A stretch of DNA of 64,000 bases from Coriobacteriaceae bacterium (GTDB lineage: Bacteria > Actinomycetota > Coriobacteriia > Coriobacteriales > Coriobacteriaceae): the NCBI GenBank assembly GCA_902363125.1, contig CABIZD010000002.1, positions 124,001 to 188,000 on the forward strand. The letters run 5' to 3'. The notes under the pieces are model-generated. The model had not been told where the DNA came from. It saw only the letters and a list, made by a program, of their open reading frames with translations, and searched no databases. Every line of letters starts with the position of its first letter. Position 1 is the stretch's first letter. Both the position numbers and the translations under genes were made by a program. Shown here in pieces: positions 1 to 64,000 of this stretch.

Positions 1-1
1 G

Positions 2-346
2 CACGGCTCGTGCCTGATCAACTGCTTCGCCGAGAGGGGCGCCGCCCGGGGCTCGGCGTCCAGCGGCGTCTCCCGAAGGGTCGCCGCCGTGGGAATTCCC
101 AAGGCGACCAGGAGGAAGTGGATGGGGAATACGGCCATGCAGGAGGTCGCGACCGTGCTCGTGGCGCACTCCGGCTTGGTACCCGAGGGCTCCTCGCGCT
201 CGCGCGCCGCATCCGAGCTCGCCGAGATGTTCGCCAGGGCCGGCGGCGAAACCGAGGCGCTGCCCGACAAGGGGCCCGACGCCGCAGCTCGCTCCGCGCT
301 CGAGTTCCTTCGCAGGTTGACAGAATCGCTCGGGCTGGTAGAATAG
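2..346 (+). CDS. Hypothetical protein, 5'-truncated by the window edge
   Basis: The frame is open from the first bases of the window to a stop at 344-346, so the visible 114 residues are probably the C-terminal part of a longer protein. A GTG at 89 could give an 85-residue product, but no convincing ribosome binding site precedes it. The visible part is Ala/Arg-rich and predicted helical, and ends in LRRLTESLGLVE. I see no motif that identifies a function. It lies upstream of the replication module on the same strand and is presumably an ICE gene. Confidence 0.45.
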   Translation, partial: HGSCLINCFAERGAARGSASSGVSRRVAAVGIPKATRRKWMGNTAMQEVATVLVAHSGLVPEGSSRSRAASELAEMFARAGGETEALPDKGPDAAARSALEFLRRLTESLGLVE

Positions 347-477
347 CCTGCAGATAGCAAAACCTTCACGGTTTTAGGGGCGGACTTGCGCAAGCGACTC
401 TGCCCTATTTTTATATTCACTCGCTATAGGAGACGGGTGATACCTGGGTCAATGACAGAACTGAGAAGCCCGGAATA

Positions 478-860
478 ATGGATGCGGTATATCCGATTTC
501 ACTGAGAGAAATTCTCCTAAATCCCGGAACGACAACGCGGATCTACTGGAAAGTGAGCGCTGTCGCGAATATTGCCTTAGCCCAGAATCAAGCCCGGAAC
601 GATTCGATCCTGATGGGCACTTGGTCAACGAGAGCGGTACGAGAATGTTCGACCCAGAAGACCCGGAAAGGCTTGGAGAAGAGGTCATCGGCATGAGGAA
701 TAGGGTGCGAATGGCGAAATGCCTGCTGATAGACGACCAAATGGCCATGGTCCGCGAGGTCTGGCCTCAAGCCGTTCAGCTCGACGAGGGCGTGGCGGAC
801 CTCGGCGATATTGTCGTTCGGGCGACCGAGAACAGCTGCAGGGTAACGGAGAAGCCCTAA
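478..860 (+). pseudogene. Possible decayed ORF at the leading edge of the element
   Basis: Two overlapping short frames look protein-like in different parts of this stretch. Frame 1 from the ATG at 478 reads plausibly to about 590. Frame 3 then reads plausibly to the stop at 858-860 (including MFDPEDPERLGEEV), with possible internal starts TTG 621 or ATG 645. A frameshifted remnant would explain the switch. Base composition is less GC-rich than the neighbouring ICE genes. No family is recognised, and a chance open frame cannot be excluded. Confidence 0.22.
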
Positions 861-1343
861 TCGAGCCGTCGACGCCCGCTCGTCCATCCCAGCTTGCCCA
901 GACGGCCCTCCCGCAATGTCCTTGTCCCAACGGATGGGTACCATTTACCCGGGTGCACCTGGGGCAACGGGTCGGCAGGCCCGCGCAAGGTCGCTCGCAG
1001 AACACGCAACATCAAACACGACAGAAGAGGCGAACGACAGATGCCGGACCCCGGACGACAGCACCGCGAAAGACGAGCATTCCGACCACAACTGAACAAT
1101 CTTCGATTCTAGGCAGGCGCCCGCATGGGCGCCTTTTACTTTTCAGGGACTTAGCCGCGAGCTAAGGCGCGCGGCTCATGGCCGTTTCGTGAAGGCCCGA
1201 CCAGCTCGACCCGTCTCGACCCATCTCCGCTCGCGCCGTGCTCACTAATCGCCATCAGGCGGTTCAATCGTCGCGCAGACGAAAAGGCACACGATGTCGT
1301 GCGGTGTCCTCGCGCGGTGCCGCACGGGAAGATTGGAGGAACC
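861..1343. other. Non-coding stretch before the first HTH gene
   Basis: I find no supported gene here. A weak Arg-rich frame from 894 to 1112 ends just before a clear terminator but has only a TTG start and no recognisable product. The motif CTCGACCC occurs in close tandem around 1205-1225 and again around 3243-3260. This may reflect a shared element upstream of ICE genes, or simply GC-rich composition. Confidence 0.4.
1116..1143 (+). terminator. Rho-independent terminator
   Basis: A 7-bp perfect stem GGCGCCC / GGGCGCC with loop GCAT is followed by TTTTACTTTT. It separates the decayed leading edge from the HTH and replication genes. Confidence 0.75.
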
Positions 1344-1562
1344 ATGGCACGCACAGCCGAATGCGCCGCGCCCGAGGGAAGCCAAGACCGCGACGAATGG
1401 ATGACGGTGATCGAGATGCAGGAGTACATGAGGGCAAGCCGAAACAAGGCATACGACCTCATCTGGTCGGGAGAGATCGACTCGTACAGGCTCGGAAGGA
1501 AGCTCCTGGTGTCGAGGGCGTCAGTGGACGCCTACATCGAGTCGAGGAGCGGGAGAAAATGA
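1344..1562 (+). CDS. Small helix-turn-helix (excisionase/MerR-like) protein
   Basis: This 72-residue protein carries an excisionase-type winged HTH: the segment from WMTVIEMQEYM through NKAYDLIWSGEIDSYRLG to RKLLVSRASVDAYIES is the usual pattern of HTH_17/Xis-like DNA-binding proteins that read short sites. The ATG at 1344 is preceded by TTGGAGGAACC, so it is preferred over upstream starts in the same frame. It lies 78 bp before a second small HTH gene and upstream of the replication initiator. A role as a transcription factor or recombination directionality factor is inference; a separate excisionase sits next to the integrase, so a regulatory role is more likely here. Confidence 0.75.
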   Translation: MARTAECAAPEGSQDRDEWMTVIEMQEYMRASRNKAYDLIWSGEIDSYRLGRKLLVSRASVDAYIESRSGRK

Positions 1563-1640
1563 CGGCGGCGACCGCCCCAGGAGCCGCCCGCGGCCGGGCA
1601 CGCGAGGGAGCCTCGAGACGAAAGGAGCTCGAGGGCGACC

Positions 1641-1889
1641 ATGACCAAGAGCATTAGCAGGAGCCAGGTGAGGCTCATCGCATCGACCAACGCGATATTC
1701 GGCGCCGACGAGGCGTGCGCGATGCTGCGCATCAGCCGCGACGCCATGTACCGGCTCGCCAAGGACCCCGACGACCCGTTCCCGATCCGCTACATCGGCG
1801 GCAAGACGCGCGACGGCATCGTGCTGCACGACGAGCTCGTCGCATGGGTCGAGCGGAACAGCATCGTCGGCTCGCCCAGAAGGGGCTAG
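1641..1889 (+). CDS. Second small helix-turn-helix DNA-binding protein
   Basis: The 82-residue product contains FGADEACAMLRISRDAMYRLAK followed by DDPFPIRYIGGKTRDGIVLHDELVAWVE, which is the AlpA/excisionase-like pattern: a helix-turn-helix with a wing and a terminal helix. The ATG at 1641 follows an AGGAGCTCGAGGG purine stretch. The gene ends 5 bp before the initiator gene, so the two are probably co-transcribed. It may regulate replication or transfer genes of the element; nothing in the sequence fixes its target. Confidence 0.72.
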   Translation: MTKSISRSQVRLIASTNAIFGADEACAMLRISRDAMYRLAKDPDDPFPIRYIGGKTRDGIVLHDELVAWVERNSIVGSPRRG

Positions 1890-1894
1890 CGCCG

Positions 1895-2410
1895 ATGGCG
1901 GCCGCAGGCCCGAAGGGGCGCGACGGCCCCTCCCCGCGCGAGTTCACGACGGTACGGCACTTCATGATGGCGGACCTGGGCCTCTCCGGCCTTCCCCTGC
2001 TCGTCTACGCGCGCATCTTCGGCTTCTGCGACGCCGGGTGCGGCTACTTCGAGAGCAAGGGCGGCCTGGCCCGATTCCTCAACGTGCAGGAGCGCAGCGT
2101 CCACCGCGCCATCCGCGACCTGCTCGACCAGGGCCTCATCGAGGAGTGCGGCATGCACGCCCCGGCACGCGGGCACGCCACCAAGCGGTACCGCATCGTG
2201 CGCGAGAGGCTGCCGCCCGGAGCGCTGGCAACCCCTGACGAATCGTCAGGGTTCCCGGCGCGAAAGGGTGACGAAATGACAGGGTTCGCCGCGAACAAGG
2301 GTGACGAACCGTCAGGGTTCGCAGCCCGAACCCCTGACGAGATGTCAGGCAAACCCCTGACGATATGCCACCCAATAAGCAAAAGGGACAACAAGGACTT
2401 CAGAAGATAA
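1895..2410 (+). CDS. Replication initiator-like winged-helix protein with an iteron-coded repeat region
   Basis: The 171-residue protein has an N-terminal winged-helix domain (residues about 15-100, with ADLGLSGLPLLVYARIFG and FLNVQERSVHRAIRDLLDQGLIEE) of the kind found in RepA_N and phage O-like initiators. Residues about 113-157 consist of four 11-residue repeats of the form (P/G)DE-x-(S/T)G(F/K)-x(4), encoded by 33-bp DNA repeats listed separately. The next gene is a DnaC-like helicase loader, which matches the initiator-loader pairing of phage lambda O-P and of several plasmids. The ATG at 1895 lies just after the stop of the preceding HTH gene. The initiator role is inferred from fold, neighbour and iterons; a transcription regulator is the alternative. 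Confidence 0.65.
   Translation: MAAAGPKGRDGPSPREFTTVRHFMMADLGLSGLPLLVYARIFGFCDAGCGYFESKGGLARFLNVQERSVHRAIRDLLDQGLIEECGMHAPARGHATKRYRIVRERLPPGALATPDESSGFPARKGDEMTGFAANKGDEPSGFAARTPDEMSGKPLTICHPISKRDNKDFRR
2236..2367 (+). repeat. Iteron array inside the initiator gene (candidate replication origin)
   Basis: Four copies of a unit TGACGA-N6-CAGGGTTC, most with the dyad TGACG-AAN-CGTCA, begin at 2236, 2269, 2302 and 2335. This is an exact 33-bp period, about three helical turns. A fifth half-copy, TGACGATATG, begins at 2358. Copy 1 contains a perfect TGACGAATCGTCA palindrome. In-frame iterons inside an initiator gene are the classic layout of lambda ori within gene O and of some staphylococcal RepA_N plasmids. 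Origin function is inference. Confidence 0.6.
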
Positions 2411-2424
2411 GGAAGGGGCGCCCG

Positions 2425-3213
2425 ATGGACCGAGCGGGACTCATCACCCTGGAGCAGGCCCGGGCGGCCGGGCTCTCCTTCGACGAGCCGGAGCCGAGGA
2501 CGTGCCCGCACTGCGGCGCCGCCCTCGATCCGCTCGGCGCGGCGCTGGCAGGAAAGGTCGCCTGGGTCTCCGCCGCCCCCTGCCCGTGCGAGGGCGCGGC
2601 CCGCGAGCGGGAGGCCGAGGCGCGAAGGCGCGCGGCCCTCGCCGCCAAGGAGGAGGCCGCCCGCCGGGAGAAGGCGCTCTCGCGCGCGGGCATCCCCAGG
2701 CGTTACTGGGCCGCCGAGGCCGACCGCCCCGAGTTCGCCGAGTACATCGCCTCGTTCGCGGGCAACGGGGGCGCCGGGCTCTACATACACGGGGGCGTCG
2801 GCGCCGGCAAGACGCACGCCGCCTCCGCCATGGCCAGGCTGTTCGCCGAGGCCGGCTACGACGTCGCCTTCACGACGGCCAAGGGCATGCTCGAGCGCGT
2901 GAAGGCGACGTTCGACGCGGGCGGCACCGAGGCCGCCGTCGCGCGGTACGCCAAGTGCGACGTCCTCGTGCTCGACGACCTCGGCAAGGAGGACGCGACC
3001 GAGTGGTCCGTCGGCACCGTGTTCAGCGTGCTCGACACGCGCTACGAGGACATGCGCCCGACCATCGTCACGTCGAACTACGCGCCCGGCGTGCTGGCGG
3101 ACAGGCTCGCGAGGCGCGGCGAGCGCGTCACGGCAGAGGCCATCGCGAGCAGGATCTCCCAGACCTGCAGGCCCGTCTACCTGGGCGGAAGGGACAGGCG
3201 CCGGAGCGGCTAG
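2425..3213 (+). CDS. DnaC/IstB-like helicase loader ATPase
   Basis: This 262-residue protein has an N-terminal CPHC...CPC element (residues 27-55) that could bind zinc, a basic coiled-coil stretch, and a AAA+ domain. The Walker A motif GGVGAGKT lies at 123-130 and the Walker B motif VLVLDDLGKE follows about 50 residues later. The spacing and the C-terminal Arg-rich sensor region fit DnaC/DnaI-type loaders, which deliver the replicative helicase to an origin. ATG 2425 is preceded by GGAAGGGG. An upstream ATG-like start at 2365 would overlap the initiator but lacks a binding site. Next to the iteron-bearing initiator it completes a compact replication module. Confidence 0.8.
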   Translation: MDRAGLITLEQARAAGLSFDEPEPRTCPHCGAALDPLGAALAGKVAWVSAAPCPCEGAAREREAEARRRAALAAKEEAARREKALSRAGIPRRYWAAEADRPEFAEYIASFAGNGGAGLYIHGGVGAGKTHAASAMARLFAEAGYDVAFTTAKGMLERVKATFDAGGTEAAVARYAKCDVLVLDDLGKEDATEWSVGTVFSVLDTRYEDMRPTIVTSNYAPGVLADRLARRGERVTAEAIASRISQTCRPVYLGGRDRRRSG

Positions 3214-3414
3214 CTTGTGCGCTTCCCGTGGAGGCGCGGACGGCTCGACCCAGCTCGACCCATCGCGGGCGGCCCCGATGCCCGCCGCAATCGAAATCGC
3301 TATACACGTCTTGGGCGGCGCCGGCGCGCCAGCACGCACGTCTGCTCCGACTCGCACCGTGCCCCCATCGCGAGGACGCCGCCCGCCAAGCAACAAACGA
3401 AAGGCGGAGGGCCC

Positions 3415-3948
3415 ATGGACGGCTTCGAGAGGATAACCGGCCGCGAGCACGAAGAGCTCGTGGAGAAGTGCCAGGAGAACGGCTGGCTCAAGGTCGGCGG
3501 CTTCGACTGGCAGGACGACCCGTTCCTCGAGGAGTACCCCTACGAGTTCTCCCGCACGGACAGCGTCGACAGGCTCCGCGAGGCGCTGGGCTCGGGCAAC
3601 TGGGCCATACGCCAGGGGTTCTGCTACCGCGACCTAGCGTTCATCCAGCAGGTGAACGGCGGCGACGAGTGGTGGACGCTCAAGCGCGACGGCGACGCGT
3701 GGACCGGCTTCGAGAGCTGGAGCTTCGGCGCCATCGCCCAGGAGCCCGAGCGGTTCGAGCGCGCCATGCGCGACATGTGCGAGGCGACGCCGGAGCAGTG
3801 CCGCAGCGGCGAGTGGGCCCATCTGCACGAGAAGGCGCCCGAGCCGCTGGCGCAGCGCGCCGCGTCCGCCCGCGAGGCGAGCCGCGCGCACGCCGGGCAG
3901 GAAGCCCGCGCGCCCATGGCGCGAGAGAGGGCCGTCGGGGCCGAATAG
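3415..3948 (+). CDS. ICE protein of unknown function with an R/A-rich C-terminal tail
   Basis: The 177-residue product begins MDGFERITGREHEELVEKC and has a Trp-rich globular middle (DEWWTLKRDGDAWTGFESW). I do not recognise a family. The last 35 residues contain LAQRAASAREASRAH, which closely matches the tails of the products at 4006 and 13003 and may be a shared sorting or partner signal. The ATG at 3415 follows GGCGGAGGG. A terminator follows it and the conjugation operon begins 57 bp later, so it may be expressed with the replication genes. Confidence 0.7.
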   Translation: MDGFERITGREHEELVEKCQENGWLKVGGFDWQDDPFLEEYPYEFSRTDSVDRLREALGSGNWAIRQGFCYRDLAFIQQVNGGDEWWTLKRDGDAWTGFESWSFGAIAQEPERFERAMRDMCEATPEQCRSGEWAHLHEKAPEPLAQRAASAREASRAHAGQEARAPMARERAVGAE

Positions 3949-3956
3949 GGACGACC

Positions 3957-3979
3957 GGGGCGCGAAGGCGCCCCTTTTT
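3957..3979 (+). terminator. Rho-independent terminator or attenuator before the conjugation operon
   Basis: A perfect 7-bp stem GGGGCGC / GCGCCCC with loop GAAG runs directly into TTTTT. It lies between the unknown gene at 3415 and the first transfer gene at 4006, so it could end the replication transcript or attenuate read-through into the transfer operon. Confidence 0.75.
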
Positions 3980-4005
3980 CATCTCGACTGGAAGGGAGGC
4001 GCGGG

Positions 4006-4557
4006 ATGGCGAGCGACTACGGGGACGAGGCGGGCGGCAAGCTGCTCGACTGGATGCTGAGGATCGGCCAGGAGGCCGGCGCCGAGGCGATGGTGCGCAG
4101 CGCGAGGGAGCTCTCCGAGCGCCTCGCGGGAATCCGCGGGACCATCGCCGGCGGGCGCGCCGAGGCCATCGCGGCCGAGGGCGTGCCGACCTACGCGAAG
4201 CTCAGCCTCGAGGAGCTCTCGGGGCTTCCCGAGTACGCGACGATCAAGGAGGTCGTCTCCGACAAGCTGCGCGCCGCGTCGGTCGAGCACCACATCATCC
4301 CCGGCGAGGGCCGCGACTGGCTGCTCTTCAAGGTGGAGGACGCCCCCGAGGTCGACGAGGCCTTCCGCCAGCTGAAGCAAGAGACGGGCAAGGCCGCCGA
4401 TCGCGCAAGGGAGCGGCTCTCCGAGATAGCCGAGAGGCGCCAGGCGCCCGAGCGGCTTGCGGAGCGCGCCGAGCGGGCGCGCGAGGCGTCGAGGGCCCAC
4501 AGCCAGGGCCTCGGCCGGGAGCGCGGCCCGCGACATATCGAGGGGCCCGAGAGATGA
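4006..4557 (+). CDS. PcfB/DUF3801-like conjugation protein
   Basis: The 183-residue protein has a central segment (about residues 60-125: YAKLSLEELSG, SDKLRAASVEHHIIPGEGRDWLLFKV, VDEAFRQL) that resembles the DUF3801/PcfB family. That family is encoded just upstream of the VirD4 coupling protein in Gram-positive conjugative elements, and the same order is seen here. The stop overlaps the ATG of the VirD4 gene (ATGA), pointing to translational coupling. Its C-terminus carries LAERAERAREASRAH, shared with two other ICE proteins. The start at 4006 has a GGGAGG site. Family assignment is by pattern and neighbourhood. Confidence 0.68.
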   Translation: MASDYGDEAGGKLLDWMLRIGQEAGAEAMVRSARELSERLAGIRGTIAGGRAEAIAAEGVPTYAKLSLEELSGLPEYATIKEVVSDKLRAASVEHHIIPGEGRDWLLFKVEDAPEVDEAFRQLKQETGKAADRARERLSEIAERRQAPERLAERAERAREASRAHSQGLGRERGPRHIEGPER

Positions 4558-6371
4558 GGTGGCAGGCGGCGGCAGCGCTGGCCGCGGCGGCGTTCGCCGC
4601 GGGAGACTTCGCGGCGGCGGCCGTAGCGGCGTCGGGCGCCAACCCGATCATCGACCCGGAGGCCGCCATGGCGGCAATCCTCGCGGCGCTCCGCGCGGGG
4701 CGCGTCTTCTCCGCGGAGGCGCTTCCCCTGTGCACGGGGACGGCCTGCGCGTGCGCGGCGCTCCTCGCCTGGGCGCGCTCCCTGGGGTCCAATGGCGCGC
4801 GGCGCGACGGCGAGGAGCACGGGAGCTCCAGGTGGGCCACGCGTAAGGACATCGCGCCCTTCGGCGACCCCAAGGACCCCGACAACAACATCATCCTCAC
4901 CGACAACGCGCGCATCCGCCTCGTGAGCCGCAGGTTCGACCTCTCCACCGACACCAACGACAACGTGCTCGTGGTTGGAGGACCCGGCACCGGCAAGACG
5001 CGCTACTACGTCAAGCCGAACCTCCTGCAGGCCAACGCCAGCTTCTTCGTGACCGACCCGAAGGGCACGCTCATTCGCGAGATGGGCGGCGCGCTGGCGG
5101 AGCTCGGCTACGAGATCCGCGCGTTCGACACCATCGACTTCACGCGCTCCATGCGCTTCAACCCCATAGCCTACATACGCGACGAGGCGGGCGTCATCCG
5201 CTTCGCCCGCGGCATCGTCGCCAACACCGAGGGCGACGCCGACCACAAGGGCGACCCCTACTGGGAGAAGGCCGAGCGCCTGGTCTACACCGCGCTCACA
5301 GCCTACCTCGTCATGCACTGCGAGCCCGCCGACCGGAACCTCGACGGGCTGCTCACGCTGCTCTCGCTCGCCGACGCCCGCGACGACCCGGGCTACATGA
5401 GCCCGCTCGACATGGTGTTCCGCGAGCTGGAGACCGGCGAGCGCTACGTCAGGCGCGGCGGCGCTTCGGCGGAGGGCGGATCGCTGCGCGGCTTCGCCGA
5501 GGAGGACGGCGCGTGGGAGTGGGTCAAGGTCCGCGAGCCGGCGCCGCCCGACGACTTCGCGCTCGCGAGCTACCGCGAGTTCCGCGTCGCCGCCGGCGAC
5601 ACCATGAAGTCGATGCTCTCGAGCTGCAACGTCCGCCTGAAGCCGCTTTCCATCCGCGCCGTCCGCGACCTCACCTCCAAAGACGAGCTCGACCTCGCCC
5701 ACATGGGCGACGAGGGCGCCAAGGTCGCGCTCTTCGCGTCGATGAGCGACACCGACTCGACCTTCGACTTCCTGTTTGCCCTGCTCATGGACACGGCCGT
5801 GAGCGCGCTTTGCGCCGAGGCGCTCGAGGCGCACGGCGGCTCGCTGCCTACGACGGTGCACTTCGTCTTCGACGAGTTCGCCAACATCGGGCGCATACCC
5901 GACTTCGAGCGGACCATCGCCGTCACCCGCAGCAGGAACATCGCCGTCTCGATGATCGCCCAGTCGCTCTCGCAGCTGAAGGAGACCTACGGCGACAACA
6001 ACGCCGAGACCATCGTGAACGCCTGCGACACGCTGCTCTACCTGGGCGGCAAGGCGAACGAGACCAACGAGGAGATCAGCAAGATGGCCGGCAAGCAGAC
6101 GGTGGCGAGCGAGACGCAGAGCGACTCGCGGGGCGCCGGCTGGACCCGGACCGTGAACCGCGGCGTCTCCGAGCGCGACCTCATACAGCCCGCCGAGGTG
6201 GCGCGCATGCCGCGCGAGGACGCGCTCGTGCTCGTGAACGGGTGCATGCCGCTCATGGACCGGAAGTACCGGCTCGAGCGCCACCCGCGCTCGCGCCTGC
6301 TCGAGGAGGCCGCGCGCCGCGGCCCGTTCGACTTCGCAGAGTACCGCAGGCGGAAGGATGGCACCTCGTGA
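4554..6371 (+). CDS. VirD4/TraG-type conjugative coupling protein
   Basis: The 605-residue ATPase has two N-terminal hydrophobic segments (about residues 5-30 and 55-75), Walker A GGPGTGKT at 142-149, and Walker B FVFDEFANIG in the second half, followed by the conserved SRNIAVSMIAQSLSQL block. Coupling proteins bring the relaxase-bound DNA strand to the type IV secretion channel and energise its transfer. Length and motif order are those of Gram-positive PcfC/TraG proteins. It begins inside the stop codon of the PcfB-like gene and is followed by the pilin-like and VirB3-like genes. Confidence 0.93.
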   Translation: MRWQAAAALAAAAFAAGDFAAAAVAASGANPIIDPEAAMAAILAALRAGRVFSAEALPLCTGTACACAALLAWARSLGSNGARRDGEEHGSSRWATRKDIAPFGDPKDPDNNIILTDNARIRLVSRRFDLSTDTNDNVLVVGGPGTGKTRYYVKPNLLQANASFFVTDPKGTLIREMGGALAELGYEIRAFDTIDFTRSMRFNPIAYIRDEAGVIRFARGIVANTEGDADHKGDPYWEKAERLVYTALTAYLVMHCEPADRNLDGLLTLLSLADARDDPGYMSPLDMVFRELETGERYVRRGGASAEGGSLRGFAEEDGAWEWVKVREPAPPDDFALASYREFRVAAGDTMKSMLSSCNVRLKPLSIRAVRDLTSKDELDLAHMGDEGAKVALFASMSDTDSTFDFLFALLMDTAVSALCAEALEAHGGSLPTTVHFVFDEFANIGRIPDFERTIAVTRSRNIAVSMIAQSLSQLKETYGDNNAETIVNACDTLLYLGGKANETNEEISKMAGKQTVASETQSDSRGAGWTRTVNRGVSERDLIQPAEVARMPREDALVLVNGCMPLMDRKYRLERHPRSRLLEEAARRGPFDFAEYRRRKDGTS

Positions 6372-6392
6372 CGGGGCCGCGGAGGGCGCGGG

Positions 6393-6413
6393 CCTCCCCC
6401 GCCGCGGGGGAGG
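6393..6413 (+). other. Strong GC hairpin between virD4 and the pilin gene
   Basis: A 9-bp perfect stem CCTCCCCCG / CGGGGGAGG with a 3-nt loop lies 22 bp after the VirD4 stop. It has no T-tract, so it is more likely an mRNA-processing or stability hairpin than a terminator. It may let the pilin-like gene downstream be expressed at a different level. Confidence 0.5.
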
Positions 6414-6455
6414 AACAGCAAGGAACATCGTCAACCGAAAGCAAAGGAGAGCAGC

Positions 6456-6671
6456 ATGCTCGCAAACGTCATCAAGCTCGTGTCGGGCTGCGTGACCTTC
6501 CTCGGCGGCTTCCTGGTCGTGTGGGGAGCGGTCTCGCTCGGCCTGGCCATCAGGGAGCAGCAGGGCGGCCCGCAGATCGCGACCGCCATTTCCACCATCG
6601 CCGGCGGCGCGATCATCATCGCCGCGTCGGTCTACTTCGGGCAGCTGGACACGTCCTGGCTGCCGGCATAG
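6456..6671 (+). CDS. Maff2/VirB2-like small membrane protein (pilin-like)
   Basis: This 71-residue protein has two hydrophobic segments (about 8-30 and 42-62: VIKLVSGCVTFLGGFLVVWGA and ISTIAGGAIIIAASVYFG) separated by a short polar loop. That is the shape of Maff2/TrbC/VirB2-type subunits found between VirD4 and PrgI/VirB3 genes in Gram-positive ICEs. The ATG at 6456 follows AAAGGAGAGC, a strong site. It probably sits in the membrane as part of the transfer channel. Identification depends on size, topology and gene order. Confidence 0.75.
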   Translation: MLANVIKLVSGCVTFLGGFLVVWGAVSLGLAIREQQGGPQIATAISTIAGGAIIIAASVYFGQLDTSWLPA

Positions 6672-6683
6672 GGGGCGTCGCGG

Positions 6684-7109
6684 ATGGCGCTCCGGATACC
6701 GGTGCAGAAGGACATCGGCGAGTACGAGGAGAAGATCGTCGGGAAGATGAGCCTGCGCACGCTCGCATGCGTGTCGCTCGGCTTCGGCAGCGCAGTCGGG
6801 GCGGCGGCCTTCGTCCACCTGGGCCTGCACGCCGACGTCGCGGACGCGGCCTTCCCGATCATGCTCTGCAGCATGCCGTTCTGGCTCGCCGGGTTCTGGC
6901 GGCCCTTCGGCATGCGCGCCGAGGAGCTGCTGCCTCTCCTGGCGGCACACGAGCTCTCCCCGCAGCTGCTCGCGTACGAGCCCTGCCTCGCCGCGAGCCT
7001 CCCCGAGGGCTCGCCGCGCCCGGGCCGCCCGGGACGGCGCGCGAGGCGCAGGGCCAGGAAGAAAGGAGCCGAGCTCTATGAGCCGAGCAAGAACCAACAA
7101 GGAGAATAG
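6684..7109 (+). CDS. PrgI/VirB3-like conjugation membrane protein
   Basis: The 141-residue product starts MALRIPVQKDIGEYEEKIVGKMSLR, a signature of the PrgI family, followed by two transmembrane segments (about 27-48 and 54-72) and a basic C-terminal tail. PrgI proteins are the Gram-positive counterpart of VirB3 and work with the VirB4 ATPase at the inner face of the channel. Its 3' end overlaps the VirB4 start by 32 bp, which supports co-expression. Confidence 0.88.
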   Translation: MALRIPVQKDIGEYEEKIVGKMSLRTLACVSLGFGSAVGAAAFVHLGLHADVADAAFPIMLCSMPFWLAGFWRPFGMRAEELLPLLAAHELSPQLLAYEPCLAASLPEGSPRPGRPGRRARRRARKKGAELYEPSKNQQGE

Positions 7110-9555
7110 GCCGAAGCGCCCGAGCACCCTCGGGCTGCTCCTCGGCGGCACGGGCGGGCGCAAGGACGCCTCGAAGGGCGCGGAGGCCGAGCGGCAGAGG
7201 CGCCGCCGGGAGCGCGACCGTTCGCGCGAGATGGCCGCTTACGTCGGCTACGACGCCATGTACAAGGACGGAATCGCCCAGGTGATGCCCGGGGTGTTCA
7301 GCCAGACGGTCGAGTTCTCCGACATCAGCTACCAATCCGCGCGCAAGGAGGCGCGCGAGACGGCCTTCACCGTGATGAGCTCGCTGTTCAACTACTTCCC
7401 GGCGGACTCCCACGTGCAGCTCCAGGTAGTGAACGCGCCCATCCCCGCCGACGAGGTCGGCCGCAAGGTCTTCTTCGAGCCCGGGGAGCGCGCCACCGCC
7501 GGGCTCGCCGAAGAGTACAACCGGATCCTCAACGACAAGATGCGCGAGGGCGTCTCGAACCTCGTGCGCCACCGCTACCTGACCTACGCCGTGGGCGCCG
7601 ACGACGTCGACGCCGCGGTGCCCAAGCTCGCGCGCATCCGGGGCGACGTGGAACAGACGCTCGCGCGCATACGCTGCTCGTCGCGCGCCCTCGACGGCGC
7701 CGAGAGGCTCGATCTTTTGCAGGGGCAGCTGCGCCCGGGGTCGCGCTTCGAGTTCTCCTGGGACAAATTGTCCCCGACGTCGGGCGCGCGCACGAAGGAC
7801 TTCGTCATGCCCTCCACGCTCGACTTCAAGCCCGAAGGCAGGTCCGACTGCTTCTGCAGCGACGGGCGCTACGGCGCGGTGCTCGCGGTGCGCAGCTTCG
7901 GGTCGGTCATCGAGGAGACCTACCTCGCCTCCATCATCGACCTGCCGCTGCCGCTCAACGTGACGCTGCACGTGCAGCCCATCGCGCAGAGCGAGGCGCT
8001 CGCGCTCGTGAAGCGCCAGATCGACTGGATGGACAAGGAGATCATCGACGAGCAGATGAGCGCCGTGAAGAAGGGCTACGACTACCAGATCCTGCCGCCC
8101 GAGCTGCGCTTCTCGAAGGAGGAGGCCGAGGAGCTGCTCGACTTCCTGCGCAACAAGTCCGAGCGCCTGTTCGTCTACACGGGCCTCGTCTACACCTGGG
8201 CCGACAGCCTCGAGGAGCTCGACCGCCGCGTCCAGCAGGTGACGAGCGTCGCGCAGGGCTGCACGATCGGCCTCGAACCGCTCCACTTCCGGCAGCGCCA
8301 GGCTCTCAACTCGGTGCTCCCGCTCGGTGACAACCACGTCACCGTGAGCCGCTACCTCACCACGGGGCAGGTGGCTATGCAGATGCCCTTCGCCAGCCAG
8401 AGCCTCGACGAGGCGGGCGGAGGCTACTACGGGCAGTCCAAGGAGAGCGGGAACCTGGTGCTGTGCGACCGCAAGCGCCTGGCGAGCCCCATGGGCTTCG
8501 TGTGCGGCAAGCCCGGCTCGGGCAAAAGTTTCTCGGTGAAGCGCGAGATAACCAACACCGTGCTCGCGCACCCCGAGGACGAGGTCGTGATCTTCGACCC
8601 GGCCGGCGAGTACGGCAACCTCGTCGGCGCGCTCGGCGGCGCGAACGTCGAGCTCGCCCCGGGATGCTCGGCGGTGCTCAACCCCCTCGACACCGCCGAC
8701 GTCGCGGACCGCGCCGACGCCGCCAAGCTCGCGTACAAGACCGACGCGGTGCTCGCGCTCTCGAGCGCGCTCATGGCCGAGGGCCGCGAGGGCCTGCCGG
8801 AGCGCGACCGCTCGATCATCGCCCGCTGCGTCGGCGAGGCGTACCGGGAGTGCGCGAAGGACGGCCGCCTGCCCACGCTCGGCGACTTCCACGCGGCGCT
8901 GCTCGCTCAGCCCGAGCCCGAGGCCGCCGACATCGCGCTGCGCTACGAGCGCTACGTGAAGGGCGCGTTCTCCTTCTTCAACGGCCAGAGCAACGTGGCG
9001 CTCGACAACCGCATCACCAACATCGACATGCACGGCCTCGGCCAGAACATGCGCGTGTTCGGCATGATCACGGCGCTCGAGATGGTGCGCAACCGCGTGA
9101 TGGTCACGCCGCCGCGCCCCAACTACACCTGGCTCTACATCGACGAGGTGCAGAGCCTCTTCGCGCACCCGACGGTGGTCGAGTACTTCGCCCGCCTGTG
9201 GCGCGAGGGGCGCAAGTTCGGCCTCATCTGCACCGGCATCAGCCAGAACACGAGCCACATGCTGGCCAACGCCGAGGCACGCGACATGGTGCTCAACTCC
9301 GAGTTCTTCCTGCTGCACAAGCAGTCCACTGCCGACCTCGACGCATGGGCGGAGATGCTCCAGCTCTCCGCCACGGAGCGCGGCTACATCGGCGACGCCG
9401 TCAAGCCCGGCGAGGGGCTGCTCATCAGCGCCGGGATCCGCGTGCCCATCACCGACGACTTCCCGAAAGGCTCGCTCTACGACCTGTGGAACACCAAGCC
9501 CGCAGAGGTCGCCGAGCGCGAGATGCGCCGGGCGGCGCGAGAGGCGGAGGAATAG
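7078..9555 (+). CDS. VirB4-type conjugation ATPase
   Basis: The 825-residue protein has the two-part VirB4 layout: an N-terminal domain (IAQVMPGVFSQTVEFSDISYQ) and a C-terminal RecA-like ATPase with Walker A GKPGSGKS at 477-484, Walker B YIDEVQSLF, and the conserved RKFGLICTGISQN block. VirB4 energises assembly and substrate transfer of the type IV secretion system. The ATG at 7078 follows AAAGGAG and overlaps the PrgI gene. The coding sequence contains the odd palindrome GGGACAAATTGTCCC at 7760, written with AAA and TTG codons that are otherwise uncommon here. Confidence 0.93.
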   Translation: MSRARTNKENRPKRPSTLGLLLGGTGGRKDASKGAEAERQRRRRERDRSREMAAYVGYDAMYKDGIAQVMPGVFSQTVEFSDISYQSARKEARETAFTVMSSLFNYFPADSHVQLQVVNAPIPADEVGRKVFFEPGERATAGLAEEYNRILNDKMREGVSNLVRHRYLTYAVGADDVDAAVPKLARIRGDVEQTLARIRCSSRALDGAERLDLLQGQLRPGSRFEFSWDKLSPTSGARTKDFVMPSTLDFKPEGRSDCFCSDGRYGAVLAVRSFGSVIEETYLASIIDLPLPLNVTLHVQPIAQSEALALVKRQIDWMDKEIIDEQMSAVKKGYDYQILPPELRFSKEEAEELLDFLRNKSERLFVYTGLVYTWADSLEELDRRVQQVTSVAQGCTIGLEPLHFRQRQALNSVLPLGDNHVTVSRYLTTGQVAMQMPFASQSLDEAGGGYYGQSKESGNLVLCDRKRLASPMGFVCGKPGSGKSFSVKREITNTVLAHPEDEVVIFDPAGEYGNLVGALGGANVELAPGCSAVLNPLDTADVADRADAAKLAYKTDAVLALSSALMAEGREGLPERDRSIIARCVGEAYRECAKDGRLPTLGDFHAALLAQPEPEAADIALRYERYVKGAFSFFNGQSNVALDNRITNIDMHGLGQNMRVFGMITALEMVRNRVMVTPPRPNYTWLYIDEVQSLFAHPTVVEYFARLWREGRKFGLICTGISQNTSHMLANAEARDMVLNSEFFLLHKQSTADLDAWAEMLQLSATERGYIGDAVKPGEGLLISAGIRVPITDDFPKGSLYDLWNTKPAEVAEREMRRAAREAEE
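7760..7774. repeat. Intragenic palindrome copy 1 (in virB4-like gene)
   Basis: GGGACAAATTGTCCC is symmetric about a central A and encodes Asp-Lys-Leu-Ser through GAC-AAA-TTG-TCC. The same word recurs in the same codon phase at 9766 and 16865. Confidence 0.7.
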
Positions 9556-9557
9556 GA

Positions 9558-11159
9558 ATGGCCGGCCCGAGCGAGGGCGGCGGGATGCTCGAGGTGGTCG
9601 GGGCGCAGCGCCGCGACGTACTCACCGCGGGCGACGTCGCGGAGACCGAGCGCGACGCCCTGGGAAACGTCTCGGAGGGTGCCGGCCCGCTCGACGAGGC
9701 GGGAGGCCCCGCCGCAACGGCGAAGGGGCGCCCTTCCAGGCCCGACGCGCCGGAAGGCGGGCTCGGGGACAAATTGTCCCAACCAGCCGGCGACCGGCGC
9801 GCGGCGGCCGCGATGCGCTCGCGCGTCGATGCGGCGAAGCTGGCGATCGCTCGGGAGGCCGTCTCCCAGCTCGACGACTCGGAGGAGCTCGAGGGCGCCT
9901 CGGGCATGTACGACGCGGGGCGTGCGGCCAAGAAGGCCGCGGGAAGGCTGCGGCAGAGGAAGGCGAAGAAAACAGCCCAAGGCAGCCGCAAGGCGGCGAC
10001 CGCCCTCAGCGCCCCAAAGGGAGGCGCGCGCGGCCCCGAGGCAGCCGGCGCGACCGCCCCGGCCAAGCATCAAGCGGCCCAGGCGGCCGCGCAGGCGTCG
10101 GGCGAGGCGGCCCGCGCTGCGGGGTCGAAGGGCGCCGCCTCCGCGATCGCGGGCGCGGTCTCGGACGCAGCGCCCGCCCTGCTCGGGGCGGTGGCCGGCA
10201 TCGTGGCCTTCGTCGCCTGCGCGCTCGCCGTCGCGCAGCTGCTGAGCGCGCTGTTCGGCTTCTGGGACGACGCGGCCTCCAAGCAGGGCCTCGAGGGGCT
10301 GCCGCCCTACATCACCTACGAGATGGTCGAGGCGGCGCTCGAGTGCCAGGAGGAGTACGGGCACCCGGCGGGCTGCACCATCGCGCAGATCATCCAGGAG
10401 TCCGGCCAGGGCGACCGCATGAGCCAGCTCGCAGAGCGCGACCACAACCTCTTCGGCATGAAGTGGTGGTCGGGCTACGCGGGCTGCCCCGAGGTGGCCG
10501 GCAAGGCGAACTGGGCCACCAGCGAGGAGTACGTGCCCGGCGAGCACACCCAGATCACAGCGAGCTTCATCCGCTTCACCGGCGACGCCGAGTGCATCCG
10601 CTTCCGCAGCAGGGTCTTCCTGCAGGCGCAGCGCTACTCGGGCAACGCCCTCATCCGCGAGGCGATCGAGAAGCGCGACTCGGACAGGATGGCCGAGGGG
10701 CTCAAGGACGCCGGCTGGGCGACCGACTCGTCCTACGTCGAATCCCTGAAGTCGATCATGGCGCAATGGGGCCTCTACAAGTTCGACTCCATGACGGTCG
10801 AGGACCTGAAGGACTCGACCGCGAACGGGAACGCGATCGTCGAGGCGGCGTACAGCCAGCTCGGCGTGCCCTACGTGTGGGGAGGCTCGACCCCCGGCAA
10901 GGCGCTCGACTGCAGCGGGCTCACGCAGTACTGCTACGCACAGGCGGGCATCCGCATAAGCCACTACACGGGTTCCCAGTACGAGGAGCTCAGGCGCATA
11001 CCGCTCTCGGAGGCGAAGCCCGGCGACATCCTCTACCGCTCGGGCCACGTGGCCATCTACATCGGCGACGACAGGTACATACACGAGCCGCGAACGGGCG
11101 ACGTGTGCCGCATAGCGAGCGGCATCAGCAGCTTCAGCTGCGCGCTCACCGCGAGATAG
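9558..11159 (+). CDS. Bifunctional peptidoglycan hydrolase of the conjugation apparatus (glucosaminidase-like plus NlpC/P60)
   Basis: The 533-residue protein has a long low-complexity Ala/Arg/Gly-rich cytoplasmic region (1-195), one transmembrane helix (about 205-235), a glucosaminidase/lysozyme-like domain (about 255-400; includes TIAQIIQESG and NLFGMKWW), and a C-terminal NlpC/P60 domain with YVWGGSTPGKALDCSGL (catalytic Cys) and GHVAIYIG (catalytic His). Such enzymes open the cell wall for the transfer channel, as VirB1-like or Tn916 Orf14-like proteins do. The ATG at 9558 is 3 bp after the VirB4 stop. Its N-terminal region carries copy 2 of the GGGACAAATTGTCCC palindrome. Confidence 0.9.
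   Translation: MAGPSEGGGMLEVVGAQRRDVLTAGDVAETERDALGNVSEGAGPLDEAGGPAATAKGRPSRPDAPEGGLGDKLSQPAGDRRAAAAMRSRVDAAKLAIAREAVSQLDDSEELEGASGMYDAGRAAKKAAGRLRQRKAKKTAQGSRKAATALSAPKGGARGPEAAGATAPAKHQAAQAAAQASGEAARAAGSKGAASAIAGAVSDAAPALLGAVAGIVAFVACALAVAQLLSALFGFWDDAASKQGLEGLPPYITYEMVEAALECQEEYGHPAGCTIAQIIQESGQGDRMSQLAERDHNLFGMKWWSGYAGCPEVAGKANWATSEEYVPGEHTQITASFIRFTGDAECIRFRSRVFLQAQRYSGNALIREAIEKRDSDRMAEGLKDAGWATDSSYVESLKSIMAQWGLYKFDSMTVEDLKDSTANGNAIVEAAYSQLGVPYVWGGSTPGKALDCSGLTQYCYAQAGIRISHYTGSQYEELRRIPLSEAKPGDILYRSGHVAIYIGDDRYIHEPRTGDVCRIASGISSFSCALTAR
9766..9780. repeat. Intragenic palindrome copy 2 (in cell-wall hydrolase gene)
   Basis: This is the second GGGACAAATTGTCCC, again read as GAC-AAA-TTG-TCC (Asp-Lys-Leu-Ser). 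It lies in a low-complexity region where the protein sequence is unlikely to be strongly constrained. Confidence 0.7.
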
Positions 11160-11168
11160 GAGAAACCA

Positions 11169-11888
11169 ATGCAGGGAAAGTCAAGGGTCATGGCCGCCGT
11201 CGCGGCAGGCGCGCTCGTCGTGGCGCTCGGCGCGGGCGCGGCGCGCTGCGCCATCGCCCCGCAGGAAAGCCCCCAGGAGCAGGCGCCGCCCGCGACGGCC
11301 GGCGCCCCTGAAGGCACTGACTCGGAGACTGGAAAGGCGACATCGGGCGCCGAGGCGCTCTGGAACACCGCGTGGACGGGCGCCAACGACCCGACAGCCA
11401 CGCTGCGGATCGTCGAGGGCGCCATGGTGGAGAGCTCAGGCGGCACCGAGCGCGCCTGGTTCTTCTCGGCCGAGGAGCCCTCCGAGGCCGGCGGCGCGCT
11501 CAGCGTGCCCATCGACGTCAAGGGAGCCGGCGACAAGGCGGGAGGCCTGTCGCTCATCCAGGTCTCGGGCGACGGGGACGCCCGCACCCTGGCCTGCGAC
11601 CTCCTGACGCAGGCCTACGTGCCCCAGAAGGCGCAAGACGGAGCGTTCTCCGTGACCGGCACCGACGACCGCCTCTCCGAGGCGCTGGGCGCAGACGTCG
11701 CCGCCATCGAGGAGGCCGTCGCCGGGAAGGCGGCGAAGGTGTCCCCGCAGGCGACGGGAGCCACCTGGGACAAGGAGGTGTGGCTCGACTACGCCGGGAA
11801 CGTCGCGTCGACGACCTTCACGCTCGACGACCCCGCCTCGACGGTGGTGACAGTCGTCTCGCGCGGCGGCTCGCTGGAGGCGATGTAG
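11169..11888 (+). CDS. Exported ICE protein of unknown function
   Basis: The 239-residue product has an N-terminal basic-hydrophobic signal (KSRVMAAVAAGALVVALGAG) with a Cys at about residue 27 in a poor lipobox context, then a Pro/Glu/Thr-rich linker and a globular exported domain with no motif I recognise. It lies between the wall hydrolase and the VirB6-like gene, so it is probably a wall- or membrane-associated component of the mating apparatus. Lipoprotein anchoring is possible but not convincing. Confidence 0.7.
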   Translation: MQGKSRVMAAVAAGALVVALGAGAARCAIAPQESPQEQAPPATAGAPEGTDSETGKATSGAEALWNTAWTGANDPTATLRIVEGAMVESSGGTERAWFFSAEEPSEAGGALSVPIDVKGAGDKAGGLSLIQVSGDGDARTLACDLLTQAYVPQKAQDGAFSVTGTDDRLSEALGADVAAIEEAVAGKAAKVSPQATGATWDKEVWLDYAGNVASTTFTLDDPASTVVTVVSRGGSLEAM

Positions 11889-11890
11889 CC

Positions 11891-12892
11891 ATGAGGGCGC
11901 TCAAGGCGCAAGTCCGCAGGGTGTTCGCCATCTCCGCCGCGACGGCGTTCGCCCTCTGCGCGTTCCTTCTCGTCCCCGCGCAGCCGGCATACGCCGACAT
12001 CGCCGGGGACGTCAACGAATGGCTGTGCGGCCTTCTGCGCGACTGCTGCAACTGGATGTTCAAGGCCCAGACGGGCGTGCTCGGGTCGATCGGCGCGAAC
12101 GGGATCCTCTCGGCCGACTTCGCGCACATGCTCACGAGCTCGAGCGACCTGACCATGCACGACGTCGCCCGCGGCGTGTGGCAGGTTGCCATCCTGCCGA
12201 TCGGGTGCGGGGTGCTCGGCCTGGTCTTCACCCTGAAGCTCATCGAGATCTCCCAGCGCATGGACGGCAGCCAGAGCCTTCCCGGCGTCAAGGAGGTCGT
12301 GTTCCTCCTCGTGTTCTTCGCCGTGTTCCTGTTCCTCATACAGAACAGCTTCGACCTGATGGCGTCCATTTACGAGGTCTGCGGGCTCGCCATCGACCGC
12401 GTCGAGGCGCTCTTCGGCGCCGGAGGCGCGCTCGACCTGCCCGAGGTGTCAGTCGTCACCACCGACGACGACATCCCGTCGCTCATCGCCATGCTTGTCG
12501 TGAGCCTCATCAGCTGGGTCGTGGTGCTGGCGGCCTACGTCGTCGCCCTCGTGGTCTGCTGGGCCCGCGCGCTCCAGCTCTACATCATGGCCGCGTTCGC
12601 CCCGATACCGCTGGCGTTCCTCGGCATGGACGCCACGCGCCAGATAGGCGTCGGCTACCTGAAGAGCTTCGGGGCGGTCTGCATCGCCGGCGTCATCATC
12701 CTCGTGCTGCTCATATCGTTCCCGCTCGTGCTCGGCGGGCTCACCGGGGCGAACCCCGGGACGGGCACCCCGGCCGACGCGGTCGCGAACGGGCTCACCT
12801 ACGCGCTGCAGTACCTGGCCATGTGCGTGCTACTCATCCTGGCCCTCGTGAAGAGCGGCTCCTGGGCGCGCGACATCGTGAGCGGCTTCTAG
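11891..12892 (+). CDS. VirB6/TrbL-like polytopic conjugation protein
   Basis: The 333-residue protein has a cleavable-looking signal peptide (ending at AYA, about residue 34), then a Cys-bearing segment (WLCGLLRDCCNWM) and about five or six transmembrane helices, including LVVSLISWVVVLAAYVVALV and the IMAAFAPIPLAFLGMD block typical of TrbL/VirB6 proteins. These form the inner-membrane part of the transfer channel. The ATG at 11891 follows the previous stop by 2 bp. Confidence 0.85.
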   Translation: MRALKAQVRRVFAISAATAFALCAFLLVPAQPAYADIAGDVNEWLCGLLRDCCNWMFKAQTGVLGSIGANGILSADFAHMLTSSSDLTMHDVARGVWQVAILPIGCGVLGLVFTLKLIEISQRMDGSQSLPGVKEVVFLLVFFAVFLFLIQNSFDLMASIYEVCGLAIDRVEALFGAGGALDLPEVSVVTTDDDIPSLIAMLVVSLISWVVVLAAYVVALVVCWARALQLYIMAAFAPIPLAFLGMDATRQIGVGYLKSFGAVCIAGVIILVLLISFPLVLGGLTGANPGTGTPADAVANGLTYALQYLAMCVLLILALVKSGSWARDIVSGF

Positions 12893-13002
12893 CGGAAAAG
12901 CGAGGAAGGGGGCGGTCGCCATGAGATAGGGGCGCCGCGCCGGGGCACGCGTCCCGGCGGATGAAGACAAGGACCGATTGAAAATGAAAAAGGAGGAAAG
13001 AC
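12893..13002 (+). other. 110-bp gap with a GC hairpin in the transfer operon
   Basis: The gap contains a stem CGCCGGG / CCCGGCG around 12940-12960 and then an A-rich leader AAAATGAAAAAGGAGGAAAGAC with a very strong binding site for the gene at 13003. The hairpin has no T-tract and may be a processing site that lets the following genes be translated at a high rate. Confidence 0.35.
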
Positions 13003-13461
13003 ATGGAAGAGAGGAAGAACGTGTACCTCTCGCTGCACAAGAGCTTCGTGCGAGAGGGCATTGAGTACACCGACCGCGCGACCGGCGAGGCCAGGACCTT
13101 CAACTCGGCGACCCTTCCCAAGGGCACCGTCGTCGACGGCGTGGACGTGGGAGGCTACGAGTTCAGCCCCATGTTCGTTAACGAGAGCCGCTTCAAGGGG
13201 GCCGACTTCCGAGACATACCGCTGCTCGCGAACCGCGAGGTGTGGCTGAGGAAGACGGTGATGGGCCCGGACGGCCAGCCCGAGCTCGACGAGGGCGGCC
13301 GCGCGGTCAAGGATACCGTGAAGGTCATGCCGGCGCAGCTCAAGGAGGCCGTTGACGCAGGGCGCTCGCGCTACCTCGCGGAGCGCGCCGAGCACGCCCG
13401 CCAGGCGAGCCGCGCCGCCGAGCACGAGGCGCCCCGCGCACAGCGAAGCGTCGAGAGATAG
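13003..13461 (+). CDS. ICE protein of unknown function with the shared LAERA tail
   Basis: The 152-residue protein reads like a small cytoplasmic beta-rich domain: VYLSLHKSFVREGIEYTD, NSATLPKGTVVDGVDVGGYEFSP and REVWLRKTVMGPDGQPEL. I recall similar proteins in actinobacterial mobile elements but know no function for them. The C-terminal 30 residues contain LAERAEHARQASRAA, closely matching the ends of the products at 3415 and 4006. AAGGAGG directly precedes the ATG. It sits between the VirB6-like gene and the surface-protein gene and is probably expressed with both. Confidence 0.72.
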   Translation: MEERKNVYLSLHKSFVREGIEYTDRATGEARTFNSATLPKGTVVDGVDVGGYEFSPMFVNESRFKGADFRDIPLLANREVWLRKTVMGPDGQPELDEGGRAVKDTVKVMPAQLKEAVDAGRSRYLAERAEHARQASRAAEHEAPRAQRSVER

Positions 13462-13473
13462 GGAGGCGGAAAG

Positions 13474-16215
13474 ATGAACGCAGCGAAAGACTGCACCCTG
13501 CAGGAAAAGCTCCTCCGATGCGCCATGGCGCTCATCCTGGCGGCGGGGGCGCTGCTCGCCTCCGTGGCGGCCTCGCCCGCCTACGCCGCGCCGAGCACGG
13601 TAGACGTGTCCATCGGCGGCAAGATCCCCTACGGCGGCTTCGCCACCACGTGGATGAGCGCCGACGGGAACATCGCCTACTGCGCCGAGCCCTCGTCCCC
13701 GACGCCCGCGCCGGGCTCCTACTCGACGAGCCCCGTGCCGAGCGGCGACGTAACAGCGGCGATCTGGTACTCGTTCGGCTCTCCCGGCTTCGACGCGTCG
13801 ATGTTCCCGGGCAGCTGGTACGACGGCGGCGGCTGGGACGACGCGAAGTACGCCGCGGCGAGCCATGTGCTCATCGCCTACGCCTACTCTGGGTCCGAGT
13901 CGGCTGCCACGCACGGCACGAGCGCCGAGTTCGCCTCCTGGGCGAAATCCGAGCTGATCGGCGGGACCTTCGCCAAGATGAAGGCGGGCGCCGGCAAGGT
14001 ATCCGCCGGGTTCGAGGCGTTCTGCGTCAGGACCGGCGGCGGCTCCCAGACGCTCGTGAGCTTCAGCTGGTCCGCAGGCGGAGTCAAGGTCGCCAAAACG
14101 GACTCCGAGGCGGGCGCGGAGCCCCAGGGCGACGCCTCGCTCGACGGCGCGAGCTTCTCCGTCGTTAACGAGACCGGCCGCTACGTGCTGGTCGGCGGCA
14201 AATACTACGCCGACGGTGAGGTATGCGCCACGATCAAGACCGCGCCCGAGGACGGGTCGCACGTCGCCGCGACCGGCGCCGACGCGCTTCCCGCGGGCAA
14301 TTACCGCATCGTCGAGTCCGGCGCGCCCGAGGGCTACGACGCCAGCGACGCCCCCGTCACGTTCACCGTGAAGGCCGGCGAGCTGCGCGACCTCACGGGC
14401 GACCCCGTGACCGACGAGGTCTTCCGCGGCGGCGTGCAGGTGACCAAGTCCGACAAGGAGCTGCAGGCGTCCGAGGCGCTCGCGGGCAGCGGCCACAAGG
14501 AGGCGCCTGGCGAGCACCCCGGCCTCGACGGGATCGAGTTCACCGTCACGAACCGCTCGGCGCACAAGGTCCTCGTTGACGGCGAGTGGCGCAAGCCGGG
14601 CGAGGCCGTGGCCACGCTGACCACCGCATGGAACGACGAGGCCGGCGCCTACACCGCGCAGACCGCGGCCAACGCACTGCCGTACGGAACCTACGACGTG
14701 CGGGAGACGGCGACGAACGGGAGCTACCTGCTGACCGACGGCGAGCCCCGCACCTTCGAGGTCCGCACCGGCGGCGAGATCGTGAGCGCCTCCGCGGACG
14801 GCGCCGCGCTCGAGTTCCGCGACCAGGTGGTGCGCAACGACCTCGAGCTCTCCAAGAAGAGCGAGTCCGACAACGCCGGCCTCAAGGTTCCGTTCGCCAT
14901 CGAGAACGCGGCTACCGGCGAGATTCACGTGCTGGTCACGGACCGCAACGGCGACGCGTCGACCGCGAGCAGCTGGAACAAGCACTCGAGGGACACCAAC
15001 GCCAACGACGCCCTGCTCGGCCATGAGGGCCCGATTGCTGTCGCCGACATGGACCCGAAAGCCGGCATCTGGTTCTCGCTCGGCGAGGACGGCTCCTCGG
15101 CGCCGGTCGACGACTCGCTGGCGGCCCTGCCGTACGGCGCCTACACCATGACCGAGCTGCGCTGCGATGCCAACGAGGGCCTCGAGCTCATCACGAGGAG
15201 CTTCTGGATCGATCGCGACTCGACGGTCGCGAAGGCCGTGTGGATGGGCCTTGACGACCAGGAGGGCCCGCGCATCTCCACCACGGCAAAGGACGGGGCG
15301 GACGGCGACAAGGACGTCTCGGCCGACGCCGAGGCCAAGGTCGTCGACGCCGTCGCCTACGAGGGCCTGAAGGCCGGCGAGGAGTACGAGCTCTCGGCCA
15401 CCCTCGTCGACAAGGCGACCGGCGAGCCCGTGACCGACGCCTCGGGCATGCCCGTGGAGGCCAAGGCCGAGTTCGCCCCCGCGCTCTCGACGGGCAGCCG
15501 GGACGTCGAGATTTCCTTCGACGCGAGCCTGCTCGGCGGCCGCGACCTGGTCGTGTTCGAGAGCCTACGCAAGGACGGAGCCGAGGTGGCGTCGCACGCG
15601 GACCTCTCCGACGAGGGCCAGACAGTCCACGTCGCCGTCGAGGTGGGCACGCAGGCGGCCGACGCGGCCGACGGCGACCAGGTCATCGAGGCCGGCAAGG
15701 CCAAGGTCGTCGACACGGTGGCCTACAAGGGCCTCGTCCCCGGCGAGACCTACATCGCCGTGGGCACGCTCATGGACAAGGGCACCGGAGAGCCGTTCCT
15801 CGACAAGGACGGCAACGAGGTGACCGCGCGCACGCCCTTCGAGCCCGAGGCGCCCTCCGGCACCGTCGAGGTGACCTTCGAGTTCGACACCGAGGGCCTG
15901 GCCGAGGGAGACGAGCTCGTCGTCTTCGAGAAAGTCCTGGACTCCGCCGGCAACGTCGTTGCGGCCCACGAGGACATCGACTCCGCCGAGCAGAGCGTCG
16001 TCGTGGACAACCCCGACACGCCCGAGGTGCCCGAGGAGCCCTACGCCAAGACCGGGGCCGACGCCCCCGACGGCACTGGCTACGCCGTGGCCGCGGGGCT
16101 CGCTCTGACAGTCGCTGCGGGCGCGGGCGGAGCGCTCGCGTACCGCAAGCGCAAGACGGCCGGCGCAAGCAAGGACGCGACAGCCGAAGAGCCTGCCGAA
16201 GAGCCGGAAGAGTAG
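13474..16215 (+). CDS. Large LPXTG-type surface protein with SpaA and VaFE domains
   Basis: The 913-residue protein has a signal peptide (1-38, cleaved after AYA), a thioester-domain-like region (AYCAEPS near residue 70), two SpaA/Cna-B-type domains (about 205-310 and 325-440), a third related segment, two VaFE-type domains that form ester bonds (about 600-720 and 725-850, with VAYEGL...VVFE and VAYKGL...VVFE), and a sorting signal: PYAKTGAD, a hydrophobic helix and RKRK. The sorting motif is YAKTG rather than LPxTG. The next gene is a sortase. A cell-wall-anchored adhesin or pilin that stabilises donor-recipient contact is likely. A role in host adhesion is also possible. Confidence 0.88.
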   Translation: MNAAKDCTLQEKLLRCAMALILAAGALLASVAASPAYAAPSTVDVSIGGKIPYGGFATTWMSADGNIAYCAEPSSPTPAPGSYSTSPVPSGDVTAAIWYSFGSPGFDASMFPGSWYDGGGWDDAKYAAASHVLIAYAYSGSESAATHGTSAEFASWAKSELIGGTFAKMKAGAGKVSAGFEAFCVRTGGGSQTLVSFSWSAGGVKVAKTDSEAGAEPQGDASLDGASFSVVNETGRYVLVGGKYYADGEVCATIKTAPEDGSHVAATGADALPAGNYRIVESGAPEGYDASDAPVTFTVKAGELRDLTGDPVTDEVFRGGVQVTKSDKELQASEALAGSGHKEAPGEHPGLDGIEFTVTNRSAHKVLVDGEWRKPGEAVATLTTAWNDEAGAYTAQTAANALPYGTYDVRETATNGSYLLTDGEPRTFEVRTGGEIVSASADGAALEFRDQVVRNDLELSKKSESDNAGLKVPFAIENAATGEIHVLVTDRNGDASTASSWNKHSRDTNANDALLGHEGPIAVADMDPKAGIWFSLGEDGSSAPVDDSLAALPYGAYTMTELRCDANEGLELITRSFWIDRDSTVAKAVWMGLDDQEGPRISTTAKDGADGDKDVSADAEAKVVDAVAYEGLKAGEEYELSATLVDKATGEPVTDASGMPVEAKAEFAPALSTGSRDVEISFDASLLGGRDLVVFESLRKDGAEVASHADLSDEGQTVHVAVEVGTQAADAADGDQVIEAGKAKVVDTVAYKGLVPGETYIAVGTLMDKGTGEPFLDKDGNEVTARTPFEPEAPSGTVEVTFEFDTEGLAEGDELVVFEKVLDSAGNVVAAHEDIDSAEQSVVVDNPDTPEVPEEPYAKTGADAPDGTGYAVAAGLALTVAAGAGGALAYRKRKTAGASKDATAEEPAEEPEE

Positions 16216-16239
16216 CGGCGCTGCATCGATACCGAACCG

Positions 16240-16267
16240 GAGGCCCTGGGCGCCCGCCCGGGGCCTC
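16240..16267 (+). other. GC hairpin between surface-protein and sortase genes
   Basis: The arms GAGGCCCTGGGC and GCCCGGGGCCTC pair with a single mismatch and lie 25 bp after the surface-protein stop. No T-tract follows, so partial termination or mRNA processing between a highly expressed substrate and its sortase is more likely than full termination. Confidence 0.45.
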
Positions 16268-16287
16268 CCCTGCGAACGGGGGAGGAC

Positions 16288-17019
16288 ATGAACAAAGGGA
16301 AAGCCGCCACGGCGCTCGCCATTGCCGCGGCGTTGCTGGCGCTGGCGGCGCTCGCCGTCCTGCCGCTGCCCGAGAGGAACCCGTACGTGGTGCGCGAGGT
16401 GCCCGCTGCGGAAGAGGACGCAGCAATGGAGGCTCAAGAGACGGGAGGCGGAATCGACTGGGACGCCCTTCCCGCCTCAGTCGTCGCATGGGTGCGCGTG
16501 CCGGGCACGACCGTCGACTACCCGATCGTACAGGGCCGGCCCGAATCGCCCGACTTCTACCTCACGCACGACGCCGGTGGCGAGCGCTCAGTCTGGGGCG
16601 CTCCCTACATAGACGCCGGGTGCGCACAGGGCGCCGAAAGCCCGCTCGTCATCGTGTACGGGCACCACATGTCCGACGGCACCATGTTCGCGCCGCTCGC
16701 GCAATACTCGTCGCGCGGTTTCGCCGAGGGGCACCGCACCATCCAGATCTTCACCCGCGAGAAGGCGATCGAGCTCGAGGTCTTCGCGGCCGACGTGGTC
16801 GACGCGAGCTCGGAGGGCAAGCGGACCGACTTCGCAGACGCGGCGGCGCTCGACTCCTATCTTGGGGACAAATTGTCCCGATGCGAGGTCGTCCTGGAAG
16901 AGCCGAAAGACGTCGCCCAAGCCTGGGCCTTCGTCACCTGCAGCTACCAGACGAGCAACTCCCGCACCGTCGTCTACGCGAAGGAGGTGGAAGCATGGGA
17001 TTCGCGCCCTTCGGAATAG
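16288..17019 (+). CDS. Class B sortase
   Basis: The 243-residue enzyme has an N-terminal membrane anchor (about 5-26) and the class B sortase core: DWDALPASVVAWVRVPGT, YGHHM with the catalytic His (126 or 127), TCSY with Cys218, and NSRT with Arg226. The GGGGGAGGAC site precedes the ATG at 16288. It directly follows the surface-protein gene, and the obvious substrate is that protein with its YAKTG signal. Copy 3 of the GGGACAAATTGTCCC palindrome lies near residues 193-197. Confidence 0.92.
   Translation: MNKGKAATALAIAAALLALAALAVLPLPERNPYVVREVPAAEEDAAMEAQETGGGIDWDALPASVVAWVRVPGTTVDYPIVQGRPESPDFYLTHDAGGERSVWGAPYIDAGCAQGAESPLVIVYGHHMSDGTMFAPLAQYSSRGFAEGHRTIQIFTREKAIELEVFAADVVDASSEGKRTDFADAAALDSYLGDKLSRCEVVLEEPKDVAQAWAFVTCSYQTSNSRTVVYAKEVEAWDSRPSE
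16865..16879. repeat. Intragenic palindrome copy 3 (in sortase gene)
   Basis: This is the third GGGACAAATTGTCCC, once more in the phase GAC-AAA-TTG-TCC. An extra G precedes it, as in copy 2. Confidence 0.7.
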
Positions 17020-17090
17020 GGCTCCTCATGGGGCTCCTCGCGCTCACGGCCTACGCTTGCTGCGCAGCCGGCGACGACGACCGAGACTAG
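16995..17090 (+). CDS. 31-residue membrane protein
   Basis: This short ORF starts MGFAPFGIGLLMGLL, has one hydrophobic helix with a CC pair, and ends in an acidic GDDDRD tail. The ATG has an AAGGAGG site 7 bp upstream and overlaps the 3' end of the sortase gene by 25 bp, so it is very probably translated. It may be an accessory subunit of the sortase or transfer complex. No homolog is recognised. Confidence 0.6.
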   Translation: MGFAPFGIGLLMGLLALTAYACCAAGDDDRD

Positions 17091-17120
17091 CCGTGGGAAA
17101 TCGAAATCGCACAACGGAAA

Positions 17121-17142
17121 GAGGCGGGCAATTGCCCGCCTC
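17121..17142. terminator. Bidirectional terminator between convergent operons
   Basis: A perfect 22-bp palindrome with 11-bp arms GAGGCGGGCAA / TTGCCCGCCTC is preceded by AAA and followed by TTCT. It therefore works as a hairpin for the rightward surface-protein/sortase operon and for the leftward mobilization operon. Confidence 0.75.
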
Positions 17143-17145
17143 TTC

Positions 17146-17241
17146 TCACATCACCCACTTGAACACGGCGCGGAACAGCCAGACGAAAAAGCCCAGCGTG
17201 ACCTTAAGCGCCGCCATGAGGAACCTACCAAGCCTCTTCAT
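17146..17241 (-). CDS. 31-residue membrane peptide at the end of the mobilization operon
   Basis: The ORF begins MKRLGRFLMAALK and continues as one amphipathic to hydrophobic helix with aromatic and basic residues (FFVWLFRAVFKW). It overlaps the end of the upstream gene by 17 bp and stops immediately before the bidirectional terminator, as expected for the last gene of the operon. A second in-frame ATG would give 23 residues. Function unknown; a membrane peptide or small toxin-like protein are both possible. Confidence 0.5.
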   Translation of the reverse strand: MKRLGRFLMAALKVTLGFFVWLFRAVFKWVM

Positions 17242-17779
17242 CGACGTCACCCCAATCTTCCTTGACCTTGCGGGCGCCCTCGTCGGCGCCCTCTTCCTTC
17301 TCTTCCGCGAGCAGCCTCGCCAGCTCGTCCGGCACGCCCGGGACCTCCGCCCTCCCCAGCGCGCGCTGCAGCTCCCTTATCTGTGACTTCAGCGATTTTG
17401 AGGGAGGGCCCACGTGCTCGCGGTAGCAAGCGGAAATTGCAGCCGCGTCGCACAGGTACCCTCGCACCCGGGCGAACGCCTCGTCGCCGTCGAGCAGAAC
17501 GCGGCGGGCGCGCCCGAGCTCTGCCTCCGAGGCCAGCATGAAGCGCCACCCGCGGGACCTCCGCGCGGCCGGGATGCCGTCCGCGGGCGCCTCGGCGCGC
17601 CAGTCGTCGCGCACCTGGTGCCAGTTCGCCGTGAGCCAGAGCCCCTTCTCGGGCTCCTCGCGCATCTCGAGCTCGAACTCCGTGAGCATGTTCGCGCCGG
17701 AGAACGGCGAGCCCTCCGTGAACGAGAGCGTGTCGAACAGCGTCGTCCTGCCGCCCTCGTACTCTATCCTCACCATCAT
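17225..17779 (-). CDS. Mobilization-operon protein of unknown function
   Basis: The 184-residue protein starts MMVRIEYEGGRTTLFDTLSF and has a predicted alpha/beta N-terminal half and a helical, acidic C-terminal tail (KEEGADEGARKVKEDWGDVDEE). Its ATG overlaps the relaxase stop (ATGATGA), so the two are translationally coupled. I do not recognise a family. Position suggests a relaxosome accessory role. Confidence 0.7.
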   Translation of the reverse strand: MMVRIEYEGGRTTLFDTLSFTEGSPFSGANMLTEFELEMREEPEKGLWLTANWHQVRDDWRAEAPADGIPAARRSRGWRFMLASEAELGRARRVLLDGDEAFARVRGYLCDAAAISACYREHVGPPSKSLKSQIRELQRALGRAEVPGVPDELARLLAEEKEEGADEGARKVKEDWGDVDEEAW

Positions 17780-19047
17780 CTCCGGCCCCTCTCCCTGCGC
17801 TGGTCCTGCTGGGCCCGCTGGCGTTCGGCGGCGAGGATGCGCTGTTGCTCGTCCTCGCGGCGCCCGTCGCGCGAGCTCCCCTCGGCAGCACCGCGCCCGC
17901 GATCGTCCCCGTAGCGGGTCTTGAGCGGCATGAGCCCGTTCATCGCCATGTAGTCGCGCGCCGCCTCGAGTCGACGGTAGCCCTCGCCGCCCGCCTGGCC
18001 GCGCCGCTCGAGCGTCGACATCCTGAGACCGAACTCCTCGATGGACTCGACGTCGAACTTCGCGCAGGTCTCGAGCGCCGAGGAGAGCCTGCTCAGCTCC
18101 GAAAGGTCGTTGAGCTCGAGGGCCCGCTCGGCGGCCTCGCGGATCCGCGCGGCGCTCGCGTCCGTGGGGCGGTAGGCGCCCTCGCGCTCGAAGCGCCGGC
18201 GCAGCATCTCCTTGCCGTAGACGAATCCCAGCCGCTCGCCGCTGACCTTCTTGGACGGCTCCTCGGCCAGGCTGAACACCCAGTCGTCCCGCCGCGCCTT
18301 GGCCGAGTTGTCGGCGACGTGCACGCCAAGGGCGTCGAGGACGCCGAGGAACTCCGCCTCGTCGCGCGCCGTGGTCTTGGCGAGCGCGACGCGGGCGCGG
18401 ATGTCGCCGACCCACGAGTAGCCGCCCGAGCGCATGATCTCCTTCTCGGCCCGGCCCAGGTAGACGTTCCTGCGGCTCCTGGGCCCGCCCGCACCTGCCC
18501 GCCCGCGCGCCTTCGAGGGGGATTCGGCCGCCCGGTCGTTGGAGAGCCCCGACAGCCCGCGTTCGCGCGCCATGTCCTGCAGGTCTCGGTTGAGGTCCTC
18601 GGGGTGCTGGGTCTGCATACGGTAGCCGGTGCGGAGGTTGGCGTTGTTCACGACGATGTGCGCGTGCGGTATGCCGCGGGCGTTGTCGTCGTGGTAGACG
18701 ATGGCGATCTCGTGGTCGCCGAAGTGCTTGAGCGCCCACGAGCACGCGAGCTCGCGCAGCGCAGCCAGGTCGATGTCGTCGCCGGGGTCCGGCGAGAGCA
18801 CGAAGTGCTTGAACGTGCGCGCGGGTTTACCCCTCCAGGGTGCGTCCGTGCCGAACGCGGCGCGCGTGGCGTCCATCTCGGCGTCCCAGGCGCAGACCTC
18901 CTTGGCGTCTTCCCCCAGCGCGCCGGCGTCGCGCTCGTCGTAGCTCAGATTGAACAGGTCGCGCGCCAGAGCGCGGCCTCCCTTCTCGAGGTAGCGGCGG
19001 ATGCCGCCCGTCGAGCCGTGGCCGCTTATCGGCTTCAGGATCGGCAT
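17776..19047 (-). CDS. MOBP-like relaxase
   Basis: The 423-residue protein has the relaxase pattern: an N-terminal MPILKPISGHGSTGG and RRYLEKGGR region with the likely catalytic Tyr, then HFVLSPDP (His81), and the metal-binding motif DHEIAIVYHDDNARGIPHAH with His128 and His130. The C-terminal half is helical and charged and ends in a Gln/Arg-rich tail. Relaxases nick oriT and stay covalently bound to the strand that is transferred. It overlaps the MobC gene by 13 bp and lies beside the oriT candidate. The exact MOB family is by pattern only. Confidence 0.85.
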   Translation of the reverse strand: MPILKPISGHGSTGGIRRYLEKGGRALARDLFNLSYDERDAGALGEDAKEVCAWDAEMDATRAAFGTDAPWRGKPARTFKHFVLSPDPGDDIDLAALRELACSWALKHFGDHEIAIVYHDDNARGIPHAHIVVNNANLRTGYRMQTQHPEDLNRDLQDMARERGLSGLSNDRAAESPSKARGRAGAGGPRSRRNVYLGRAEKEIMRSGGYSWVGDIRARVALAKTTARDEAEFLGVLDALGVHVADNSAKARRDDWVFSLAEEPSKKVSGERLGFVYGKEMLRRRFEREGAYRPTDASAARIREAAERALELNDLSELSRLSSALETCAKFDVESIEEFGLRMSTLERRGQAGGEGYRRLEAARDYMAMNGLMPLKTRYGDDRGRGAAEGSSRDGRREDEQQRILAAERQRAQQDQRRERGRR

Positions 19048-19481
19048 GGCGAGCCCTCCACGAGCGAGTCGGCGCCGATGCGACCGAGCTCCGCCGCCAT
19101 CTCTCGGGCCGCGGCGTTCACGTCGGCGAGCTCGCGCTCGATCGTCGGGACGCTCTCCGCGACGAGGTCGCGGTCGACGCGCCCGTGGCGGGCGTGGAAG
19201 TTGATGAGGTTCATCGCGTGCACGGCCTGGTTGTAGTGGTAGCCCCACTTCGTGAGCTCTCGCGACATCGCCCACAGGGCCCTGCGGTCCACGAGTATGC
19301 GGTGCTCGTCTCCCGCGTTGGCCTCCGTCGACAGCGGTATGCGAACGAGGTAGCGCAGGTACTCCGACTTGCTGAGACCGGCGCGCTCGCACCGCTCGCA
19401 GAGCGCGTCGTAGTCGCCTCCCTCCATGCGGAACGTGATGCGGCGCTCCTTGCCTTTGGCGGCGCCGGCTTCCTCTTCCAT
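19035..19481 (-). CDS. MobC-like relaxosome protein
   Basis: The 148-residue product has an N-terminal ribbon-helix-helix (ERRITFRMEGGDYDALCERCERAGLSKSEYLRYLV) and the typical MobC middle (RELTKWGYHYNQAVHAMNLINFHA). MobC proteins bind near oriT and help the relaxase open the nick site. AGGAAAGG precedes the ATG at 19481. It is the first gene of the leftward mobilization operon, directly downstream of the palindrome-rich region. Confidence 0.85.
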   Translation of the reverse strand: MEEEAGAAKGKERRITFRMEGGDYDALCERCERAGLSKSEYLRYLVRIPLSTEANAGDEHRILVDRRALWAMSRELTKWGYHYNQAVHAMNLINFHARHGRVDRDLVAESVPTIERELADVNAAAREMAAELGRIGADSLVEGSPCRS

Positions 19482-19500
19482 GGCGGATTCCTTTCCTCGG

Positions 19501-19690
19501 GCCCGCCGCGCGGCGGGCGCGTCTCTCTAGGGGCGCGGGGGATCCCCCGCAGGCGGCGGCCCGGCTCGGGCGCCGCCTCTGGGACCGGGCCTCGCGAAAG
19601 CGGGCTCCCAAACGGCCCGCGGCATGACGGGTCCGAGGCCGCCCGGTCCCCAAGTGCTATGGACGCCCGACGCGATGTCGGACGCCATAG
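19501..19690. other. Candidate origin of transfer (oriT): cluster of five inverted repeats
   Basis: Five inverted repeats lie in 190 bp without a gene: a perfect 18-bp palindrome at 19501-19518; a perfect 16-bp palindrome GCGGGGGATCCCCCGC at 19535-19550; AGGCGGCG/CGCCGCCT at 19551-19578; GGGACCGGGC/GCCCGGTCCC at 19581-19590 and 19641-19650; and CTATGG/CCATAG with an inner CCGAC/GTCGG at 19657-19690. The region is directly upstream of mobC and the relaxase. oriT function is inference from position and structure; I cannot name the nick site. Confidence 0.6.
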
Positions 19691-19691
19691 G

Positions 19692-20648
19692 CTACTTGCT
19701 GGATTTCGAACCTGAAGCCCTTCTGCGGCGCTTTCGGACATCGCTGCCCGCATCCGCGTACGGGGCGGTCATGAGCGCCATCTCGCGCAGCAGTGCGAGA
19801 TCGGCCGCGCTCGGGTTATCGGGCGGGCTCTCCAGGAAGTCGGCGACGAGCCTCGCGGCCTTCGCGATGCGCCCGTCGGGGCCGGCCTGCGTCTTGCTCT
19901 CGCTCCTCACGTAGTCGGAGAGCTCCCGCTTGGTGCGCCGCCAGGGCTCCATGGCGGCGTGCATCTCCGCTTGGCGCTCCTTCGGCATGCCTGCGAGCGA
20001 GCGCACCGTCTCGGCGCTGAGGTTGCCGCGGTCGGCCTCGGCGGCCCACTCGGGCGAGAGGTCCTCGGCGATCCGGCGGGCCAGCCTCTCCTCGCGCGCG
20101 ATGGTCTTGCCGGAGACCTTGCGGCCCGTCTGCCGCTCGATGATGGCGGCCTTCACGTCGTCGACGCGCATGCCGGAAAGCGACGGGTCCTCGGAGCGCA
20201 GGCGCACGGCGTCGCCCCTGAGAGCCTCGGTCGCAGCGGCGCGCTCGGTCACGGTGAGCGCGCGGGTGAAGTAGTTCGCGGCGTGGAGCAGCGTCACCGC
20301 CCGCTCGTCGTCGATGCCCTCGATCACGCGGCAGGGCATCCTCTCGTAGGCGGGGTCGCCCTTCGCGAGCAGCGCGTAGGCGGCCTTGCGGCGGTGCCCG
20401 GAGACCATCTGCCACGAGCCGTCGCCGACCTTGCGCACGAGCGGCAGGTCGGTGAGGCCGTCCTGGCGTATGGACTCGGCGAGCTCGGCTATGCCGGCCG
20501 GGTCCATGGAGTACGCGGCGTTCGCCGGGTGGTCGGCGATGTCGGCCACCGCTATCTCGGACACCGGGTAGCGCCCGCGGGTGCGCGACGCGCCGTCGAG
20601 CAGCCCCGTGATGGTGAAGCCCGCGGCCACCTGGCTAGGCGAGTTCAC
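19692..20648 (-). CDS. ParB-family partition protein
   Basis: The 318-residue protein has a ParB N-terminal domain (VSEIAVADIADHPANAAY, SIRQDGLTDLPLVRKV, MVSGHRRKAAYALL with the GxRR-type nucleotide motif) and a helix-turn-helix central region (SGKTIAREERLARRIAEDL). The GTG at 20648 overlaps the parA stop by 14 bp and is the only start that gives a full N-terminus. ParB binds centromere-like parS sites and works with ParA in segregation; in an ICE this supports a plasmid-like replicating stage. Confidence 0.9.
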   Translation of the reverse strand: MNSPSQVAAGFTITGLLDGASRTRGRYPVSEIAVADIADHPANAAYSMDPAGIAELAESIRQDGLTDLPLVRKVGDGSWQMVSGHRRKAAYALLAKGDPAYERMPCRVIEGIDDERAVTLLHAANYFTRALTVTERAAATEALRGDAVRLRSEDPSLSGMRVDDVKAAIIERQTGRKVSGKTIAREERLARRIAEDLSPEWAAEADRGNLSAETVRSLAGMPKERQAEMHAAMEPWRRTKRELSDYVRSESKTQAGPDGRIAKAARLVADFLESPPDNPSAADLALLREMALMTAPYADAGSDVRKRRRRASGSKSSK

Positions 20649-21399
20649 GGGACACCTCGTCTGCGAGCGCCTCGTAGTCGCGCGCGGGGCGGCTCCCCGG
20701 CTCGAAGGCCGCCACCGGCTTCCACTGCCAGCTGCCCTCGCAGACCTTGCTGCTCGCATGTATGACCGTCTCGAACTGCTCGTCCGGGAAGAACCCGTCG
20801 AGCACGGCCGCGCCCGTGGCCTCGGCGTTGGTCATGCGGCCGGGAACGCACGTGCGCAGTATCCTCCAGCGGGGCGTGGGCATACGGAGCGCATCTGCGA
20901 TGGAACGCGTCGCCTCGACGGTGAGCGCCGTGCCGCGCATCACGGTGGAGTCGAGCTTCACGGGGATGGCGACCATGCCGCCCTCCGCTGCGGCGAGGTA
21001 GGCGTTGAAGGCGAGCCTGCGCATCACGGGGCTGCAGTCGATGAGGCAGACGTCGTAGGAGCCCGAAGCGTCGTCGAGGGCGAACTTGAGGCGCTGCTCG
21101 CGCAGGAACATCTCGTTCTGGTCGACGAGGTCGATGGTCGAGGCCACCACGTCGAGGTTCTCCGCTGCCGCATAGGCGACCTCCTCCACGGGCGCGCCGC
21201 CGTAGAGCAGCTCGACCGACGTGCGTCGCTCGGAGGCGGCGCGGTCGTAGAGGCCGAAGAAGTCGGTGGCGGACGCCTGCGGGTCGAGGTCGACGAGCAG
21301 GGTCCGAAGGCCCCGGGCGGCGAAGATGGCCGCCAGGTTGACGGCGGTCGTCGTCTTGCCGACGCCGCCCTTGTAGTTGGAAATGGCTATCGTGCGCAT
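20635..21399 (-). CDS. ParA-family partition ATPase
   Basis: The 254-residue protein begins MRTIAISNYKGGVGKTTTAVNLAAIF, the deviant Walker A motif of ParA/Soj, followed by LLVDLDPQASAT and VCLIDCSPVM. It has the length of a small chromosomal-type ParA with no N-terminal HTH. The ATG at 21399 follows GAGAGGA. It heads the parAB operon, which starts near a large palindrome and CGTACG-type operators (21482-21548). Confidence 0.93.
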   Translation of the reverse strand: MRTIAISNYKGGVGKTTTAVNLAAIFAARGLRTLLVDLDPQASATDFFGLYDRAASERRTSVELLYGGAPVEEVAYAAAENLDVVASTIDLVDQNEMFLREQRLKFALDDASGSYDVCLIDCSPVMRRLAFNAYLAAAEGGMVAIPVKLDSTVMRGTALTVEATRSIADALRMPTPRWRILRTCVPGRMTNAEATGAAVLDGFFPDEQFETVIHASSKVCEGSWQWKPVAAFEPGSRPARDYEALADEVSRELA

Positions 21400-21481
21400 G
21401 GGTCGCGTCCTCTCTAGCGTGGGGCGCGCCTCGCCGCATCCGGTCCGGCGCGCCCCGAGTCTCGGAGCGTCGGGACTAAAC

Positions 21482-21548
21482 CGTACGGATTTGTCCGACA
21501 AGCGGAGTGTACCACGAAAACGTACGTACTTGTACGTTTTCGTGGTAC
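21482..21548. promoter_or_regulatory. Operator region upstream of parA
   Basis: The region has a near-perfect dyad with 17-bp arms GTACCACGAAAACGTAC / GTACGTTTTCGTGGTAC (21509-21525 and 21532-21548) and two words of the type CGTACG-N-A-Y-TTGT: CGTACGGATTTGT at 21482 and CGTACGTACTTGT at 21521. A related word, CGTACGAATCTGT, lies in the int/xis promoter at 36703. The ICE regulator encoded at 36789 is the likely reader. Confidence 0.6.
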
Positions 21549-21603
21549 AAGGGCCGGGTTTCGGGGAAAACCGGCCCCGGGAGCCCGGGGCCGGGCGCGC
21601 CGC

Positions 21604-21975
21604 CTAGGAGAGCGGCTCCATCTCGCCGAAGCAGTTGACGTGGTGGCGCAGGAGCGCTCGGTTCTCCTTGACGACCATCATCGCCACCTCGTCGAAGCGG
21701 ACCGGGGTGTCGGCGTAGTCGTCGCCGTTGCCGGCGAGCCACGTCGCCGCCAGCGCCTCGCGCATCCCGCGCGCCCTGTGGGCCTCGGGGAATCCGTCCG
21801 TCCCGATGCGGACCGTGGCGTCGACGAACACCAGGGTCCCGTCCTCGTCCACCGCCACGAGGTCGATCCCGCCGATGCCCTCGGGCCCCTGCCAGGCCTC
21901 GTCGACGATCTCGTAGCCCTTGCGCTCGAGGAAGGTCCTGACCGCGCCCATCGCCTTTTCCTTCATGTTGTTCAT
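21604..21975 (-). CDS. YraN/UPF0102-like protein with altered nuclease residues
   Basis: The 123-residue protein resembles the YraN family of restriction-endonuclease-fold proteins: AMGAVRTFLERKGYEIVDEAW, then GGIDLVAVDEDGTLVFVDATVR. In canonical YraN the last block reads FVEVKTR, with catalytic Glu and Lys; here the positions are Asp and Thr, so nuclease activity is doubtful. ATG 21975 is chosen for its length; ATG 21966 is also possible. It is transcribed away from the defence-type operon and toward parA. Its role in the element is unknown. Confidence 0.65.
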   Translation of the reverse strand: MNNMKEKAMGAVRTFLERKGYEIVDEAWQGPEGIGGIDLVAVDEDGTLVFVDATVRIGTDGFPEAHRARGMREALAATWLAGNGDDYADTPVRFDEVAMMVVKENRALLRHHVNCFGEMEPLS

Positions 21976-22521
21976 GTCTTGCTTCTTAGACTCTGAGGCC
22001 CGCCCCTGTGGCGTGCCTTGCGCCGCGTGAGTCGCATACAGCGCGGGCGTGCCTGCAAGGGAGGAAGCGAAGTCGGGCGTGGTTATAGGAATCTCCCGAC
22101 GGCAGTTTTTCGCGTTGTTCGCGCGCGGAGCGCATGGGGCGAAGAACCCGAAAAAGTGTCGCGGCCCTTGCTGGCCGCCCGCCGGCGTGCGACCCTGCGC
22201 GCCCAAGGAGCGCCAGGGCGGGTTTCGGATCGGAGGGGCGGAGGCGTGCGGCATGGAATCGGGCGTGGGCGCCGAGGCCTTCCGGGCATTGGATGCGACC
22301 CGTCGGCGGTTGCCGGGGCACTCGCGAGGGTTTACGTCGGAACGTCACGGCGAGGACGGAGGCGGGCTCCCGAGTCGCGACGCTTCGGTCCGAAGCAGGA
22401 CGGCGTTTCCCGCGCCGCTTGCGGCCGATATGCGCACGGGACCGCCGGCGGCGAGATGGTTCTCTATGCGGAACGGCTACGGTGCTGCGCAATACGTCCG
22501 TTGGGAGAAGGAGGCAAGCAG
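21976..22521. other. GC-rich 546-bp region without a supported gene
   Basis: Several frames are open here because of high GC, but none has a good start signal or a recognisable product. There is potential for local hairpins around 22090-22170 (for example near GTTCGCGCGCGGAGCGC). It is the gap between leftward yraN-parAB and the rightward cargo, so promoters for both directions must lie here. A structured RNA is possible but I cannot name one. Confidence 0.4.
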
Positions 22522-22794
22522 ATGTTGGGCTACGAAGAGAAGTTGGAGCGCATCGAGCTCGTCGATGCCGTGAGTGATGTCGGGAGGCTGGCAAGGGGCT
22601 TGGACCAGCTGCTCGAGTCCCTGGCGCACGCCGACCAGCTGGACCCGCTCGACGTCGGGGGAATCCTGGCCCTGAGGTCGATAAGCGAGAGGTGCGCCGA
22701 GCGCATCGGCGACGCTGCGCGAATCTTGGAGGCTCAGAGCGAGGTTCTCTACGCCGAGGAGCGGGCAAACGCCAAGCCTTGCGGAAACCAATGA
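22522..22794 (+). CDS. Small helical protein of unknown function
   Basis: The 90-residue product is mostly helical and acidic (MLGYEEKLERIELVDAVSDV, RLARGLDQLLESLAHADQL). An AGAAGGAGG site lies just upstream of the ATG. It precedes the cargo operon by 166 bp, and a promoter lies between them, so it is probably a separate unit. No family is recognised. Confidence 0.65.
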   Translation: MLGYEEKLERIELVDAVSDVGRLARGLDQLLESLAHADQLDPLDVGGILALRSISERCAERIGDAARILEAQSEVLYAEERANAKPCGNQ

Positions 22795-22884
22795 GCGCGG
22801 CTCGAATCGGAAGCTGTTCTCTGAACCAACTGGGGTTTCCTTTGCCACTCGCATAAAGCTTGGAAAGCGGCTGTCCCTCTTATT

Positions 22885-22916
22885 TCCAGTACCGCGCCGT
22901 ACCGCTGCGTTATAAT
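22885..22916 (+). promoter_or_regulatory. Promoter for the defence-type operon
   Basis: A perfect -10 hexamer TATAAT at 22911-22916 lies 45 bp before the first gene of the cargo operon (GTG 22961). The -35 region is poor (TCCAGT or nearby), which suggests help from an activator or weak constitutive expression. Confidence 0.55.
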
Positions 22917-22960
22917 GCTGAAAACGCATTTGTATTGCATTTCGAGGGATTGAGGCGCAA

Positions 22961-23173
22961 GTGTCTGACGGTTACAAGGAACTCATCAAGGGCAACCCCG
23001 ACGAGACCGAGATCAGGAGCTTCCTGGTAAACGGCGATCAGGTATCCGTGACCCTGCGCATCCCCGATACTCTGCGTGACGCGGCCAAGGAGGAGGCAGC
23101 CCTTCGGGGCATGAGCTTCTCCGCCTTCGTGCGTACGTGCATGATCGAAGAGCTCGCGAAGAAGGGACAATAG
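22961..23173 (+). CDS. Ribbon-helix-helix-like small regulator heading the defence-type operon
   Basis: The 70-residue protein has VSVTLRIPDTLRDAAKEEAALRGMSFSAFVRTCM, a beta-strand plus two helices typical of CopG/Arc-type ribbon-helix-helix proteins, and a short N-terminal extension. GTG 22961 follows GAGG. The methyltransferase begins 3 bp after its stop. It may repress the operon, as controller proteins do in restriction-modification systems, or be the antitoxin-like partner of a later gene. Both are inference. Confidence 0.72.
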   Translation: MSDGYKELIKGNPDETEIRSFLVNGDQVSVTLRIPDTLRDAAKEEAALRGMSFSAFVRTCMIEELAKKGQ

Positions 23174-23176
23174 CCC

Positions 23177-25333
23177 GTGACCGAGCCAACCCACGACATC
23201 TCGGTCGAAGGCTTCATAGAGTCCTTCGACCGACGATACCCGACTTTCATTCTCAAGACGTTGCTGTGCGACCGCACTACGGGGTGCAACATCATATGGG
23301 CCGACAACGAATACGAGGCTCTGGGCGACGGCTACATGGGCGACGACGAGATAACCGTCGAGAAAATCACGGGAATGAACTCCGGCGTCATCAAGCCGCG
23401 CATCGCAAAGGAGCAGGAGAAACAATCCCAGCGCACCAAGAGCCGGGCTGAAGTGTTCACTCCGTCCTGGCTATGCAACCAGATGAATAACGACCTGGAC
23501 GAAACCTGGTTCGGCCAGCGCGACATCTTCAACACTGAGACCGTTGCGGATAATGGCGCCAATACATGGACGACGACTGATAATTCGATTGAATTTCCCA
23601 AATCCAAGGGACGCGGCTGGCGAGCATACGTGGAAGCGCCGCGCCTCGAGATCACGTGCGGCGAGGCGCCGTTCGTGTGCTCGCGCTACGACACCGTGAC
23701 GGGTGACGAGCTGCCCGTAGGCGAGCGCGTGGGCTTCCTTGACCGCAAACTGCGCGTCGTGACTGAGAAGACCAAGACTCGCAAGGAGTGGGTGCGCCGC
23801 GCCCTCGACGCGCTGCGCGCGACGTACGGCTTCGAGTACCAGGGCGACAACCTGCTTATCGCTCGAATCAACGTGCTCGAGACGTTCGCCGAACATCTAC
23901 GCAATCGCTGGGGTTCTGACCCCCAACAGGACGAGCTCGAGCAGGCAGCATGGATCGTTTCCTGGAACTTCTGGCAGATGAACGGCTTCACCGACGCCGT
24001 GCCCACCAACAAAATGGGCGCTGAGGTGGAGTCGACCTTGGGGACGTTCGAGGAGCCCGAGCCGGAGCCGATTCAACCGTCGCTTTTCGATCTGTTTGAT
24101 GACGTATTCCCCGACGAGACAACCGAAGAGACCAATGAAGAGGAGCCGAAGGAAACGGTTCCTCTCTGCGTGATATACGACTGGCAGAATGGCGAGCCTT
24201 TCGAGTTCGCCTCATTGAAAGGTAAGGCAGCAGCCATGGGAAAGAAGTTCTATGCGGTGATCGGAAACCCCCCCTACCAAGAGAGTCGCGAAACAACGAA
24301 AGATATGCCCGTCTACAATGTTTTTATGGATGCGGCATATGAGGTATCAGACAGGGTGGAGCTTATCACGCCTGCCCGTTTCCTATTCAACGCTGGAGCA
24401 ACTCCTAAAACATGGAATCAAGCAATGCTCAGTGACGAACATTTCAAGGTTTTGCACTATGAGCCCGATAGCTCCAAAGTCTTCTGTGGGGCCGAAATTA
24501 AAGGTGGGGTTGCCATACACTATCGAGACTCGCAAGCGATATTGGGGCCCATCGACACCTTTACTTCTTATCCGGAGTTGAATTCGATTTCACAGAAGGT
24601 TAAGGCTCTCTTCATCTCGGATCTTGGCAGCATAATGTATCCGTATTCAACATACACGCTTGCAAATCGGCTGTGGGAGGATTTTCCGAACCGCAAAGCC
24701 GAAGTTGAGTACATTGCAAAAAATCGAAATAAATTATCAAAAGATGAGAAAGAGGGTAAGTTAAGCAATCTCCGGATTATTACAACTAATATATTCGACT
24801 TACTTGCTTTGCCTAATTGGGATGAGAATCTATTTTTTGATGCAAAACCGAACGACGAGCACGAATACTGCAGAATCTTGGGGCGTGCAAATGGACAACG
24901 ATGCTCCAAGTGGATTCGTTCGAGTTACATTGATCTCGCAGAGAATTACAACAAGTATAAAGTTCTGATCACTGCTGTTAACGGAAGCGGTAAATTCGGA
25001 GAGACATTGAGCACACCCATTATTGGCACGCCTGAACTGGGGTATACGCAGACATTCCTTGGGATTGGCTCTGTTGATTCCGAAGAAGAAGCACAGGCTA
25101 TCTATAAGTACATCTGCACGAAGTTCGTCCGGGCTATGCTTGGAGTTCTTAAAATTACGCAACACAACCCTCCTGAAAAATGGAAGTTTGTCCCTCTCCA
25201 GGACTTCACCGTTAACTCTGACATCGACTGGACGCAGTCTGTGGCCGACATCGATCGTCAGCTCTATGCGAAGTACGGCCTCGACGAAGAGGAAATCGAG
25301 TTCATCGAATCCCACGTGAAGGAGATGGACTAG
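23177..25333 (+). CDS. Eco57I-type N6-adenine DNA methyltransferase
   Basis: The 718-residue protein has AEVFTPSWLCNQM (motif X type), LEITCGEAPF (motif I type, about residues 158-166) and the catalytic NPPY motif in YAVIGNPPYQES (364-367), the signature of N6-adenine methylases of the Eco57I/type IIG class. The C-terminal half, where the target-recognition domain should lie, is coded by distinctly AT-richer DNA (about 24260-25180) than its two ends. No nuclease motif is evident, so restriction must come from a partner gene. The GTG start lies 3 bp after the ribbon-helix-helix gene, and the helicase starts 2 bp after its stop. Confidence 0.88.
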   Translation: MTEPTHDISVEGFIESFDRRYPTFILKTLLCDRTTGCNIIWADNEYEALGDGYMGDDEITVEKITGMNSGVIKPRIAKEQEKQSQRTKSRAEVFTPSWLCNQMNNDLDETWFGQRDIFNTETVADNGANTWTTTDNSIEFPKSKGRGWRAYVEAPRLEITCGEAPFVCSRYDTVTGDELPVGERVGFLDRKLRVVTEKTKTRKEWVRRALDALRATYGFEYQGDNLLIARINVLETFAEHLRNRWGSDPQQDELEQAAWIVSWNFWQMNGFTDAVPTNKMGAEVESTLGTFEEPEPEPIQPSLFDLFDDVFPDETTEETNEEEPKETVPLCVIYDWQNGEPFEFASLKGKAAAMGKKFYAVIGNPPYQESRETTKDMPVYNVFMDAAYEVSDRVELITPARFLFNAGATPKTWNQAMLSDEHFKVLHYEPDSSKVFCGAEIKGGVAIHYRDSQAILGPIDTFTSYPELNSISQKVKALFISDLGSIMYPYSTYTLANRLWEDFPNRKAEVEYIAKNRNKLSKDEKEGKLSNLRIITTNIFDLLALPNWDENLFFDAKPNDEHEYCRILGRANGQRCSKWIRSSYIDLAENYNKYKVLITAVNGSGKFGETLSTPIIGTPELGYTQTFLGIGSVDSEEEAQAIYKYICTKFVRAMLGVLKITQHNPPEKWKFVPLQDFTVNSDIDWTQSVADIDRQLYAKYGLDEEEIEFIESHVKEMD

Positions 25334-25335
25334 CT

Positions 25336-28300
25336 ATGGCAAGTATCGACATCTCCCAAATCATCGAGACCACCGCTCCCGCGGTGCCACAAATCTATGC
25401 CTACACCACGCCCGAGATCGCCCGCCACAACGGGTGGACCAAGATCGGTTACACCGAGCAGGACGTGCGCGAGCGCATCAAGCAGCAGACGCACACCGCC
25501 GACGTGCAATGGCACCTGGAGTGGAGCGGCAACGCCACGTGGGAGCACCGCGCAGGCACGTTCCACGACACTGACTTCCACGCATACCTCGAGAAGCAGG
25601 GCGTCGAGCGCGAGCCCAAGAAGGAATGGTTCAAGATCAGCGGCGAGGAATCTCACCAGCAGTTCTACCGGTTCCGCGACACCGACGGCGTGCTGGACGC
25701 ACCCGGCGCCGCCTCCTACACCCTGCGCGCCGAGCAGCAGCGCGCAGTGGAGCAGACGGGAGCCTTCGCCCGCGCCCATTGGGACGAGGGCGGCGCGCAC
25801 GGCGGCGAGTTCCTGTGGAACGCAAAGCCGCGCTTCGGCAAGACGCTCACCGCATACGACCTGTGCCGCGACATCGGCGCGCAGAAGGTGCTCATCGTCA
25901 CCAACCGCCCCGCCATCGCCAACTCTTGGTACGACGACTACGTGAAGTTCGTCGGAGTAGAGGGCGGCTACCGCTTCATCAGCGGAGTGGACGCCCTTGC
26001 CGGCAAGCCTTACTGCCTCAACCGCGAGGAGTACCTTCGCGCCATTCGCAACGACTCGGAAGGCCCCAAGGGATTCATCGAGTTCGTAAGCCTTCAGGAC
26101 CTCAAGGGCTCCATCCGCTTCGGCGGCATCTATCAGAAGCTCGACGAGGTTGCCGATCTCACCTGGGACGTGCTCATCATCGACGAGGCGCACGAGGGCG
26201 TGGACACCTTCAAGACCGACGTGGCGTTCGACCACATCAAGCGCCGCTTCACACTGCACCTCTCCGGCACGCCTTTTAAGGCCATCGCCAACGAGAAGTT
26301 CGCCGACGACGCCATCTACAACTGGACATATGCCGACGAGCAACAGGCCAAACGCGACTGGCCGGCCGACTCCGAGCAGCCGAACCCCTACGCCAATCTC
26401 CCCAAGCTCAACCTGCTTACTTACCAGATGAGCGACATCGTCGAGCAGGAGGCCCGCGGCGGCATGGAGATCGACGGCGAGCAGACCGAGTTCGCCTTCG
26501 ACCTCAACGAGTTCTTCTCGACCAAGCAGAACGGCGGCTTCGTGCATGACGCCGACGTGGACAAGTTCCTCGACGCGCTCACCACGCAGGAGAAGTTCCC
26601 GTTCTCGACGCTCGGGCTGCGCGACGAGCTGCGCCACACGTTTTGGATGCTCAACCGCGTCGACTCCGCCCACGCGCTTGCCAAGAAGCTGAAGACGCAC
26701 CCCATCTTCGGGGACTACGAGGTGGTGCTTGCCGCCGGCGACGGCAAGATCGACGCCGACGACGAGAACGAGAAGTCGCTCGACAAGGTGCGCCGCGCGA
26801 TCAAGGACCACGACAAGACCATCACCCTTTCGGTCGGCCAGCTCACCACGGGCGTGACCGTGCCGGAGTGGACCGCCGTGCTCATGCTCTCGAACATGGC
26901 GAGCCCCGCACTGTACATGCAGGCGGCCTTCCGCAGCCAGAACCCGTGCCTGTTCGACCTGGGCGGCGGCAACTACGCGCGCAAGGAGAACGCCTACGTC
27001 TTCGACTTCGACCCGGCGCGCACGCTCACTATCTTCGAGCAGTTCGCCAACGACCTGTACGGGGAGACCGCGCGCGGCGGCGGCGACGTGGAGACGCGCG
27101 AGCGCCACATCCGCCAGCTGCTGAACTTCTTCCCCGTCTATGGCGAGGACGATGAGGGGCAGATGGTCGAGCTCGACGCCGAGCAGGTGCTCAGCGTGCC
27201 GAGGCGCATCCATGCCCGCGAGGTGGTCAGACGCGGCTTCATGAGCAACTTCCTGTTCCAGAACATCGCGAGCGTCTTCCGCGCGCCGGCAGAGGTCGTG
27301 GAGATCATCCAGCGCTTCGATCCCTACGAGCAGGGCAAGGCACAGAACGCCGAGAAGAACAAGGTCGAGATCGATGAGGGCACGGCCGACGAGCTCTCCA
27401 TCAACGACGAGGGCGAGGTGGAGATCCCTGACGAGCAGGTCGTAGGCAAGGCTGCGGACATCTTCGGGCCGAAGGTCTACGGCGACATCGCCGTCGAATT
27501 CTCAGGCCACATGGACGATATCGCGAAAGCCCACGAGGCCGATGACGACGACCGGGCGATGCTCGACAACCTCAAGGAGGCCTTCAAGCAGAGCGTGACC
27601 GCGCCTCTGGTACAGGCCGCCAAGGAGAGCTACGGCAGCGAGCTCAAGCCACGCCAGCAGCAGCAGATCGAGCGCAAGGTCCAGGCGGACGCCGACATCC
27701 AACTCAACCGCCAGGTCGGCGACTACCAGATCCAGGCGCGACGCATCGAGCAGTCGCGCAAGGACGAGCTCAAGGCGGCATCCAGCGCTGCCGAGCGGGC
27801 CGAGGTGAACCAGCGGCATGACGAGCAGAAGGCCGAGGCGTTCCAGGCGCTCGCCCGGAAGCTCGAGGACTCTCGCGAGGAGCTCGTGCAGAGCGCCGGC
27901 GAGACCGTGGTGCGCGAGGTGGAGACGGCAAAGAAGGAAGACGAGAAGCAGGGCATCGAGGACAATGTTCGCGCCCACCTGCGCGGCTTCTCGCGCACCA
28001 TCCCGTCGTTCCTCATGGCCTACGGCGAGGAAGGCACGACGCTCGCGAACTTCGACACTGTGATCCCCTCCGACGTCTTCCTGGACGTCACGAGCATCAC
28101 CGTGGACGAGTTCCGCTTCCTGCGCGATGGCGGTGACTACACCGACACCAAGACTGGCGAGGTTAAGCACTTCGTCGGGCACCTCTTCGACGAGGTGGTG
28201 TTCAACGACTCCGTAAGCGAGTTCATCAAGCTGCGCGAGCGCCTGGCCAACTACTTCGACGAGTCCCAGACGGAGGACATCTTCGACTACGTGCCGCCCC

Positions 28301-28719
28301 AGAAGACCAACCAGATCTTCACGCCGCGCAACGTCGTTGTCGAAATGGTGGACCTCTTCGAGAAGGAGAACCCAGGCTGCTTCGACGACCCGAGCCATAC
28401 CTTCGCCGACCTGTACATGAAGTCGGGCCTCTACATCACCGAGATCGTCAAGCGTCTGTACCGAAGCGAGGGCATGAAGGCCGCCTTCCCGGATGACCGC
28501 GAGCGCCTGGACCACATCCTGGAGCACCAGGTGTTCGGCATCGCGCCCACCAAGATCATCTACGAGATCGCCACGCACTTCATCCTGGGCTTCCACGACG
28601 AGGTCGGCCAGGGTTGCGACTCGAACTTCGAACTCGCGGACTCCGCGGAGCTTGCCAAGGAGGGCACGCTTGACGCCTATGTCGAGCGCGTCTTCGGGCC
28701 CAAGCTGGGCGAGGCGTAG
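25336..28719 (+). CDS. Large helicase with N-terminal GIY-YIG-like and C-terminal methylase-like domains
   Basis: This 1127-residue protein has three parts. Residues 18-110 (QIYAYTTPEIARHNGWTKIG, then YTEQDVRERIKQ) match the T5orf172/MUG113 branch of the GIY-YIG superfamily. Residues about 135-620 are a superfamily 2 helicase: motif I AKPRFGKTLTA, motif II IIDEAHEG, motif III LSGTPF, and motif VI-like FRSQNPC. Residues about 960-1090 resemble an N6-methylase N-terminal lobe (QIFTPRNVVVEMVDLF) in which the SAM motif is degenerate (DLYMKSGLYITEIV). A Lys/Glu-rich coiled coil (about 760-900) joins them. It is likely the DNA-translocating and possibly cutting subunit of a restriction system with the upstream methylase. 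Confidence 0.85.
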   Translation: MASIDISQIIETTAPAVPQIYAYTTPEIARHNGWTKIGYTEQDVRERIKQQTHTADVQWHLEWSGNATWEHRAGTFHDTDFHAYLEKQGVEREPKKEWFKISGEESHQQFYRFRDTDGVLDAPGAASYTLRAEQQRAVEQTGAFARAHWDEGGAHGGEFLWNAKPRFGKTLTAYDLCRDIGAQKVLIVTNRPAIANSWYDDYVKFVGVEGGYRFISGVDALAGKPYCLNREEYLRAIRNDSEGPKGFIEFVSLQDLKGSIRFGGIYQKLDEVADLTWDVLIIDEAHEGVDTFKTDVAFDHIKRRFTLHLSGTPFKAIANEKFADDAIYNWTYADEQQAKRDWPADSEQPNPYANLPKLNLLTYQMSDIVEQEARGGMEIDGEQTEFAFDLNEFFSTKQNGGFVHDADVDKFLDALTTQEKFPFSTLGLRDELRHTFWMLNRVDSAHALAKKLKTHPIFGDYEVVLAAGDGKIDADDENEKSLDKVRRAIKDHDKTITLSVGQLTTGVTVPEWTAVLMLSNMASPALYMQAAFRSQNPCLFDLGGGNYARKENAYVFDFDPARTLTIFEQFANDLYGETARGGGDVETRERHIRQLLNFFPVYGEDDEGQMVELDAEQVLSVPRRIHAREVVRRGFMSNFLFQNIASVFRAPAEVVEIIQRFDPYEQGKAQNAEKNKVEIDEGTADELSINDEGEVEIPDEQVVGKAADIFGPKVYGDIAVEFSGHMDDIAKAHEADDDDRAMLDNLKEAFKQSVTAPLVQAAKESYGSELKPRQQQQIERKVQADADIQLNRQVGDYQIQARRIEQSRKDELKAASSAAERAEVNQRHDEQKAEAFQALARKLEDSREELVQSAGETVVREVETAKKEDEKQGIEDNVRAHLRGFSRTIPSFLMAYGEEGTTLANFDTVIPSDVFLDVTSITVDEFRFLRDGGDYTDTKTGEVKHFVGHLFDEVVFNDSVSEFIKLRERLANYFDESQTEDIFDYVPPQKTNQIFTPRNVVVEMVDLFEKENPGCFDDPSHTFADLYMKSGLYITEIVKRLYRSEGMKAAFPDDRERLDHILEHQVFGIAPTKIIYEIATHFILGFHDEVGQGCDSNFELADSAELAKEGTLDAYVERVFGPKLGEA

Positions 28720-28722
28720 CGC

Positions 28723-30036
28723 GTGGTAGACGTAGTCGACAGCCGGCAGGGCGGACGTGCGGAGGCGGCGCGCGCGGCAGCTGATGCCGTGCGGCGGGAT
28801 GGCGCCGAGCTGTGCGCCCGCCTGGTCTTCCGCGCCTCGCGCAACGAACTGAGGCGCGCGGGGATCACCACGCCCATCGCTCTCTACGATGAGCTGAAGC
28901 AGGTCTTTTGGAACGCAGACGAGGGCGTCACCCTGGGCGACCACCTCTCTGTCGGGTTCGGCAAGGTCGACCGCCGCCGTCAGGTGCGCGCCTTCGCCGA
29001 ACGCCATGCGGACGAGCCCAGAAACGTCGCCGCGAAAGCCTATGAGCGCGAATACGGCTTCAGCGCAGGCATCGCCGCGATATGGCTCGACCTGTTCGCC
29101 GAGCCCGCGGACGTGAGCTTATCGGAGTGGCTTGGCGTCAAGGTCGCTGAATGCCCGACGGACGCCCCGGCCTCCCGTGCGGATGTGCCCGTAGCCCTCG
29201 ACACCGAGCGCGAGGCACCCGCCCTCGAGGGCTTCCTTGCCCGGGAGCTTGCCGGCCGCATCTGCGACGAAGGCCTCGTGCGCCGGCGCTTCGCCTTCGA
29301 GTTTCCCGACGATCCGCTCGAAGCGCTTGAGCACGGCATCGAGGATGCGGGCTACTACGAGGACCGCGGCTTGCTCTTCCGAGAAGGGAGCACCCCGAAC
29401 GACCACTTCACGCGGCTATTGGCCGAGCATCCGTCTTTCGCGAAGGGCGACGCCGGCTTCGAGAACGCCGTGTGGCAGCACCCCGCCTTCCGCCAGGTGC
29501 TGCGCCAGGCGCTTTCGGACCACCGCTTACTTCTCTACGAGGGCGACAGCTACATCTCGTTCTCGCGGCTGCACGACGTGCTAGACGCGCGCATGGCGGA
29601 CATCGAGTCGTACGCGCCCGCGGTGAGCGTGGATGCGCCCGAAGGCGAGCCCTTCACCGTGGCGAGCCTGCGCGCGGGCGGCGCCACTCCGCATCCGCTG
29701 TACGGGCTGGACATGCCCGACGACTTCTACGAGGGACTGCTCGACGCGGGAGGGCTCCTGCGCAGCTGTACGCTCGCCGGAACCAAGGTGTTCGTCGCCG
29801 GAGGCGAGGGGCGGCTTTCCGCAGCCGACCTCATCGAGTGGATCGTCGCCCACCATGAGGGAATCGAGCGCGATGACCTGCCGAGACTGCTCGCAAACGA
29901 TCTGGGCATTACGTGCCCGGCACCGCTTCTGACGACGACCATTTACAACTCCGACGTCTACTACGACGACATCGGGGACGCATATTACTCATCCATGGAG
30001 GCATGGAAGAAGGAGGCACGAAATGAGCTTGCTTGA
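28723..30036 (+). CDS. Unrecognised 437-residue protein of the defence-type operon
   Basis: I do not recognise this protein. It starts with GTG 4 bp after the helicase stop and overlaps the next gene by 14 bp, so it belongs to the operon. It is acidic, mixed helical, with segments such as YDELKQVFWNADEGVTLGDHLSVGFGKVDRR near the N-terminus and YEGDSYISFSRLHDVLDARMADIE in the second half. No nuclease, ATPase or membrane motif is visible. A role in target recognition or in bridging the methylase/helicase pair and the SNF2 half is possible but unsupported. Confidence 0.75.
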   Translation: MVDVVDSRQGGRAEAARAAADAVRRDGAELCARLVFRASRNELRRAGITTPIALYDELKQVFWNADEGVTLGDHLSVGFGKVDRRRQVRAFAERHADEPRNVAAKAYEREYGFSAGIAAIWLDLFAEPADVSLSEWLGVKVAECPTDAPASRADVPVALDTEREAPALEGFLARELAGRICDEGLVRRRFAFEFPDDPLEALEHGIEDAGYYEDRGLLFREGSTPNDHFTRLLAEHPSFAKGDAGFENAVWQHPAFRQVLRQALSDHRLLLYEGDSYISFSRLHDVLDARMADIESYAPAVSVDAPEGEPFTVASLRAGGATPHPLYGLDMPDDFYEGLLDAGGLLRSCTLAGTKVFVAGGEGRLSAADLIEWIVAHHEGIERDDLPRLLANDLGITCPAPLLTTTIYNSDVYYDDIGDAYYSSMEAWKKEARNELA

Positions 30037-31234
30037 GGAAGGGATCGCGACCGGCAACGTCCTGCCGACGGGGCGCAAGGAGAAGCACTCCATCGACAAC
30101 GTGACGCGCGACTTCGACATCTACCGCATCAAGTGCGACCTTCTGTTCTACAACGACCAGAATGATCGCATCGCCACTTGGGTAAGCGAGTACAACTCTG
30201 CGCAGAGTGCGGACCTGCTCGCCCTCGGCCGCGACGAATATAACGGCGTTATCGAGGACTTCATCGTCGAGAGCAACCCCGGCGCGCTCAGGAAGACCGA
30301 GAAGAGCATCGCCCTTCGCGGCCAGCTTAGGCCGGGCATCGTGCTCAACGATGGGCGCGTCATCGACGGCAACCGACGCCTGACCTGCGTCCGCCGCCTC
30401 GCGCGGGCGAACAACGAGGCGGGCTGGTTCGAGGCCGCCATTCTCGACGACGCCACCGGCAGCGACCCCAAGCGCATCAAGCTGCTCGAGCTCGCCATCC
30501 AGATCGGCGAAGAGGAGAAGGTGGCGTACGACCCCGTCGACCGACTCGTCGGCGTATACCGCGACGTGGTTAAGAACCACCTCATAACCCCTGCGGAGTA
30601 CGGCAACGCGACGGGCATGACCGAGGCGGAGGTGAAAAAACTCGTCGACCGCGCCCAGTACATGGAGGAGTTCCTCGAATTCTGCCAGGCCCCCGAGCAG
30701 TACCACCTCGCCCGCGCCCTCAAAGTCGATGGCCCCTTGGGCGAATTCAGCCGCGTGCTGAAGAAGTACGACAACAGGCGCGACAAGCAGCTTGTCAAAC
30801 GGCTCATGTTCGCCAACATGGTGGTGCAGCCCGAGGGCGACATCACCCGATACGTGAGAGACTTCGGCAGCGTGGCAGGCACGGATGCGGAGGCCGACTT
30901 CAAGGCCGCCGAGCTGCAGGCCATGTCCGAGCTCCTCGAGAAGATGGGTCCCGACGCCCTCACGCGCGAGAAGGTGAGCGAGCTGCGCTCGGACGGCAAC
31001 CTCGTCGACGGCTTCAAGCGCGCAGGCGACCGTGCAAGGGAAACCGTGCGCCGCGTCAAGCTCATGGACACGCCCGCCAAGAAATCCGCCGACTGCCTCT
31101 CCGAGCTCGAGAAGATCCTTCCCGAGATGCTCGACGTGCTGGGACCCGACGAGCTCGAGAAGGTGCGCCGTAACCTCGTTGCCGTCGCCGACAAGGTGGA
31201 AGAGCTGATCGGTGAGATCGATGAGCGCGCCTAG
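30023..31234 (+). CDS. ParB/sulfiredoxin-like protein of the defence-type operon
   Basis: The 403-residue protein contains RPGIVLNDGRVIDGNRRLTCVRRLA near residue 110, a ParB/Srx-superfamily DGNRR motif like the nucleotide-binding loop of ParB and of several defence proteins, followed by a helical domain (GMTEAEVKKLVDRAQYMEEFLEF) that could include an HTH. The C-terminal third is a long coiled coil. The gene overlaps both neighbours, so it is tightly coupled to the SNF2 helicase. It is distinct from the partition ParB at 19692. Nucleotide binding or hydrolysis is inferred. Confidence 0.75.
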   Translation: MSLLEEGIATGNVLPTGRKEKHSIDNVTRDFDIYRIKCDLLFYNDQNDRIATWVSEYNSAQSADLLALGRDEYNGVIEDFIVESNPGALRKTEKSIALRGQLRPGIVLNDGRVIDGNRRLTCVRRLARANNEAGWFEAAILDDATGSDPKRIKLLELAIQIGEEEKVAYDPVDRLVGVYRDVVKNHLITPAEYGNATGMTEAEVKKLVDRAQYMEEFLEFCQAPEQYHLARALKVDGPLGEFSRVLKKYDNRRDKQLVKRLMFANMVVQPEGDITRYVRDFGSVAGTDAEADFKAAELQAMSELLEKMGPDALTREKVSELRSDGNLVDGFKRAGDRARETVRRVKLMDTPAKKSADCLSELEKILPEMLDVLGPDELEKVRRNLVAVADKVEELIGEIDERA

Positions 31235-33164
31235 GGCCGTCGTCTGCTACGACGAGGCGCGGCCAGGCATGTACCTGCGCATCGAGGGGCAAGACGTCGC
31301 CTCGTTCATGGCCTCGGCCGCATGGCGCGCCTGGCTGTACTACCCGGCGAGCGCCGTAGACGGCACCGACCGCGACCGCATTCTGCTCGATGGCGACATG
31401 GGCCTTCGCGAGTGCCAGGACATGCTCGAGGCGATCATGGAGGCCGACGGCCACGGCGTCGAGGTTGCGCTGGACCCGAGCTTCGGCGCCTTCGTGAACG
31501 CCGGCGAGACTTACATCCGCGAGCGCTCCGAAGTGGGCTTGGCCATCAAGTCGCAGACCGCCGAGTGCATCGCCGACGACCCCCAGTTGGGGCCGCGCTT
31601 CCGGGAGTTCCGCGACGTGGTGAACGCATCGATGGTGCGCCCCCTGCGCGACCGGCAGATGCTCGACGCCTTCTTCATGGCGACGGTTGGGCGCGCGGCC
31701 GACTTCTCGGTGCCCGGCGCCGGCAAGACCGCGACGGTGCTCGGCGTGTTCGCCTACCTGCGCCATTTGGGCCACGCACGGCGCATCGTGGTGGTTTGCC
31801 CCAAGAACGGCTTCGAGTCGTGGGAGAAGGAATGGGTCGCCACCTTCGGGGATAAGCTCCCTTTGAGCTGCTTCTCGCTGGGAGACCCCGCCATAGCGGC
31901 GATGTCGACCGAGCGCAGGCGCAACGCGCTATCGCTCGACAGCGGCGCATGCAACCTGTTCACGTTCAACTACGAGTCGCTCTCGGGCTACGTGCGGGAG
32001 CTGCATTCCATCATCCCCGACCAGACCCTGCTCGTCTTCGACGAGGTGCATCGGGTGAAGGCCATCGGCGGCAGGCGCGCGGAAGCCGCGCTCGAGGCGG
32101 CCGACGGCGCGAAGTTCGTGATCGCCCTTACGGGAACGCCCATCCCGAACACCTACCAGGACATCTACAACCTGCTGCACATCCTGTATCCCGAGGACTA
32201 CGACACGTTCTTCGGCTACGAGCCGGGCGAGCTCCGCGCGCCCGATGCGGACCTCCAGGCAAGCCTCAACGACAGCCTGGCGCCCTTCTTCTGCCGAACG
32301 AACAAGGATGAGCTCGGCGTGCCGCGCCCGGAGCCCGACGAGATCGTGGAGGTCGAGGCGACGCCCGATGAGGACACGTTGCTGCGAGTCCTGTACGCGT
32401 CTTGTCCCAACGCGCTCGCGAGGATCATACGCACCCTGCAGCTCGAGAGCGATCCCGAGATGCTCTGCTCTGCAGTGGACCCAGGCGACCTCGAGTACGT
32501 GCTCGACCAGGTCGGCGACGACTACTCGGACATCGACTACGTCGACTTCTCGCAGACGTTCTACGAGGCCATCGAGCGAAGCCGCCCGAGCTCGAAGCTC
32601 GTGGCGTGCGAGCGGCTCGTGGAGCGCGTCGTCGCCGAAGGCCGCCCCGTCATAGTATGGTGCATCTTCGTCCGCAGCATCAGCAACCTCCGCCGCGACC
32701 TCGCCGCCATGGGGATTCCGGTAGAGGCGATCTACGGCGCCACTCCTCAGGAAGAGCGACGCGAGATTCTGGACGACTTCCGCGCGGGGCGCTTCAGGGT
32801 GCTCGTGACCAACCCGCAGACGCTTGCCGAGTCGGTCTCTCTGCACAGCGTCTGTCACGACGCGGTGTATTTCGAGTACAGCTACAACTTGGTGCACCTG
32901 CTGCAGTCGAAGGACCGCATACACCGTCTGGGCCTGCCCGACGACCAGAAGACGCGCTACTACTTCATGCGAGAGAAGTTCATGCGCGACGGCAGGGAGC
33001 TATCCCTGGACGCCGTGATCTACGACCGCTTGAAGGAGAAGGAGCAGACGATGCTCGACGCCATCGACCGCGGCTGCCTCGAGGGCGGCTACCTCGATGA
33101 CGAGGACCTGCGTATCGTCTTCGAGCGCCTGCTGGGAGAAGATGCCAAGAGCCTGGAATACTAA
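31221..33164 (+). CDS. SNF2/SWI2-family helicase
   Basis: The 647-residue protein has the SNF2 motif set: FSVPGAGKTATVLGV (I), IVVVCPKNGFESWEKE (Ia), LLVFDEVHRVKAIGG (II, DEVH), IALTGTPIPNTYQD (III), and NLVHLLQSKDRIHRLG (VI) with the Q-x-x-x-R-x-x-R arginine finger. Residues 1-150 form an extra N-terminal domain of unknown type. SNF2 translocases are found in DISARM, type I-like and Zorya-like defence systems. Its start overlaps the ParB-like gene; ATG 31221 is preferred over GTG 31212. Confidence 0.88.
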   Translation: MSAPRAVVCYDEARPGMYLRIEGQDVASFMASAAWRAWLYYPASAVDGTDRDRILLDGDMGLRECQDMLEAIMEADGHGVEVALDPSFGAFVNAGETYIRERSEVGLAIKSQTAECIADDPQLGPRFREFRDVVNASMVRPLRDRQMLDAFFMATVGRAADFSVPGAGKTATVLGVFAYLRHLGHARRIVVVCPKNGFESWEKEWVATFGDKLPLSCFSLGDPAIAAMSTERRRNALSLDSGACNLFTFNYESLSGYVRELHSIIPDQTLLVFDEVHRVKAIGGRRAEAALEAADGAKFVIALTGTPIPNTYQDIYNLLHILYPEDYDTFFGYEPGELRAPDADLQASLNDSLAPFFCRTNKDELGVPRPEPDEIVEVEATPDEDTLLRVLYASCPNALARIIRTLQLESDPEMLCSAVDPGDLEYVLDQVGDDYSDIDYVDFSQTFYEAIERSRPSSKLVACERLVERVVAEGRPVIVWCIFVRSISNLRRDLAAMGIPVEAIYGATPQEERREILDDFRAGRFRVLVTNPQTLAESVSLHSVCHDAVYFEYSYNLVHLLQSKDRIHRLGLPDDQKTRYYFMREKFMRDGRELSLDAVIYDRLKEKEQTMLDAIDRGCLEGGYLDDEDLRIVFERLLGEDAKSLEY

Positions 33165-33234
33165 GAGGCCGAACGGCGCACTGACGATATTGGCTCATAA
33201 GTAACAACTGCGAAGGAAAGATAGGGCTTTAAGG

Positions 33235-34938
33235 ATGGATGCAGGAAAATCTACGATAAGCGGCGTGTTCAACGGATCGCGCCTGCTCGAAATACCCTTC
33301 TACCAAAGGGCGTACGTCTGGGGAGAAGAGCAGTGGGAGCGCTTCCTTGGCGATATGGAGTTTGTCACGGCCTCGAAGCGGCCCTACTTCCTGGGCTCCA
33401 TCATCCTGAAGCAGGAGTCTTCCGGCTACACCTGGTCCGAAGTGTCGGAGGTTCGCACCGTCATCGATGGCCAGCAGCGCCTCACGACCATGGTCATCTT
33501 CTTCAAGGCGCTTTGCGCGAAAATCGACGCCAACAGGCTGTTCGAGCGAGATTTCGTTCTAGAGACTGGCGAAGTCGCCTTGAGGCACGGCAAATATGAC
33601 CGGCAGGATTTCGAGAAGGTCGTCAATGCAACGGGCAGCGAGCCCGTCGAGGGTTCCTCGGCCATCATCGGCGCCTACAACTACTTCCTCAAGAACATCG
33701 ACCCGGAAAAGGTCGACAGGAACACGATCAAGTCGAACGTTCAGTTCGTCTGCATCGACCTAACCGAGGGCGAGGACGAGCAGCAGATATTCGACACCAT
33801 CAACTCGCTCGGCGTGCGCTTGACCACGGCAGAGCTCCTGAAGAACTACTTCTTCAACCGCGAGAACGAGCAGGCGTTCAAGGATAGCTGGGAAGACGTC
33901 TTCGAGCCGACGGCAGAGAAGAAGAGCTTTTGGGACCAGGAGGTCGTCACCGGCCGCATCAAGCGAACGCTTATCGACCTCTTCTTCGACGCGTTCCTGC
34001 AGATCATGGTGCAAGATAAGGCGCGCTGCGTGACCGCCGAGGACAAGCTCTACTACTCGCGCACCTCGAATCTCTTCCAGTCCTACAAGGATTTCATCAG
34101 CAGGTACTGCGACGGGGGCAAAGACGAGGTCCTGAATGCAATGAACGCCTATGCCGCAGTGTTCGAGTCGACGTTCGACCCCACCTGCTGCGATAGGAAC
34201 GTCCCGCCCGCACCGTCGACCGAGCGCATGAACGTGCTGATATTCGGCCTTAAGAACTCGACGCTCATCCCATACGTGCTGTACGTCCGAAAGAGCGTGG
34301 AATCGCCAGATGAGCAGGCGAAGGTCTTCGCCACGCTCGAGAGCTACATCGTCCGCCGCATGCTGGTTCGGGCGACCACCAAGAACTACAACAGGCTGTT
34401 CACCTCGCTGATCCTAAACGAGGTGAAGGACGCTGAGGCCCTGAGGAAGGCTCTTGAAGCCAATGATGAGGCGACGACCTACATGCCCGGCGATGCTGAG
34501 GTTCGCTCGGCGTTCGAGGAATCGTGCCTGTACAACCTCCAGTCCAAGGGCGTCCTCTATCTGTTGGAAAGCGCCATACGCCCGGGCATGAGCAGCACGG
34601 CCCTGCTCGGGTTCAACCAGTACACCCTCGAGCACATGATGCCCAAGAAGTGGCGCAACAAATGGGGAGCCCTCGACGAGGAGGCCGCGACGCGAAGGGA
34701 CAGGAAGCTCCTCACGCTCGGCAATCTGGCCATCATCACGCATTCGCTCAACGCCTCTATCCGCGACGCCGATTGGACCACCAAGAAGCAGGGAAAGGGG
34801 TACAAGGACGGCCTTGCCCTCTGCGCCGCCGGCCTTGCGACGATGGCCGGCGCCTTGGAGAAAGAATCTTGGGGCGAGGACGACATCGCCGATCGCGCCG
34901 AATGGCTTGCGAACAAGGCGTTGGAGGTCTGGCGATAG
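33235..34938 (+). CDS. DUF262-DUF1524 (GmrSD-like) nuclease
   Basis: The 567-residue protein has the DUF262 signature near the N-terminus (IPFYQRAYVWGEEQWERFL and TVIDGQQRLTTM) and a DUF1524 HNH-type domain near the C-terminus (YTLEHMMPKKWRNKW, then LGNLAIITHSLNAS). This is the arrangement of GmrS-GmrD fused proteins, type IV restriction enzymes that use a nucleotide and cut modified DNA; DUF262 shares the ParB/Srx-like fold. It lies 70 bp after the SNF2 gene on the same strand, so it may be part of the operon or an adjacent independent defence gene. Confidence 0.88.
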   Translation: MDAGKSTISGVFNGSRLLEIPFYQRAYVWGEEQWERFLGDMEFVTASKRPYFLGSIILKQESSGYTWSEVSEVRTVIDGQQRLTTMVIFFKALCAKIDANRLFERDFVLETGEVALRHGKYDRQDFEKVVNATGSEPVEGSSAIIGAYNYFLKNIDPEKVDRNTIKSNVQFVCIDLTEGEDEQQIFDTINSLGVRLTTAELLKNYFFNRENEQAFKDSWEDVFEPTAEKKSFWDQEVVTGRIKRTLIDLFFDAFLQIMVQDKARCVTAEDKLYYSRTSNLFQSYKDFISRYCDGGKDEVLNAMNAYAAVFESTFDPTCCDRNVPPAPSTERMNVLIFGLKNSTLIPYVLYVRKSVESPDEQAKVFATLESYIVRRMLVRATTKNYNRLFTSLILNEVKDAEALRKALEANDEATTYMPGDAEVRSAFEESCLYNLQSKGVLYLLESAIRPGMSSTALLGFNQYTLEHMMPKKWRNKWGALDEEAATRRDRKLLTLGNLAIITHSLNASIRDADWTTKKQGKGYKDGLALCAAGLATMAGALEKESWGEDDIADRAEWLANKALEVWR

Positions 34939-34941
34939 GCC

Positions 34942-35367
34942 CTACCTGCGTCCCATCTCGAAGATGCTTGCGGTGTCGGAGCCTGCGTCCATGACGGTTG
35001 CCGTCGGCTCCTTCAAGGGTGCGGCATGTTGTGATGCCTCAACCGCCGGCACGTCAACAGACTCGCCGAGCGCCAGGAAGAACCTCATCACGAGCTCGAC
35101 CCTCTGCTGCAGGGACTCGCTCAGCTCGCCGTAGGAGGCCGCCAGACGGACCTCCTTGGTCAACTCTGCCATCGAGTCCTTGAGCGCCTTCTGCACGCCC
35201 ACGGAGGGCTTCACGACCACCTGCGTGTCGGTGAGCTTGGCGATGATGTAGTCCTGTCGGCTCATGCCGCTCCAGGCGGCCATGTCGCATATCAGCTTGC
35301 GCTCCTCGGGCGTGCAGCGGAACGCCATCGTCTTGCTGCGCCTGCGGGCGCTGTTATCGCACGGCAT
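34942..35367 (-). CDS. Second MobC-like ribbon-helix-helix protein
   Basis: The 141-residue protein starts with a MobC/RHH-type domain (KTMAFRCTPEERKLICDMAAWSGMSRQDYIIAKL) and continues as a helical, acidic tail. It is co-oriented with the integrase, whose stop is only 5 bp away, and converges on the cargo operon with a 3-bp gap. It may be a second relaxosome component or a recombination accessory factor. AAGAAGG precedes the ATG. Confidence 0.68.
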   Translation of the reverse strand: MPCDNSARRRSKTMAFRCTPEERKLICDMAAWSGMSRQDYIIAKLTDTQVVVKPSVGVQKALKDSMAELTKEVRLAASYGELSESLQQRVELVMRFFLALGESVDVPAVEASQHAAPLKEPTATVMDAGSDTASIFEMGRR

Positions 35368-35372
35368 CCTTC

Positions 35373-36443
35373 TTACCCCCTCGCCCCGTCGAGCGCGGCT
35401 GCCATCTCGTCCTGCTTCGTGGGGAACAGGTGCGCGTATCGGTAGGTGATGTCCACCGCCTCGTGGCCCATGCGCTCGGCGATTGCCAGCGCGGAGAAGC
35501 CCATCTCGATCAGCAGGCTCACGTGGCTGTGGCGTATGTCGTGCACGCGGATGCGCTTCACGCCCGACGCCTTGCACCCTCGCTCCATCTCGTGGGCCAG
35601 GAAGTGCTTGGTCACGGCGAACAGGCGCTCGTCGGGGGCGACGTCGTCGCGCATCTCGATGAAGTCCGCCATCTCGTCGCGCAGGAAGGCGGGCATGACG
35701 ATCGTGCGCACCGACTTTGGCGTCTTGGGGTCGGTCACGGTGTCCACGCCGTGGAGGCTCTGGTACGACTTGTTGATGCGCAGCCGCGAAGTCTCCAGCA
35801 TGAAGTCGGACGGCGTGAGCGCCAGGAGCTCGCCGCAGCGGATGCCCGTCCAGTAGAGCAGCTCGAAGGCGTGGAACGACAGCGGCTTGTCCATGACGGC
35901 CTCGCTGAACCTCAGGTACTCGTCCTTGGTCCAGAACTGCATCTCGCCGCCCTTCTTCGAGCCTATTTTGTCGACCCTGCGCACCGGGTTGTCGGCGAGG
36001 CCGTAGTAGCGCTCGGCGTGGTTGAAGATGGCGTTGAGCTGGTTGTTCACCGTGCGCAGGTACGTCGGCGCCCAGGGCTTCCCGTCGGCGTCCCGGTGCT
36101 CGGTGAGCTCGTTTTGCCACCTGATGACGTCGATCGGCCTCACGTCGCACATGCGCATGTCCCCGAAGAACGGCACGAGCTTGTCGTTGATGATGTACTC
36201 CTTGGTGATCCACGTGTGCTCGCGTACGCGCGGCTTCACCTCGGAGGCGTACACCTCCACGAACTCGGAGAACGTCATGTCCATGGCCCCGCCGTTAAGG
36301 CTCTTGAACTGGCTCTCCCACACTGCGGCCTCCACCTCGGAGGAGAAGCCGCGCTTCGTCTTGTGGCGCTTCGAGCCGCGGGCGTCGCGGTAGTAGCACT
36401 GCACGTAGAACGTGCCGTTGTTGCCATCCTTGTACACGGGCAT
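35373..36443 (-). CDS. Tyrosine integrase
   Basis: The 356-residue recombinase has an AP2-like N-terminal arm-binding region (YVQCYYRDARGSKRHKTKRGF), a SAM-like core-binding domain (about 55-155), and the catalytic domain with Arg202 (YWTGIRCGELLAL), a Lys in DPKTPKSVRTI, His301-x-x-Arg304 (HDIRHSH), His327 (GHEAV) and Tyr336 (TYRYAHLF). All expected residues are present, so it should be active. It catalyses integration and excision of the element and lies closest to the guaA junction, as in most Tn916/Tn1549-like and phage-like integration modules. Confidence 0.95.
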   Translation of the reverse strand: MPVYKDGNNGTFYVQCYYRDARGSKRHKTKRGFSSEVEAAVWESQFKSLNGGAMDMTFSEFVEVYASEVKPRVREHTWITKEYIINDKLVPFFGDMRMCDVRPIDVIRWQNELTEHRDADGKPWAPTYLRTVNNQLNAIFNHAERYYGLADNPVRRVDKIGSKKGGEMQFWTKDEYLRFSEAVMDKPLSFHAFELLYWTGIRCGELLALTPSDFMLETSRLRINKSYQSLHGVDTVTDPKTPKSVRTIVMPAFLRDEMADFIEMRDDVAPDERLFAVTKHFLAHEMERGCKASGVKRIRVHDIRHSHVSLLIEMGFSALAIAERMGHEAVDITYRYAHLFPTKQDEMAAALDGARG

Positions 36444-36444
36444 G

Positions 36445-36648
36445 TCAGTCCACCTCCGGGAAGTACAGGGCGTCGAAGACGTCGCTCCGGACGCGCCCGC
36501 GGATCACCACGCGCCCGCGCGCCTCCTGCTCGGCGTTTATCCTCCTGATCACCTCGTAGGCGCTGCCTTTCTTGATCCTCAGCAGCTCCGCGACCTCGTC
36601 GGCGTCCAGCATGTGCGGCCTCGGCGTCTTCGCCACCTTCTCGTCCAT
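36445..36648 (-). CDS. Excisionase (Xis)-like HTH protein
   Basis: The 67-residue product contains HMLDADEVAELLRIKKGSAYEVIRRI, a winged-helix excisionase pattern, and ends near DVFDALYFPEVD. The ATG at 36648 has a perfect AGGAGGATCC site; an upstream in-frame ATG lacks one. It lies 1 bp before the integrase gene and is transcribed with it from a promoter at 36695-36723 that overlaps an operator. It should act as recombination directionality factor. Confidence 0.85.
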   Translation of the reverse strand: MDEKVAKTPRPHMLDADEVAELLRIKKGSAYEVIRRINAEQEARGRVVIRGRVRSDVFDALYFPEVD

Positions 36649-36666
36649 GGATCCTCCTATCAATAG

Positions 36667-36757
36667 CGTACGGATACGTACGGTTTACAGATTGAGAGTA
36701 AACGTACGAATCTGTACTGTCAATAGAATTGCGTACATTTGCGTACGCTGATAAGAT
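36667..36757. promoter_or_regulatory. Divergent promoters and operators between xis-int and the XRE regulator
   Basis: The leftward promoter has -35 TTGACA (36723 to 36718) and -10 TACTCT (36700 to 36695), 17 bp apart, with CGTACGAATCTGT (36703-36715) in its spacer. The rightward promoter has -35 TTGCGT (36729-36734) and -10 TAAGAT (36752-36757), again 17 bp apart, overlapping CGTACATTTGCGTACG. A further double word, CGTACGGATACGTACGG, lies at 36667-36683. The arrangement fits repression of both directions by the XRE protein. Confidence 0.7.
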
Positions 36758-36788
36758 GTGCGGGTACGTATTTCCAGGAGGAGGGCGC

Positions 36789-37202
36789 ATGTCCGTAGGC
36801 GAGAACATAAGGCGTTACCGCAAGTCGCGCGGCATGACGCAGGCGCAGCTCGCCGAGGCCGTCGGCCTGACCGAGGGGGCCGTGCGCCACTACGAGAGCG
36901 GCATCCGCGCAGTGAAGCCCGAGCTGCTCGAGTCCATCGCCGATACGCTCGGCGTTTCCGTCAACGCCCTCAAGGACTACGGCGTCGAGACCGCGGGCGA
37001 CCTCATGTCGCTTCTCGTGCGGCTCGAGGACTCCTTCGGCATCGTGCCCGCAGCCGACGGCTCGGGCCTCTCTCTGAACCCCAAGGCGCCGCACGCGCCC
37101 AAAGCCTCGATGGCGATCGAGCTGTGGGCCGAGAAGCGCGCGCAGCTCGAGAACGGCGAGATCGACGCCGCAGAGTACGAGGATTGGAAAGCCTCGCTGT
37201 AG
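36789..37202 (+). CDS. XRE-family regulator of the element
   Basis: The 137-residue protein has an N-terminal HTH_3 domain (NIRRYRKSRGMTQAQLAEAVGL, then TEGAVRHYESGIRAVKPELL) and a C-terminal helical part (SMAIELWAEKRAQLENGEID) seen in many small ICE and phage repressors. ATG 36789 follows CCAGGAGGAGGGC. It is divergent from xis-int and has CGTACG-type operators in its own promoter, so it probably represses excision and itself. The same operator type upstream of parA suggests wider control of the element. Confidence 0.88.
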   Translation: MSVGENIRRYRKSRGMTQAQLAEAVGLTEGAVRHYESGIRAVKPELLESIADTLGVSVNALKDYGVETAGDLMSLLVRLEDSFGIVPAADGSGLSLNPKAPHAPKASMAIELWAEKRAQLENGEIDAAEYEDWKASL

Positions 37203-37670
37203 CGGCTCTCTGCCTTTTGCAATCAACGCAACCGAATCAGGACGCCAAGCTAGGCGGTGAGCGCCGCTCGCACCTGCGTATGCTGAGTTTTTACTCCCCA
37301 TTGCATACGCGAACATTTTCAGCGTGCCCCGGGAGTAAATGCTGCGGTGGCTTACACGGCATCACATGGCGGTACGCCGCGGCATTTCCCCTGGTTACTC
37401 CCGTTTTCCCTGAGATGGCGAGATTCTTTACTCCCCATCAACCACCTGGGGTAACGCCGTGCGGAGGCTGCCGAAAAGCCTACTGAGTTCGATTTGAGTT
37501 TCACGGGCCCCGAAACAGCCTTTTTTCGCCCTCGGGGACAAAAACAGCGCGTCCATTCACTTGGGATGAATCCTTACTCCCATTCCTCCGAATACCGCCC
37601 CGTACCTTGTTGTCTTGAAACACGGGGAGTAAATGGCGAAATCGCAGGTGAAAGGGAGTAAAACGGCAAA
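37203..37670. repeat. Attachment-region candidate: seven TTACTCCC/GGGAGTAA words
   Basis: No gene is supported here. The word TTTACTCCC or its complement occurs seven times in about 375 bp: 37290, 37331 (complement), 37395, 37437, 37574, 37624 (complement) and 37654 (complement). A similar word, CTACTCCCA, forms the last codons of guaA (37820-37828). Repeated short words of this kind near an integrase and attachment site look like arm-type integrase binding sites, or remnants of several integration events at guaA. Confidence 0.5.
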
Positions 37671-37704
37671 GAAAAAGCCTCCGTCCCAACATGGGAACGG
37701 AGGC
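37671..37704 (-). terminator. Terminator downstream of guaA
   Basis: Read leftward, the stem GCCTCCGT / ACGGAGGC with an inner CCCA/TGGG pairing is followed by TTTTTC. It is 116 bp beyond the guaA stop and should end that transcript. If the crossover lies in the 3' end of guaA, this terminator belongs to the element rather than the original chromosome. Confidence 0.75.
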
Positions 37705-37819
37705 TAGATCATCGTATTTACTCACCGCCGTCGCTGGCGGCTTTGCCGTGACTTTCGTACGAAACGAAACTCAGCAGCACAGTGCGGCACTCAAAATTGC
37801 AGGTCAGAACCCTGTCAGC

Positions 37820-39418
37820 CTACTCCCACTCGATGGTCGCGGGCGGCTTAGACGTGATGTCGTAGCACACGCGGTTGGCGCCGGGGACCTCGGCAACGAT
37901 GCGGCCGGAGATCCTCGCCAGCACGTCGTAGGGCAGCTTGGCCCAGTCGGCGGTCATGGCATCGCTGGACTCGACGGCGCGCAGGATGATCGGGCGTTGG
38001 TAGGTGCGTTCATCGCCCATAACGCCGACGGACTTAATGTCGGGCAGGACCGCAAAGTACTGCCAGCAGCTGTGCTCGGAGTTGCGCTCGCCGGTCTGCT
38101 CGAACAGGTGCTGGTTGTAGGCGTCGAGCTCCTCGCGCACGATGGCGTCGGCGTTCTTGAGGATCTCGAGCTTCTCCTTGTCGACCGCGCCGATGATGCG
38201 GATAGCAAGACCCGGGCCCGGGAAGGGCTGACGGAACACGATGTGACCCGGCAGGCCCAGCGCCAGACCAAGCGCGCGAACCTCGTCCTTAAAGAAGTGA
38301 TCGAGCGGCTCAATGAGATCGAAGTGCACGCCCTCGGGGAACGGAATCAGGTTGTGATGACTCTTGATGGTGGCCGTCTTGCCGCCCGTCTTGCGAGCGC
38401 CGGACTCGATGATGTCGGGGTAGATGGTGCCCTGAGCCAGGTACTTGACCGGCTTGCCATCGGTCTCGAGCTGCTGCGCCACGGCGAAGAACTCTTTCCA
38501 GAACTGCGTGCCGATGATGCGGCGCTTCTCCTCGGGCTCGGTTACACCGGCCAGAAGCTCGGCATAACGGTCCTCGGCGTGAACGTGAATAAAGTCGACG
38601 TCAAACTGCTTGGTGAAGACCTCCTCCACCTGCTCGGGCTCGCCCTTACGCAGCAGGCCGTGGTTGATGAACACACAGGTCATCTGCTTGCCCACGGCGC
38701 GAGCGCCAAGAGCTGCCACGACGGAGGAGTCGACGCCGCCGGACAGGGCCAGAATCACGCGGTCGTCGCCGACCTTCTCGCGGAACTCGGCCGTCATGGT
38801 CTCGACCAGGTTGTCCATGCTCCAGTTGGGCTCCAGGCCGCAGATCTCAAACAGGAAGTTGCTCAGCAGCTGCTGACCGTACTCGGAGTGTTTGACCTCG
38901 GGGTGGAACTGCGTGGTGAAGATCTTGCGCTCAACGCACTCCATGGCGGCAACCGGGCACACGTCGGTGCTGGCGGTAACGGTAAAGCCCTCGGGCACCT
39001 CGGAGACGGCGTCGCGGTGGCTCATCCACACGGTCTGCTCCATGGGCGTGGAGTTAAAGAGCTTGGCGCCGGCCGTGCGCGTGATGGTGGCGCGGCCGTA
39101 CTCGCCCACCTCGGAGTGGCCGACCTTGCCGCCGAGCGTCACGGCCGTGATCTGATGACCGTAGCAAAAGCCCAGAACGGGAAGGCCCAGGTCAAAGATG
39201 GCAGGGTCGATAGACGGAGCGTCCTCGGCGTACACGGAGGCCGGGCCGCCGGAAAGGATGAGCGCAGAGGCGTTCATCTCGCGAATCTCATCGGCCGAGA
39301 TGTCGCAGGGAACGATCTCGGAGTACACGTTGAGATCGCGGACGCGACGGGCAATGAGCTGACCGTACTGCGCACCAAAGTCGAGTACGAGGACCTTTGC
39401 GGAAGCCTTTTGATCCAT
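37820..39418 (-). CDS. guaA: GMP synthase (glutamine-hydrolysing)
   Basis: The 532-residue enzyme has the class I amidotransferase domain (LGFCYGHQITAV with the nucleophile Cys, and the later His-Pro-Glu site in QFHPEV), the ATP-pyrophosphatase domain (ALSGGVDSSVVAALG) and the C-terminal dimerisation domain ending PPATIEWE. It converts XMP to GMP with glutamine and ATP. Length is normal, so integration of the element next to its 3' end has kept the reading frame intact. GAGGGGG lies upstream of the ATG. Confidence 0.97.
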   Translation of the reverse strand: MDQKASAKVLVLDFGAQYGQLIARRVRDLNVYSEIVPCDISADEIREMNASALILSGGPASVYAEDAPSIDPAIFDLGLPVLGFCYGHQITAVTLGGKVGHSEVGEYGRATITRTAGAKLFNSTPMEQTVWMSHRDAVSEVPEGFTVTASTDVCPVAAMECVERKIFTTQFHPEVKHSEYGQQLLSNFLFEICGLEPNWSMDNLVETMTAEFREKVGDDRVILALSGGVDSSVVAALGARAVGKQMTCVFINHGLLRKGEPEQVEEVFTKQFDVDFIHVHAEDRYAELLAGVTEPEEKRRIIGTQFWKEFFAVAQQLETDGKPVKYLAQGTIYPDIIESGARKTGGKTATIKSHHNLIPFPEGVHFDLIEPLDHFFKDEVRALGLALGLPGHIVFRQPFPGPGLAIRIIGAVDKEKLEILKNADAIVREELDAYNQHLFEQTGERNSEHSCWQYFAVLPDIKSVGVMGDERTYQRPIILRAVESSDAMTADWAKLPYDVLARISGRIVAEVPGANRVCYDITSKPPATIEWE

Positions 39419-39683
39419 GGTTTCCCCCTCCTGTTGGCGGGGAGCCGGTGCCCGCCCGCGCGAATAAACGAGATAACTTTCATAGTGTACACGTTATATG
39501 GGGTTTCTCGTCCCTCGCAGCCATCAGCGCACGGCAAACGCACGACCTGCACCCTTTTTGGTGGCGATGAAATGTTACTAAACGTCACAGATGATGTAAT
39601 ACGTTTGAACATTCGACGCCCTGTGCCACAATACTGCCGAACGACTCCGCCCTTGCGGCGGCAAATACGATAGGAATACCAGC

Positions 39684-40697
39684 ATGCAGCGCATCCTTCT
39701 CATCGCCACGGGCGGCACCATCGCATCGACCGAGGACGGCAATGGCCTCTCCCCCGCTCTGACCGGTGAGGAACTCGCCCAGAGCGTCCCCGAGATCTCG
39801 GGCCTCTGCGAGCTCGATGTCGTGCAGCCCATGAACATCGACAGCACCAATATGCGCCCCAGTGACTGGATGCGTATCCGCGACGTCATCGTCGAGGGTT
39901 ATGCCGACCACGACGGCTTCGTGATTCTGCACGGCACCGACACCATGAGCTACACTGCGGCAGCGCTTTCCTACCTGATTCAGGACAGCCCCAAGCCCAT
40001 CGTGCTCACCGGCTCGCAAAAGCCCATGGGCAATCCCTTTACCGACGCCAAGCTCAACCTGTACCAGAGCCTGCTCTATGCGCTTGACGAGCACTCGCAC
40101 GACGTCTCGATTGTGTTTGGTGGCGTCGCCATTGCCGGTACGCGCGCCCGCAAGCAGCGCACCATGAGCTTTAACGCGTTCATTAGCGTCAACTATCCGC
40201 CCATCGCCTATATCCGCAACGACCGCATCGTGCGCAACGGGCTTCACGGCACGCATCAGGGCGAAAACCCGGTGCGCTTCTACGACAGCATCGACCCGCG
40301 CGTATTTGTACTCAAGCTTACACCCGGCGTAAACCCGGGCATCCTCGACGCCCTTGCCGATAGCTACGACGCCGTGATTCTGGAGACCTTTGGCATTGGC
40401 GGTATCCCCGAGTTTGGTGAGTCGGGCGAGTCATTCCAGGAGGCGATTTTTCGCTGGGTCGATTCGGGCCGCACCGTCGTTATGACTACGCAGGTCCCCG
40501 AAGAGGGCCTCGATCTGGGCGTTTATGAGGTCGGTCGTGCCTACGCCGATCATCCGGGCATTTTGCGCGGCGATGACATGACCACCGAAACGCTCGTGGC
40601 CAAGACCATGTGGGCGCTCGGCCAGTCACGCGATGCCGCCGAGATTCAGCGCCTGTTCTACAGCCAAGTCAACCACGACCGTATCCCGATGGTGTAA
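39684..40697 (+). CDS. ansA: L-asparaginase, type I
   Basis: The 337-residue enzyme has the two catalytic Thr motifs: ATGGTIAST near the N-terminus and LHGTDTMSYTAAAL near residue 90, and the ETFGIGGIPE block of type I (cytoplasmic) asparaginases. No signal peptide is present. It hydrolyses asparagine to aspartate and ammonia. It is divergent from guaA with a 265-bp gap and a weak GGAAT site upstream of the ATG. Confidence 0.93.
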   Translation: MQRILLIATGGTIASTEDGNGLSPALTGEELAQSVPEISGLCELDVVQPMNIDSTNMRPSDWMRIRDVIVEGYADHDGFVILHGTDTMSYTAAALSYLIQDSPKPIVLTGSQKPMGNPFTDAKLNLYQSLLYALDEHSHDVSIVFGGVAIAGTRARKQRTMSFNAFISVNYPPIAYIRNDRIVRNGLHGTHQGENPVRFYDSIDPRVFVLKLTPGVNPGILDALADSYDAVILETFGIGGIPEFGESGESFQEAIFRWVDSGRTVVMTTQVPEEGLDLGVYEVGRAYADHPGILRGDDMTTETLVAKTMWALGQSRDAAEIQRLFYSQVNHDRIPMV

Positions 40698-40719
40698 TTC
40701 AATTGTCGACGGGTATCCC

Positions 40720-40938
40720 CTATTCGATGCCCTCGAGAAGCTCTGACACCGTCATGCCAAGCGCGGGCGCAATCTTAAATAGAACCTTGAGCGTGAAATT
40801 TGCCGTCCCATCTTCGATTCGGTCGAGGTAGGGTCGGCTGATTCCTGTCGCCACACAAAAATCAACCTTGGAGATACCAAGGTCTCTGCGTGTCCCTTCG
40901 ACCCGCCTGCCAAGAATCTGTTTCGCACGTTCGTCCAT
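40720..40938 (-). CDS. Small XRE-family regulator
   Basis: The 72-residue protein is essentially one HTH_3 domain (GISKVDFCVATGISRPYLDRIEDG, then TLKVLFKIAPALGMTVSELL). It is transcribed away from a perfect 26-bp palindrome 28 bp upstream of its start, and the gene on the other side is read from the opposite strand. This is the usual layout of an autoregulated repressor. A partner toxin is not evident. Confidence 0.85.
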   Translation of the reverse strand: MDERAKQILGRRVEGTRRDLGISKVDFCVATGISRPYLDRIEDGTANFTLKVLFKIAPALGMTVSELLEGIE

Positions 40939-40966
40939 GCAGCCGAGTTTGAAATGGAGCCGAACA

Positions 40967-40992
40967 AAAACGTAAACTATAGTTTACGTTTT
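40967..40992. promoter_or_regulatory. Perfect 26-bp palindromic operator
   Basis: The 13-nt half AAAACGTAAACTA is followed directly by its exact complement, centred between the divergent XRE gene and the gene at 41015. It is the most likely binding site for the XRE protein and would control both genes. Confidence 0.75.
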
Positions 40993-41014
40993 GCCGAATA
41001 TACAGGAGTTTTCT

Positions 41015-41404
41015 ATGTCGGCTTGCTCGATTTGCATGCGTCAGAAATCACGTTGCGCAGACGGTGTGCAGCCCAAGATTGTCATCGTTGAGGCCGAATA
41101 CCTTTCCCCAGACGAACGAACGGCCTTTGCGTTGCTATCGAGCCGTGTTGCGACCGCACTACTCCCCGACCCGGCGAGAGGCGAGCTCGCCGCTCAATGT
41201 CAGGCGTTCGGCTGCGCCCTTGACCAGGCCGCAGTAATAGCAACCAGCCAGCGTGGCCTGCCCCTTCTCCTCGAAGCCGATATCGCGCTCTGCCTCCGCG
41301 GCGCCGGATACGAAAACGAGGCCGCCGCCGACATGGTCTTTAAACCACGATCGAGCGGCGGCCTCGCAGCAGCCATCGAATATGCTTGCAGGCTCGTTGC
41401 CTAA
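41015..41404 (+). CDS. HAD-like C-terminal domain protein, function unknown
   Basis: The 129-residue product begins with a CSIC...C pattern and then reads like the last part of a Cof-type HAD phosphatase: LLLEADIALCLRGAGYENEAAADMVFKPRSSGGLAAAIEYA. The N-terminal catalytic Asp motif is absent, so it is either a fragment or a protein with another use of the fold. ATG 41015 with AGGAG is preferred over TTG 40991, which lies inside the operator. Regulated with the divergent XRE gene. Confidence 0.55.
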   Translation: MSACSICMRQKSRCADGVQPKIVIVEAEYLSPDERTAFALLSSRVATALLPDPARGELAAQCQAFGCALDQAAVIATSQRGLPLLLEADIALCLRGAGYENEAAADMVFKPRSSGGLAAAIEYACRLVA

Positions 41405-41413
41405 AGGCGCAAG

Positions 41414-41797
41414 CTAAAAGCCCAGGCCAAAGCCCATACCGGTAATCGCCGAATACATAAAGTAGACGTTGATCACGTTGAGGAACACACCTGTGATGCA
41501 ACCGTTACGCAAGTAGCGCTCGCACACGATGCGCGCCATGGCGGCGGAGTCATCATTGTTCTTTGCCTGGCGTCCCGCCGTAAAGTACGTCGCCACGCTC
41601 AGCAGCAAGTTGAGCACCGGCAGCGCCAGCAACTCGTAGCTCTTGCCCCAGCGCGTCGCCTCGCCGGCGGCATTAAACTTTGTTGCCACCTCGGGACCAA
41701 TGTTGGGGATAACACACGCTGCGACCACCAGCGGAATCACCGCAAGTACGAGCAGCGCAATACCCATGTAGCCAGCTTTTTTGCCATATTTAAACAT
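41414..41797 (-). CDS. DUF1648-like membrane protein
   Basis: The 127-residue protein has three hydrophobic segments. The first, ALLVLAVIPLVVAACVIPNIGPEVATKFNAAGEATRWG, has the PxxIPxHFnxxGxxd-type pattern of DUF1648/SdpI N-terminal domains. These occur in immunity or stress-related membrane proteins. It follows ychF on the same strand by 11 bp and may be co-transcribed with it. Confidence 0.65.
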   Translation of the reverse strand: MFKYGKKAGYMGIALLVLAVIPLVVAACVIPNIGPEVATKFNAAGEATRWGKSYELLALPVLNLLLSVATYFTAGRQAKNNDDSAAMARIVCERYLRNGCITGVFLNVINVYFMYSAITGMGFGLGF

Positions 41798-41808
41798 ATC
41801 CGTCGTCC

Positions 41809-42885
41809 TTACACGTTAAAGCGGAAGTGCACGACGTCGCCATCGGCCATGACATAGTCCTTGCCCTCGATACGCAGCTTGCCGGCGGCCTTGGCGCCCT
41901 GCTCGCCGCCGAGCTCGATGTAGTCGTCATAGCCAATGACCTCGGCCTTAATAAAGCCGCGCTCAAAGTCGGTATGGATGACACCGGCGGCCTGCGGGGC
42001 GGTCGCGCCCTGACGCACCGTCCAGGCCTTGACCTCCATCTCGCCAGCCGTAAAGAACGACTGCAGGCCAAGTAGCTTGTAGGCAGCCTGAGCGAGCACG
42101 TCCAGACCGGGCTGCTCCAGGCCCAGGCTCTCCAGGTAGTCGGCGGCATCCTCGGGATCGAGCTCGGAAAGCTCGGCCTCGATCTTGGCGCAGATCGGCA
42201 GCGGCTTGACGCCGTCGATGGGCGCCAGGTCCTCGTTGAGCATGTCCTCATCTACGTTGGCCACATACAGGATGGGCTTCATGGTGAGCAGGAACAGGCC
42301 CTTGGCGGCGGCACGCTCCTCGTCGGTCATCTCCATGGATGCGGCGCGCTTGCCCTCGTTGAGCCAGGCAAGCAGGCGCTTGGCAACCTCGAACTTGGGC
42401 ATGAGCTCCTTGTCGCGCTTGGCCTCCTTCTCGAGCTTGGGCAGCTGCTTCTCGAGCGTGCCCATGTCGGCCAAGATGAGCTCAGTCATGATAGTGTCGG
42501 CATCGCCGGCGGGATCGACGAACTCGCCCGTGCGGCCCACCTCACGCATAACGTTGGGATCCTTGAAGTAACGCACGACCTCGCAGATGGCATCGGTCTC
42601 GCGGATGTTTGCCAAGAACTGGTTGCCCAGACCCTCGCCCTCATTAGCGCCCTTCACCAGACCTGCGATGTCGACGAACTCGACCGTAGCCGGCACAATG
42701 CGGCCCGGGTTGACGATATCGGCGAGCTTTTGCAGACGGTTATCGGGCACATCGACGATACCCACGTTGGGGTCGATCGTAGCGAACGGGTAGTTGGCGG
42801 CAAGGCCGGTCTTTTTGGTAAGCGCGGTGAACAGCGTCGACTTGCCCACGTTGGGCAGGCCCACGATACCGATGGAAAGGGACAC
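41809..42885 (-). CDS. ychF: Ribosome-binding ATPase YchF
   Basis: The 358-residue protein begins [22 protein letters not shown] (G1), continues with the [18 protein letters not shown] switch region, has the YchF-specific NMNDED-type change (YVANVDEDM) that favours ATP over GTP, and ends with the TGS domain ([20 protein letters not shown]). The GTG at 42885 follows AAAGGAG; longer starts have no binding site. Housekeeping gene, normal length. Confidence 0.95.
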
Positions 42886-42999
42886 GACAGCTCCTTTTGG
42901 TACAGGTACTTCAAACTGCATAAGTATAGCGCCGCCGCAGCATCTGGGCGAACCCGGACGCCACGGCGGCACGAATGAAGCAGAGATTGGGGTCGCCGG

Positions 43000-44253
43000 T
43001 TAGTCCGCGAGCTTCTCCACCTGATCGAGCATCTTGTCGAGCTTAGCCTTCGCCTCGGCCTTGACCTTCTGGGCTTCTTCATGAGCCTTCGCCTTCTGGG
43101 CAGCCTTTTCCTCGGCTTCGGGGTCGACGACAACCAAGTTGGACGCATCGTGCTCAACAAGCTTGAGCGCATGTTCGGGACAAACTTTGACACAGGCACC
43201 GCAGCCCAAGCAATACGTGGACTCCAACGCAAAGCGGCCGCTTCCCACCAAATCGCAGGCGAACGTGGGGCATACATTGACACACTCGCCACACGACGTG
43301 CACTTGTCAAAATCGCATTCCGGCGTGCTCACCTGCATGTTCTGGGCAAGCTCGGGGTGGTTTTGCAGCGTCGAGAGCACCAGCTGCCGTCCATGGGTAA
43401 GCGAACGGCGACGCTTGGTCGTCGTGGTGCCACACATGGTGTTGAGCGTGCGCTCCAACTGGGTAATCTGATGGCGATGGGCTTTGAGCTTCTGCGTCAC
43501 CGAGGCCAGCGCCGCCGTCGCCGGGTTGAGCTTGGTCACCGTCAGGCCCGTCGTACGGGCGATCTTTTCCATGTACTCCTTGCGCTCGTACTCGCGAAGC
43601 TTATGGCACTTGAGGCTCTTGGGGTCGACCTCCAGGCCCATGCCCGTGCCAGACCACTCCTCGGCCTTCGCAATTGCCTCGCCCAGAATGTCCTCGCCAC
43701 CGGTGTTGCGGCACTTATCGCACACGCCCAGTGGCAGGTAGACGCTCACGTTGGGATAGTCGGCCAGCACCGAGAACCAGGTCTCGGCCGTAATATCGCC
43801 CACGCAGGCGACGACGACTTCGTTTTCGCGCGGCATGCGCTTGAGGGCGCGCGTGCAGGTAACGTAGGCGGTCTCGTGGCTCGTTGCTGCCGAGACAATG
43901 TCGTCATACAGGTTTTTGGGCGCCAGGCGCGGCGAAATAATCGCCTCAGTCGGACAGGCGGCAGCGCACAGGCCGCACTTGCGACAGGTATCGAGAATCT
44001 CGATGGCGTCTTCCTCGACCTCGATAGCGTTGACCGGGCACACGTCCATGCACGCGGTGCAGCCGCTCTTTTCGTTTTTACAAGTCAAGCACGGAATGGT
44101 GTTGCCGCGCGGACGCTCCTTGTAGTCGGCAGGATTCCACTGCGGCGCCGACGGATCGAGCGCATCGGTCACGCCACCAAGCGGGTTTTTAAGAAAGTCG
44201 AAACCCTTGCTGATCTCGATAATGTCATCAAACAGATCGTGTTCCTGCGCCAT
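43000..44253 (-). CDS. Polyferredoxin-like 4Fe-4S protein
   Basis: The 417-residue protein has two pairs of 4Fe-4S cluster motifs: CTACMDVCP / CRKCGLCAAACP near residues 70-105 and CTSCGECVNVCP / CLGCGACVKVCP near 320-370, joined by a long middle domain with further Cys residues. The tail is a Lys/Ala/Glu-rich coiled coil. It is probably an electron carrier or the ferredoxin subunit of an anaerobic oxidoreductase. The ATG at 44253 has a GGGAGGGG site. No catalytic subunit is adjacent, so the partner is unknown. Confidence 0.82.
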   Translation of the reverse strand: MAQEHDLFDDIIEISKGFDFLKNPLGGVTDALDPSAPQWNPADYKERPRGNTIPCLTCKNEKSGCTACMDVCPVNAIEVEEDAIEILDTCRKCGLCAAACPTEAIISPRLAPKNLYDDIVSAATSHETAYVTCTRALKRMPRENEVVVACVGDITAETWFSVLADYPNVSVYLPLGVCDKCRNTGGEDILGEAIAKAEEWSGTGMGLEVDPKSLKCHKLREYERKEYMEKIARTTGLTVTKLNPATAALASVTQKLKAHRHQITQLERTLNTMCGTTTTKRRRSLTHGRQLVLSTLQNHPELAQNMQVSTPECDFDKCTSCGECVNVCPTFACDLVGSGRFALESTYCLGCGACVKVCPEHALKLVEHDASNLVVVDPEAEEKAAQKAKAHEEAQKVKAEAKAKLDKMLDQVEKLAD

Positions 44254-44404
44254 GCGCGGCCCCTCCCTGAGCAGTGCAAACAAGCAAGAGATAATGATAC
44301 GCTATCGGCCCACGCCTCGGGCAAATTACACGCGGCGCATCTTTGCGGCAAATAGCCTATGGCCTATCGCCGCCTCGATTGAACAAGGTCGATCAAGCGC
44401 CAAG

Positions 44405-45472
44405 CTATGCCTCGCACATGAGCTCGACGAGCTTTTGTTTGGTCACCTTGGCCTGCTCGTTTGCCATGTTGTGCTCGTTTCTAAAAACAGCATTTGCAAC
44501 ACTCTGCAGGTCGGCATCGGAAATCTCGCCAAGGCCCAGCTCCTCGAGCGTCGTCGGCAGACCAACGCACTGGCAAAACTCGAGCACGTGATCAAGCTCG
44601 GGTGCACGCTCCAAACGAAGCTGGACCACCAGGCCAAATGCCACGGCTTCACCATGCATGGCCTTGCACTCGGGCAGAATCGTCAGACCGTTGGCGATGG
44701 CATGCGCCAACGCCAAGCCACCGCTCTCAAAGCCAACACCCGAAAGCAGAATATTGCACTCGATCAGGCGCTCAACCGCCGGCGATGTACGCCCCTTTTT
44801 GAGATCGCGCTTGGCAGCGACACCGTACTCCATGAGCGTGTCATAGCAGGCGCGAGCCGCGACCAGGGCCAAGTGCCCCGGCGCGCCGCCGTGCTCGTTG
44901 GCGCCGTGCGCCGCGGCGCACGAACGCGCCTCGAAGTACGTTGCCAGTGCGTCGCCCATGCCAGCGACCGTCATACGCAGCGGGGCTGCCGCGACCACGT
45001 TGGTATCGACCACGACCAGATCTGGATTCTTCTCGAGCATCAGGTAGCGGTCGAACGACCCATCCTCGTGATACAGCACCGAAATCGCGCTGCACGGACC
45101 GTCCATCGAAGCCGCCGTGGGACATACGCACAACGGCAACTCGGCATAAAACGCTACTGCCTTGGCGATATCGAGCATTTTGCCGCCGCCAATACCCACC
45201 ACCATGTCGCAATACTCGGCCCGGGCTTCCTTGGCCATTTCGACAACGGCCTCTTCCGTACACGGACCGTTGTAAATCTTGAAGAACGGCTCGCTTAGAT
45301 CTTCATCCAGAAATCCATCGACAATCTGCTTGCACAGCCGATCCTCGGTGCCCTGGTCAAACAAGACATAGGCAGCGCAGCCCAACCATGACAAATACCT
45401 GCCCTGACGCGAAAGTTCGCCCGGCCCTTGAACATACCGGCCGGGACCGCCATAAACCATGGGAAGCGCCAT
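44405..45472 (-). CDS. GldA-type iron-containing alcohol dehydrogenase, paralog 1
   Basis: The 355-residue protein has the Fe-ADH/glycerol dehydrogenase pattern: VVGIGGGKMLDIAKAVAFY (NAD site), VCPTAASMDGPCSAISVLY, and the metal-ligand His motifs ALAHAIANGL and KAMHGEAVAFG. It is clearly related to the product at 45616, so the two are tandem paralogs. They are separated by a REP-like hairpin and a terminator. The substrate is probably glycerol or a related polyol; the exact one is not fixed by sequence. Confidence 0.85.
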   Translation of the reverse strand: MALPMVYGGPGRYVQGPGELSRQGRYLSWLGCAAYVLFDQGTEDRLCKQIVDGFLDEDLSEPFFKIYNGPCTEEAVVEMAKEARAEYCDMVVGIGGGKMLDIAKAVAFYAELPLCVCPTAASMDGPCSAISVLYHEDGSFDRYLMLEKNPDLVVVDTNVVAAAPLRMTVAGMGDALATYFEARSCAAAHGANEHGGAPGHLALVAARACYDTLMEYGVAAKRDLKKGRTSPAVERLIECNILLSGVGFESGGLALAHAIANGLTILPECKAMHGEAVAFGLVVQLRLERAPELDHVLEFCQCVGLPTTLEELGLGEISDADLQSVANAVFRNEHNMANEQAKVTKQKLVELMCEA

Positions 45473-45503
45473 ACGAGAATCCGCCCTTCATCAAACAACG
45501 ATT

Positions 45504-45563
45504 GGTGCAAAGTAACCTAACCCCTGCACCAACTTGTGCATTGGGGACAGGTTACTTTGCACC
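45504..45563. repeat. REP-like palindromic element
   Basis: The outer arms GGTGCAAAGTAACCT and AGGTTACTTTGCACC are a perfect 15-bp inverted repeat around a core that includes GGGGACAGG. The word GGGGACAGG is typical of RAYT-mobilised REP elements in many bacteria. It lies between the two dehydrogenase genes. Confidence 0.65.
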
Positions 45564-45570
45564 ATAGCAA

Positions 45571-45603
45571 AAGGGGTAAAGCCATCTGCTGGCTTTGCCC
45601 CTT
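45571..45603 (-). terminator. Terminator downstream of the second dehydrogenase gene
   Basis: Read leftward, AAGGGGCAAAGCCA and its near-perfect complement form a stem with a short loop and then TTTTGCT. It ends the transcript of the gene at 45616. Confidence 0.75.
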
Positions 45604-45615
45604 CCTTAGCTTGAT

Positions 45616-46716
45616 TTACTCATCCATGAGATAGTAGTGGCCCAGCGCGTCGGCACCCAGAATGGCGTTTGCGACCATCTCGGGCGTCACCTCAAACGGC
45701 ATGTTGCACATGGTGTCATCGGGCGCGCAGGCGGCCTCGGCAACAATCATGGCCTGCTCGCGCGTAAGCTCAGCAACGCCAAGTTCCTTCATCGTGACCG
45801 GCAGGCCCAGCTCAATGCAGAAGCCCAAGACTTCCTCGAGCTTCTCGGTCGGGGCATCCTCGAGTACCAGCTGGACGATGGTGCCAAAGGCGACCTTCTC
45901 GCCGTGATACATGCCGTGGCACTCGGGCAGCATCGTCAGGCCATTGTGGATGGCATGAGCAGCAGCAAGGCCCGAGCTCTCAAAGCCAATGCCCGAAAGC
46001 AGCGTGTTTGCCTCAATGATATGCTCGACGGCAGGCGTGAGCGCACCCTTCTCCAGCGCGACCTTGGCCTTGACGCCATCGGCCATAAGCGTCTCGTAGC
46101 AGAGCTTGGCGAGCGCCAGGCCGGCCATTCCGCCCTTGCCGCCGGCGCAAGTGCCACCGTCGGCATCATGCGTCGCCTGGGCCTCAAAGTAGGTTGCGAG
46201 CGCATCGCCCATACCGGAAACCGTCAGGCGCACCGGGCTCGCCGCGATAACCGTCGTATCCATCAGGACAATGTTGGGGTTTGCCTTAAGGAAGAGGTAT
46301 TTATCGAACTGGCCGTCGTCGGTGTAGAGCACCGAAAGTGCCGAGCACGGTGCATCGGTCGAGGCGATGGTGGGGCAAATGATAACCGGAGACCCCAAGT
46401 AGTAGGCGACGGCCTTCGCGGTGTCGAGAATCTTGCCGCCACCGACACCGACGATGATGTCGCAACCGTTGTCGCGGGCGAGCGCAACCAGGCGATCGAC
46501 CTCGCCCTTGGAGCACTCGCCATTAAAGTCCTCAAACAGTAGCTCGGACTTAGCCTCGACAAATCCGCCCTCGATCTTGGCACCGACGCGCTTCTTGCCC
46601 GAAGGCGTCACGATGACGAGGGCCTTAGCGCCGAGCGGCTCGACATAGGAGCCGAGCTTGGCCAGCTCGTCCGGGCCCTGGATGTACTTGCTGGGGCTAT
46701 TGAAAATTGCAGCCAT
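45616..46716 (-). CDS. Glycerol dehydrogenase-type oxidoreductase, paralog 2
   Basis: The 366-residue protein has IVGVGGGKILDTAKAVAYYL, ICPTIASTDAPCSALSVLY, FESSGLAAAHAIHNGLTMLP and MYHGEKVAFGTIVQL, all typical of GldA. The His pair should bind the catalytic metal. Its sequence is closer to characterised glycerol dehydrogenases than paralog 1. Interconverts glycerol and dihydroxyacetone with NAD in the family; the precise substrate is inferred. Confidence 0.88.
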   Translation of the reverse strand: MAAIFNSPSKYIQGPDELAKLGSYVEPLGAKALVIVTPSGKKRVGAKIEGGFVEAKSELLFEDFNGECSKGEVDRLVALARDNGCDIIVGVGGGKILDTAKAVAYYLGSPVIICPTIASTDAPCSALSVLYTDDGQFDKYLFLKANPNIVLMDTTVIAASPVRLTVSGMGDALATYFEAQATHDADGGTCAGGKGGMAGLALAKLCYETLMADGVKAKVALEKGALTPAVEHIIEANTLLSGIGFESSGLAAAHAIHNGLTMLPECHGMYHGEKVAFGTIVQLVLEDAPTEKLEEVLGFCIELGLPVTMKELGVAELTREQAMIVAEAACAPDDTMCNMPFEVTPEMVANAILGADALGHYYLMDE

Positions 46717-46741
46717 TTTTATCCCATTCTCTAAAAAAGAA

Positions 46742-46773
46742 AGGGGCTCCGTACAGATACGTGCGGAGCCCCT
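46742..46773 (-). terminator. Terminator downstream of the Fe-ADH gene
   Basis: The stem AGGGGCTCCG / CGGAGCCCCT with a 12-nt loop is followed, read leftward, by TTCTTTTTTAG. It ends the transcript of the gene at 46795. Confidence 0.85.
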
Positions 46774-46794
46774 CGTTACGATAACAAGAGTCGA

Positions 46795-48018
46795 TTAGAA
46801 ATCGATGTCGGTGTCGTAGTAGCAGGCCTTGAGAATCTTCTCGAAGTCGGCAGCCTTGGTCTCACGCGGGTTCTCGGGCGTGCAGGCGTCCTGCTCGGCG
46901 TTCGCGGCGATCTCGGGCAGCTTGGCGAGGAACTCCTCCTCGGAAACCATCTGCGGGTTCTCGGCGTCGACCTTCACGCCGCCATTCGCGTAATCCTTGA
47001 TGGACTGCGGAATGTTGAGCTGGTCGTTGAGGTCGCGAATCTTCTGGACGAGCGCAGCGATGAGCTCCTCGTTGGTCTCGCCGGGAAGGTGCAGGATCTC
47101 CTTGGCCACGTAAGCGTAACGCTCGGCAGCACGCGGGTCCTTGGAGTTCCACTGGATGACCTTGCCCAGGTACATAGCATTAGCGGCACCGTGGATGATG
47201 TGGCCGTTCTCGAAGGCAGCACCGGTCTTGTGAGCCATGGAGTGAACGATGCCGAGCAGGCCCGAGGAGAAGGCGATACCGGCGATGCACTGAGCCTCGT
47301 GCATGTGCTGACGGGCCTCATGGTCGCCAGCATAGGACTTGGGCAGCCACTCGACGATCTCGCGGATGCCGTGCAGGGCGTTGGCGTCGGTGAACATGGA
47401 AGCGCAGGTGGAAACGTAGGCCTCCATACAGTGGGTCAGAGCGTCCATACCGGTGTGAGCGCACAGCTTGGCAGGCATGGTGTAGGTGAGCTCGGGGTCG
47501 ACGATGGCGACATCAGGGGTGATGTTGAAGTCGGCCAGCGGGTACTTGATGCCCTTGGCGTAGTCGGTGATGACGGAGAAGGCAGTGACCTCGGTAGCGG
47601 TACCGGAGGTGGAGGAAATGGCGCAGAAGTGAGCCTTCTGACGCAGCTCAGGGAAGCTGAACGGCTGGATGATGTTATCGAAGGACTCCTCGGGATACTC
47701 GTAGAAGACCCACATGGCCTTAGCGGCATCGATGGGCGAGCCGCCGCCGATGGCGATAATCCAGTCGGGCTCGAACTCGCGCATGGCCTCGGCGCCCTTC
47801 ATGACCGTCTCGATGGACGGATCGGACTCGACGCCCTCGAACAGCTTGACCTCGAAGCCGCCCTCTTTGAGGTCGGCCTCAACGTCCTGCAAGAACCCGC
47901 CGCGGCGCATAGAGCTGCCGCCAGAAACGATGATGGCCTTCTTGCCCTTGAGGTTCTTCACCTCGTGGCGAGCGCCCTCACCAAAGTACAGATCGCGAGG
48001 ATTGGTAAAACGTCCCAT
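46795..48018 (-). CDS. Iron-containing alcohol dehydrogenase (FucO/butanol-dehydrogenase type)
   Basis: The 407-residue enzyme has the Fe-ADH signature: IAIGGGSPIDAAKAMWVFYEYP, AISSTSGTATEVTAFSVI, then HTGMDALTHCMEAY, GIVHSMAHKTGAAF and HIIHGAANAMYL with the metal-binding His residues. It belongs to the FucO/BDH branch rather than GldA, and probably reduces aldehydes during fermentation with NAD(P)H. ATG 48018 has a TAGGAGGCAC site. Confidence 0.9.
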   Translation of the reverse strand: MGRFTNPRDLYFGEGARHEVKNLKGKKAIIVSGGSSMRRGGFLQDVEADLKEGGFEVKLFEGVESDPSIETVMKGAEAMREFEPDWIIAIGGGSPIDAAKAMWVFYEYPEESFDNIIQPFSFPELRQKAHFCAISSTSGTATEVTAFSVITDYAKGIKYPLADFNITPDVAIVDPELTYTMPAKLCAHTGMDALTHCMEAYVSTCASMFTDANALHGIREIVEWLPKSYAGDHEARQHMHEAQCIAGIAFSSGLLGIVHSMAHKTGAAFENGHIIHGAANAMYLGKVIQWNSKDPRAAERYAYVAKEILHLPGETNEELIAALVQKIRDLNDQLNIPQSIKDYANGGVKVDAENPQMVSEEEFLAKLPEIAANAEQDACTPENPRETKAADFEKILKACYYDTDIDF

Positions 48019-48518
48019 ACTGTGCCTCCTAAACAAGCCCCTCTTAGACTTGCGTATATAACGGAGCACCCGATTGGCTCCGTTAGGACCGTTTTGCGCG
48101 TTGCCGGCGATGACAATGCGCGATGTCTAAACATCTCAACGCTCAGACAAACACTATTTTACCGTTCTGGTTGGTCAGTTATTCACCTAAAGCCAACAAT
48201 GATGAAACGTTTTTTCTATCCCTGAAGACCCTTGTGGGGCATTCATACTCCCAAGCTGGGCAAACGTTTTATCAAGGTTGACCACATATCCCGGGCAGGA
48301 CTGTGCCCCTCCAAAATGCACCCCGTTCGCCGCCAAAAATCGACCGTTTGCGGCACCGTGATACCACTCAGTCGTCCCAGGTGCCGACATTTGTGCGGCA
48401 TCCGTCTTCGTGGTGCAAAGGTGCATGTCCAAGTGCGGCACCCCCGGTGTGCCACATGCGGGTAAACTAGAACCTTATATAGAGACATTTGAACCCTAAC
48501 CGCAGCAAAGGAGGCCCC
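48019..48518. other. 500-bp divergent intergenic region
   Basis: Promoters of the leftward Fe-ADH gene and the rightward TPR-like gene must lie here; TATATA at about 48477-48482 is a possible -10 for the latter. The middle contains several copies of TGCGGCA or its complement (around 48350-48440). I see no reading frame or RNA that can be supported. Confidence 0.4.
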
Positions 48519-49595
48519 ATGGCATTCGATCCCATTCAAGAGGATTGCCATCGCCTCGTTCTTGAGGCCTTGCGCCGCGACAATATTCCGCTCACCGACG
48601 GTGCCGCCGTAGAGCGTCTGATGGAACAATTCACCCGCAACCCCGCGCCGCTCATCGTGCACGACCGCGACCGCGCCGGGCACCTCATTGCCAAGGTGGT
48701 CGAGGCTGTCGACTACCGCACTCCCTTTATCCCTGACGATACCCAGGCAGAGCAAGAAGAGACCGCAGCCGAAAACATGCTTCGCGAGGCAGCTGCGCTC
48801 GACCCGACCAACTGGGACGCCCAGCGCATGCTGACCGCCCTCACCGCCAACTCCAACGAGGAGTACGTACAGTACTTGGTATCCAAGCGCGATGAAGTCG
48901 AGCACGATCTGGCGCTCAAGATTGCCTCGGCGCAGGGTCCCTACGAGCGCGAGGCCGCAGGCGACCTTATGCGCCGTCCCTACCTGCGCTGGCTTGCCGC
49001 CCTTGCGTCACGCGCCCTCATTAGCGGCCGCTATCGCATGTCGCTCGAAGCCGCAAACTGCAGCCTCGACTTTGCCCCCAACGATCCCGCCGGCGTCCGC
49101 CACACCGCGATGCTCGCCATGGCAAAGCTCGAATACCCCGCCGAGGAGCTCAAGCGCTTTCGCTCTGCCCACTCCGTCCCCTATCTCGCCAACACGCCGC
49201 TACGCCGTCGTCCCAAGGATGCAGAGCGCGACTTGGACCCGTGGACGCTCATCGCGCTGATGAGCGCTGCCTGGCGCGAGCTGGACTACGAGGGTGCCGA
49301 GCACTACCTGCGCATCCTTGCGCACTCGTGCCCGCACGCAGCCGAGGCGCTCTATTTCCAAACCGAGTTTCCCGATGGCGTCTATGCCCGCGTCAACGTG
49401 GGTGCAGGTTCCACCGACGAGCTTGTCCTTGCACTGTCCGAGGCGACGCCGGTACTGCAAGAGGGCTTGGGCGCCCCCGACAACGCCAGCTTTGCCGCCT
49501 GGGTCGCCACCAACGATATCGTGCGTTCCCAGATCGACGAGCGCATCCTGCGGGCGGCCGAGCAGGGCTTGCCGTTTAAGGGAGGAGACCTCTAA
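48519..49595 (+). CDS. Tetratricopeptide-like protein, paired with the next gene
   Basis: The 358-residue cytoplasmic protein is almost all helical, with AAALDPTNWDAQRMLTALT and SLEAANCSLDFAPNDPAG segments that look like TPR units. AAAGGAGG precedes the ATG. Its stop overlaps the ATG of the next gene (TAATG), so the two are translated together. No enzymatic motif is seen; a scaffold or regulatory role is likely but not established. Confidence 0.7.
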   Translation: MAFDPIQEDCHRLVLEALRRDNIPLTDGAAVERLMEQFTRNPAPLIVHDRDRAGHLIAKVVEAVDYRTPFIPDDTQAEQEETAAENMLREAAALDPTNWDAQRMLTALTANSNEEYVQYLVSKRDEVEHDLALKIASAQGPYEREAAGDLMRRPYLRWLAALASRALISGRYRMSLEAANCSLDFAPNDPAGVRHTAMLAMAKLEYPAEELKRFRSAHSVPYLANTPLRRRPKDAERDLDPWTLIALMSAAWRELDYEGAEHYLRILAHSCPHAAEALYFQTEFPDGVYARVNVGAGSTDELVLALSEATPVLQEGLGAPDNASFAAWVATNDIVRSQIDERILRAAEQGLPFKGGDL

Positions 49596-50638
49596 TGGAT
49601 CCGAGCGTCTACATCCCCGCCTACCTGGAGCGCGCCTACGTTGCGTCGCACCCCGAACTCACCGATGCAGCACGCGAGCTTGTCCATAACGACGTGAGCG
49701 TCAACCCTCATAAGTATGCGCAGACCGAGCATGCCCAGGCGCTGTTGTCCTATGCCGGCGTCCACCGCCACCTGCTCGACGAGCTCCATCGCATCGAGGA
49801 CATGGGCAGCGACGAGGAGTTTGAGCAGACGCGCAACCGCCTGTTCGACGATATGCGCGATGAGCTGCTCAAGATCGTCCGCATCGATGCGTATGTCCTC
49901 GATGCCCAGCTGCTCGCCATCATTTTGGCGGACACGCCCGTCGACGCCTGTCTGGGCGACCTGCTGAAGCTCGAGGCGACCGCGGCCGATTACCTGCAGC
50001 AAAGCGTGCCCGGGTTTGATATGGAGGCCCCGCACTATTGGGCCAATAATGTTTTGGCCGACGGTGTCACCGCAGCAGACCTTACCGTGAGCGAGCCGGC
50101 TCTTATCGGGTGGCTCCACACGCTCGAGGCCATCTCGCAGCTGTGCATGGCGAGCGCTCGCTACCGTGCTGCCGCCAACTATTCTCGCCGTGTTCTTAAG
50201 GCGGAAGGCTATCCCACCCGAGCTGCAGGCACCGTGCTGCTCGCCCTCGCTCGCCTGGAAGACGAGGACGGCTTTTTTGCCCTGGCCCATCAGCTCGAGG
50301 AGCAGATGGGGGCCGATGCCCTCGAGAACTCCCCCTGGTACCTGCTCGCCCGTACGATCTTGCTGTTCAAAACGAACAAGATGCGCCCGGCGACACGCGC
50401 GCTGCGCGAGTTTGCCAACCGCTGCGAGGGCGGCGCGTTCTTTTTGCTGAACCCCATGTATCAGACGCCGTACCTTCCCTGCCGGCCCGAACCGCACGAC
50501 CCCTGGGACCTTTCGCATCAGGCAGTTTGGGAAGCCGACGGCATCATCTCGGATACTCCCGACTTTGCCCCCTGGGCCAACGCTTGCGAAGACGTATCGC
50601 AGCTTGCCCAGGAATTTGCGCGCCGTTACGGCTTTTAA
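49595..50638 (+). CDS. Helical TPR-like protein, second of a coupled pair
   Basis: The 347-residue protein is helical and acidic (DAARELVHNDVSVNPHKYAQ, SQLCMASARYRAAANYSRRVL) with TPR-like repetition and aromatic loops near the end (MYQTPYLPCRPEPHDPWD). It is coupled to the preceding gene and precedes the murT-gatD fusion by 45 bp. The pair resembles each other in size and character and may be distant paralogs. Function unknown. Confidence 0.68.
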   Translation: MDPSVYIPAYLERAYVASHPELTDAARELVHNDVSVNPHKYAQTEHAQALLSYAGVHRHLLDELHRIEDMGSDEEFEQTRNRLFDDMRDELLKIVRIDAYVLDAQLLAIILADTPVDACLGDLLKLEATAADYLQQSVPGFDMEAPHYWANNVLADGVTAADLTVSEPALIGWLHTLEAISQLCMASARYRAAANYSRRVLKAEGYPTRAAGTVLLALARLEDEDGFFALAHQLEEQMGADALENSPWYLLARTILLFKTNKMRPATRALREFANRCEGGAFFLLNPMYQTPYLPCRPEPHDPWDLSHQAVWEADGIISDTPDFAPWANACEDVSQLAQEFARRYGF

Positions 50639-50683
50639 CGGCGCAAACGCCACGACCATGTCATTCACGTTAGGAACGGCTTC

Positions 50684-52861
50684 ATGAACTTCCGCTCTTC
50701 TCTCGCCTGCACCTCGAGCGATATCGCCCGCTGGGGGCTGCGCTCCGTCCTTAAGCGCCAGGGCGGCGTACTCCCCGGCCGAATCGCCATGAAGATTGAC
50801 CCCGAGCTGCTGAGCGACCTCGCGGGCCTTGTCGACCGCAGCGTGGTAATCACCGGCACCAACGGCAAGACCACCACCTCCAACCTCATCGCCGACGCCG
50901 TTGCCGCCAGCGGCGCCACCGTGGTATGCAACCGCGCCGGCAACAACATGGAGCCGGGCGTGGTGGGCGCGTTGCTCGAGGCGCGCGGCAACCTTAAGCG
51001 AACCGCCAGCAGCAAGCGTGTAGGCGTCTTTGAGTGCGACGAGCTCTACACGGTGCGCGTCCTGCCCAAGCTCAAGCCGACATACTTTGTGTTGCTCAAC
51101 CTGTTCCGCGACCAGCTGGACCGCTACGGCGAGATCGACCACACCCAGGACGTCATCGCCCACGCGCTGGAGCTTTCGCCGGCAACGACACTCATCTATA
51201 ACGCCGATGATCCGCTGTGCGCCTCGATCGCCGCACGCGTCCCCAACACGAGCATCGCCTTTGGCATCGACGGTGCCACGGGCACCGAGTCCGATCGCAT
51301 TAGCGACTCGCGTTTTTGCTCGCAGTGCAACGCGCCGTTGGAGTACGACTATGTGCAGTACGGCCAGCTCGGAGCCTATCATTGTCCTTCGTGCGGCTGG
51401 AGTCGTCCCGCGCTGCTCCGTCGCGTGACAGGCGTTGAGCTCACCTGCAACGGCTACGGCTTTGACCTGACCTTTGGACCCGAGGCCAAAGCGCCCGCCA
51501 CGCACATCGCCACGCGCTACAACGGCCTGTACATGGTCTACAACGTTGCCGCCGCCTTCTTTGCGGCGCGCGAGTTGGGCGTGGACGCGGCGCATCTGCA
51601 GCCAACGCTCGATGCCTACGTCCCCGCCGGCGGACGCATGGGCCGCTGGGAGATCGCCGGCCGTACCGTCGAGGCAAACCTGGCCAAAAATCCCGTGGGC
51701 TTCGATCGCCAGATCCAGTCCATTAAAACGGCAGGCGGCAGGCTCTGTGCCTTCTTCCTGAACGACAACGACGCCGACGGCCACGATGTCTCGTGGATCT
51801 ACGACGTCGACTTCGAGCGCATCGCCGATACCCCAGGGCTTATCGCCTTTGTCGGAGGTACGCGCGCGCACGATATGCAGGTACGCCTGAAGTACGCCGG
51901 CATCGACGCCGCCATTATCTCGAATATCGAGCAGGCGATCGGCGCCGTGACAGACGAGAAGGCTGGCGATACTTTCTACGCCGTCGCCAACTACACGGCC
52001 TTCCCGCCGCTGGTCAAGGAACTCGACGAGCTTAAGGGCACCGATGCGAGCTCGGTTGCCTCCCACGCCGTAACGCGCGCCGATGGCGGCGCTGTCCCCA
52101 CCGACATTGTGCCGGTCGAGCTTTCGCGCCCGCTGCGCATCGTCTACCTGTATCCCGATGCCCTCAACCTCTATGGCGACGGTGGCAACGTCATCGCCCT
52201 CGAACGCCGCTGCGCCTGGCGTGGCATTCCCGTGCGCGTGGACGAGGTCCGCATGGGCGAGACGCTCGATCTCACCGACGCCGATATCGTCATGATGGGC
52301 GGTGGCTCCGACCGCGACCAGCTGGCGGTTGCACACGAGCTGCTCGCTCAAAAAGACAAGGTCGCGGCCTATGTTGAGGATGGCGGCTCGCTGCTCGCTA
52401 TCTGCGGCAGCTATCAGCTGCTCGGCCGTTCGTACTATATGGGCGAGAATCGCATCGAGGGCCTGGGCGTCGTTGCCGCCGAAACCGTGCGAGGCTCCAA
52501 TCGCCTGATCGGCAACGTCGCCGTCAAAACCGACCTGGCACCCGAGCCCTTTGTGGGATTCGAGAACCACGGCGGCCGCACCCTGCTCGATGCTGAGGCC
52601 ACGTCGCTCGGAACGTCCGTCGTCGCGGGCACCGGCAACAACGGCGACGATGGCTTTGAGGGTCTCATCTACAAGGGCGTCATCGGCACGTACCTGCACG
52701 GACCAGCGCTACCCAAGAACCCCGAGCTCGCCGACTGGCTCATCGCCCACGCCCTTGAGCGCCGTGGCGACGCACAGGCCGCCGCCCTGCTGCCGCTCAA
52801 ACCCCTCGACGACACCTACGAGCACGCCGCCCACGACGCCGCCATGAAGCTCCTCCCCTAG
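50684..52861 (+). CDS. Fused lipid II isoglutaminyl synthase MurT-GatD
   Basis: The 725-residue protein joins two enzymes that are usually separate. Residues 1-470 are MurT: VITGTNGKTTTSNL (ATP loop), CDELYTVRVLPKLKPTYFVLLNLFRDQLDRYGE, a zinc ribbon (CSQC...CPSC, about 206-229) and NPVGFDRQ. Residues 490-725 are GatD, a class I glutamine amidotransferase: LAICGSYQLLG with the nucleophile Cys and YLHGPALPKNPELADWLI with the His. Together they amidate the alpha-carboxyl of D-Glu in lipid II. There is no stop or frameshift in the join, so a single polypeptide is made. Confidence 0.93.
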   Translation: MNFRSSLACTSSDIARWGLRSVLKRQGGVLPGRIAMKIDPELLSDLAGLVDRSVVITGTNGKTTTSNLIADAVAASGATVVCNRAGNNMEPGVVGALLEARGNLKRTASSKRVGVFECDELYTVRVLPKLKPTYFVLLNLFRDQLDRYGEIDHTQDVIAHALELSPATTLIYNADDPLCASIAARVPNTSIAFGIDGATGTESDRISDSRFCSQCNAPLEYDYVQYGQLGAYHCPSCGWSRPALLRRVTGVELTCNGYGFDLTFGPEAKAPATHIATRYNGLYMVYNVAAAFFAARELGVDAAHLQPTLDAYVPAGGRMGRWEIAGRTVEANLAKNPVGFDRQIQSIKTAGGRLCAFFLNDNDADGHDVSWIYDVDFERIADTPGLIAFVGGTRAHDMQVRLKYAGIDAAIISNIEQAIGAVTDEKAGDTFYAVANYTAFPPLVKELDELKGTDASSVASHAVTRADGGAVPTDIVPVELSRPLRIVYLYPDALNLYGDGGNVIALERRCAWRGIPVRVDEVRMGETLDLTDADIVMMGGGSDRDQLAVAHELLAQKDKVAAYVEDGGSLLAICGSYQLLGRSYYMGENRIEGLGVVAAETVRGSNRLIGNVAVKTDLAPEPFVGFENHGGRTLLDAEATSLGTSVVAGTGNNGDDGFEGLIYKGVIGTYLHGPALPKNPELADWLIAHALERRGDAQAAALLPLKPLDDTYEHAAHDAAMKLLP

Positions 52862-52867
52862 CACCCC

Positions 52868-52902
52868 ACCACCACAAAGGGGACAGGCACCTTTGTGGTG
52901 GT
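52868..52902. repeat. REP-like palindromic element
   Basis: ACCACCACAAAGG and CCTTTGTGGTGGT are perfect 13-bp arms around GGACAGGCA; the word GGGGACAGGCACC is the typical REP core seen with RAYT transposases. It lies 6 bp after the murT-gatD stop and could also act as a weak terminator. Confidence 0.65.
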
Positions 52903-52923
52903 TTCAACCCGCCACGGTAGTTT

Positions 52924-53060
52924 GTCTCGATCTGTAACATCTAGGCCGTTGAAAGACGTCTTACTGTTACAGATTGAGATGTTCGTCCCGACGCCCGCCG
53001 TCTGTCTCGATCTGTAACAGATAGAGCCGATTTGCCCGCCCAGATGTTACAGATTGAGAT
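52924..53060. repeat. Two tandem inverted-repeat units, 80-bp period
   Basis: Each unit consists of GTCTCGATCTGTAACA, a 25-bp middle, and TGTTACAGATTGAGAT. Unit 1 spans 52924-52980 and unit 2 spans 53004-53060, so the offset is exactly 80 bp. Arms are identical between the units but the middles differ, which indicates conservation of the arms rather than a recent duplication. Each unit can form a stem-loop. It may be a MITE-like repeat or a set of protein binding sites. Confidence 0.65.
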
Positions 53061-53159
53061 ATTTGAAAATCGGGATAGAAGCCCGCTCCTGTGTGGTGGT
53101 TTTCCAGTTTGCCAACGATATACGCGCCGGCAAAAAAGTCTGCTATACTCTTTCCCGCT

Positions 53160-53236
53160 GTCCCCATCGTCTAGCGGCCAAGGACGCCACCCTTTCAAGG
53201 TGGATATCGCGGGTTCGAATCCCGCTGGGGGCACCA
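53160..53236 (+). tRNA. tRNA-Glu (UUC)
   Basis: The acceptor stem GTCCCCA pairs with TGGGGGC, the anticodon stem CCACC / GGTGG frames loop CTTTCAA with anticodon TTC at 53194-53196, the T-arm is CGCGGGTTCGAATCCCGC-like, and CCA is encoded (53234-53236). A -10 box TATACT lies at 53144-53149, directly upstream. Confidence 0.95.
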
Positions 53237-53247
53237 TTTAAACTGAA

Positions 53248-53281
53248 AAGCCCGTTGCCCTCGCGGTGGCGGGCTTTTTTT
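53248..53281 (+). terminator. Terminator of the tRNA-Glu transcript
   Basis: The stem AAGCCCG...CGGGCTT with an extended GC-rich inner stem is followed by a run of T. Confidence 0.85.
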
Positions 53282-53411
53282 GCTACCCATGTGCCGGGAT
53301 TCGAACCCGACAGGGTGCGGAGCTGAGAAAACACGCAAGCGTTTTCCAACGCAGCACGCAAGGAGCGGAGCGACGCAGCGAAAGCGGGCGGCGCCAGCCG
53401 CCCGCGGACAT

Positions 53412-53525
53412 CCCGCTGGGGGCACCACAGAATTTGAGAAGCCCATTACCAATTCGGTAGCGGGCTTTTTGCTGCCATGCGCCGGGATTCGAGCCCAACA
53501 GGGTGCGGAGCCGAGGAGACGCATT
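53412..53525 (+). repeat. Second copy of the tRNA-Glu 3' end and its terminator
   Basis: The sequence CCCGCTGGGGGCACCA, the 3' end of tRNA-Glu, recurs at 53412-53427, 191 bp after the original. It is followed by a related terminator (53439-53470, AAGCCC...GGGCTTTTT) and then by a related block with GCCGGGATTCGA and AGGGTGCGGAGC. The second copy has no 5' half of a tRNA. This looks like a duplicated attachment site or a recombination scar at the tRNA gene. Confidence 0.75.
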
Positions 53526-53673
53526 TGCGCTTCGAACCCAACAAGTGATTGAGTTAGTCCCTAGCAATACGATATCTGAAGCGTCCGTATCGAAAAACAT
53601 TGCCCGGAGACAGCTCTGTCTCCATTAGCCGTGATGTTGGCAAGCTTTCTTATCAATCGCACGTCTTGAACAA
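53526..53673. other. Short intergenic stretch without recognised content
   Basis: No gene or clear hairpin is seen. It separates the tRNA scar from the leftward serine hydrolase gene. Confidence 0.4.
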
Positions 53674-55110
53674 TTATCCCAACTTCAAAATCGCTGTGAG
53701 TTCCGAGGGTGCCGGGAAACAGCACATTCCCTCAACTCGCACCCTACACACAGCATAAATACCTCCGATCTGCACATCGATAAAACAGCACCGCGTGTAG
53801 TCCAGTTCCCTGGTCTCGATTTGTAAATGTGTTGGCGAAGTCCAGGCATACGCTGCAAACAACTTGCGAACATCCCATGCGGGGGCATCGTCCCTCTCAG
53901 CTTCATGAGTCACGAAGGGAAAGAGGTCTCCGACTCCGGCCCCATCGCCCGATTTGCAAACCCAAGACTCGTAGCCGGCCCTCACGCCGTACTCACGACC
54001 ATCGCGCAACAGAGACAAATCCAGCTCATTCTCATGGAATCGAATATCGATCTCTTCAAAATCCCCGAAAATGCAACGATGAATGCCCTCGAGGCGTAAT
54101 GAACTCAAACGTCCGCCAGAAGCCAACCCAAGTGGCACGGGAATGCTATCGAAGTCACGTTCGGAAGCCACTGTCTCCCGAACACCAGACTCTTTGAACA
54201 GTACCTCATACAGTGGATCAAGCAGCGCCTTACTTCCTGTCGTGGAACTCGAGCAGGCGATGACAAGGCCATCTGTGGGCCGTATGTAGCACAGCTGCCC
54301 AAAAAGGCCAGAGCATCTGAACCCGCCACGCCGGCACATCCAGAACTGGTATCCATAGCCATTGCTGTCTTCAGTCGCCTCAGACGGATAAAAGGGGCTC
54401 GTTTCCATCTGAATCTTCGTCGCCTCGGCAACCCATTCCGCGGGAATGATCTGTTCCCCACGCCACTTGCCGCCATCCAGCAAACATTGACCAAACTTAG
54501 CCAAATCCGGTGTCGAAAGGTGAAGACCAAAACCTCCAGTCGTATGACCGGCTTGATCCTCTTCCCACCACCAACTTCTAATACCTAACGGCGTAAACAA
54601 ACGTTCGGCGAGATAATCGGATTCTTTCGTTCCACTTACGCGTTGCACGAGCATGCTCAATAAATGTGAACACAGCGAATCGTAGTGAAAGACCTCACCC
54701 GGCTTCCAGTCAAACTCACGATGAAGAACCTCATGTGCCCAGTCGTCTCCCACGCCAATATACGAAAGGTCACTCTCCTGCCCCATCGTCATAATCAGCA
54801 AATTGCGAACCGTCACATTGCGAAAGCGCTCATCCGCGATCTCGCCTTCATATTCCGGGAAGTATGAAATCCAGCGATCGGCCAGTGATAGCCGTCCTTC
54901 ATTCACCAACATCCCGACAGCGACCGAGGTAAAGGACTTAGTCACAGAATAGAGCGGATGAACGTGTTCGAGGGCGAACGGCGCAGCCGCATGCTCAAAG
55001 ACGACTTCACCATCCTGTCGGACCACGACCGAGCGAACTTCCACGCCCGCGGACCTCCACGCCGCAAGGCACGCCTCACCCATCCTATTGTCAAAGATAA
55101 TATTAGACAC
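53674..55110 (-). CDS. Serine hydrolase of the class C beta-lactamase/esterase family
   Basis: The 478-residue protein has the active-site SxxK motif in HPLYSVTKSFTSVAVGML, the Tyr motif in FHYDSLCSHLLSML, and the GFGLHLSTPDLAKFGQCLLDGG block of beta-lactamase/EstB-like hydrolases. An extra C-terminal domain of about 150 residues follows. No signal peptide is obvious, so a cytoplasmic esterase is more likely than a drug-resistance enzyme. GTG 55110 is chosen by alignment of the family start; upstream starts in the same frame add an unlikely Arg-rich leader. Confidence 0.78.
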   Translation of the reverse strand: MSNIIFDNRMGEACLAAWRSAGVEVRSVVVRQDGEVVFEHAAAPFALEHVHPLYSVTKSFTSVAVGMLVNEGRLSLADRWISYFPEYEGEIADERFRNVTVRNLLIMTMGQESDLSYIGVGDDWAHEVLHREFDWKPGEVFHYDSLCSHLLSMLVQRVSGTKESDYLAERLFTPLGIRSWWWEEDQAGHTTGGFGLHLSTPDLAKFGQCLLDGGKWRGEQIIPAEWVAEATKIQMETSPFYPSEATEDSNGYGYQFWMCRRGGFRCSGLFGQLCYIRPTDGLVIACSSSTTGSKALLDPLYEVLFKESGVRETVASERDFDSIPVPLGLASGGRLSSLRLEGIHRCIFGDFEEIDIRFHENELDLSLLRDGREYGVRAGYESWVCKSGDGAGVGDLFPFVTHEAERDDAPAWDVRKLFAAYAWTSPTHLQIETRELDYTRCCFIDVQIGGIYAVCRVRVEGMCCFPAPSELTAILKLG

Positions 55111-55146
55111 TCTCAACCACTGCCTCTCAAACGAAACCAGCACAAG

Positions 55147-55185
55147 ACAAGGTCGCCCTCGGCGCTTATCCAAGGACGACCTTGT
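55147..55185 (-). terminator. Possible terminator after the PTS gene
   Basis: ACAAGGTCG and CGACCTTGT form a 9-bp stem with a 21-nt loop 52 bp beyond the PTS stop. Read leftward it is followed only by CTTGTG, so it is weak or a processing hairpin. Confidence 0.35.
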
Positions 55186-55236
55186 TAGATTGCTGGCGCG
55201 CGGGGAAATACTTGTTCCGCGGCTCCACTTCTTTGG

Positions 55237-56706
55237 CTACTTTGCAGCCTCTACCGCCGGCACGTCCTCCTTGTACGTCGCATACGTAAGCAGGAACGAA
55301 ATCACGCTGGAAACCACGATGGCTATGATTACGTAAATCAGGTAGTTCGCGCCCATTGCACCGGACGGGTCAATGAAGCCCGGGAAGGCGCAGAAGCCGC
55401 CGCCGGTGAAGGCGAACATCTTGGTGCCAAGAGCGCCGATGATTAGGCCGCCGGGCACAGAGGCGATGCAGCTCATGATAAAAGGCTTCTTGCGCGGAAG
55501 GGTCACACCGTAGATGCAGGGCTCAGTGATGCCGAAGAAAAAGCCCGAGATGAACGCCGGCCATGCAAGCTGCTTGAGCTTTACGTCCTTAGTCTTCAGA
55601 AGAATGGCAAGGACGGCAAGGGACTGAGCGTACGAGCAAACCATGTACGGCGCCATGACAATATCCCAGCCCTGGGAGGCAATGTTCACCAGCATGAGAG
55701 CAATGACACTCCAGTGGAAGCCGAAGATGACCATAGGCTGCCAAATGGCAGTAAGCACGATGCCGCCGAGCGCGCCGCCGATGACAGGCAAGCTGTAGAG
55801 GGAGTTAAACAGCAGGCTCATGAGGTTCGTGATCAGGGTGGCAATCGGGCCAATAATCAAATAGGTAGCGGGGACCATCACAACGAGTACGCATGTAGGC
55901 ACAAAGAAGAACTTTACATACTCAGAGAAATGCTTGCGGCACCACTTCTCCAGCTTTGCCGCGAACCAAACAGAGATGATAATCGGAATGACGGAGCTCG
56001 TATAACCCGAAGATGGCATGATGACGGGTATGCCGAGGAAAGTCGTGTAGTAGTTCATGGCAAAGGGAGTGCCGGCAAGCACCGTTCCCAAAACATCGCC
56101 CGATGTGATGTTGACCATCGCCGGATACGTAAGTGCGATACCGAGCGTCATGCCAACGAACTCACTACAGCCAAACTTCTTTGCCGCAGTATAGCCAAGG
56201 ATGATCGGCAGGAAGTAGAAGAAGCCGTCACCAGCCGCATATAGAATCTGGTACAAGCCGTCTGTTGCCGTAATCCATCCGAGGGCGACGAGAATACTCA
56301 AAACACCCTTGATCATGCCCGCGGCACACAGCACCGCAAGAATCGGCTGGATTACGCCTGAAATAGTATCGATAAGGGCACTAACAACGTTTCCTTTCTT
56401 GACGGGCTCACCATCAAGATTAACCTCGCCCAGCCCCTCGACACCAGAAGCGGCAACCGCGGCATCGTAAACATCCTCAATCACATTGATGCCGACAACA
56501 ACCTGATACTGGCCATTCGCGTTGATTACTTGAATGACGCCTTCATGAGACTCAATTGCCTTAGTATCGGCCTTCGCATCGTCTCGCAGCTTGAAACGTA
56601 GACGCGTCATGCAGTGCGAGATGCTCAGGATGTTTTCCTTACCGCCGACGAGGCCAACTACGTCCTCGCCGAGCTTGCGATTTGCAAGCTCTTTGCTTTC
56701 GCTCAT
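55237..56706 (-). CDS. PTS transporter subunit IIBC, alpha-glucoside (maltose) type
   Basis: The 489-residue protein has an N-terminal IIB domain with the phosphorylated Cys32 in ILSISHCMTRLRFKL, followed by a IIC domain with about ten transmembrane helices and the GITEPCIYGVTLPRKKPF motif. There is no IIA domain, so phosphate must come from a separate IIA protein. Sequence alone resembles beta-glucoside and sucrose/maltose PTS transporters; the downstream-acting GH4 enzyme with a CDMP motif favours an alpha-glucoside. ATG 56706 has a GGGAGG site. Confidence 0.88.
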   Translation of the reverse strand: MSESKELANRKLGEDVVGLVGGKENILSISHCMTRLRFKLRDDAKADTKAIESHEGVIQVINANGQYQVVVGINVIEDVYDAAVAASGVEGLGEVNLDGEPVKKGNVVSALIDTISGVIQPILAVLCAAGMIKGVLSILVALGWITATDGLYQILYAAGDGFFYFLPIILGYTAAKKFGCSEFVGMTLGIALTYPAMVNITSGDVLGTVLAGTPFAMNYYTTFLGIPVIMPSSGYTSSVIPIIISVWFAAKLEKWCRKHFSEYVKFFFVPTCVLVVMVPATYLIIGPIATLITNLMSLLFNSLYSLPVIGGALGGIVLTAIWQPMVIFGFHWSVIALMLVNIASQGWDIVMAPYMVCSYAQSLAVLAILLKTKDVKLKQLAWPAFISGFFFGITEPCIYGVTLPRKKPFIMSCIASVPGGLIIGALGTKMFAFTGGGFCAFPGFIDPSGAMGANYLIYVIIAIVVSSVISFLLTYATYKEDVPAVEAAK

Positions 56707-56774
56707 GGTTTTCCTCCCATGCGACCTGTCCAAGGTCGGCCGCCCGCCATCATTCGCTAAATTGATTTCCGATA

Positions 56775-58178
<1,404 letters not shown>

Positions 58179-58313
58179 AGTTAAGCATGCGGATGAACGG
58201 TTGATTTATGGCGGTAAGCGGTAACTTTAAGCGTCTTCACTTCCTATAATTGGTAGAAACAGACTATCGCGCCGATTTGACGCATTCCGTACCACCTCTA
58301 TAAGGAGAGCATT

Positions 58314-59054
58314 TTGGCAAGGATCCTGTACAGTGAGATTTACCGCAGCCTTCGAGAGCGGATTATCGAAGGCAAGCATCCCGTGGGATCGCTCCTTCCT
58401 TCTGAACAAAATCTGTCCAAAGAGTTCTCCTGTTCTCGAATGACGGTGCGCAAGGCCATCTCACTTCTCGCAAATGAAGGTCTAGTTCAGTCCATTAAAG
58501 GCAAGGGAGTCCTCGTAATCGAGACGTCACTTGCAGGCACCAGCAAAGAGGGCGCATTCACCGTAAATGACCTTTCTTCGTTCAGCGAATCGGCACACGC
58601 GATCGGAGCAATTCCAACGTCAAAAATCGTCTATTTCGAACACGTAAGCACCAATAAGTATCTAGCTCATTTGACAGGATTTCCCGAAGGAGAAGACCTT
58701 ACGCATTTGAAGCTCGTCCGTATGCTCGACGACAAACCGGTCGCAGTCGACCGCCACTACTTCCTAACTTCTTCCGTCCCCGGTTTAAACGAGCAGAATG
58801 CTACCCTGTCGCTCTTCCATTACATCGAGGATGAGCTAGGGCTCACCATTGCCGTGAGCAAACGAACGATAACCCTCGACCAGCCCGACGCCGAGGACTG
58901 TCAGCTGCTTGGCGTCGATTCTTCTTCGTACCTGGCAGTCGTAACCAGCCAGACATTCGACTCAACCGGAACTCAATTTGAGTACGTCGAGGCACGTTAT
59001 ATTCCAAGCATTTTTCATTTTCACGACACGGCAACACGCACGCCCCTACCCTAG
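58314..59054 (+). CDS. GntR/HutC-family regulator of the alpha-glucoside operon
   Basis: The 246-residue protein has an N-terminal GntR winged helix (IYRSLRERIIEGKHPVGSLLPS, then SEQNLSKEFSCSRMTVRKAISLL) and a C-terminal UTRA ligand-binding domain. It is the TreR/MalR-like type that senses a sugar phosphate. The start is TTG at 58314 with a TAAGGAGAGC site; no ATG or GTG is nearby, so the alternative start probably limits its level. It should repress the divergent GH4-PTS genes through the TGTCTAGACA sites. Confidence 0.9.
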   Translation: MARILYSEIYRSLRERIIEGKHPVGSLLPSEQNLSKEFSCSRMTVRKAISLLANEGLVQSIKGKGVLVIETSLAGTSKEGAFTVNDLSSFSESAHAIGAIPTSKIVYFEHVSTNKYLAHLTGFPEGEDLTHLKLVRMLDDKPVAVDRHYFLTSSVPGLNEQNATLSLFHYIEDELGLTIAVSKRTITLDQPDAEDCQLLGVDSSSYLAVVTSQTFDSTGTQFEYVEARYIPSIFHFHDTATRTPLP

Positions 59055-59100
59055 CAAACGGCACGGAGCAGACTCTTCCCCAATTAATTTGTTCAACAAG

Positions 59101-59135
59101 AAGGCCGGGGCCCGCGCGATGCGGACCCCGGCCTT
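59101..59135. terminator. Terminator shared by the convergent gntR and glnN genes
   Basis: AAGGCCGGGG and CCCCGGCCTT are perfect 10-bp arms with an inner CCGC/GCGG pair. It lies between the convergent genes. The T-tract is poor on both sides (TTGTTG leftward), but position and stability support termination. Confidence 0.6.
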
Positions 59136-59162
59136 CAACCGTGACGGTATGCTGTCCCAGTC

Positions 59163-61250
59163 CTACACGTAGAACAGGATGTCGTCGTAGGTCGGGACCG
59201 GCCAGTAGTCGGCTGCCACGATCTCTTCCATGGCGTCCACGGCGGCGCGCAGCGTATCCATAGCGGGAACGACCTCGTGCGCGTACACGTTAGCCTGCTC
59301 CTGGCCATCGAGAGCCTCGGCCTTCTGATGCACGGCGTCGAGCGCCTTGATGGAGTCGTTGATGGCGGTGATGCCGTTGCAGAGCTTGTTGAGCGTGTTC
59401 TGCTCGCACTGCATGGCGGCCTCAGCACCGGCGGCACGAATAGTCTCAAGGCCCTTAGCGACCTTGGTGGCATAGGCGGTGATGACCGGACGATAGGTAC
59501 GACGCGCCTCACGAACCATCGTGGTGGCCTCGATGTTCATGAGCTTGTTGTACTTCTCGAGCTTGCAGTCGTAACGGCACTGGGCCTCGGCCTTGGTCAG
59601 GACGCCCGTCTCCTCAAAGAGCGCGATAGCCTTATCGGAAACAAAGGCGGGCAGGGCGTCGGCCGTGGTCTTGTTGTTGGCAAGGCCGCGCTTCTCGGCC
59701 TCAACGGGCCACTCATCGGAGTAGCCGTCACCGGAGAAGAGGATGCGCTGGTGGTCGGTCAGGACCTTCTTGCAGTACTCGAGCGCGGCGTCCTGGAAAT
59801 CATCCTCGGGCGTACCCTCAAGGGCATCGGCGAAGGACTTGAGCGACTTGGCCACGGCGGCATCGAGCACCAGGTTGGAATCGGAGACGTTCTGCTCGGA
59901 GCCGCAGGCACGGAACTCAAACTTGTTGCCGGTGAAGGCGAACGGGGAGGTGCGGTTGCGGTCGGTGTTGTCCTGCATCAGCTTGGGCAGGGTATCGGCG
60001 CCCAGGTCGAGCACGCCGCGCGTGGCATGGACGGAAGCCTTGCCATCGATGATCTTCTCGACGACCTCGGTAAGCTGGTCGCCCAGGAAGATGGACATAA
60101 TCGCCGGAGGAGCCTCGTTGGCGCCCAGACGATGATCGTTGCCGGCCGAGGCAACGGAGGCACGCAGGAGCTCCTGATAGTTATCGACGGCCTCGATCAC
60201 CGCGGTGAGGAAGACGATGAACTGCAGGTTGTCGAGCGGAGTGTCGCCCGGGTCAAGCAGGTTCTCGGACTCGGTGCCAAGCGACCAGTTGTTATGCTTG
60301 CCCGAACCGTTGATGCCCTCGAAGGGCTTCTCGTGCAGCAGGCAGACCAAGTCGTGACGGGAGGCGATGAGCTTCATCTTCTCCATCATGACCAAATTCT
60401 GGTCGATGGCCTCGTTGACCTCGCCATAGACAGGGGCGAGCTCATGCTGGCAGGGAGCGACCTCGTTGTGCTTGGTCTTGGCAGGAATGCCAAGCGCCCA
60501 CAGTTCATCGTCCAGGTCCTTCATATAGGACGAGACGGTGGGACGGATAGCGCCAAAGTAGTGCTCCTCGAGCTCCTGGCCCTTGCAGGGAGCAGCACCA
60601 AAGAGGGTGCGCCCGGTGATGACCAGGTCCCTGCGCTTGCGGTAAGCGTCCTTCTTGATCAGGAAGTACTCCTGCTCATCGCCCACGGAAGGAACGACCT
60701 TCTTGGGGGTCTTACCAAACAGCGCCAAAACGCGCTTGGACTCACGCGAGAGTGCGGTCATGGAGCGCAGCAGCGGGGTCTTCTTGTCCAGGGCCTCGCC
60801 CGTGTAGGAGCAAAAAGCCGTGGGGATGCACAGGACATCGTCCTTGATAAAAGCGGGGCTGGTGGGATCCCAAGCGGTGTAGCCACGGGCCTCGAAGGTG
60901 GCACGCAGACCGCCGTTGGGGAAGCTGGAGGCATCGGGCTCGCCCTGGATGAGGTTCTTGCCCGTAAACTTGGTAATGGCGGTGCCGTCGTGGTTGGGCT
61001 CGAGGAAGCTGTCGTGCTTCTCGGAAGTAATGCCCGAAAGCGGCTGGAACCAGTGCGCGTAGTGCGTCGCGCCCTTGGAGATGGCCCAGACCTTCATGGC
61101 GTGGGCAACGGCGTTGGCCACATCCAGGTCGAGCGGCTCACCCTCCTCGAGGGTTGCAGCAAGGCGCTTCCAAATGTCCTTGGGGAGGTAGTCCTTCATG
61201 ACTTCCTCAGAGAACACCATGGTCCCGAAGCGGTCAGTAAGTTCGGCCAT
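59163..61250 (-). CDS. glnN: Glutamine synthetase type III
   Basis: The 695-residue enzyme has the GSIII-specific features: length near 700 residues, the N-terminal [20 protein letters not shown] block, [16 protein letters not shown], the [20 protein letters not shown] catalytic block, and [13 protein letters not shown]. It makes glutamine from glutamate and ammonia with ATP. The ATG at 61250 follows AAGGGAG; an earlier in-frame start lacks a binding site. A palindrome, GCAACAT-N7-ATGTTGC, lies about 85 bp upstream. Confidence 0.95.
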
Positions 61251-61335
61251 ACGGAACTCCCTTCGTATCGGCACCGCGTGAGAAGCGGTGTTGATTACTA
61301 ACGAACGAGTCATAGATTAGGCTCGTCGTGTTTCC

Positions 61336-61356
61336 GCAACATTACCGTTATGTTGC
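61336..61356. promoter_or_regulatory. Candidate operator upstream of glnN
   Basis: GCAACAT and ATGTTGC are perfect 7-bp arms with a 7-bp spacer, 86 bp before the glnN start. It has the general look of a nitrogen-regulator dyad (for example GlnR: TGTTA-N7-TAACA), but the match is not exact. Confidence 0.4.
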
Positions 61357-61461
61357 TGTCACGAAACCAATCAATGAGGTTACCGCATCGCGGCGGCGTT
61401 GCCGCCCTCAACAGCCAATCAACTGTATAAATTGCAGACCTCTCCCCATGGTTTAAGGGTA

Positions 61462-61537
61462 GTCAATTTGGGATGGGGCTCTATTAACTGGTATTTCGCA
61501 TCAGATACCAGTCTTTATAGCCCCATCCTAGATTGAC
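61462..61537. repeat. Long imperfect hairpin between glnN and metF
   Basis: Arms of 33 nt (61462-61494 and 61505-61537) pair with about seven mismatches around a 10-nt loop. Both arms contain GGATGGGGCT and ACTGGTAT. It has no T-tract on either side, so it is not a simple terminator. It may be a structured RNA element or a small MITE-like insertion in the leader of metF. Confidence 0.55.
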
Positions 61538-61676
61538 CGCTCTGCTATAGGGAATGTCGATAGCAAGGCATCTTTGATTGGTATCCCCAAATAGCGAGTG
61601 AAACTCCACCGTGGCACAGTGGTGCTGTAGAATCCTTACAACACATCACACTATTACGTATCTAGAGGAGCACGAT

Positions 61677-62549
61677 ATGCGCGTCGACGAGGTTTTTAAG
61701 CAGGCAGCATCCCAGGGCACCGCACCCGTTTCGTTTGAGATGTTCCCGCCCAAGGGTGAGCTTACCCTCGATACGGCTCGCGAAGTGGCGGGCAACCTGT
61801 GCAAGCTTTCGCCGAGCTTTGTCTCGGTCACTTGTTCCGCTGGCGGCTCGGGCAACGGCGCCACCACCGCCCCCATCGCGCATATGATTACGAGCGAATT
61901 CGATACGCCCTCGGTGGCGCACCTCACCTGCGTTGGCCGCACGCATGCCGATATCGCCGCCAAGATCGACGAATACCGCACCGCCGGCGTAGAAAACATC
62001 CTGGCCCTGCGCGGTGATCTGCCCGCTGGCGCGACCGAGGACGACAAGCCCGCCTCGGACTACGCCTACGCCCGCGACCTCATCCCCGAGCTCGTCGACG
62101 CCGGCTTTTGTGTGGGCGCCGCAGCCTACCCCGAGGGCCACATTGCCTGTGAGGACCTCAACGCTTCGGTCGAGCACCTCAAGCAAAAGCAAGACGCCGG
62201 CGCGAGCTTCTTTGTGACGCAGCTCTTCTTTGACAACGAGTGCTTCTATCGCTTCCGCGAGCTTGCCGACAAGGCCGGCATCACCGTGCCTATTACCGCG
62301 GGCATCATGCCGTTTATGGGCAAGTCGCAGATCAGCCGCATGGTCTTTATGTGCGGCGCGTCGCTGCCCTCCCCCGTCATCAAGATTCTCGCCAAGTACG
62401 AGAACGACCCCGAGAGCCTGCAGGCAGCCGGTGTAGATTATGCCGCCCGTCAGCTTTGCGACCTTAAGGAGCACGGTGCCGCCGGTCTGCACCTGTACAC
62501 TATGAATCGTCCTGCGATCGCCGCGACCATTATGGAGCGCCTAGGGTAA
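61677..62549 (+). CDS. metF: Methylenetetrahydrofolate reductase
   Basis: The 290-residue enzyme has the MTHFR pattern: PVSFEMFPPKGE at the start, VAHLTCVGRTHADI, NILALRGDLP, GAAAYPEGH and FFVTQLFFDNECFYRF. It uses FAD to make 5-methyl-tetrahydrofolate, the methyl donor for methionine synthase. The ATG at 61677 has GAGGAG upstream. It overlaps the next gene (TAATG), so metF, the activation-domain gene and metH form one operon that supplies methionine. Confidence 0.95.
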   Translation: MRVDEVFKQAASQGTAPVSFEMFPPKGELTLDTAREVAGNLCKLSPSFVSVTCSAGGSGNGATTAPIAHMITSEFDTPSVAHLTCVGRTHADIAAKIDEYRTAGVENILALRGDLPAGATEDDKPASDYAYARDLIPELVDAGFCVGAAAYPEGHIACEDLNASVEHLKQKQDAGASFFVTQLFFDNECFYRFRELADKAGITVPITAGIMPFMGKSQISRMVFMCGASLPSPVIKILAKYENDPESLQAAGVDYAARQLCDLKEHGAAGLHLYTMNRPAIAATIMERLG

Positions 62550-63337
62550 TGGAAAAACCGCACATCGATACAACCGCTGTCGAAGTGCCGGCCGACCTTG
62601 CGTCGCCGGCGCTTTACCGTGTCGATGCTGCGCACCATCCCCGTGTCGACCGTGCCGAGATGCTGCGGTATCTGGGCTACGGCGGCCAGCAGATTGAGCC
62701 CGAGCTGTCACGACGTATTGAGCTTGTCGTTGAGCGTCTGGAGCTGGACATTGAACCCCGTGGCGTGCGCCGCGTGTTTGCCGTCGATGCCGCGAACGTC
62801 GATGAGCAGGGAGAGCCCAGCATCCGTCTGGTCGGCACCAACGTTGAGCTGCGCGGTCGCGACATCTATCGCCATCTCAAAGACGCCCGCTTTGCCGCGC
62901 TCATGGCATGCACCCTCGGCATGGACGCCGAGCGTCGCCTGCGCACCACGGGAGCCCAGCAGCCCTTGGAGGGAGCCGTGCTCGACGCCGCATGCTCTGC
63001 TTATGTAGAAGCCGCCGTCGAGCAGATGGACCAGCAGGTCAAGGCTGCGGCCGCCGCACACGGGCTCGCCGGCAACTGGCGCTTCAGTCCCGGCTATGGC
63101 GACTGCCCGCTCTCGGCCCAGCGCTCGATCGTCAATGCGCTCAACGCCACGCGGCTCATCGGGCTTACCGTCACGCCGACCAGCCTGCTCATGCCCACCA
63201 AAAGCGTGACCGCGGTGATCGGCTTGTTCGACGGCGAAGTCCACGACGCCCAGAGCCGCCCCACCTGCAATATCTGCCGCATGCGCGAACACTGCCGCTT
63301 CCGCGCCGCCCACACCACCTGCTATTCCAGCCATTAG
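62549..63337 (+). CDS. Methionine synthase reactivation domain as a separate protein
   Basis: The 262-residue protein matches the AdoMet-binding activation domain of MetH: the RYLGYGGQQIEPEL start, and the FSPGYGDCPLSAQRSIVNALN motif followed by TPTSLLMPTKSVTAVIGL, with a C-terminal CxxC...C...C cluster (CNICRMREHCRF). In most bacteria this is the C-terminal domain of MetH; here it is a free-standing gene between metF and metH. It should restore inactive cob(II)alamin. The Cys-rich tail could bind an Fe-S cluster or zinc. Confidence 0.85.
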   Translation: MEKPHIDTTAVEVPADLASPALYRVDAAHHPRVDRAEMLRYLGYGGQQIEPELSRRIELVVERLELDIEPRGVRRVFAVDAANVDEQGEPSIRLVGTNVELRGRDIYRHLKDARFAALMACTLGMDAERRLRTTGAQQPLEGAVLDAACSAYVEAAVEQMDQQVKAAAAAHGLAGNWRFSPGYGDCPLSAQRSIVNALNATRLIGLTVTPTSLLMPTKSVTAVIGLFDGEVHDAQSRPTCNICRMREHCRFRAAHTTCYSSH

Positions 63338-63346
63338 GAGCCCTCG

Positions 63347-64000
63347 ATGTTTACTCCGCTTATCACTCATGATCTGGACGGTGCCGCGCTGGCGGCACCC
63401 GTTGATGCCGCACGCCGTAATGGCGCTGCATACAAGACGCGCACGATCGACGACCTTCGCATTAAGGACGATCGCCTGCGCGCCGCCATCGAGGGCACGG
63501 GACACCTGCTGTTCGACGGCGGCATGGGCACCATGTTGCAGGCCGCTGGCATGAAGGCGGGCGCCCTGCCCGAGCTGCTCAACTTTGAGGAGCCCCAGGT
63601 TATCACCGATATCCAACGTCAATATGTCGAGGCAGGCTGCGACGTGATCACCGCCAACACCTTTGGCGCCAACGCGCACAAGCTCGATGGCGCCGCCACC
63701 GTGGCAGATGTCTTTGCCGCCGCGGTCTCTTGCGCCCGCGCGGCCGGTGCCCATTACGTCGCCGGCGACATCGGCCCCATCGGTGCGCTGCTTCGCCCCC
63801 TGGGCACCCTCAGCTTCGACGAGGCCTACGACCTCTTTGCCGAGGAAGTGCGCGCCGGCGTCGATGCGGGCGTGGACCTCTTTATTATCGAGACCATGAC
63901 CGACCTTGCCGAGATCAAGGCGGCCGTCCTCGCCTGCCGCGAGAACTCCGACCTGCCCGTCTTTGCCACCATGACCTTTGAGGAAGACGGTCGCACCTTC
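63347..64000 (+). CDS. metH: Cobalamin-dependent methionine synthase, N-terminal part, cut by the window edge
   Basis: Translation from ATG 63347 stays open to the end of the window (218 codons). After a short leader it has the homocysteine-binding domain of MetH: LLFDGGMGTMLQAAGMKAG, NTFGANAHKL, GDIGPIGALLRPLG and ETMTDLAEIKAAVLA. GGAG precedes the start, 9 bp after the activation-domain gene. The folate and cobalamin domains lie beyond the window. The first 45 residues before the domain are a non-standard extension. Confidence 0.9.
   Translation, partial: MFTPLITHDLDGAALAAPVDAARRNGAAYKTRTIDDLRIKDDRLRAAIEGTGHLLFDGGMGTMLQAAGMKAGALPELLNFEEPQVITDIQRQYVEAGCDVITANTFGANAHKLDGAATVADVFAAAVSCARAAGAHYVAGDIGPIGALLRPLGTLSFDEAYDLFAEEVRAGVDAGVDLFIIETMTDLAEIKAAVLACRENSDLPVFATMTFEEDGRTF

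Follow-up and report, generated by a model that had tools for sequence, protein, structure and literature searches.

Seven open reading frames were called on the forward strand between positions 22961 and 34938 of the 64,000-nucleotide stretch of DNA analysed here (hereafter the window). They encode, in order, a ribbon-helix-helix-like regulator recognized by eye (R, 22961..23173, 70 aa), an Eco57I-type N6-adenine methylase with a C-terminal target recognition domain (TRD) assigned from Pfam and PADLOC (M, 23177..25333, 718 aa), a GIY-YIG (T5orf172) nuclease and SF2 helicase with a methylase-like C-terminal remnant, based on Pfam, PADLOC and motifs (H, 25336..28719, 1127 aa), a putative adaptor with a C-terminal domain at residues ~206-437 (U, 28723..30036, 437 aa), a ParB-fold protein identified from its predicted structure (P, 30023..31234, 403 aa), an SNF2-family ATPase assigned from Pfam and motifs (S, 31212..33164, 650 aa), and a GmrSD (DUF262-DUF1524) type IV enzyme found by Pfam, PADLOC and motifs (G, 33235..34938, 567 aa). 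The genes are tightly packed on one strand, just as an initial annotation of this DNA had described, with 3 bp between R and M, 2 bp between M and H, 3 bp between H and U, overlaps of 14 bp (U/P) and 23 bp (P/S), and a 70-bp gap between S and G.

The order R-M-H-U-P-S is kept in 7/7 related loci from five genera (three of which, L001-L003, are near-copies), indicating that this arrangement goes beyond chance; these relatives were retrieved with U, and the presence of U in all seven is thus by construction. The operon sits on a conjugative, mobile element of a gut bacterium, probably Collinsella, and looks like three layers, namely an R-M-H core, U-P-S between H and G, and then G itself.

The seven genes had also been placed behind a single TATAAT promoter. 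The hexamer is indeed present (22911-22916) and is kept in 8/8 loci, whereas a consensus scan listed no sigma-70 promoter at this position. It belongs to a conserved promoter/operator-like block on the forward strand (22908..22946), composed of CGTTATAAT followed by 23 bp (22924-22946) containing the repeat GCATTT...GCATTT. Both parts are identical in the window and all seven relatives, near-copies included, while neighbouring bases have diverged. Allowing up to 3 mismatches, the window contains a single copy of a 19-base part of the block, against 0.01 expected, and a search of viral contigs with this candidate operator gave no exact match. R is 91-99% identical in 7/7 relatives, and the block is a possible autoregulation site through which R may repress the operon.

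A methylase-helicase core and a separable type IV gene

Pfam upheld the methylase, SNF2 and DUF262-DUF1524 labels first given to M, S and G (Eco57I, SNF2/Helicase_C, and GmrSD_N/GmrSD_C, respectively). In M, the Eco57I domain (PF07669, E 2.6e-14) is accompanied by EVFTP at 92 and NPPY at 364. Nucleotide similarity of M to its relatives breaks off over ~24.3-25.1 kb, and its recognition domain, a variable C-terminal TRD, appears to have been swapped. For H, the reading as a GIY-YIG/SF2 helicase stood, with T5orf172 (GIY-YIG, 4.6e-5) and ResIII (2.7e-11) both above Pfam cut-offs. The methylase-like part proposed alongside had to be scaled down: the C-terminal end retains QIFTP at 993 and FADLYMKSGLY at 1023, there is no NPP motif anywhere along the protein, and H therefore looks like a nuclease-helicase carrying a methylase remnant. 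Judging from these motifs, the methylase of the operon is M, not H. H is 91-97% identical in 7/7 relatives, being split into two frames in L003, and neither M nor H matched a PDB sequence at E 0.1.

Taken together, M and H are related to the single-chain type IIG/ISP-like enzymes, but in split form. Segments of both match one 1359-residue PADLOC profile (REase_MTase_IIG), and among 15 listed plasmid relatives of H (of 83 records), 6 have one Eco57I-domain annotation spanning the match, i.e. are annotated as single-chain relatives. The adenine methylase and TRD of such enzymes would correspond to M (Eco57I, NPPY, variable C-terminal TRD), and their nuclease and ATP-dependent translocase domains to H. 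Unlike in the single-chain enzymes, however, these parts are divided here between two adjacent ORFs, the nuclease is of the GIY-YIG type, and H holds only a methylase remnant. M-H also occurs without U-P-S in 4 genomes, with a GmrSD gene directly after H in two of these; six H loci without P were read, four with H at 49-69% identity and two (L071, L072) with more distant relatives. Across the phylum, H was found in 21/396 genomes and P in 5/396, two of the latter being weak (G099, G240), while P was detected in 6/98 relatives' genomes.

G contains both GmrSD_N (2e-34) and GmrSD_C (3e-16), with DGQQR at 78 and EHMMP at 466, and thus displays the DUF262-DGQQR and DUF1524-HNH-like features of GmrSD/BrxU type IV enzymes. 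It differs from these in its setting: G appears to be exchangeable cargo, a gene separable from an operon whose remaining genes are not type IV. It is present in 5/7 relatives and absent in 2/7, and in L004 other ORFs occupy its slot. One of these ORFs, after S, was read by eye as a TrlF-like PHP-ATPase.

The P-S pair and its partners

P has no Pfam or PADLOC match, and a PDB search with its profile returned only weak matches (E 0.026 or worse). Its AlphaFold model (pLDDT 90.9) has ParB, Noc and KorB as nearest folds, which confirms the earlier ParB-like label. The model predicts a ParB N-domain with DGNRR, an HTH and a helical C-terminus, that is, the N-domain and HTH fold of ParB-type clamps, and GNRR is kept in 27/27 P compared. 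The ParB motif is GERR; since P carries DGNRR instead, CTP gating of P is a guess. No ParA gene, as looked for in ParB partition, lies beside P in the operon, where its neighbours are U and S. S displays SNF2 (7e-14) and Helicase_C (2e-11) domains along with the SNF2-type SF2 motifs I, II, and VI (FSVPG[AS]GKT, DE[VAS]H, LQSxDRI), and the motor and GNRR signatures are retained throughout the P-S loci compared. In a scan of S that left out L038, a PLD domain scored above the Pfam cut-off in L025, L027, and L030, and just below it in L026 (26.4 vs 27).

U likewise lacks any Pfam or PADLOC match, and its AlphaFold model was unusable (pLDDT 43.6), the input alignment being 76-95% identical to U, with almost all those listed close relatives. 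Its C-terminal domain is common to the gene preceding P in other U-type loci, and a profile of this domain run over 914 ORFs matched only proteins of P-S loci, in a scan consisting mostly of such loci, with L067-L072, L073-L079, and a few short loci representing those without P-S. Matches from outside the seed included a protein whose N-terminus is PglZ-like (34% over 112 aa), sigma-like HTH proteins, and a Sau3AI-C-like protein. In these proteins the domain occurs as a fusion, with a partner that is PglZ-like, Sau3AI-C-like, or a sigma-like HTH, and we infer that U is an adaptor.

P and S are adjacent in 28/28 loci compared, with gaps of -80 to +3 bp. These loci are not independent (L031, L032, and L040 are near-copies, and five are M-H loci); copies (L002, L003, L006, L033), loci with broken genes (L028, L034), one at contig ends (L036), and short loci from the same genomes lie outside the set, and for L017, where P spans two ORFs, the larger one was used. 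As P, S or U served to retrieve the loci, partner genes alone test an association. In 25/28 loci, the stretch read includes a gene from an R-M, BREX or type IV system: 5 M-H, 2 BREX, 8 m5C type II, 7 type III, one type I with McrBC-type (L029), one McrBC-type (L024), and one homologue of a type II-enzyme match (L044). No clear R-M partner was found nearby in the other three (L016, L023, L037). On the same plasmids, a methylase or restriction gene was annotated in 7/7 P-S stretches vs 1/7 distant stretches, these controls being hand-picked and based on PLSDB annotation, which is incomplete.

The S tree largely tracks partner class: type III loci form a single clade (95/94), as do M-H loci (100/100) and all loci with a U-type gene directly before P (99/97), while the type II set (3 changes) and BREX (2) are not monophyletic. 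L027 contains the U C-terminal domain, yet lies outside the U clade. P-S is found in same-strand runs with nuclease genes, including mod-res-P-S (for example on the Lactococcus plasmid of L039) and a PglZ gene after S in L017, and it overlaps res genes or lies a few bases away. U-P-S is located at two BREX clusters, G013 (BrxC, PglX, PglZ, BrxL) and G057 (BrxC, PglX, PglZ). When the type II-enzyme-like proteins before P (four RA-type ones and those of L035 and L088) were screened with simple nuclease patterns, none showed a catalytic motif, and they may therefore not be cutters.

Many P-S carriers are plasmids or viral/prophage contigs. A survey of viral contigs with S yielded 101 relatives, of which 80 were kept, at 79 distinct loci; home-made profiles were applied to 23 of these (L082-L104), with the other 56 (L105-L160) outside the screen. 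L102-L104 resemble other SNF2 proteins, with a weak P-like ORF after S in L102. Among the remaining 20 loci, which include repeats of earlier ones (L082-L085 of L031-L034, L089 of L035) and other near-copies such as L087/L088, 18 have P called next to S, the exceptions being L099, where a longer overlapping ORF may hide it, and L101, where the contig end truncates S. A methylase was recognized in 18/20 (mod in 4, dcm in 10, an SPPY ORF identified by eye in 4), and none in L088 and L095.

Possible roles of the P-S pair

Two options had been offered initially, either one new multi-component system or a methylase/helicase system joined by a separate ParB-SNF2 module and a type IV enzyme. The modular option fits the loci compared, as M-H occurs without U-P-S, P-S accompanies other systems, and G comes and goes. 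The single-system option fails by the refuting condition set for it initially, homologues occurring regularly without the methylase/helicase pair, even though R-M-H-U-P-S forms one unit in seven relatives. An obligate seven-gene system working by a single new mechanism is very improbable: the very high identity of the ordered genes in 7/7 relatives and the single conserved promoter block speak for it, whereas M-H and M-H-GmrSD without U-P-S, the two relatives lacking G, and P-S in other systems led us to reject it.

We instead propose, at about even confidence, a three-layer restriction locus in which P-S, with or without U, forms a portable clamp-motor module that accepts different readers and nucleases. 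The proposal builds on the observed layers, gene order, modularity, P and S folds, and adaptor-domain fusions, and adds to them how P-S would load, track, and take effect. M would methylate adenine at the host's own sites, and its TRD would also guide H, whose domains suggest an ATP-driven GIY-YIG nuclease-translocase cutting unmodified DNA. P would act as a ParB-type nucleotide-gated DNA clamp and S as a double-strand DNA translocase coupled to it, with U joining P-S through its C-terminal domain and M-H through its N-terminal part. U-P-S would load at or near unmodified sites and track along DNA. On its way it would strip off bound proteins or pass the DNA on to the partner nuclease, and so strengthen restriction. 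Elsewhere, the same core may work with different readers (PglZ-like N-terminus, Sau3AI-C-like domain, sigma-like HTH) and different nucleases (Res, type II enzyme, PglZ, or a PLD domain fused to S). G would be an additional, separate defence directed at modified phage DNA. More tentatively, P-S may be a widely shared, unnamed and exchangeable engine for several R-M classes and BREX, which readers would join through the U C-terminal domain and cutters as a fused PLD domain or as nucleases encoded next to it. In the dcm loci L025 (dcm, P, PLD-bearing S, Sau3AI-C-like protein) and L027, which have no other obvious cutter, P-S may act as the restriction enzyme, with a site reader directing an ATP-driven clamp-motor nuclease.

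Other roles for the pair can be considered. SNF2 proteins are able to strip proteins from DNA, and P-S might protect the host by displacing the nuclease at forks, where self DNA is unmodified, or by helping the methylase reach its sites, which would keep the partner R-M system from being lethal (restriction alleviation or methylation help). Most partners are methylase-bearing systems, and phages offer a precedent in which a DarB-like methylase goes with a SWI2/SNF2 motor, DdrB-like ParB domains being present in polyvalent proteins as well (PMC5512222). We nonetheless consider host protection unlikely, given that U-P-S also neighbours McrBC-type genes in L024, where the stretch read shows no methylase motif, and given the lack of a clear R-M gene in L023 and L016, the shared strand of P-S and nuclease genes, and the PLD domains in S above cut-off. 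Somewhat less likely still is a back-up or abortive effector, whereby the ParB/Srx-like protein would nick DNA or consume nucleotides once a phage inhibits the R-M system; passages in two papers describe ParB/Srx proteins with NTPase and nicking activity (PMC12839542, PMC5512222), and the TrlF-like ORF of L004 would also suit such a role. Least probable of all is a role in keeping mobile elements stable or partitioning them, with R-M genes nearby only because both ride plasmids. The ParB fold, the many plasmid and viral/prophage carriers, and ParA genes some kilobases from P in L026, L038, L039, and L044 would agree with partition, but the tight spacing with res genes, the U domains fused with PglZ-like and Sau3AI-C-like segments, the BREX loci in genome contigs, and the rarity of R-M genes in control stretches of the same plasmids argue against it.

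With P-S beside several quite different restriction systems, bacterial immunity may have a helper component that these systems share. R-M classes and BREX are usually regarded as distinct machines; a clamp-motor pair common to them, and largely co-evolving with the partner class, would account for R-M operon genes labelled ‘hypothetical’ or ‘SNF2-related’ and would tie ParB clamps to immunity.

Relation to described systems

The initial statement that the operon lacks DrmA/DrmB, BREX, and Zorya hallmarks holds for its six large proteins among the PADLOC matches listed (best 25 of 40 for S, best 25 of 35 for G). S resembles ZorD, DrmD, DpdE, and BrxH as a helicase only (best 25 of 40), and its NCBIfam DrmD score of 35.7 bits is far under the cut-off of 610. 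This weak similarity is the only likeness to DISARM, of which DrmA, DrmB, and DrmC are absent among the operon matches listed. Type 1 BREX shares the U-P-S genes found at its clusters, whereas BrxC, PglZ, and BrxL are absent among the matches listed for the six large operon proteins. Membership in DISARM, BREX or Zorya was rejected, with motor similarity alone among the matches listed.

No description of the P-S pair was found in the literature searched, and the ParB and SNF2 passages of a BREX survey do not mention it (PMC12839542). Passages on P1 Dar/Ddr-type polyvalent proteins describe a similar combination of methylase with SWI2/SNF2 and ParB-like domains, in this case as fused, phage- or plasmid-borne proteins with a DdrB-type ParB (PMC5512222). 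The MORC-SWI2/SNF2 restriction operons of Iyer, Abhiman and Aravind (2008) also combine an SNF2 helicase with methylases, Vsr, and nucleases, although the word ‘ParB’ is absent from that paper's text (PMC2292703). One P-S locus, from Rhizobium, includes an ‘ATP-binding protein’ that is putatively MORC-like.

The ParB-fold/SNF2 pair and its partner systems

The point of interest in this stretch is the clamp-motor module formed by the ParB-fold protein P and the SNF2-family ATPase S, rather than the operon as such. Across 28 compared loci, found by P, S or the putative adaptor U and including near-copies, P was always adjacent to S (28/28), and a restriction-modification (R-M), BREX or type IV gene lay within the examined stretch in 25, though not clearly in L016, L023 and L037. 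In a small control with incomplete annotation and positions of our own choosing, a methylase or restriction gene occurred in one of seven distant 20-kb stretches vs seven of seven P-S stretches from the same plasmids. Plasmid searches (E limits of 1e-5 for P and 1e-20 for S, with distinct records then examined) returned 66 and 71 records, respectively, 52 of them in each case from Enterococcus. Type III loci (mod-res-P-S) were detected in Lactococcus, Limosilactobacillus, Lactiplantibacillus, Enterococcus and viral contigs, while P-S accompanied an m5C methylase in Lactiplantibacillus, Priestia, Exiguobacterium and Rhizobiales; such loci often also encode Vsr and a protein resembling Sau3AI or a type II enzyme. 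Two genomes, G013 and G057, have the pair at type 1 BREX clusters, and McrBC-type genes adjoin it in L024 and L029. Judged by this sequence distribution, P-S is a wide module.

On viral contigs L098-L101, an ORF with an SPPY motif and a small ORF of no known function (153-154 aa, before P) precede P and S, an arrangement that perhaps represents a further partner class. At the BREX loci L017:11939-16212 and L080:7897-16403, PglX is encoded as two separated ORFs (830-841 aa and 322-324 aa), with a 774-bp gap between them in L017 and other ORFs in L080, a layout that might either serve to switch the recognition domain or result from damage.

When 28 S proteins were placed in a tree, one clade each was formed by the type III set (95/94), by the set with the methylase/helicase core (100/100) and by all loci in which a U-type gene directly precedes P (99/97), while the m5C set required three changes and the BREX set two. 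The motor phylogeny largely follows partner class, with long branches making finer joins unsure and near-copies increasing the clustering.

We found no account of P and S as a pair at R-M or BREX loci in the portions covered of PMC12839542, PMC10853773, PMC10952713, PMC2292703, PMC3459991, PMC3710099, PMC5512222 and PMC12003011, or in the partial sources reached by broader literature searches; subscription papers and REBASE lay outside this scope. The SWI2/SNF2-MORC restriction operons of PMC2292703 share an SNF2 motor with S, but the term “ParB” is absent from that paper's text. In PMC5512222, the passages covered deal with ParB-like domains and with phage dyads of a methylase and an SNF2 protein.

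U as a probable adaptor and a proposed mechanism

Neither P nor U matched Pfam or PADLOC at E 0.1. The C-terminal domain of U also directly precedes P in BREX, McrBC-type and sigma-HTH loci, and a profile of it (seeds U, L015, L016 and L024) matched only proteins of P-S loci among 914 ORFs, drawn mostly from such loci. The U-type protein of BREX locus L017 has an N-terminus resembling that of the PglZ from the same locus (34% over 112 aa). In Priestia (L027), the U domain is fused to a protein matching the C-terminal half of Sau3AI (4pxg 313-476), the DNA-binding, non-catalytic half of that enzyme; at the corresponding place we did not see the ELK motif that the full-length Sau3AI of L030 carries. 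L027 is not part of the U clade of S, so its fusion could be a separate one. We regard U as a probable adaptor that links P-S to the system at hand. In L016, the gene ahead of U-P-S (L016:5554-9228) encodes a 1224-aa protein that matches nothing in Pfam or PADLOC, and a 1578-aa ORF at L015:9751-14487 starts like it and ends in the U domain.

Building on the modularity, gene order, folds and fusions observed in these loci, we propose that P would act as a nucleotide-gated clamp and S as a translocase, that U or a similar reader would bring both to the sites of the partner system, and that all three would jointly help the partner nuclease act. The module could instead assist methylation; we favour a role on the restriction side because it also lies beside McrBC-type genes and adjoins, or is fused to, nuclease parts.

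The operon, its core and its mobile setting

The seven ORFs reported in the initial annotation are real, as is their tight spacing, and their domain assignments stand. Its interpretation was supported only in part: of one new system or a methylase/helicase system with a separate ParB-SNF2 module and an adjacent type IV enzyme, our results agree with the latter. The order of the regulator R (ribbon-helix-helix-like), the Eco57I-type methylase M, the GIY-YIG/SF2 helicase protein H, U, P and S is identical in seven of seven loci (all found by U, with L001-L003 near-copies), the nearest relatives being in Collinsella, Olsenella, Paraeggerthella, Bifidobacterium and Arcanobacterium. A promoter-like region lies upstream of R. 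Amid diverging surroundings, eight of eight loci share it without a single difference, both in CGTTATAAT and in a 23-bp block that carries a GCATTT repeat; it is a putative operator for R, and a simple sigma-70 scan gave no listing at this site.

H, P and S are at least 95% identical in six of the seven loci. Inside M, nucleotide similarity to relatives is lost at ~24.3-25.1 kb, and residues 368-718 show only 52% identity in L001-L003. M (window 23177-25333) has a G+C content of 52%, below the 64-67% of H, U, P and S. This fits an exchange of the recognition domain, and on these comparisons we consider this domain of M to be swapped. As the sequence of H is constant while the recognition domain varies, H most likely takes its target site from M, the usual pattern for one R-M core.

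H was detected in 21 of 396 Actinomycetota genomes and P in five. Four genomes with H at 49-69% identity were examined over 17-18 kb; in each, M-like ORFs adjoin H and nothing matches U, P or S. In two of them (L068 and L069), a GmrSD gene directly follows H. U-P-S therefore seems to have been inserted between H and the GmrSD enzyme G. Relatives of H occur in 83 plasmid records, with a single Eco57I-domain annotation across the match in 6 of 15 listed.

G follows S in five of the seven loci. In Paraeggerthella (L004), both operon flanks belong to the same element (91-93% identity), and the G slot (L004:14585-17987) holds a PHP-ATPase ORF, a 143-aa ORF and a third ORF; by eye, the first is TrlF-like and the third DUF4268-like. 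G is therefore cargo, and the position after S a cargo site.

The window belongs to a mobile element that seems to move between families, since window 18653-24459 matches Paraeggerthella L004 at 93% identity. Conjugation genes (2502-9555) frame the operon upstream; one encodes a T4SS coupling protein (2502-6371), another an ATPase whose HerA-type match is weak (7078-9555). A phage-type integrase (35373-36443, minus strand) lies just downstream. In Olsenella (L003:3327-6706), H is split over two frames, and the remaining operon genes match at full length.
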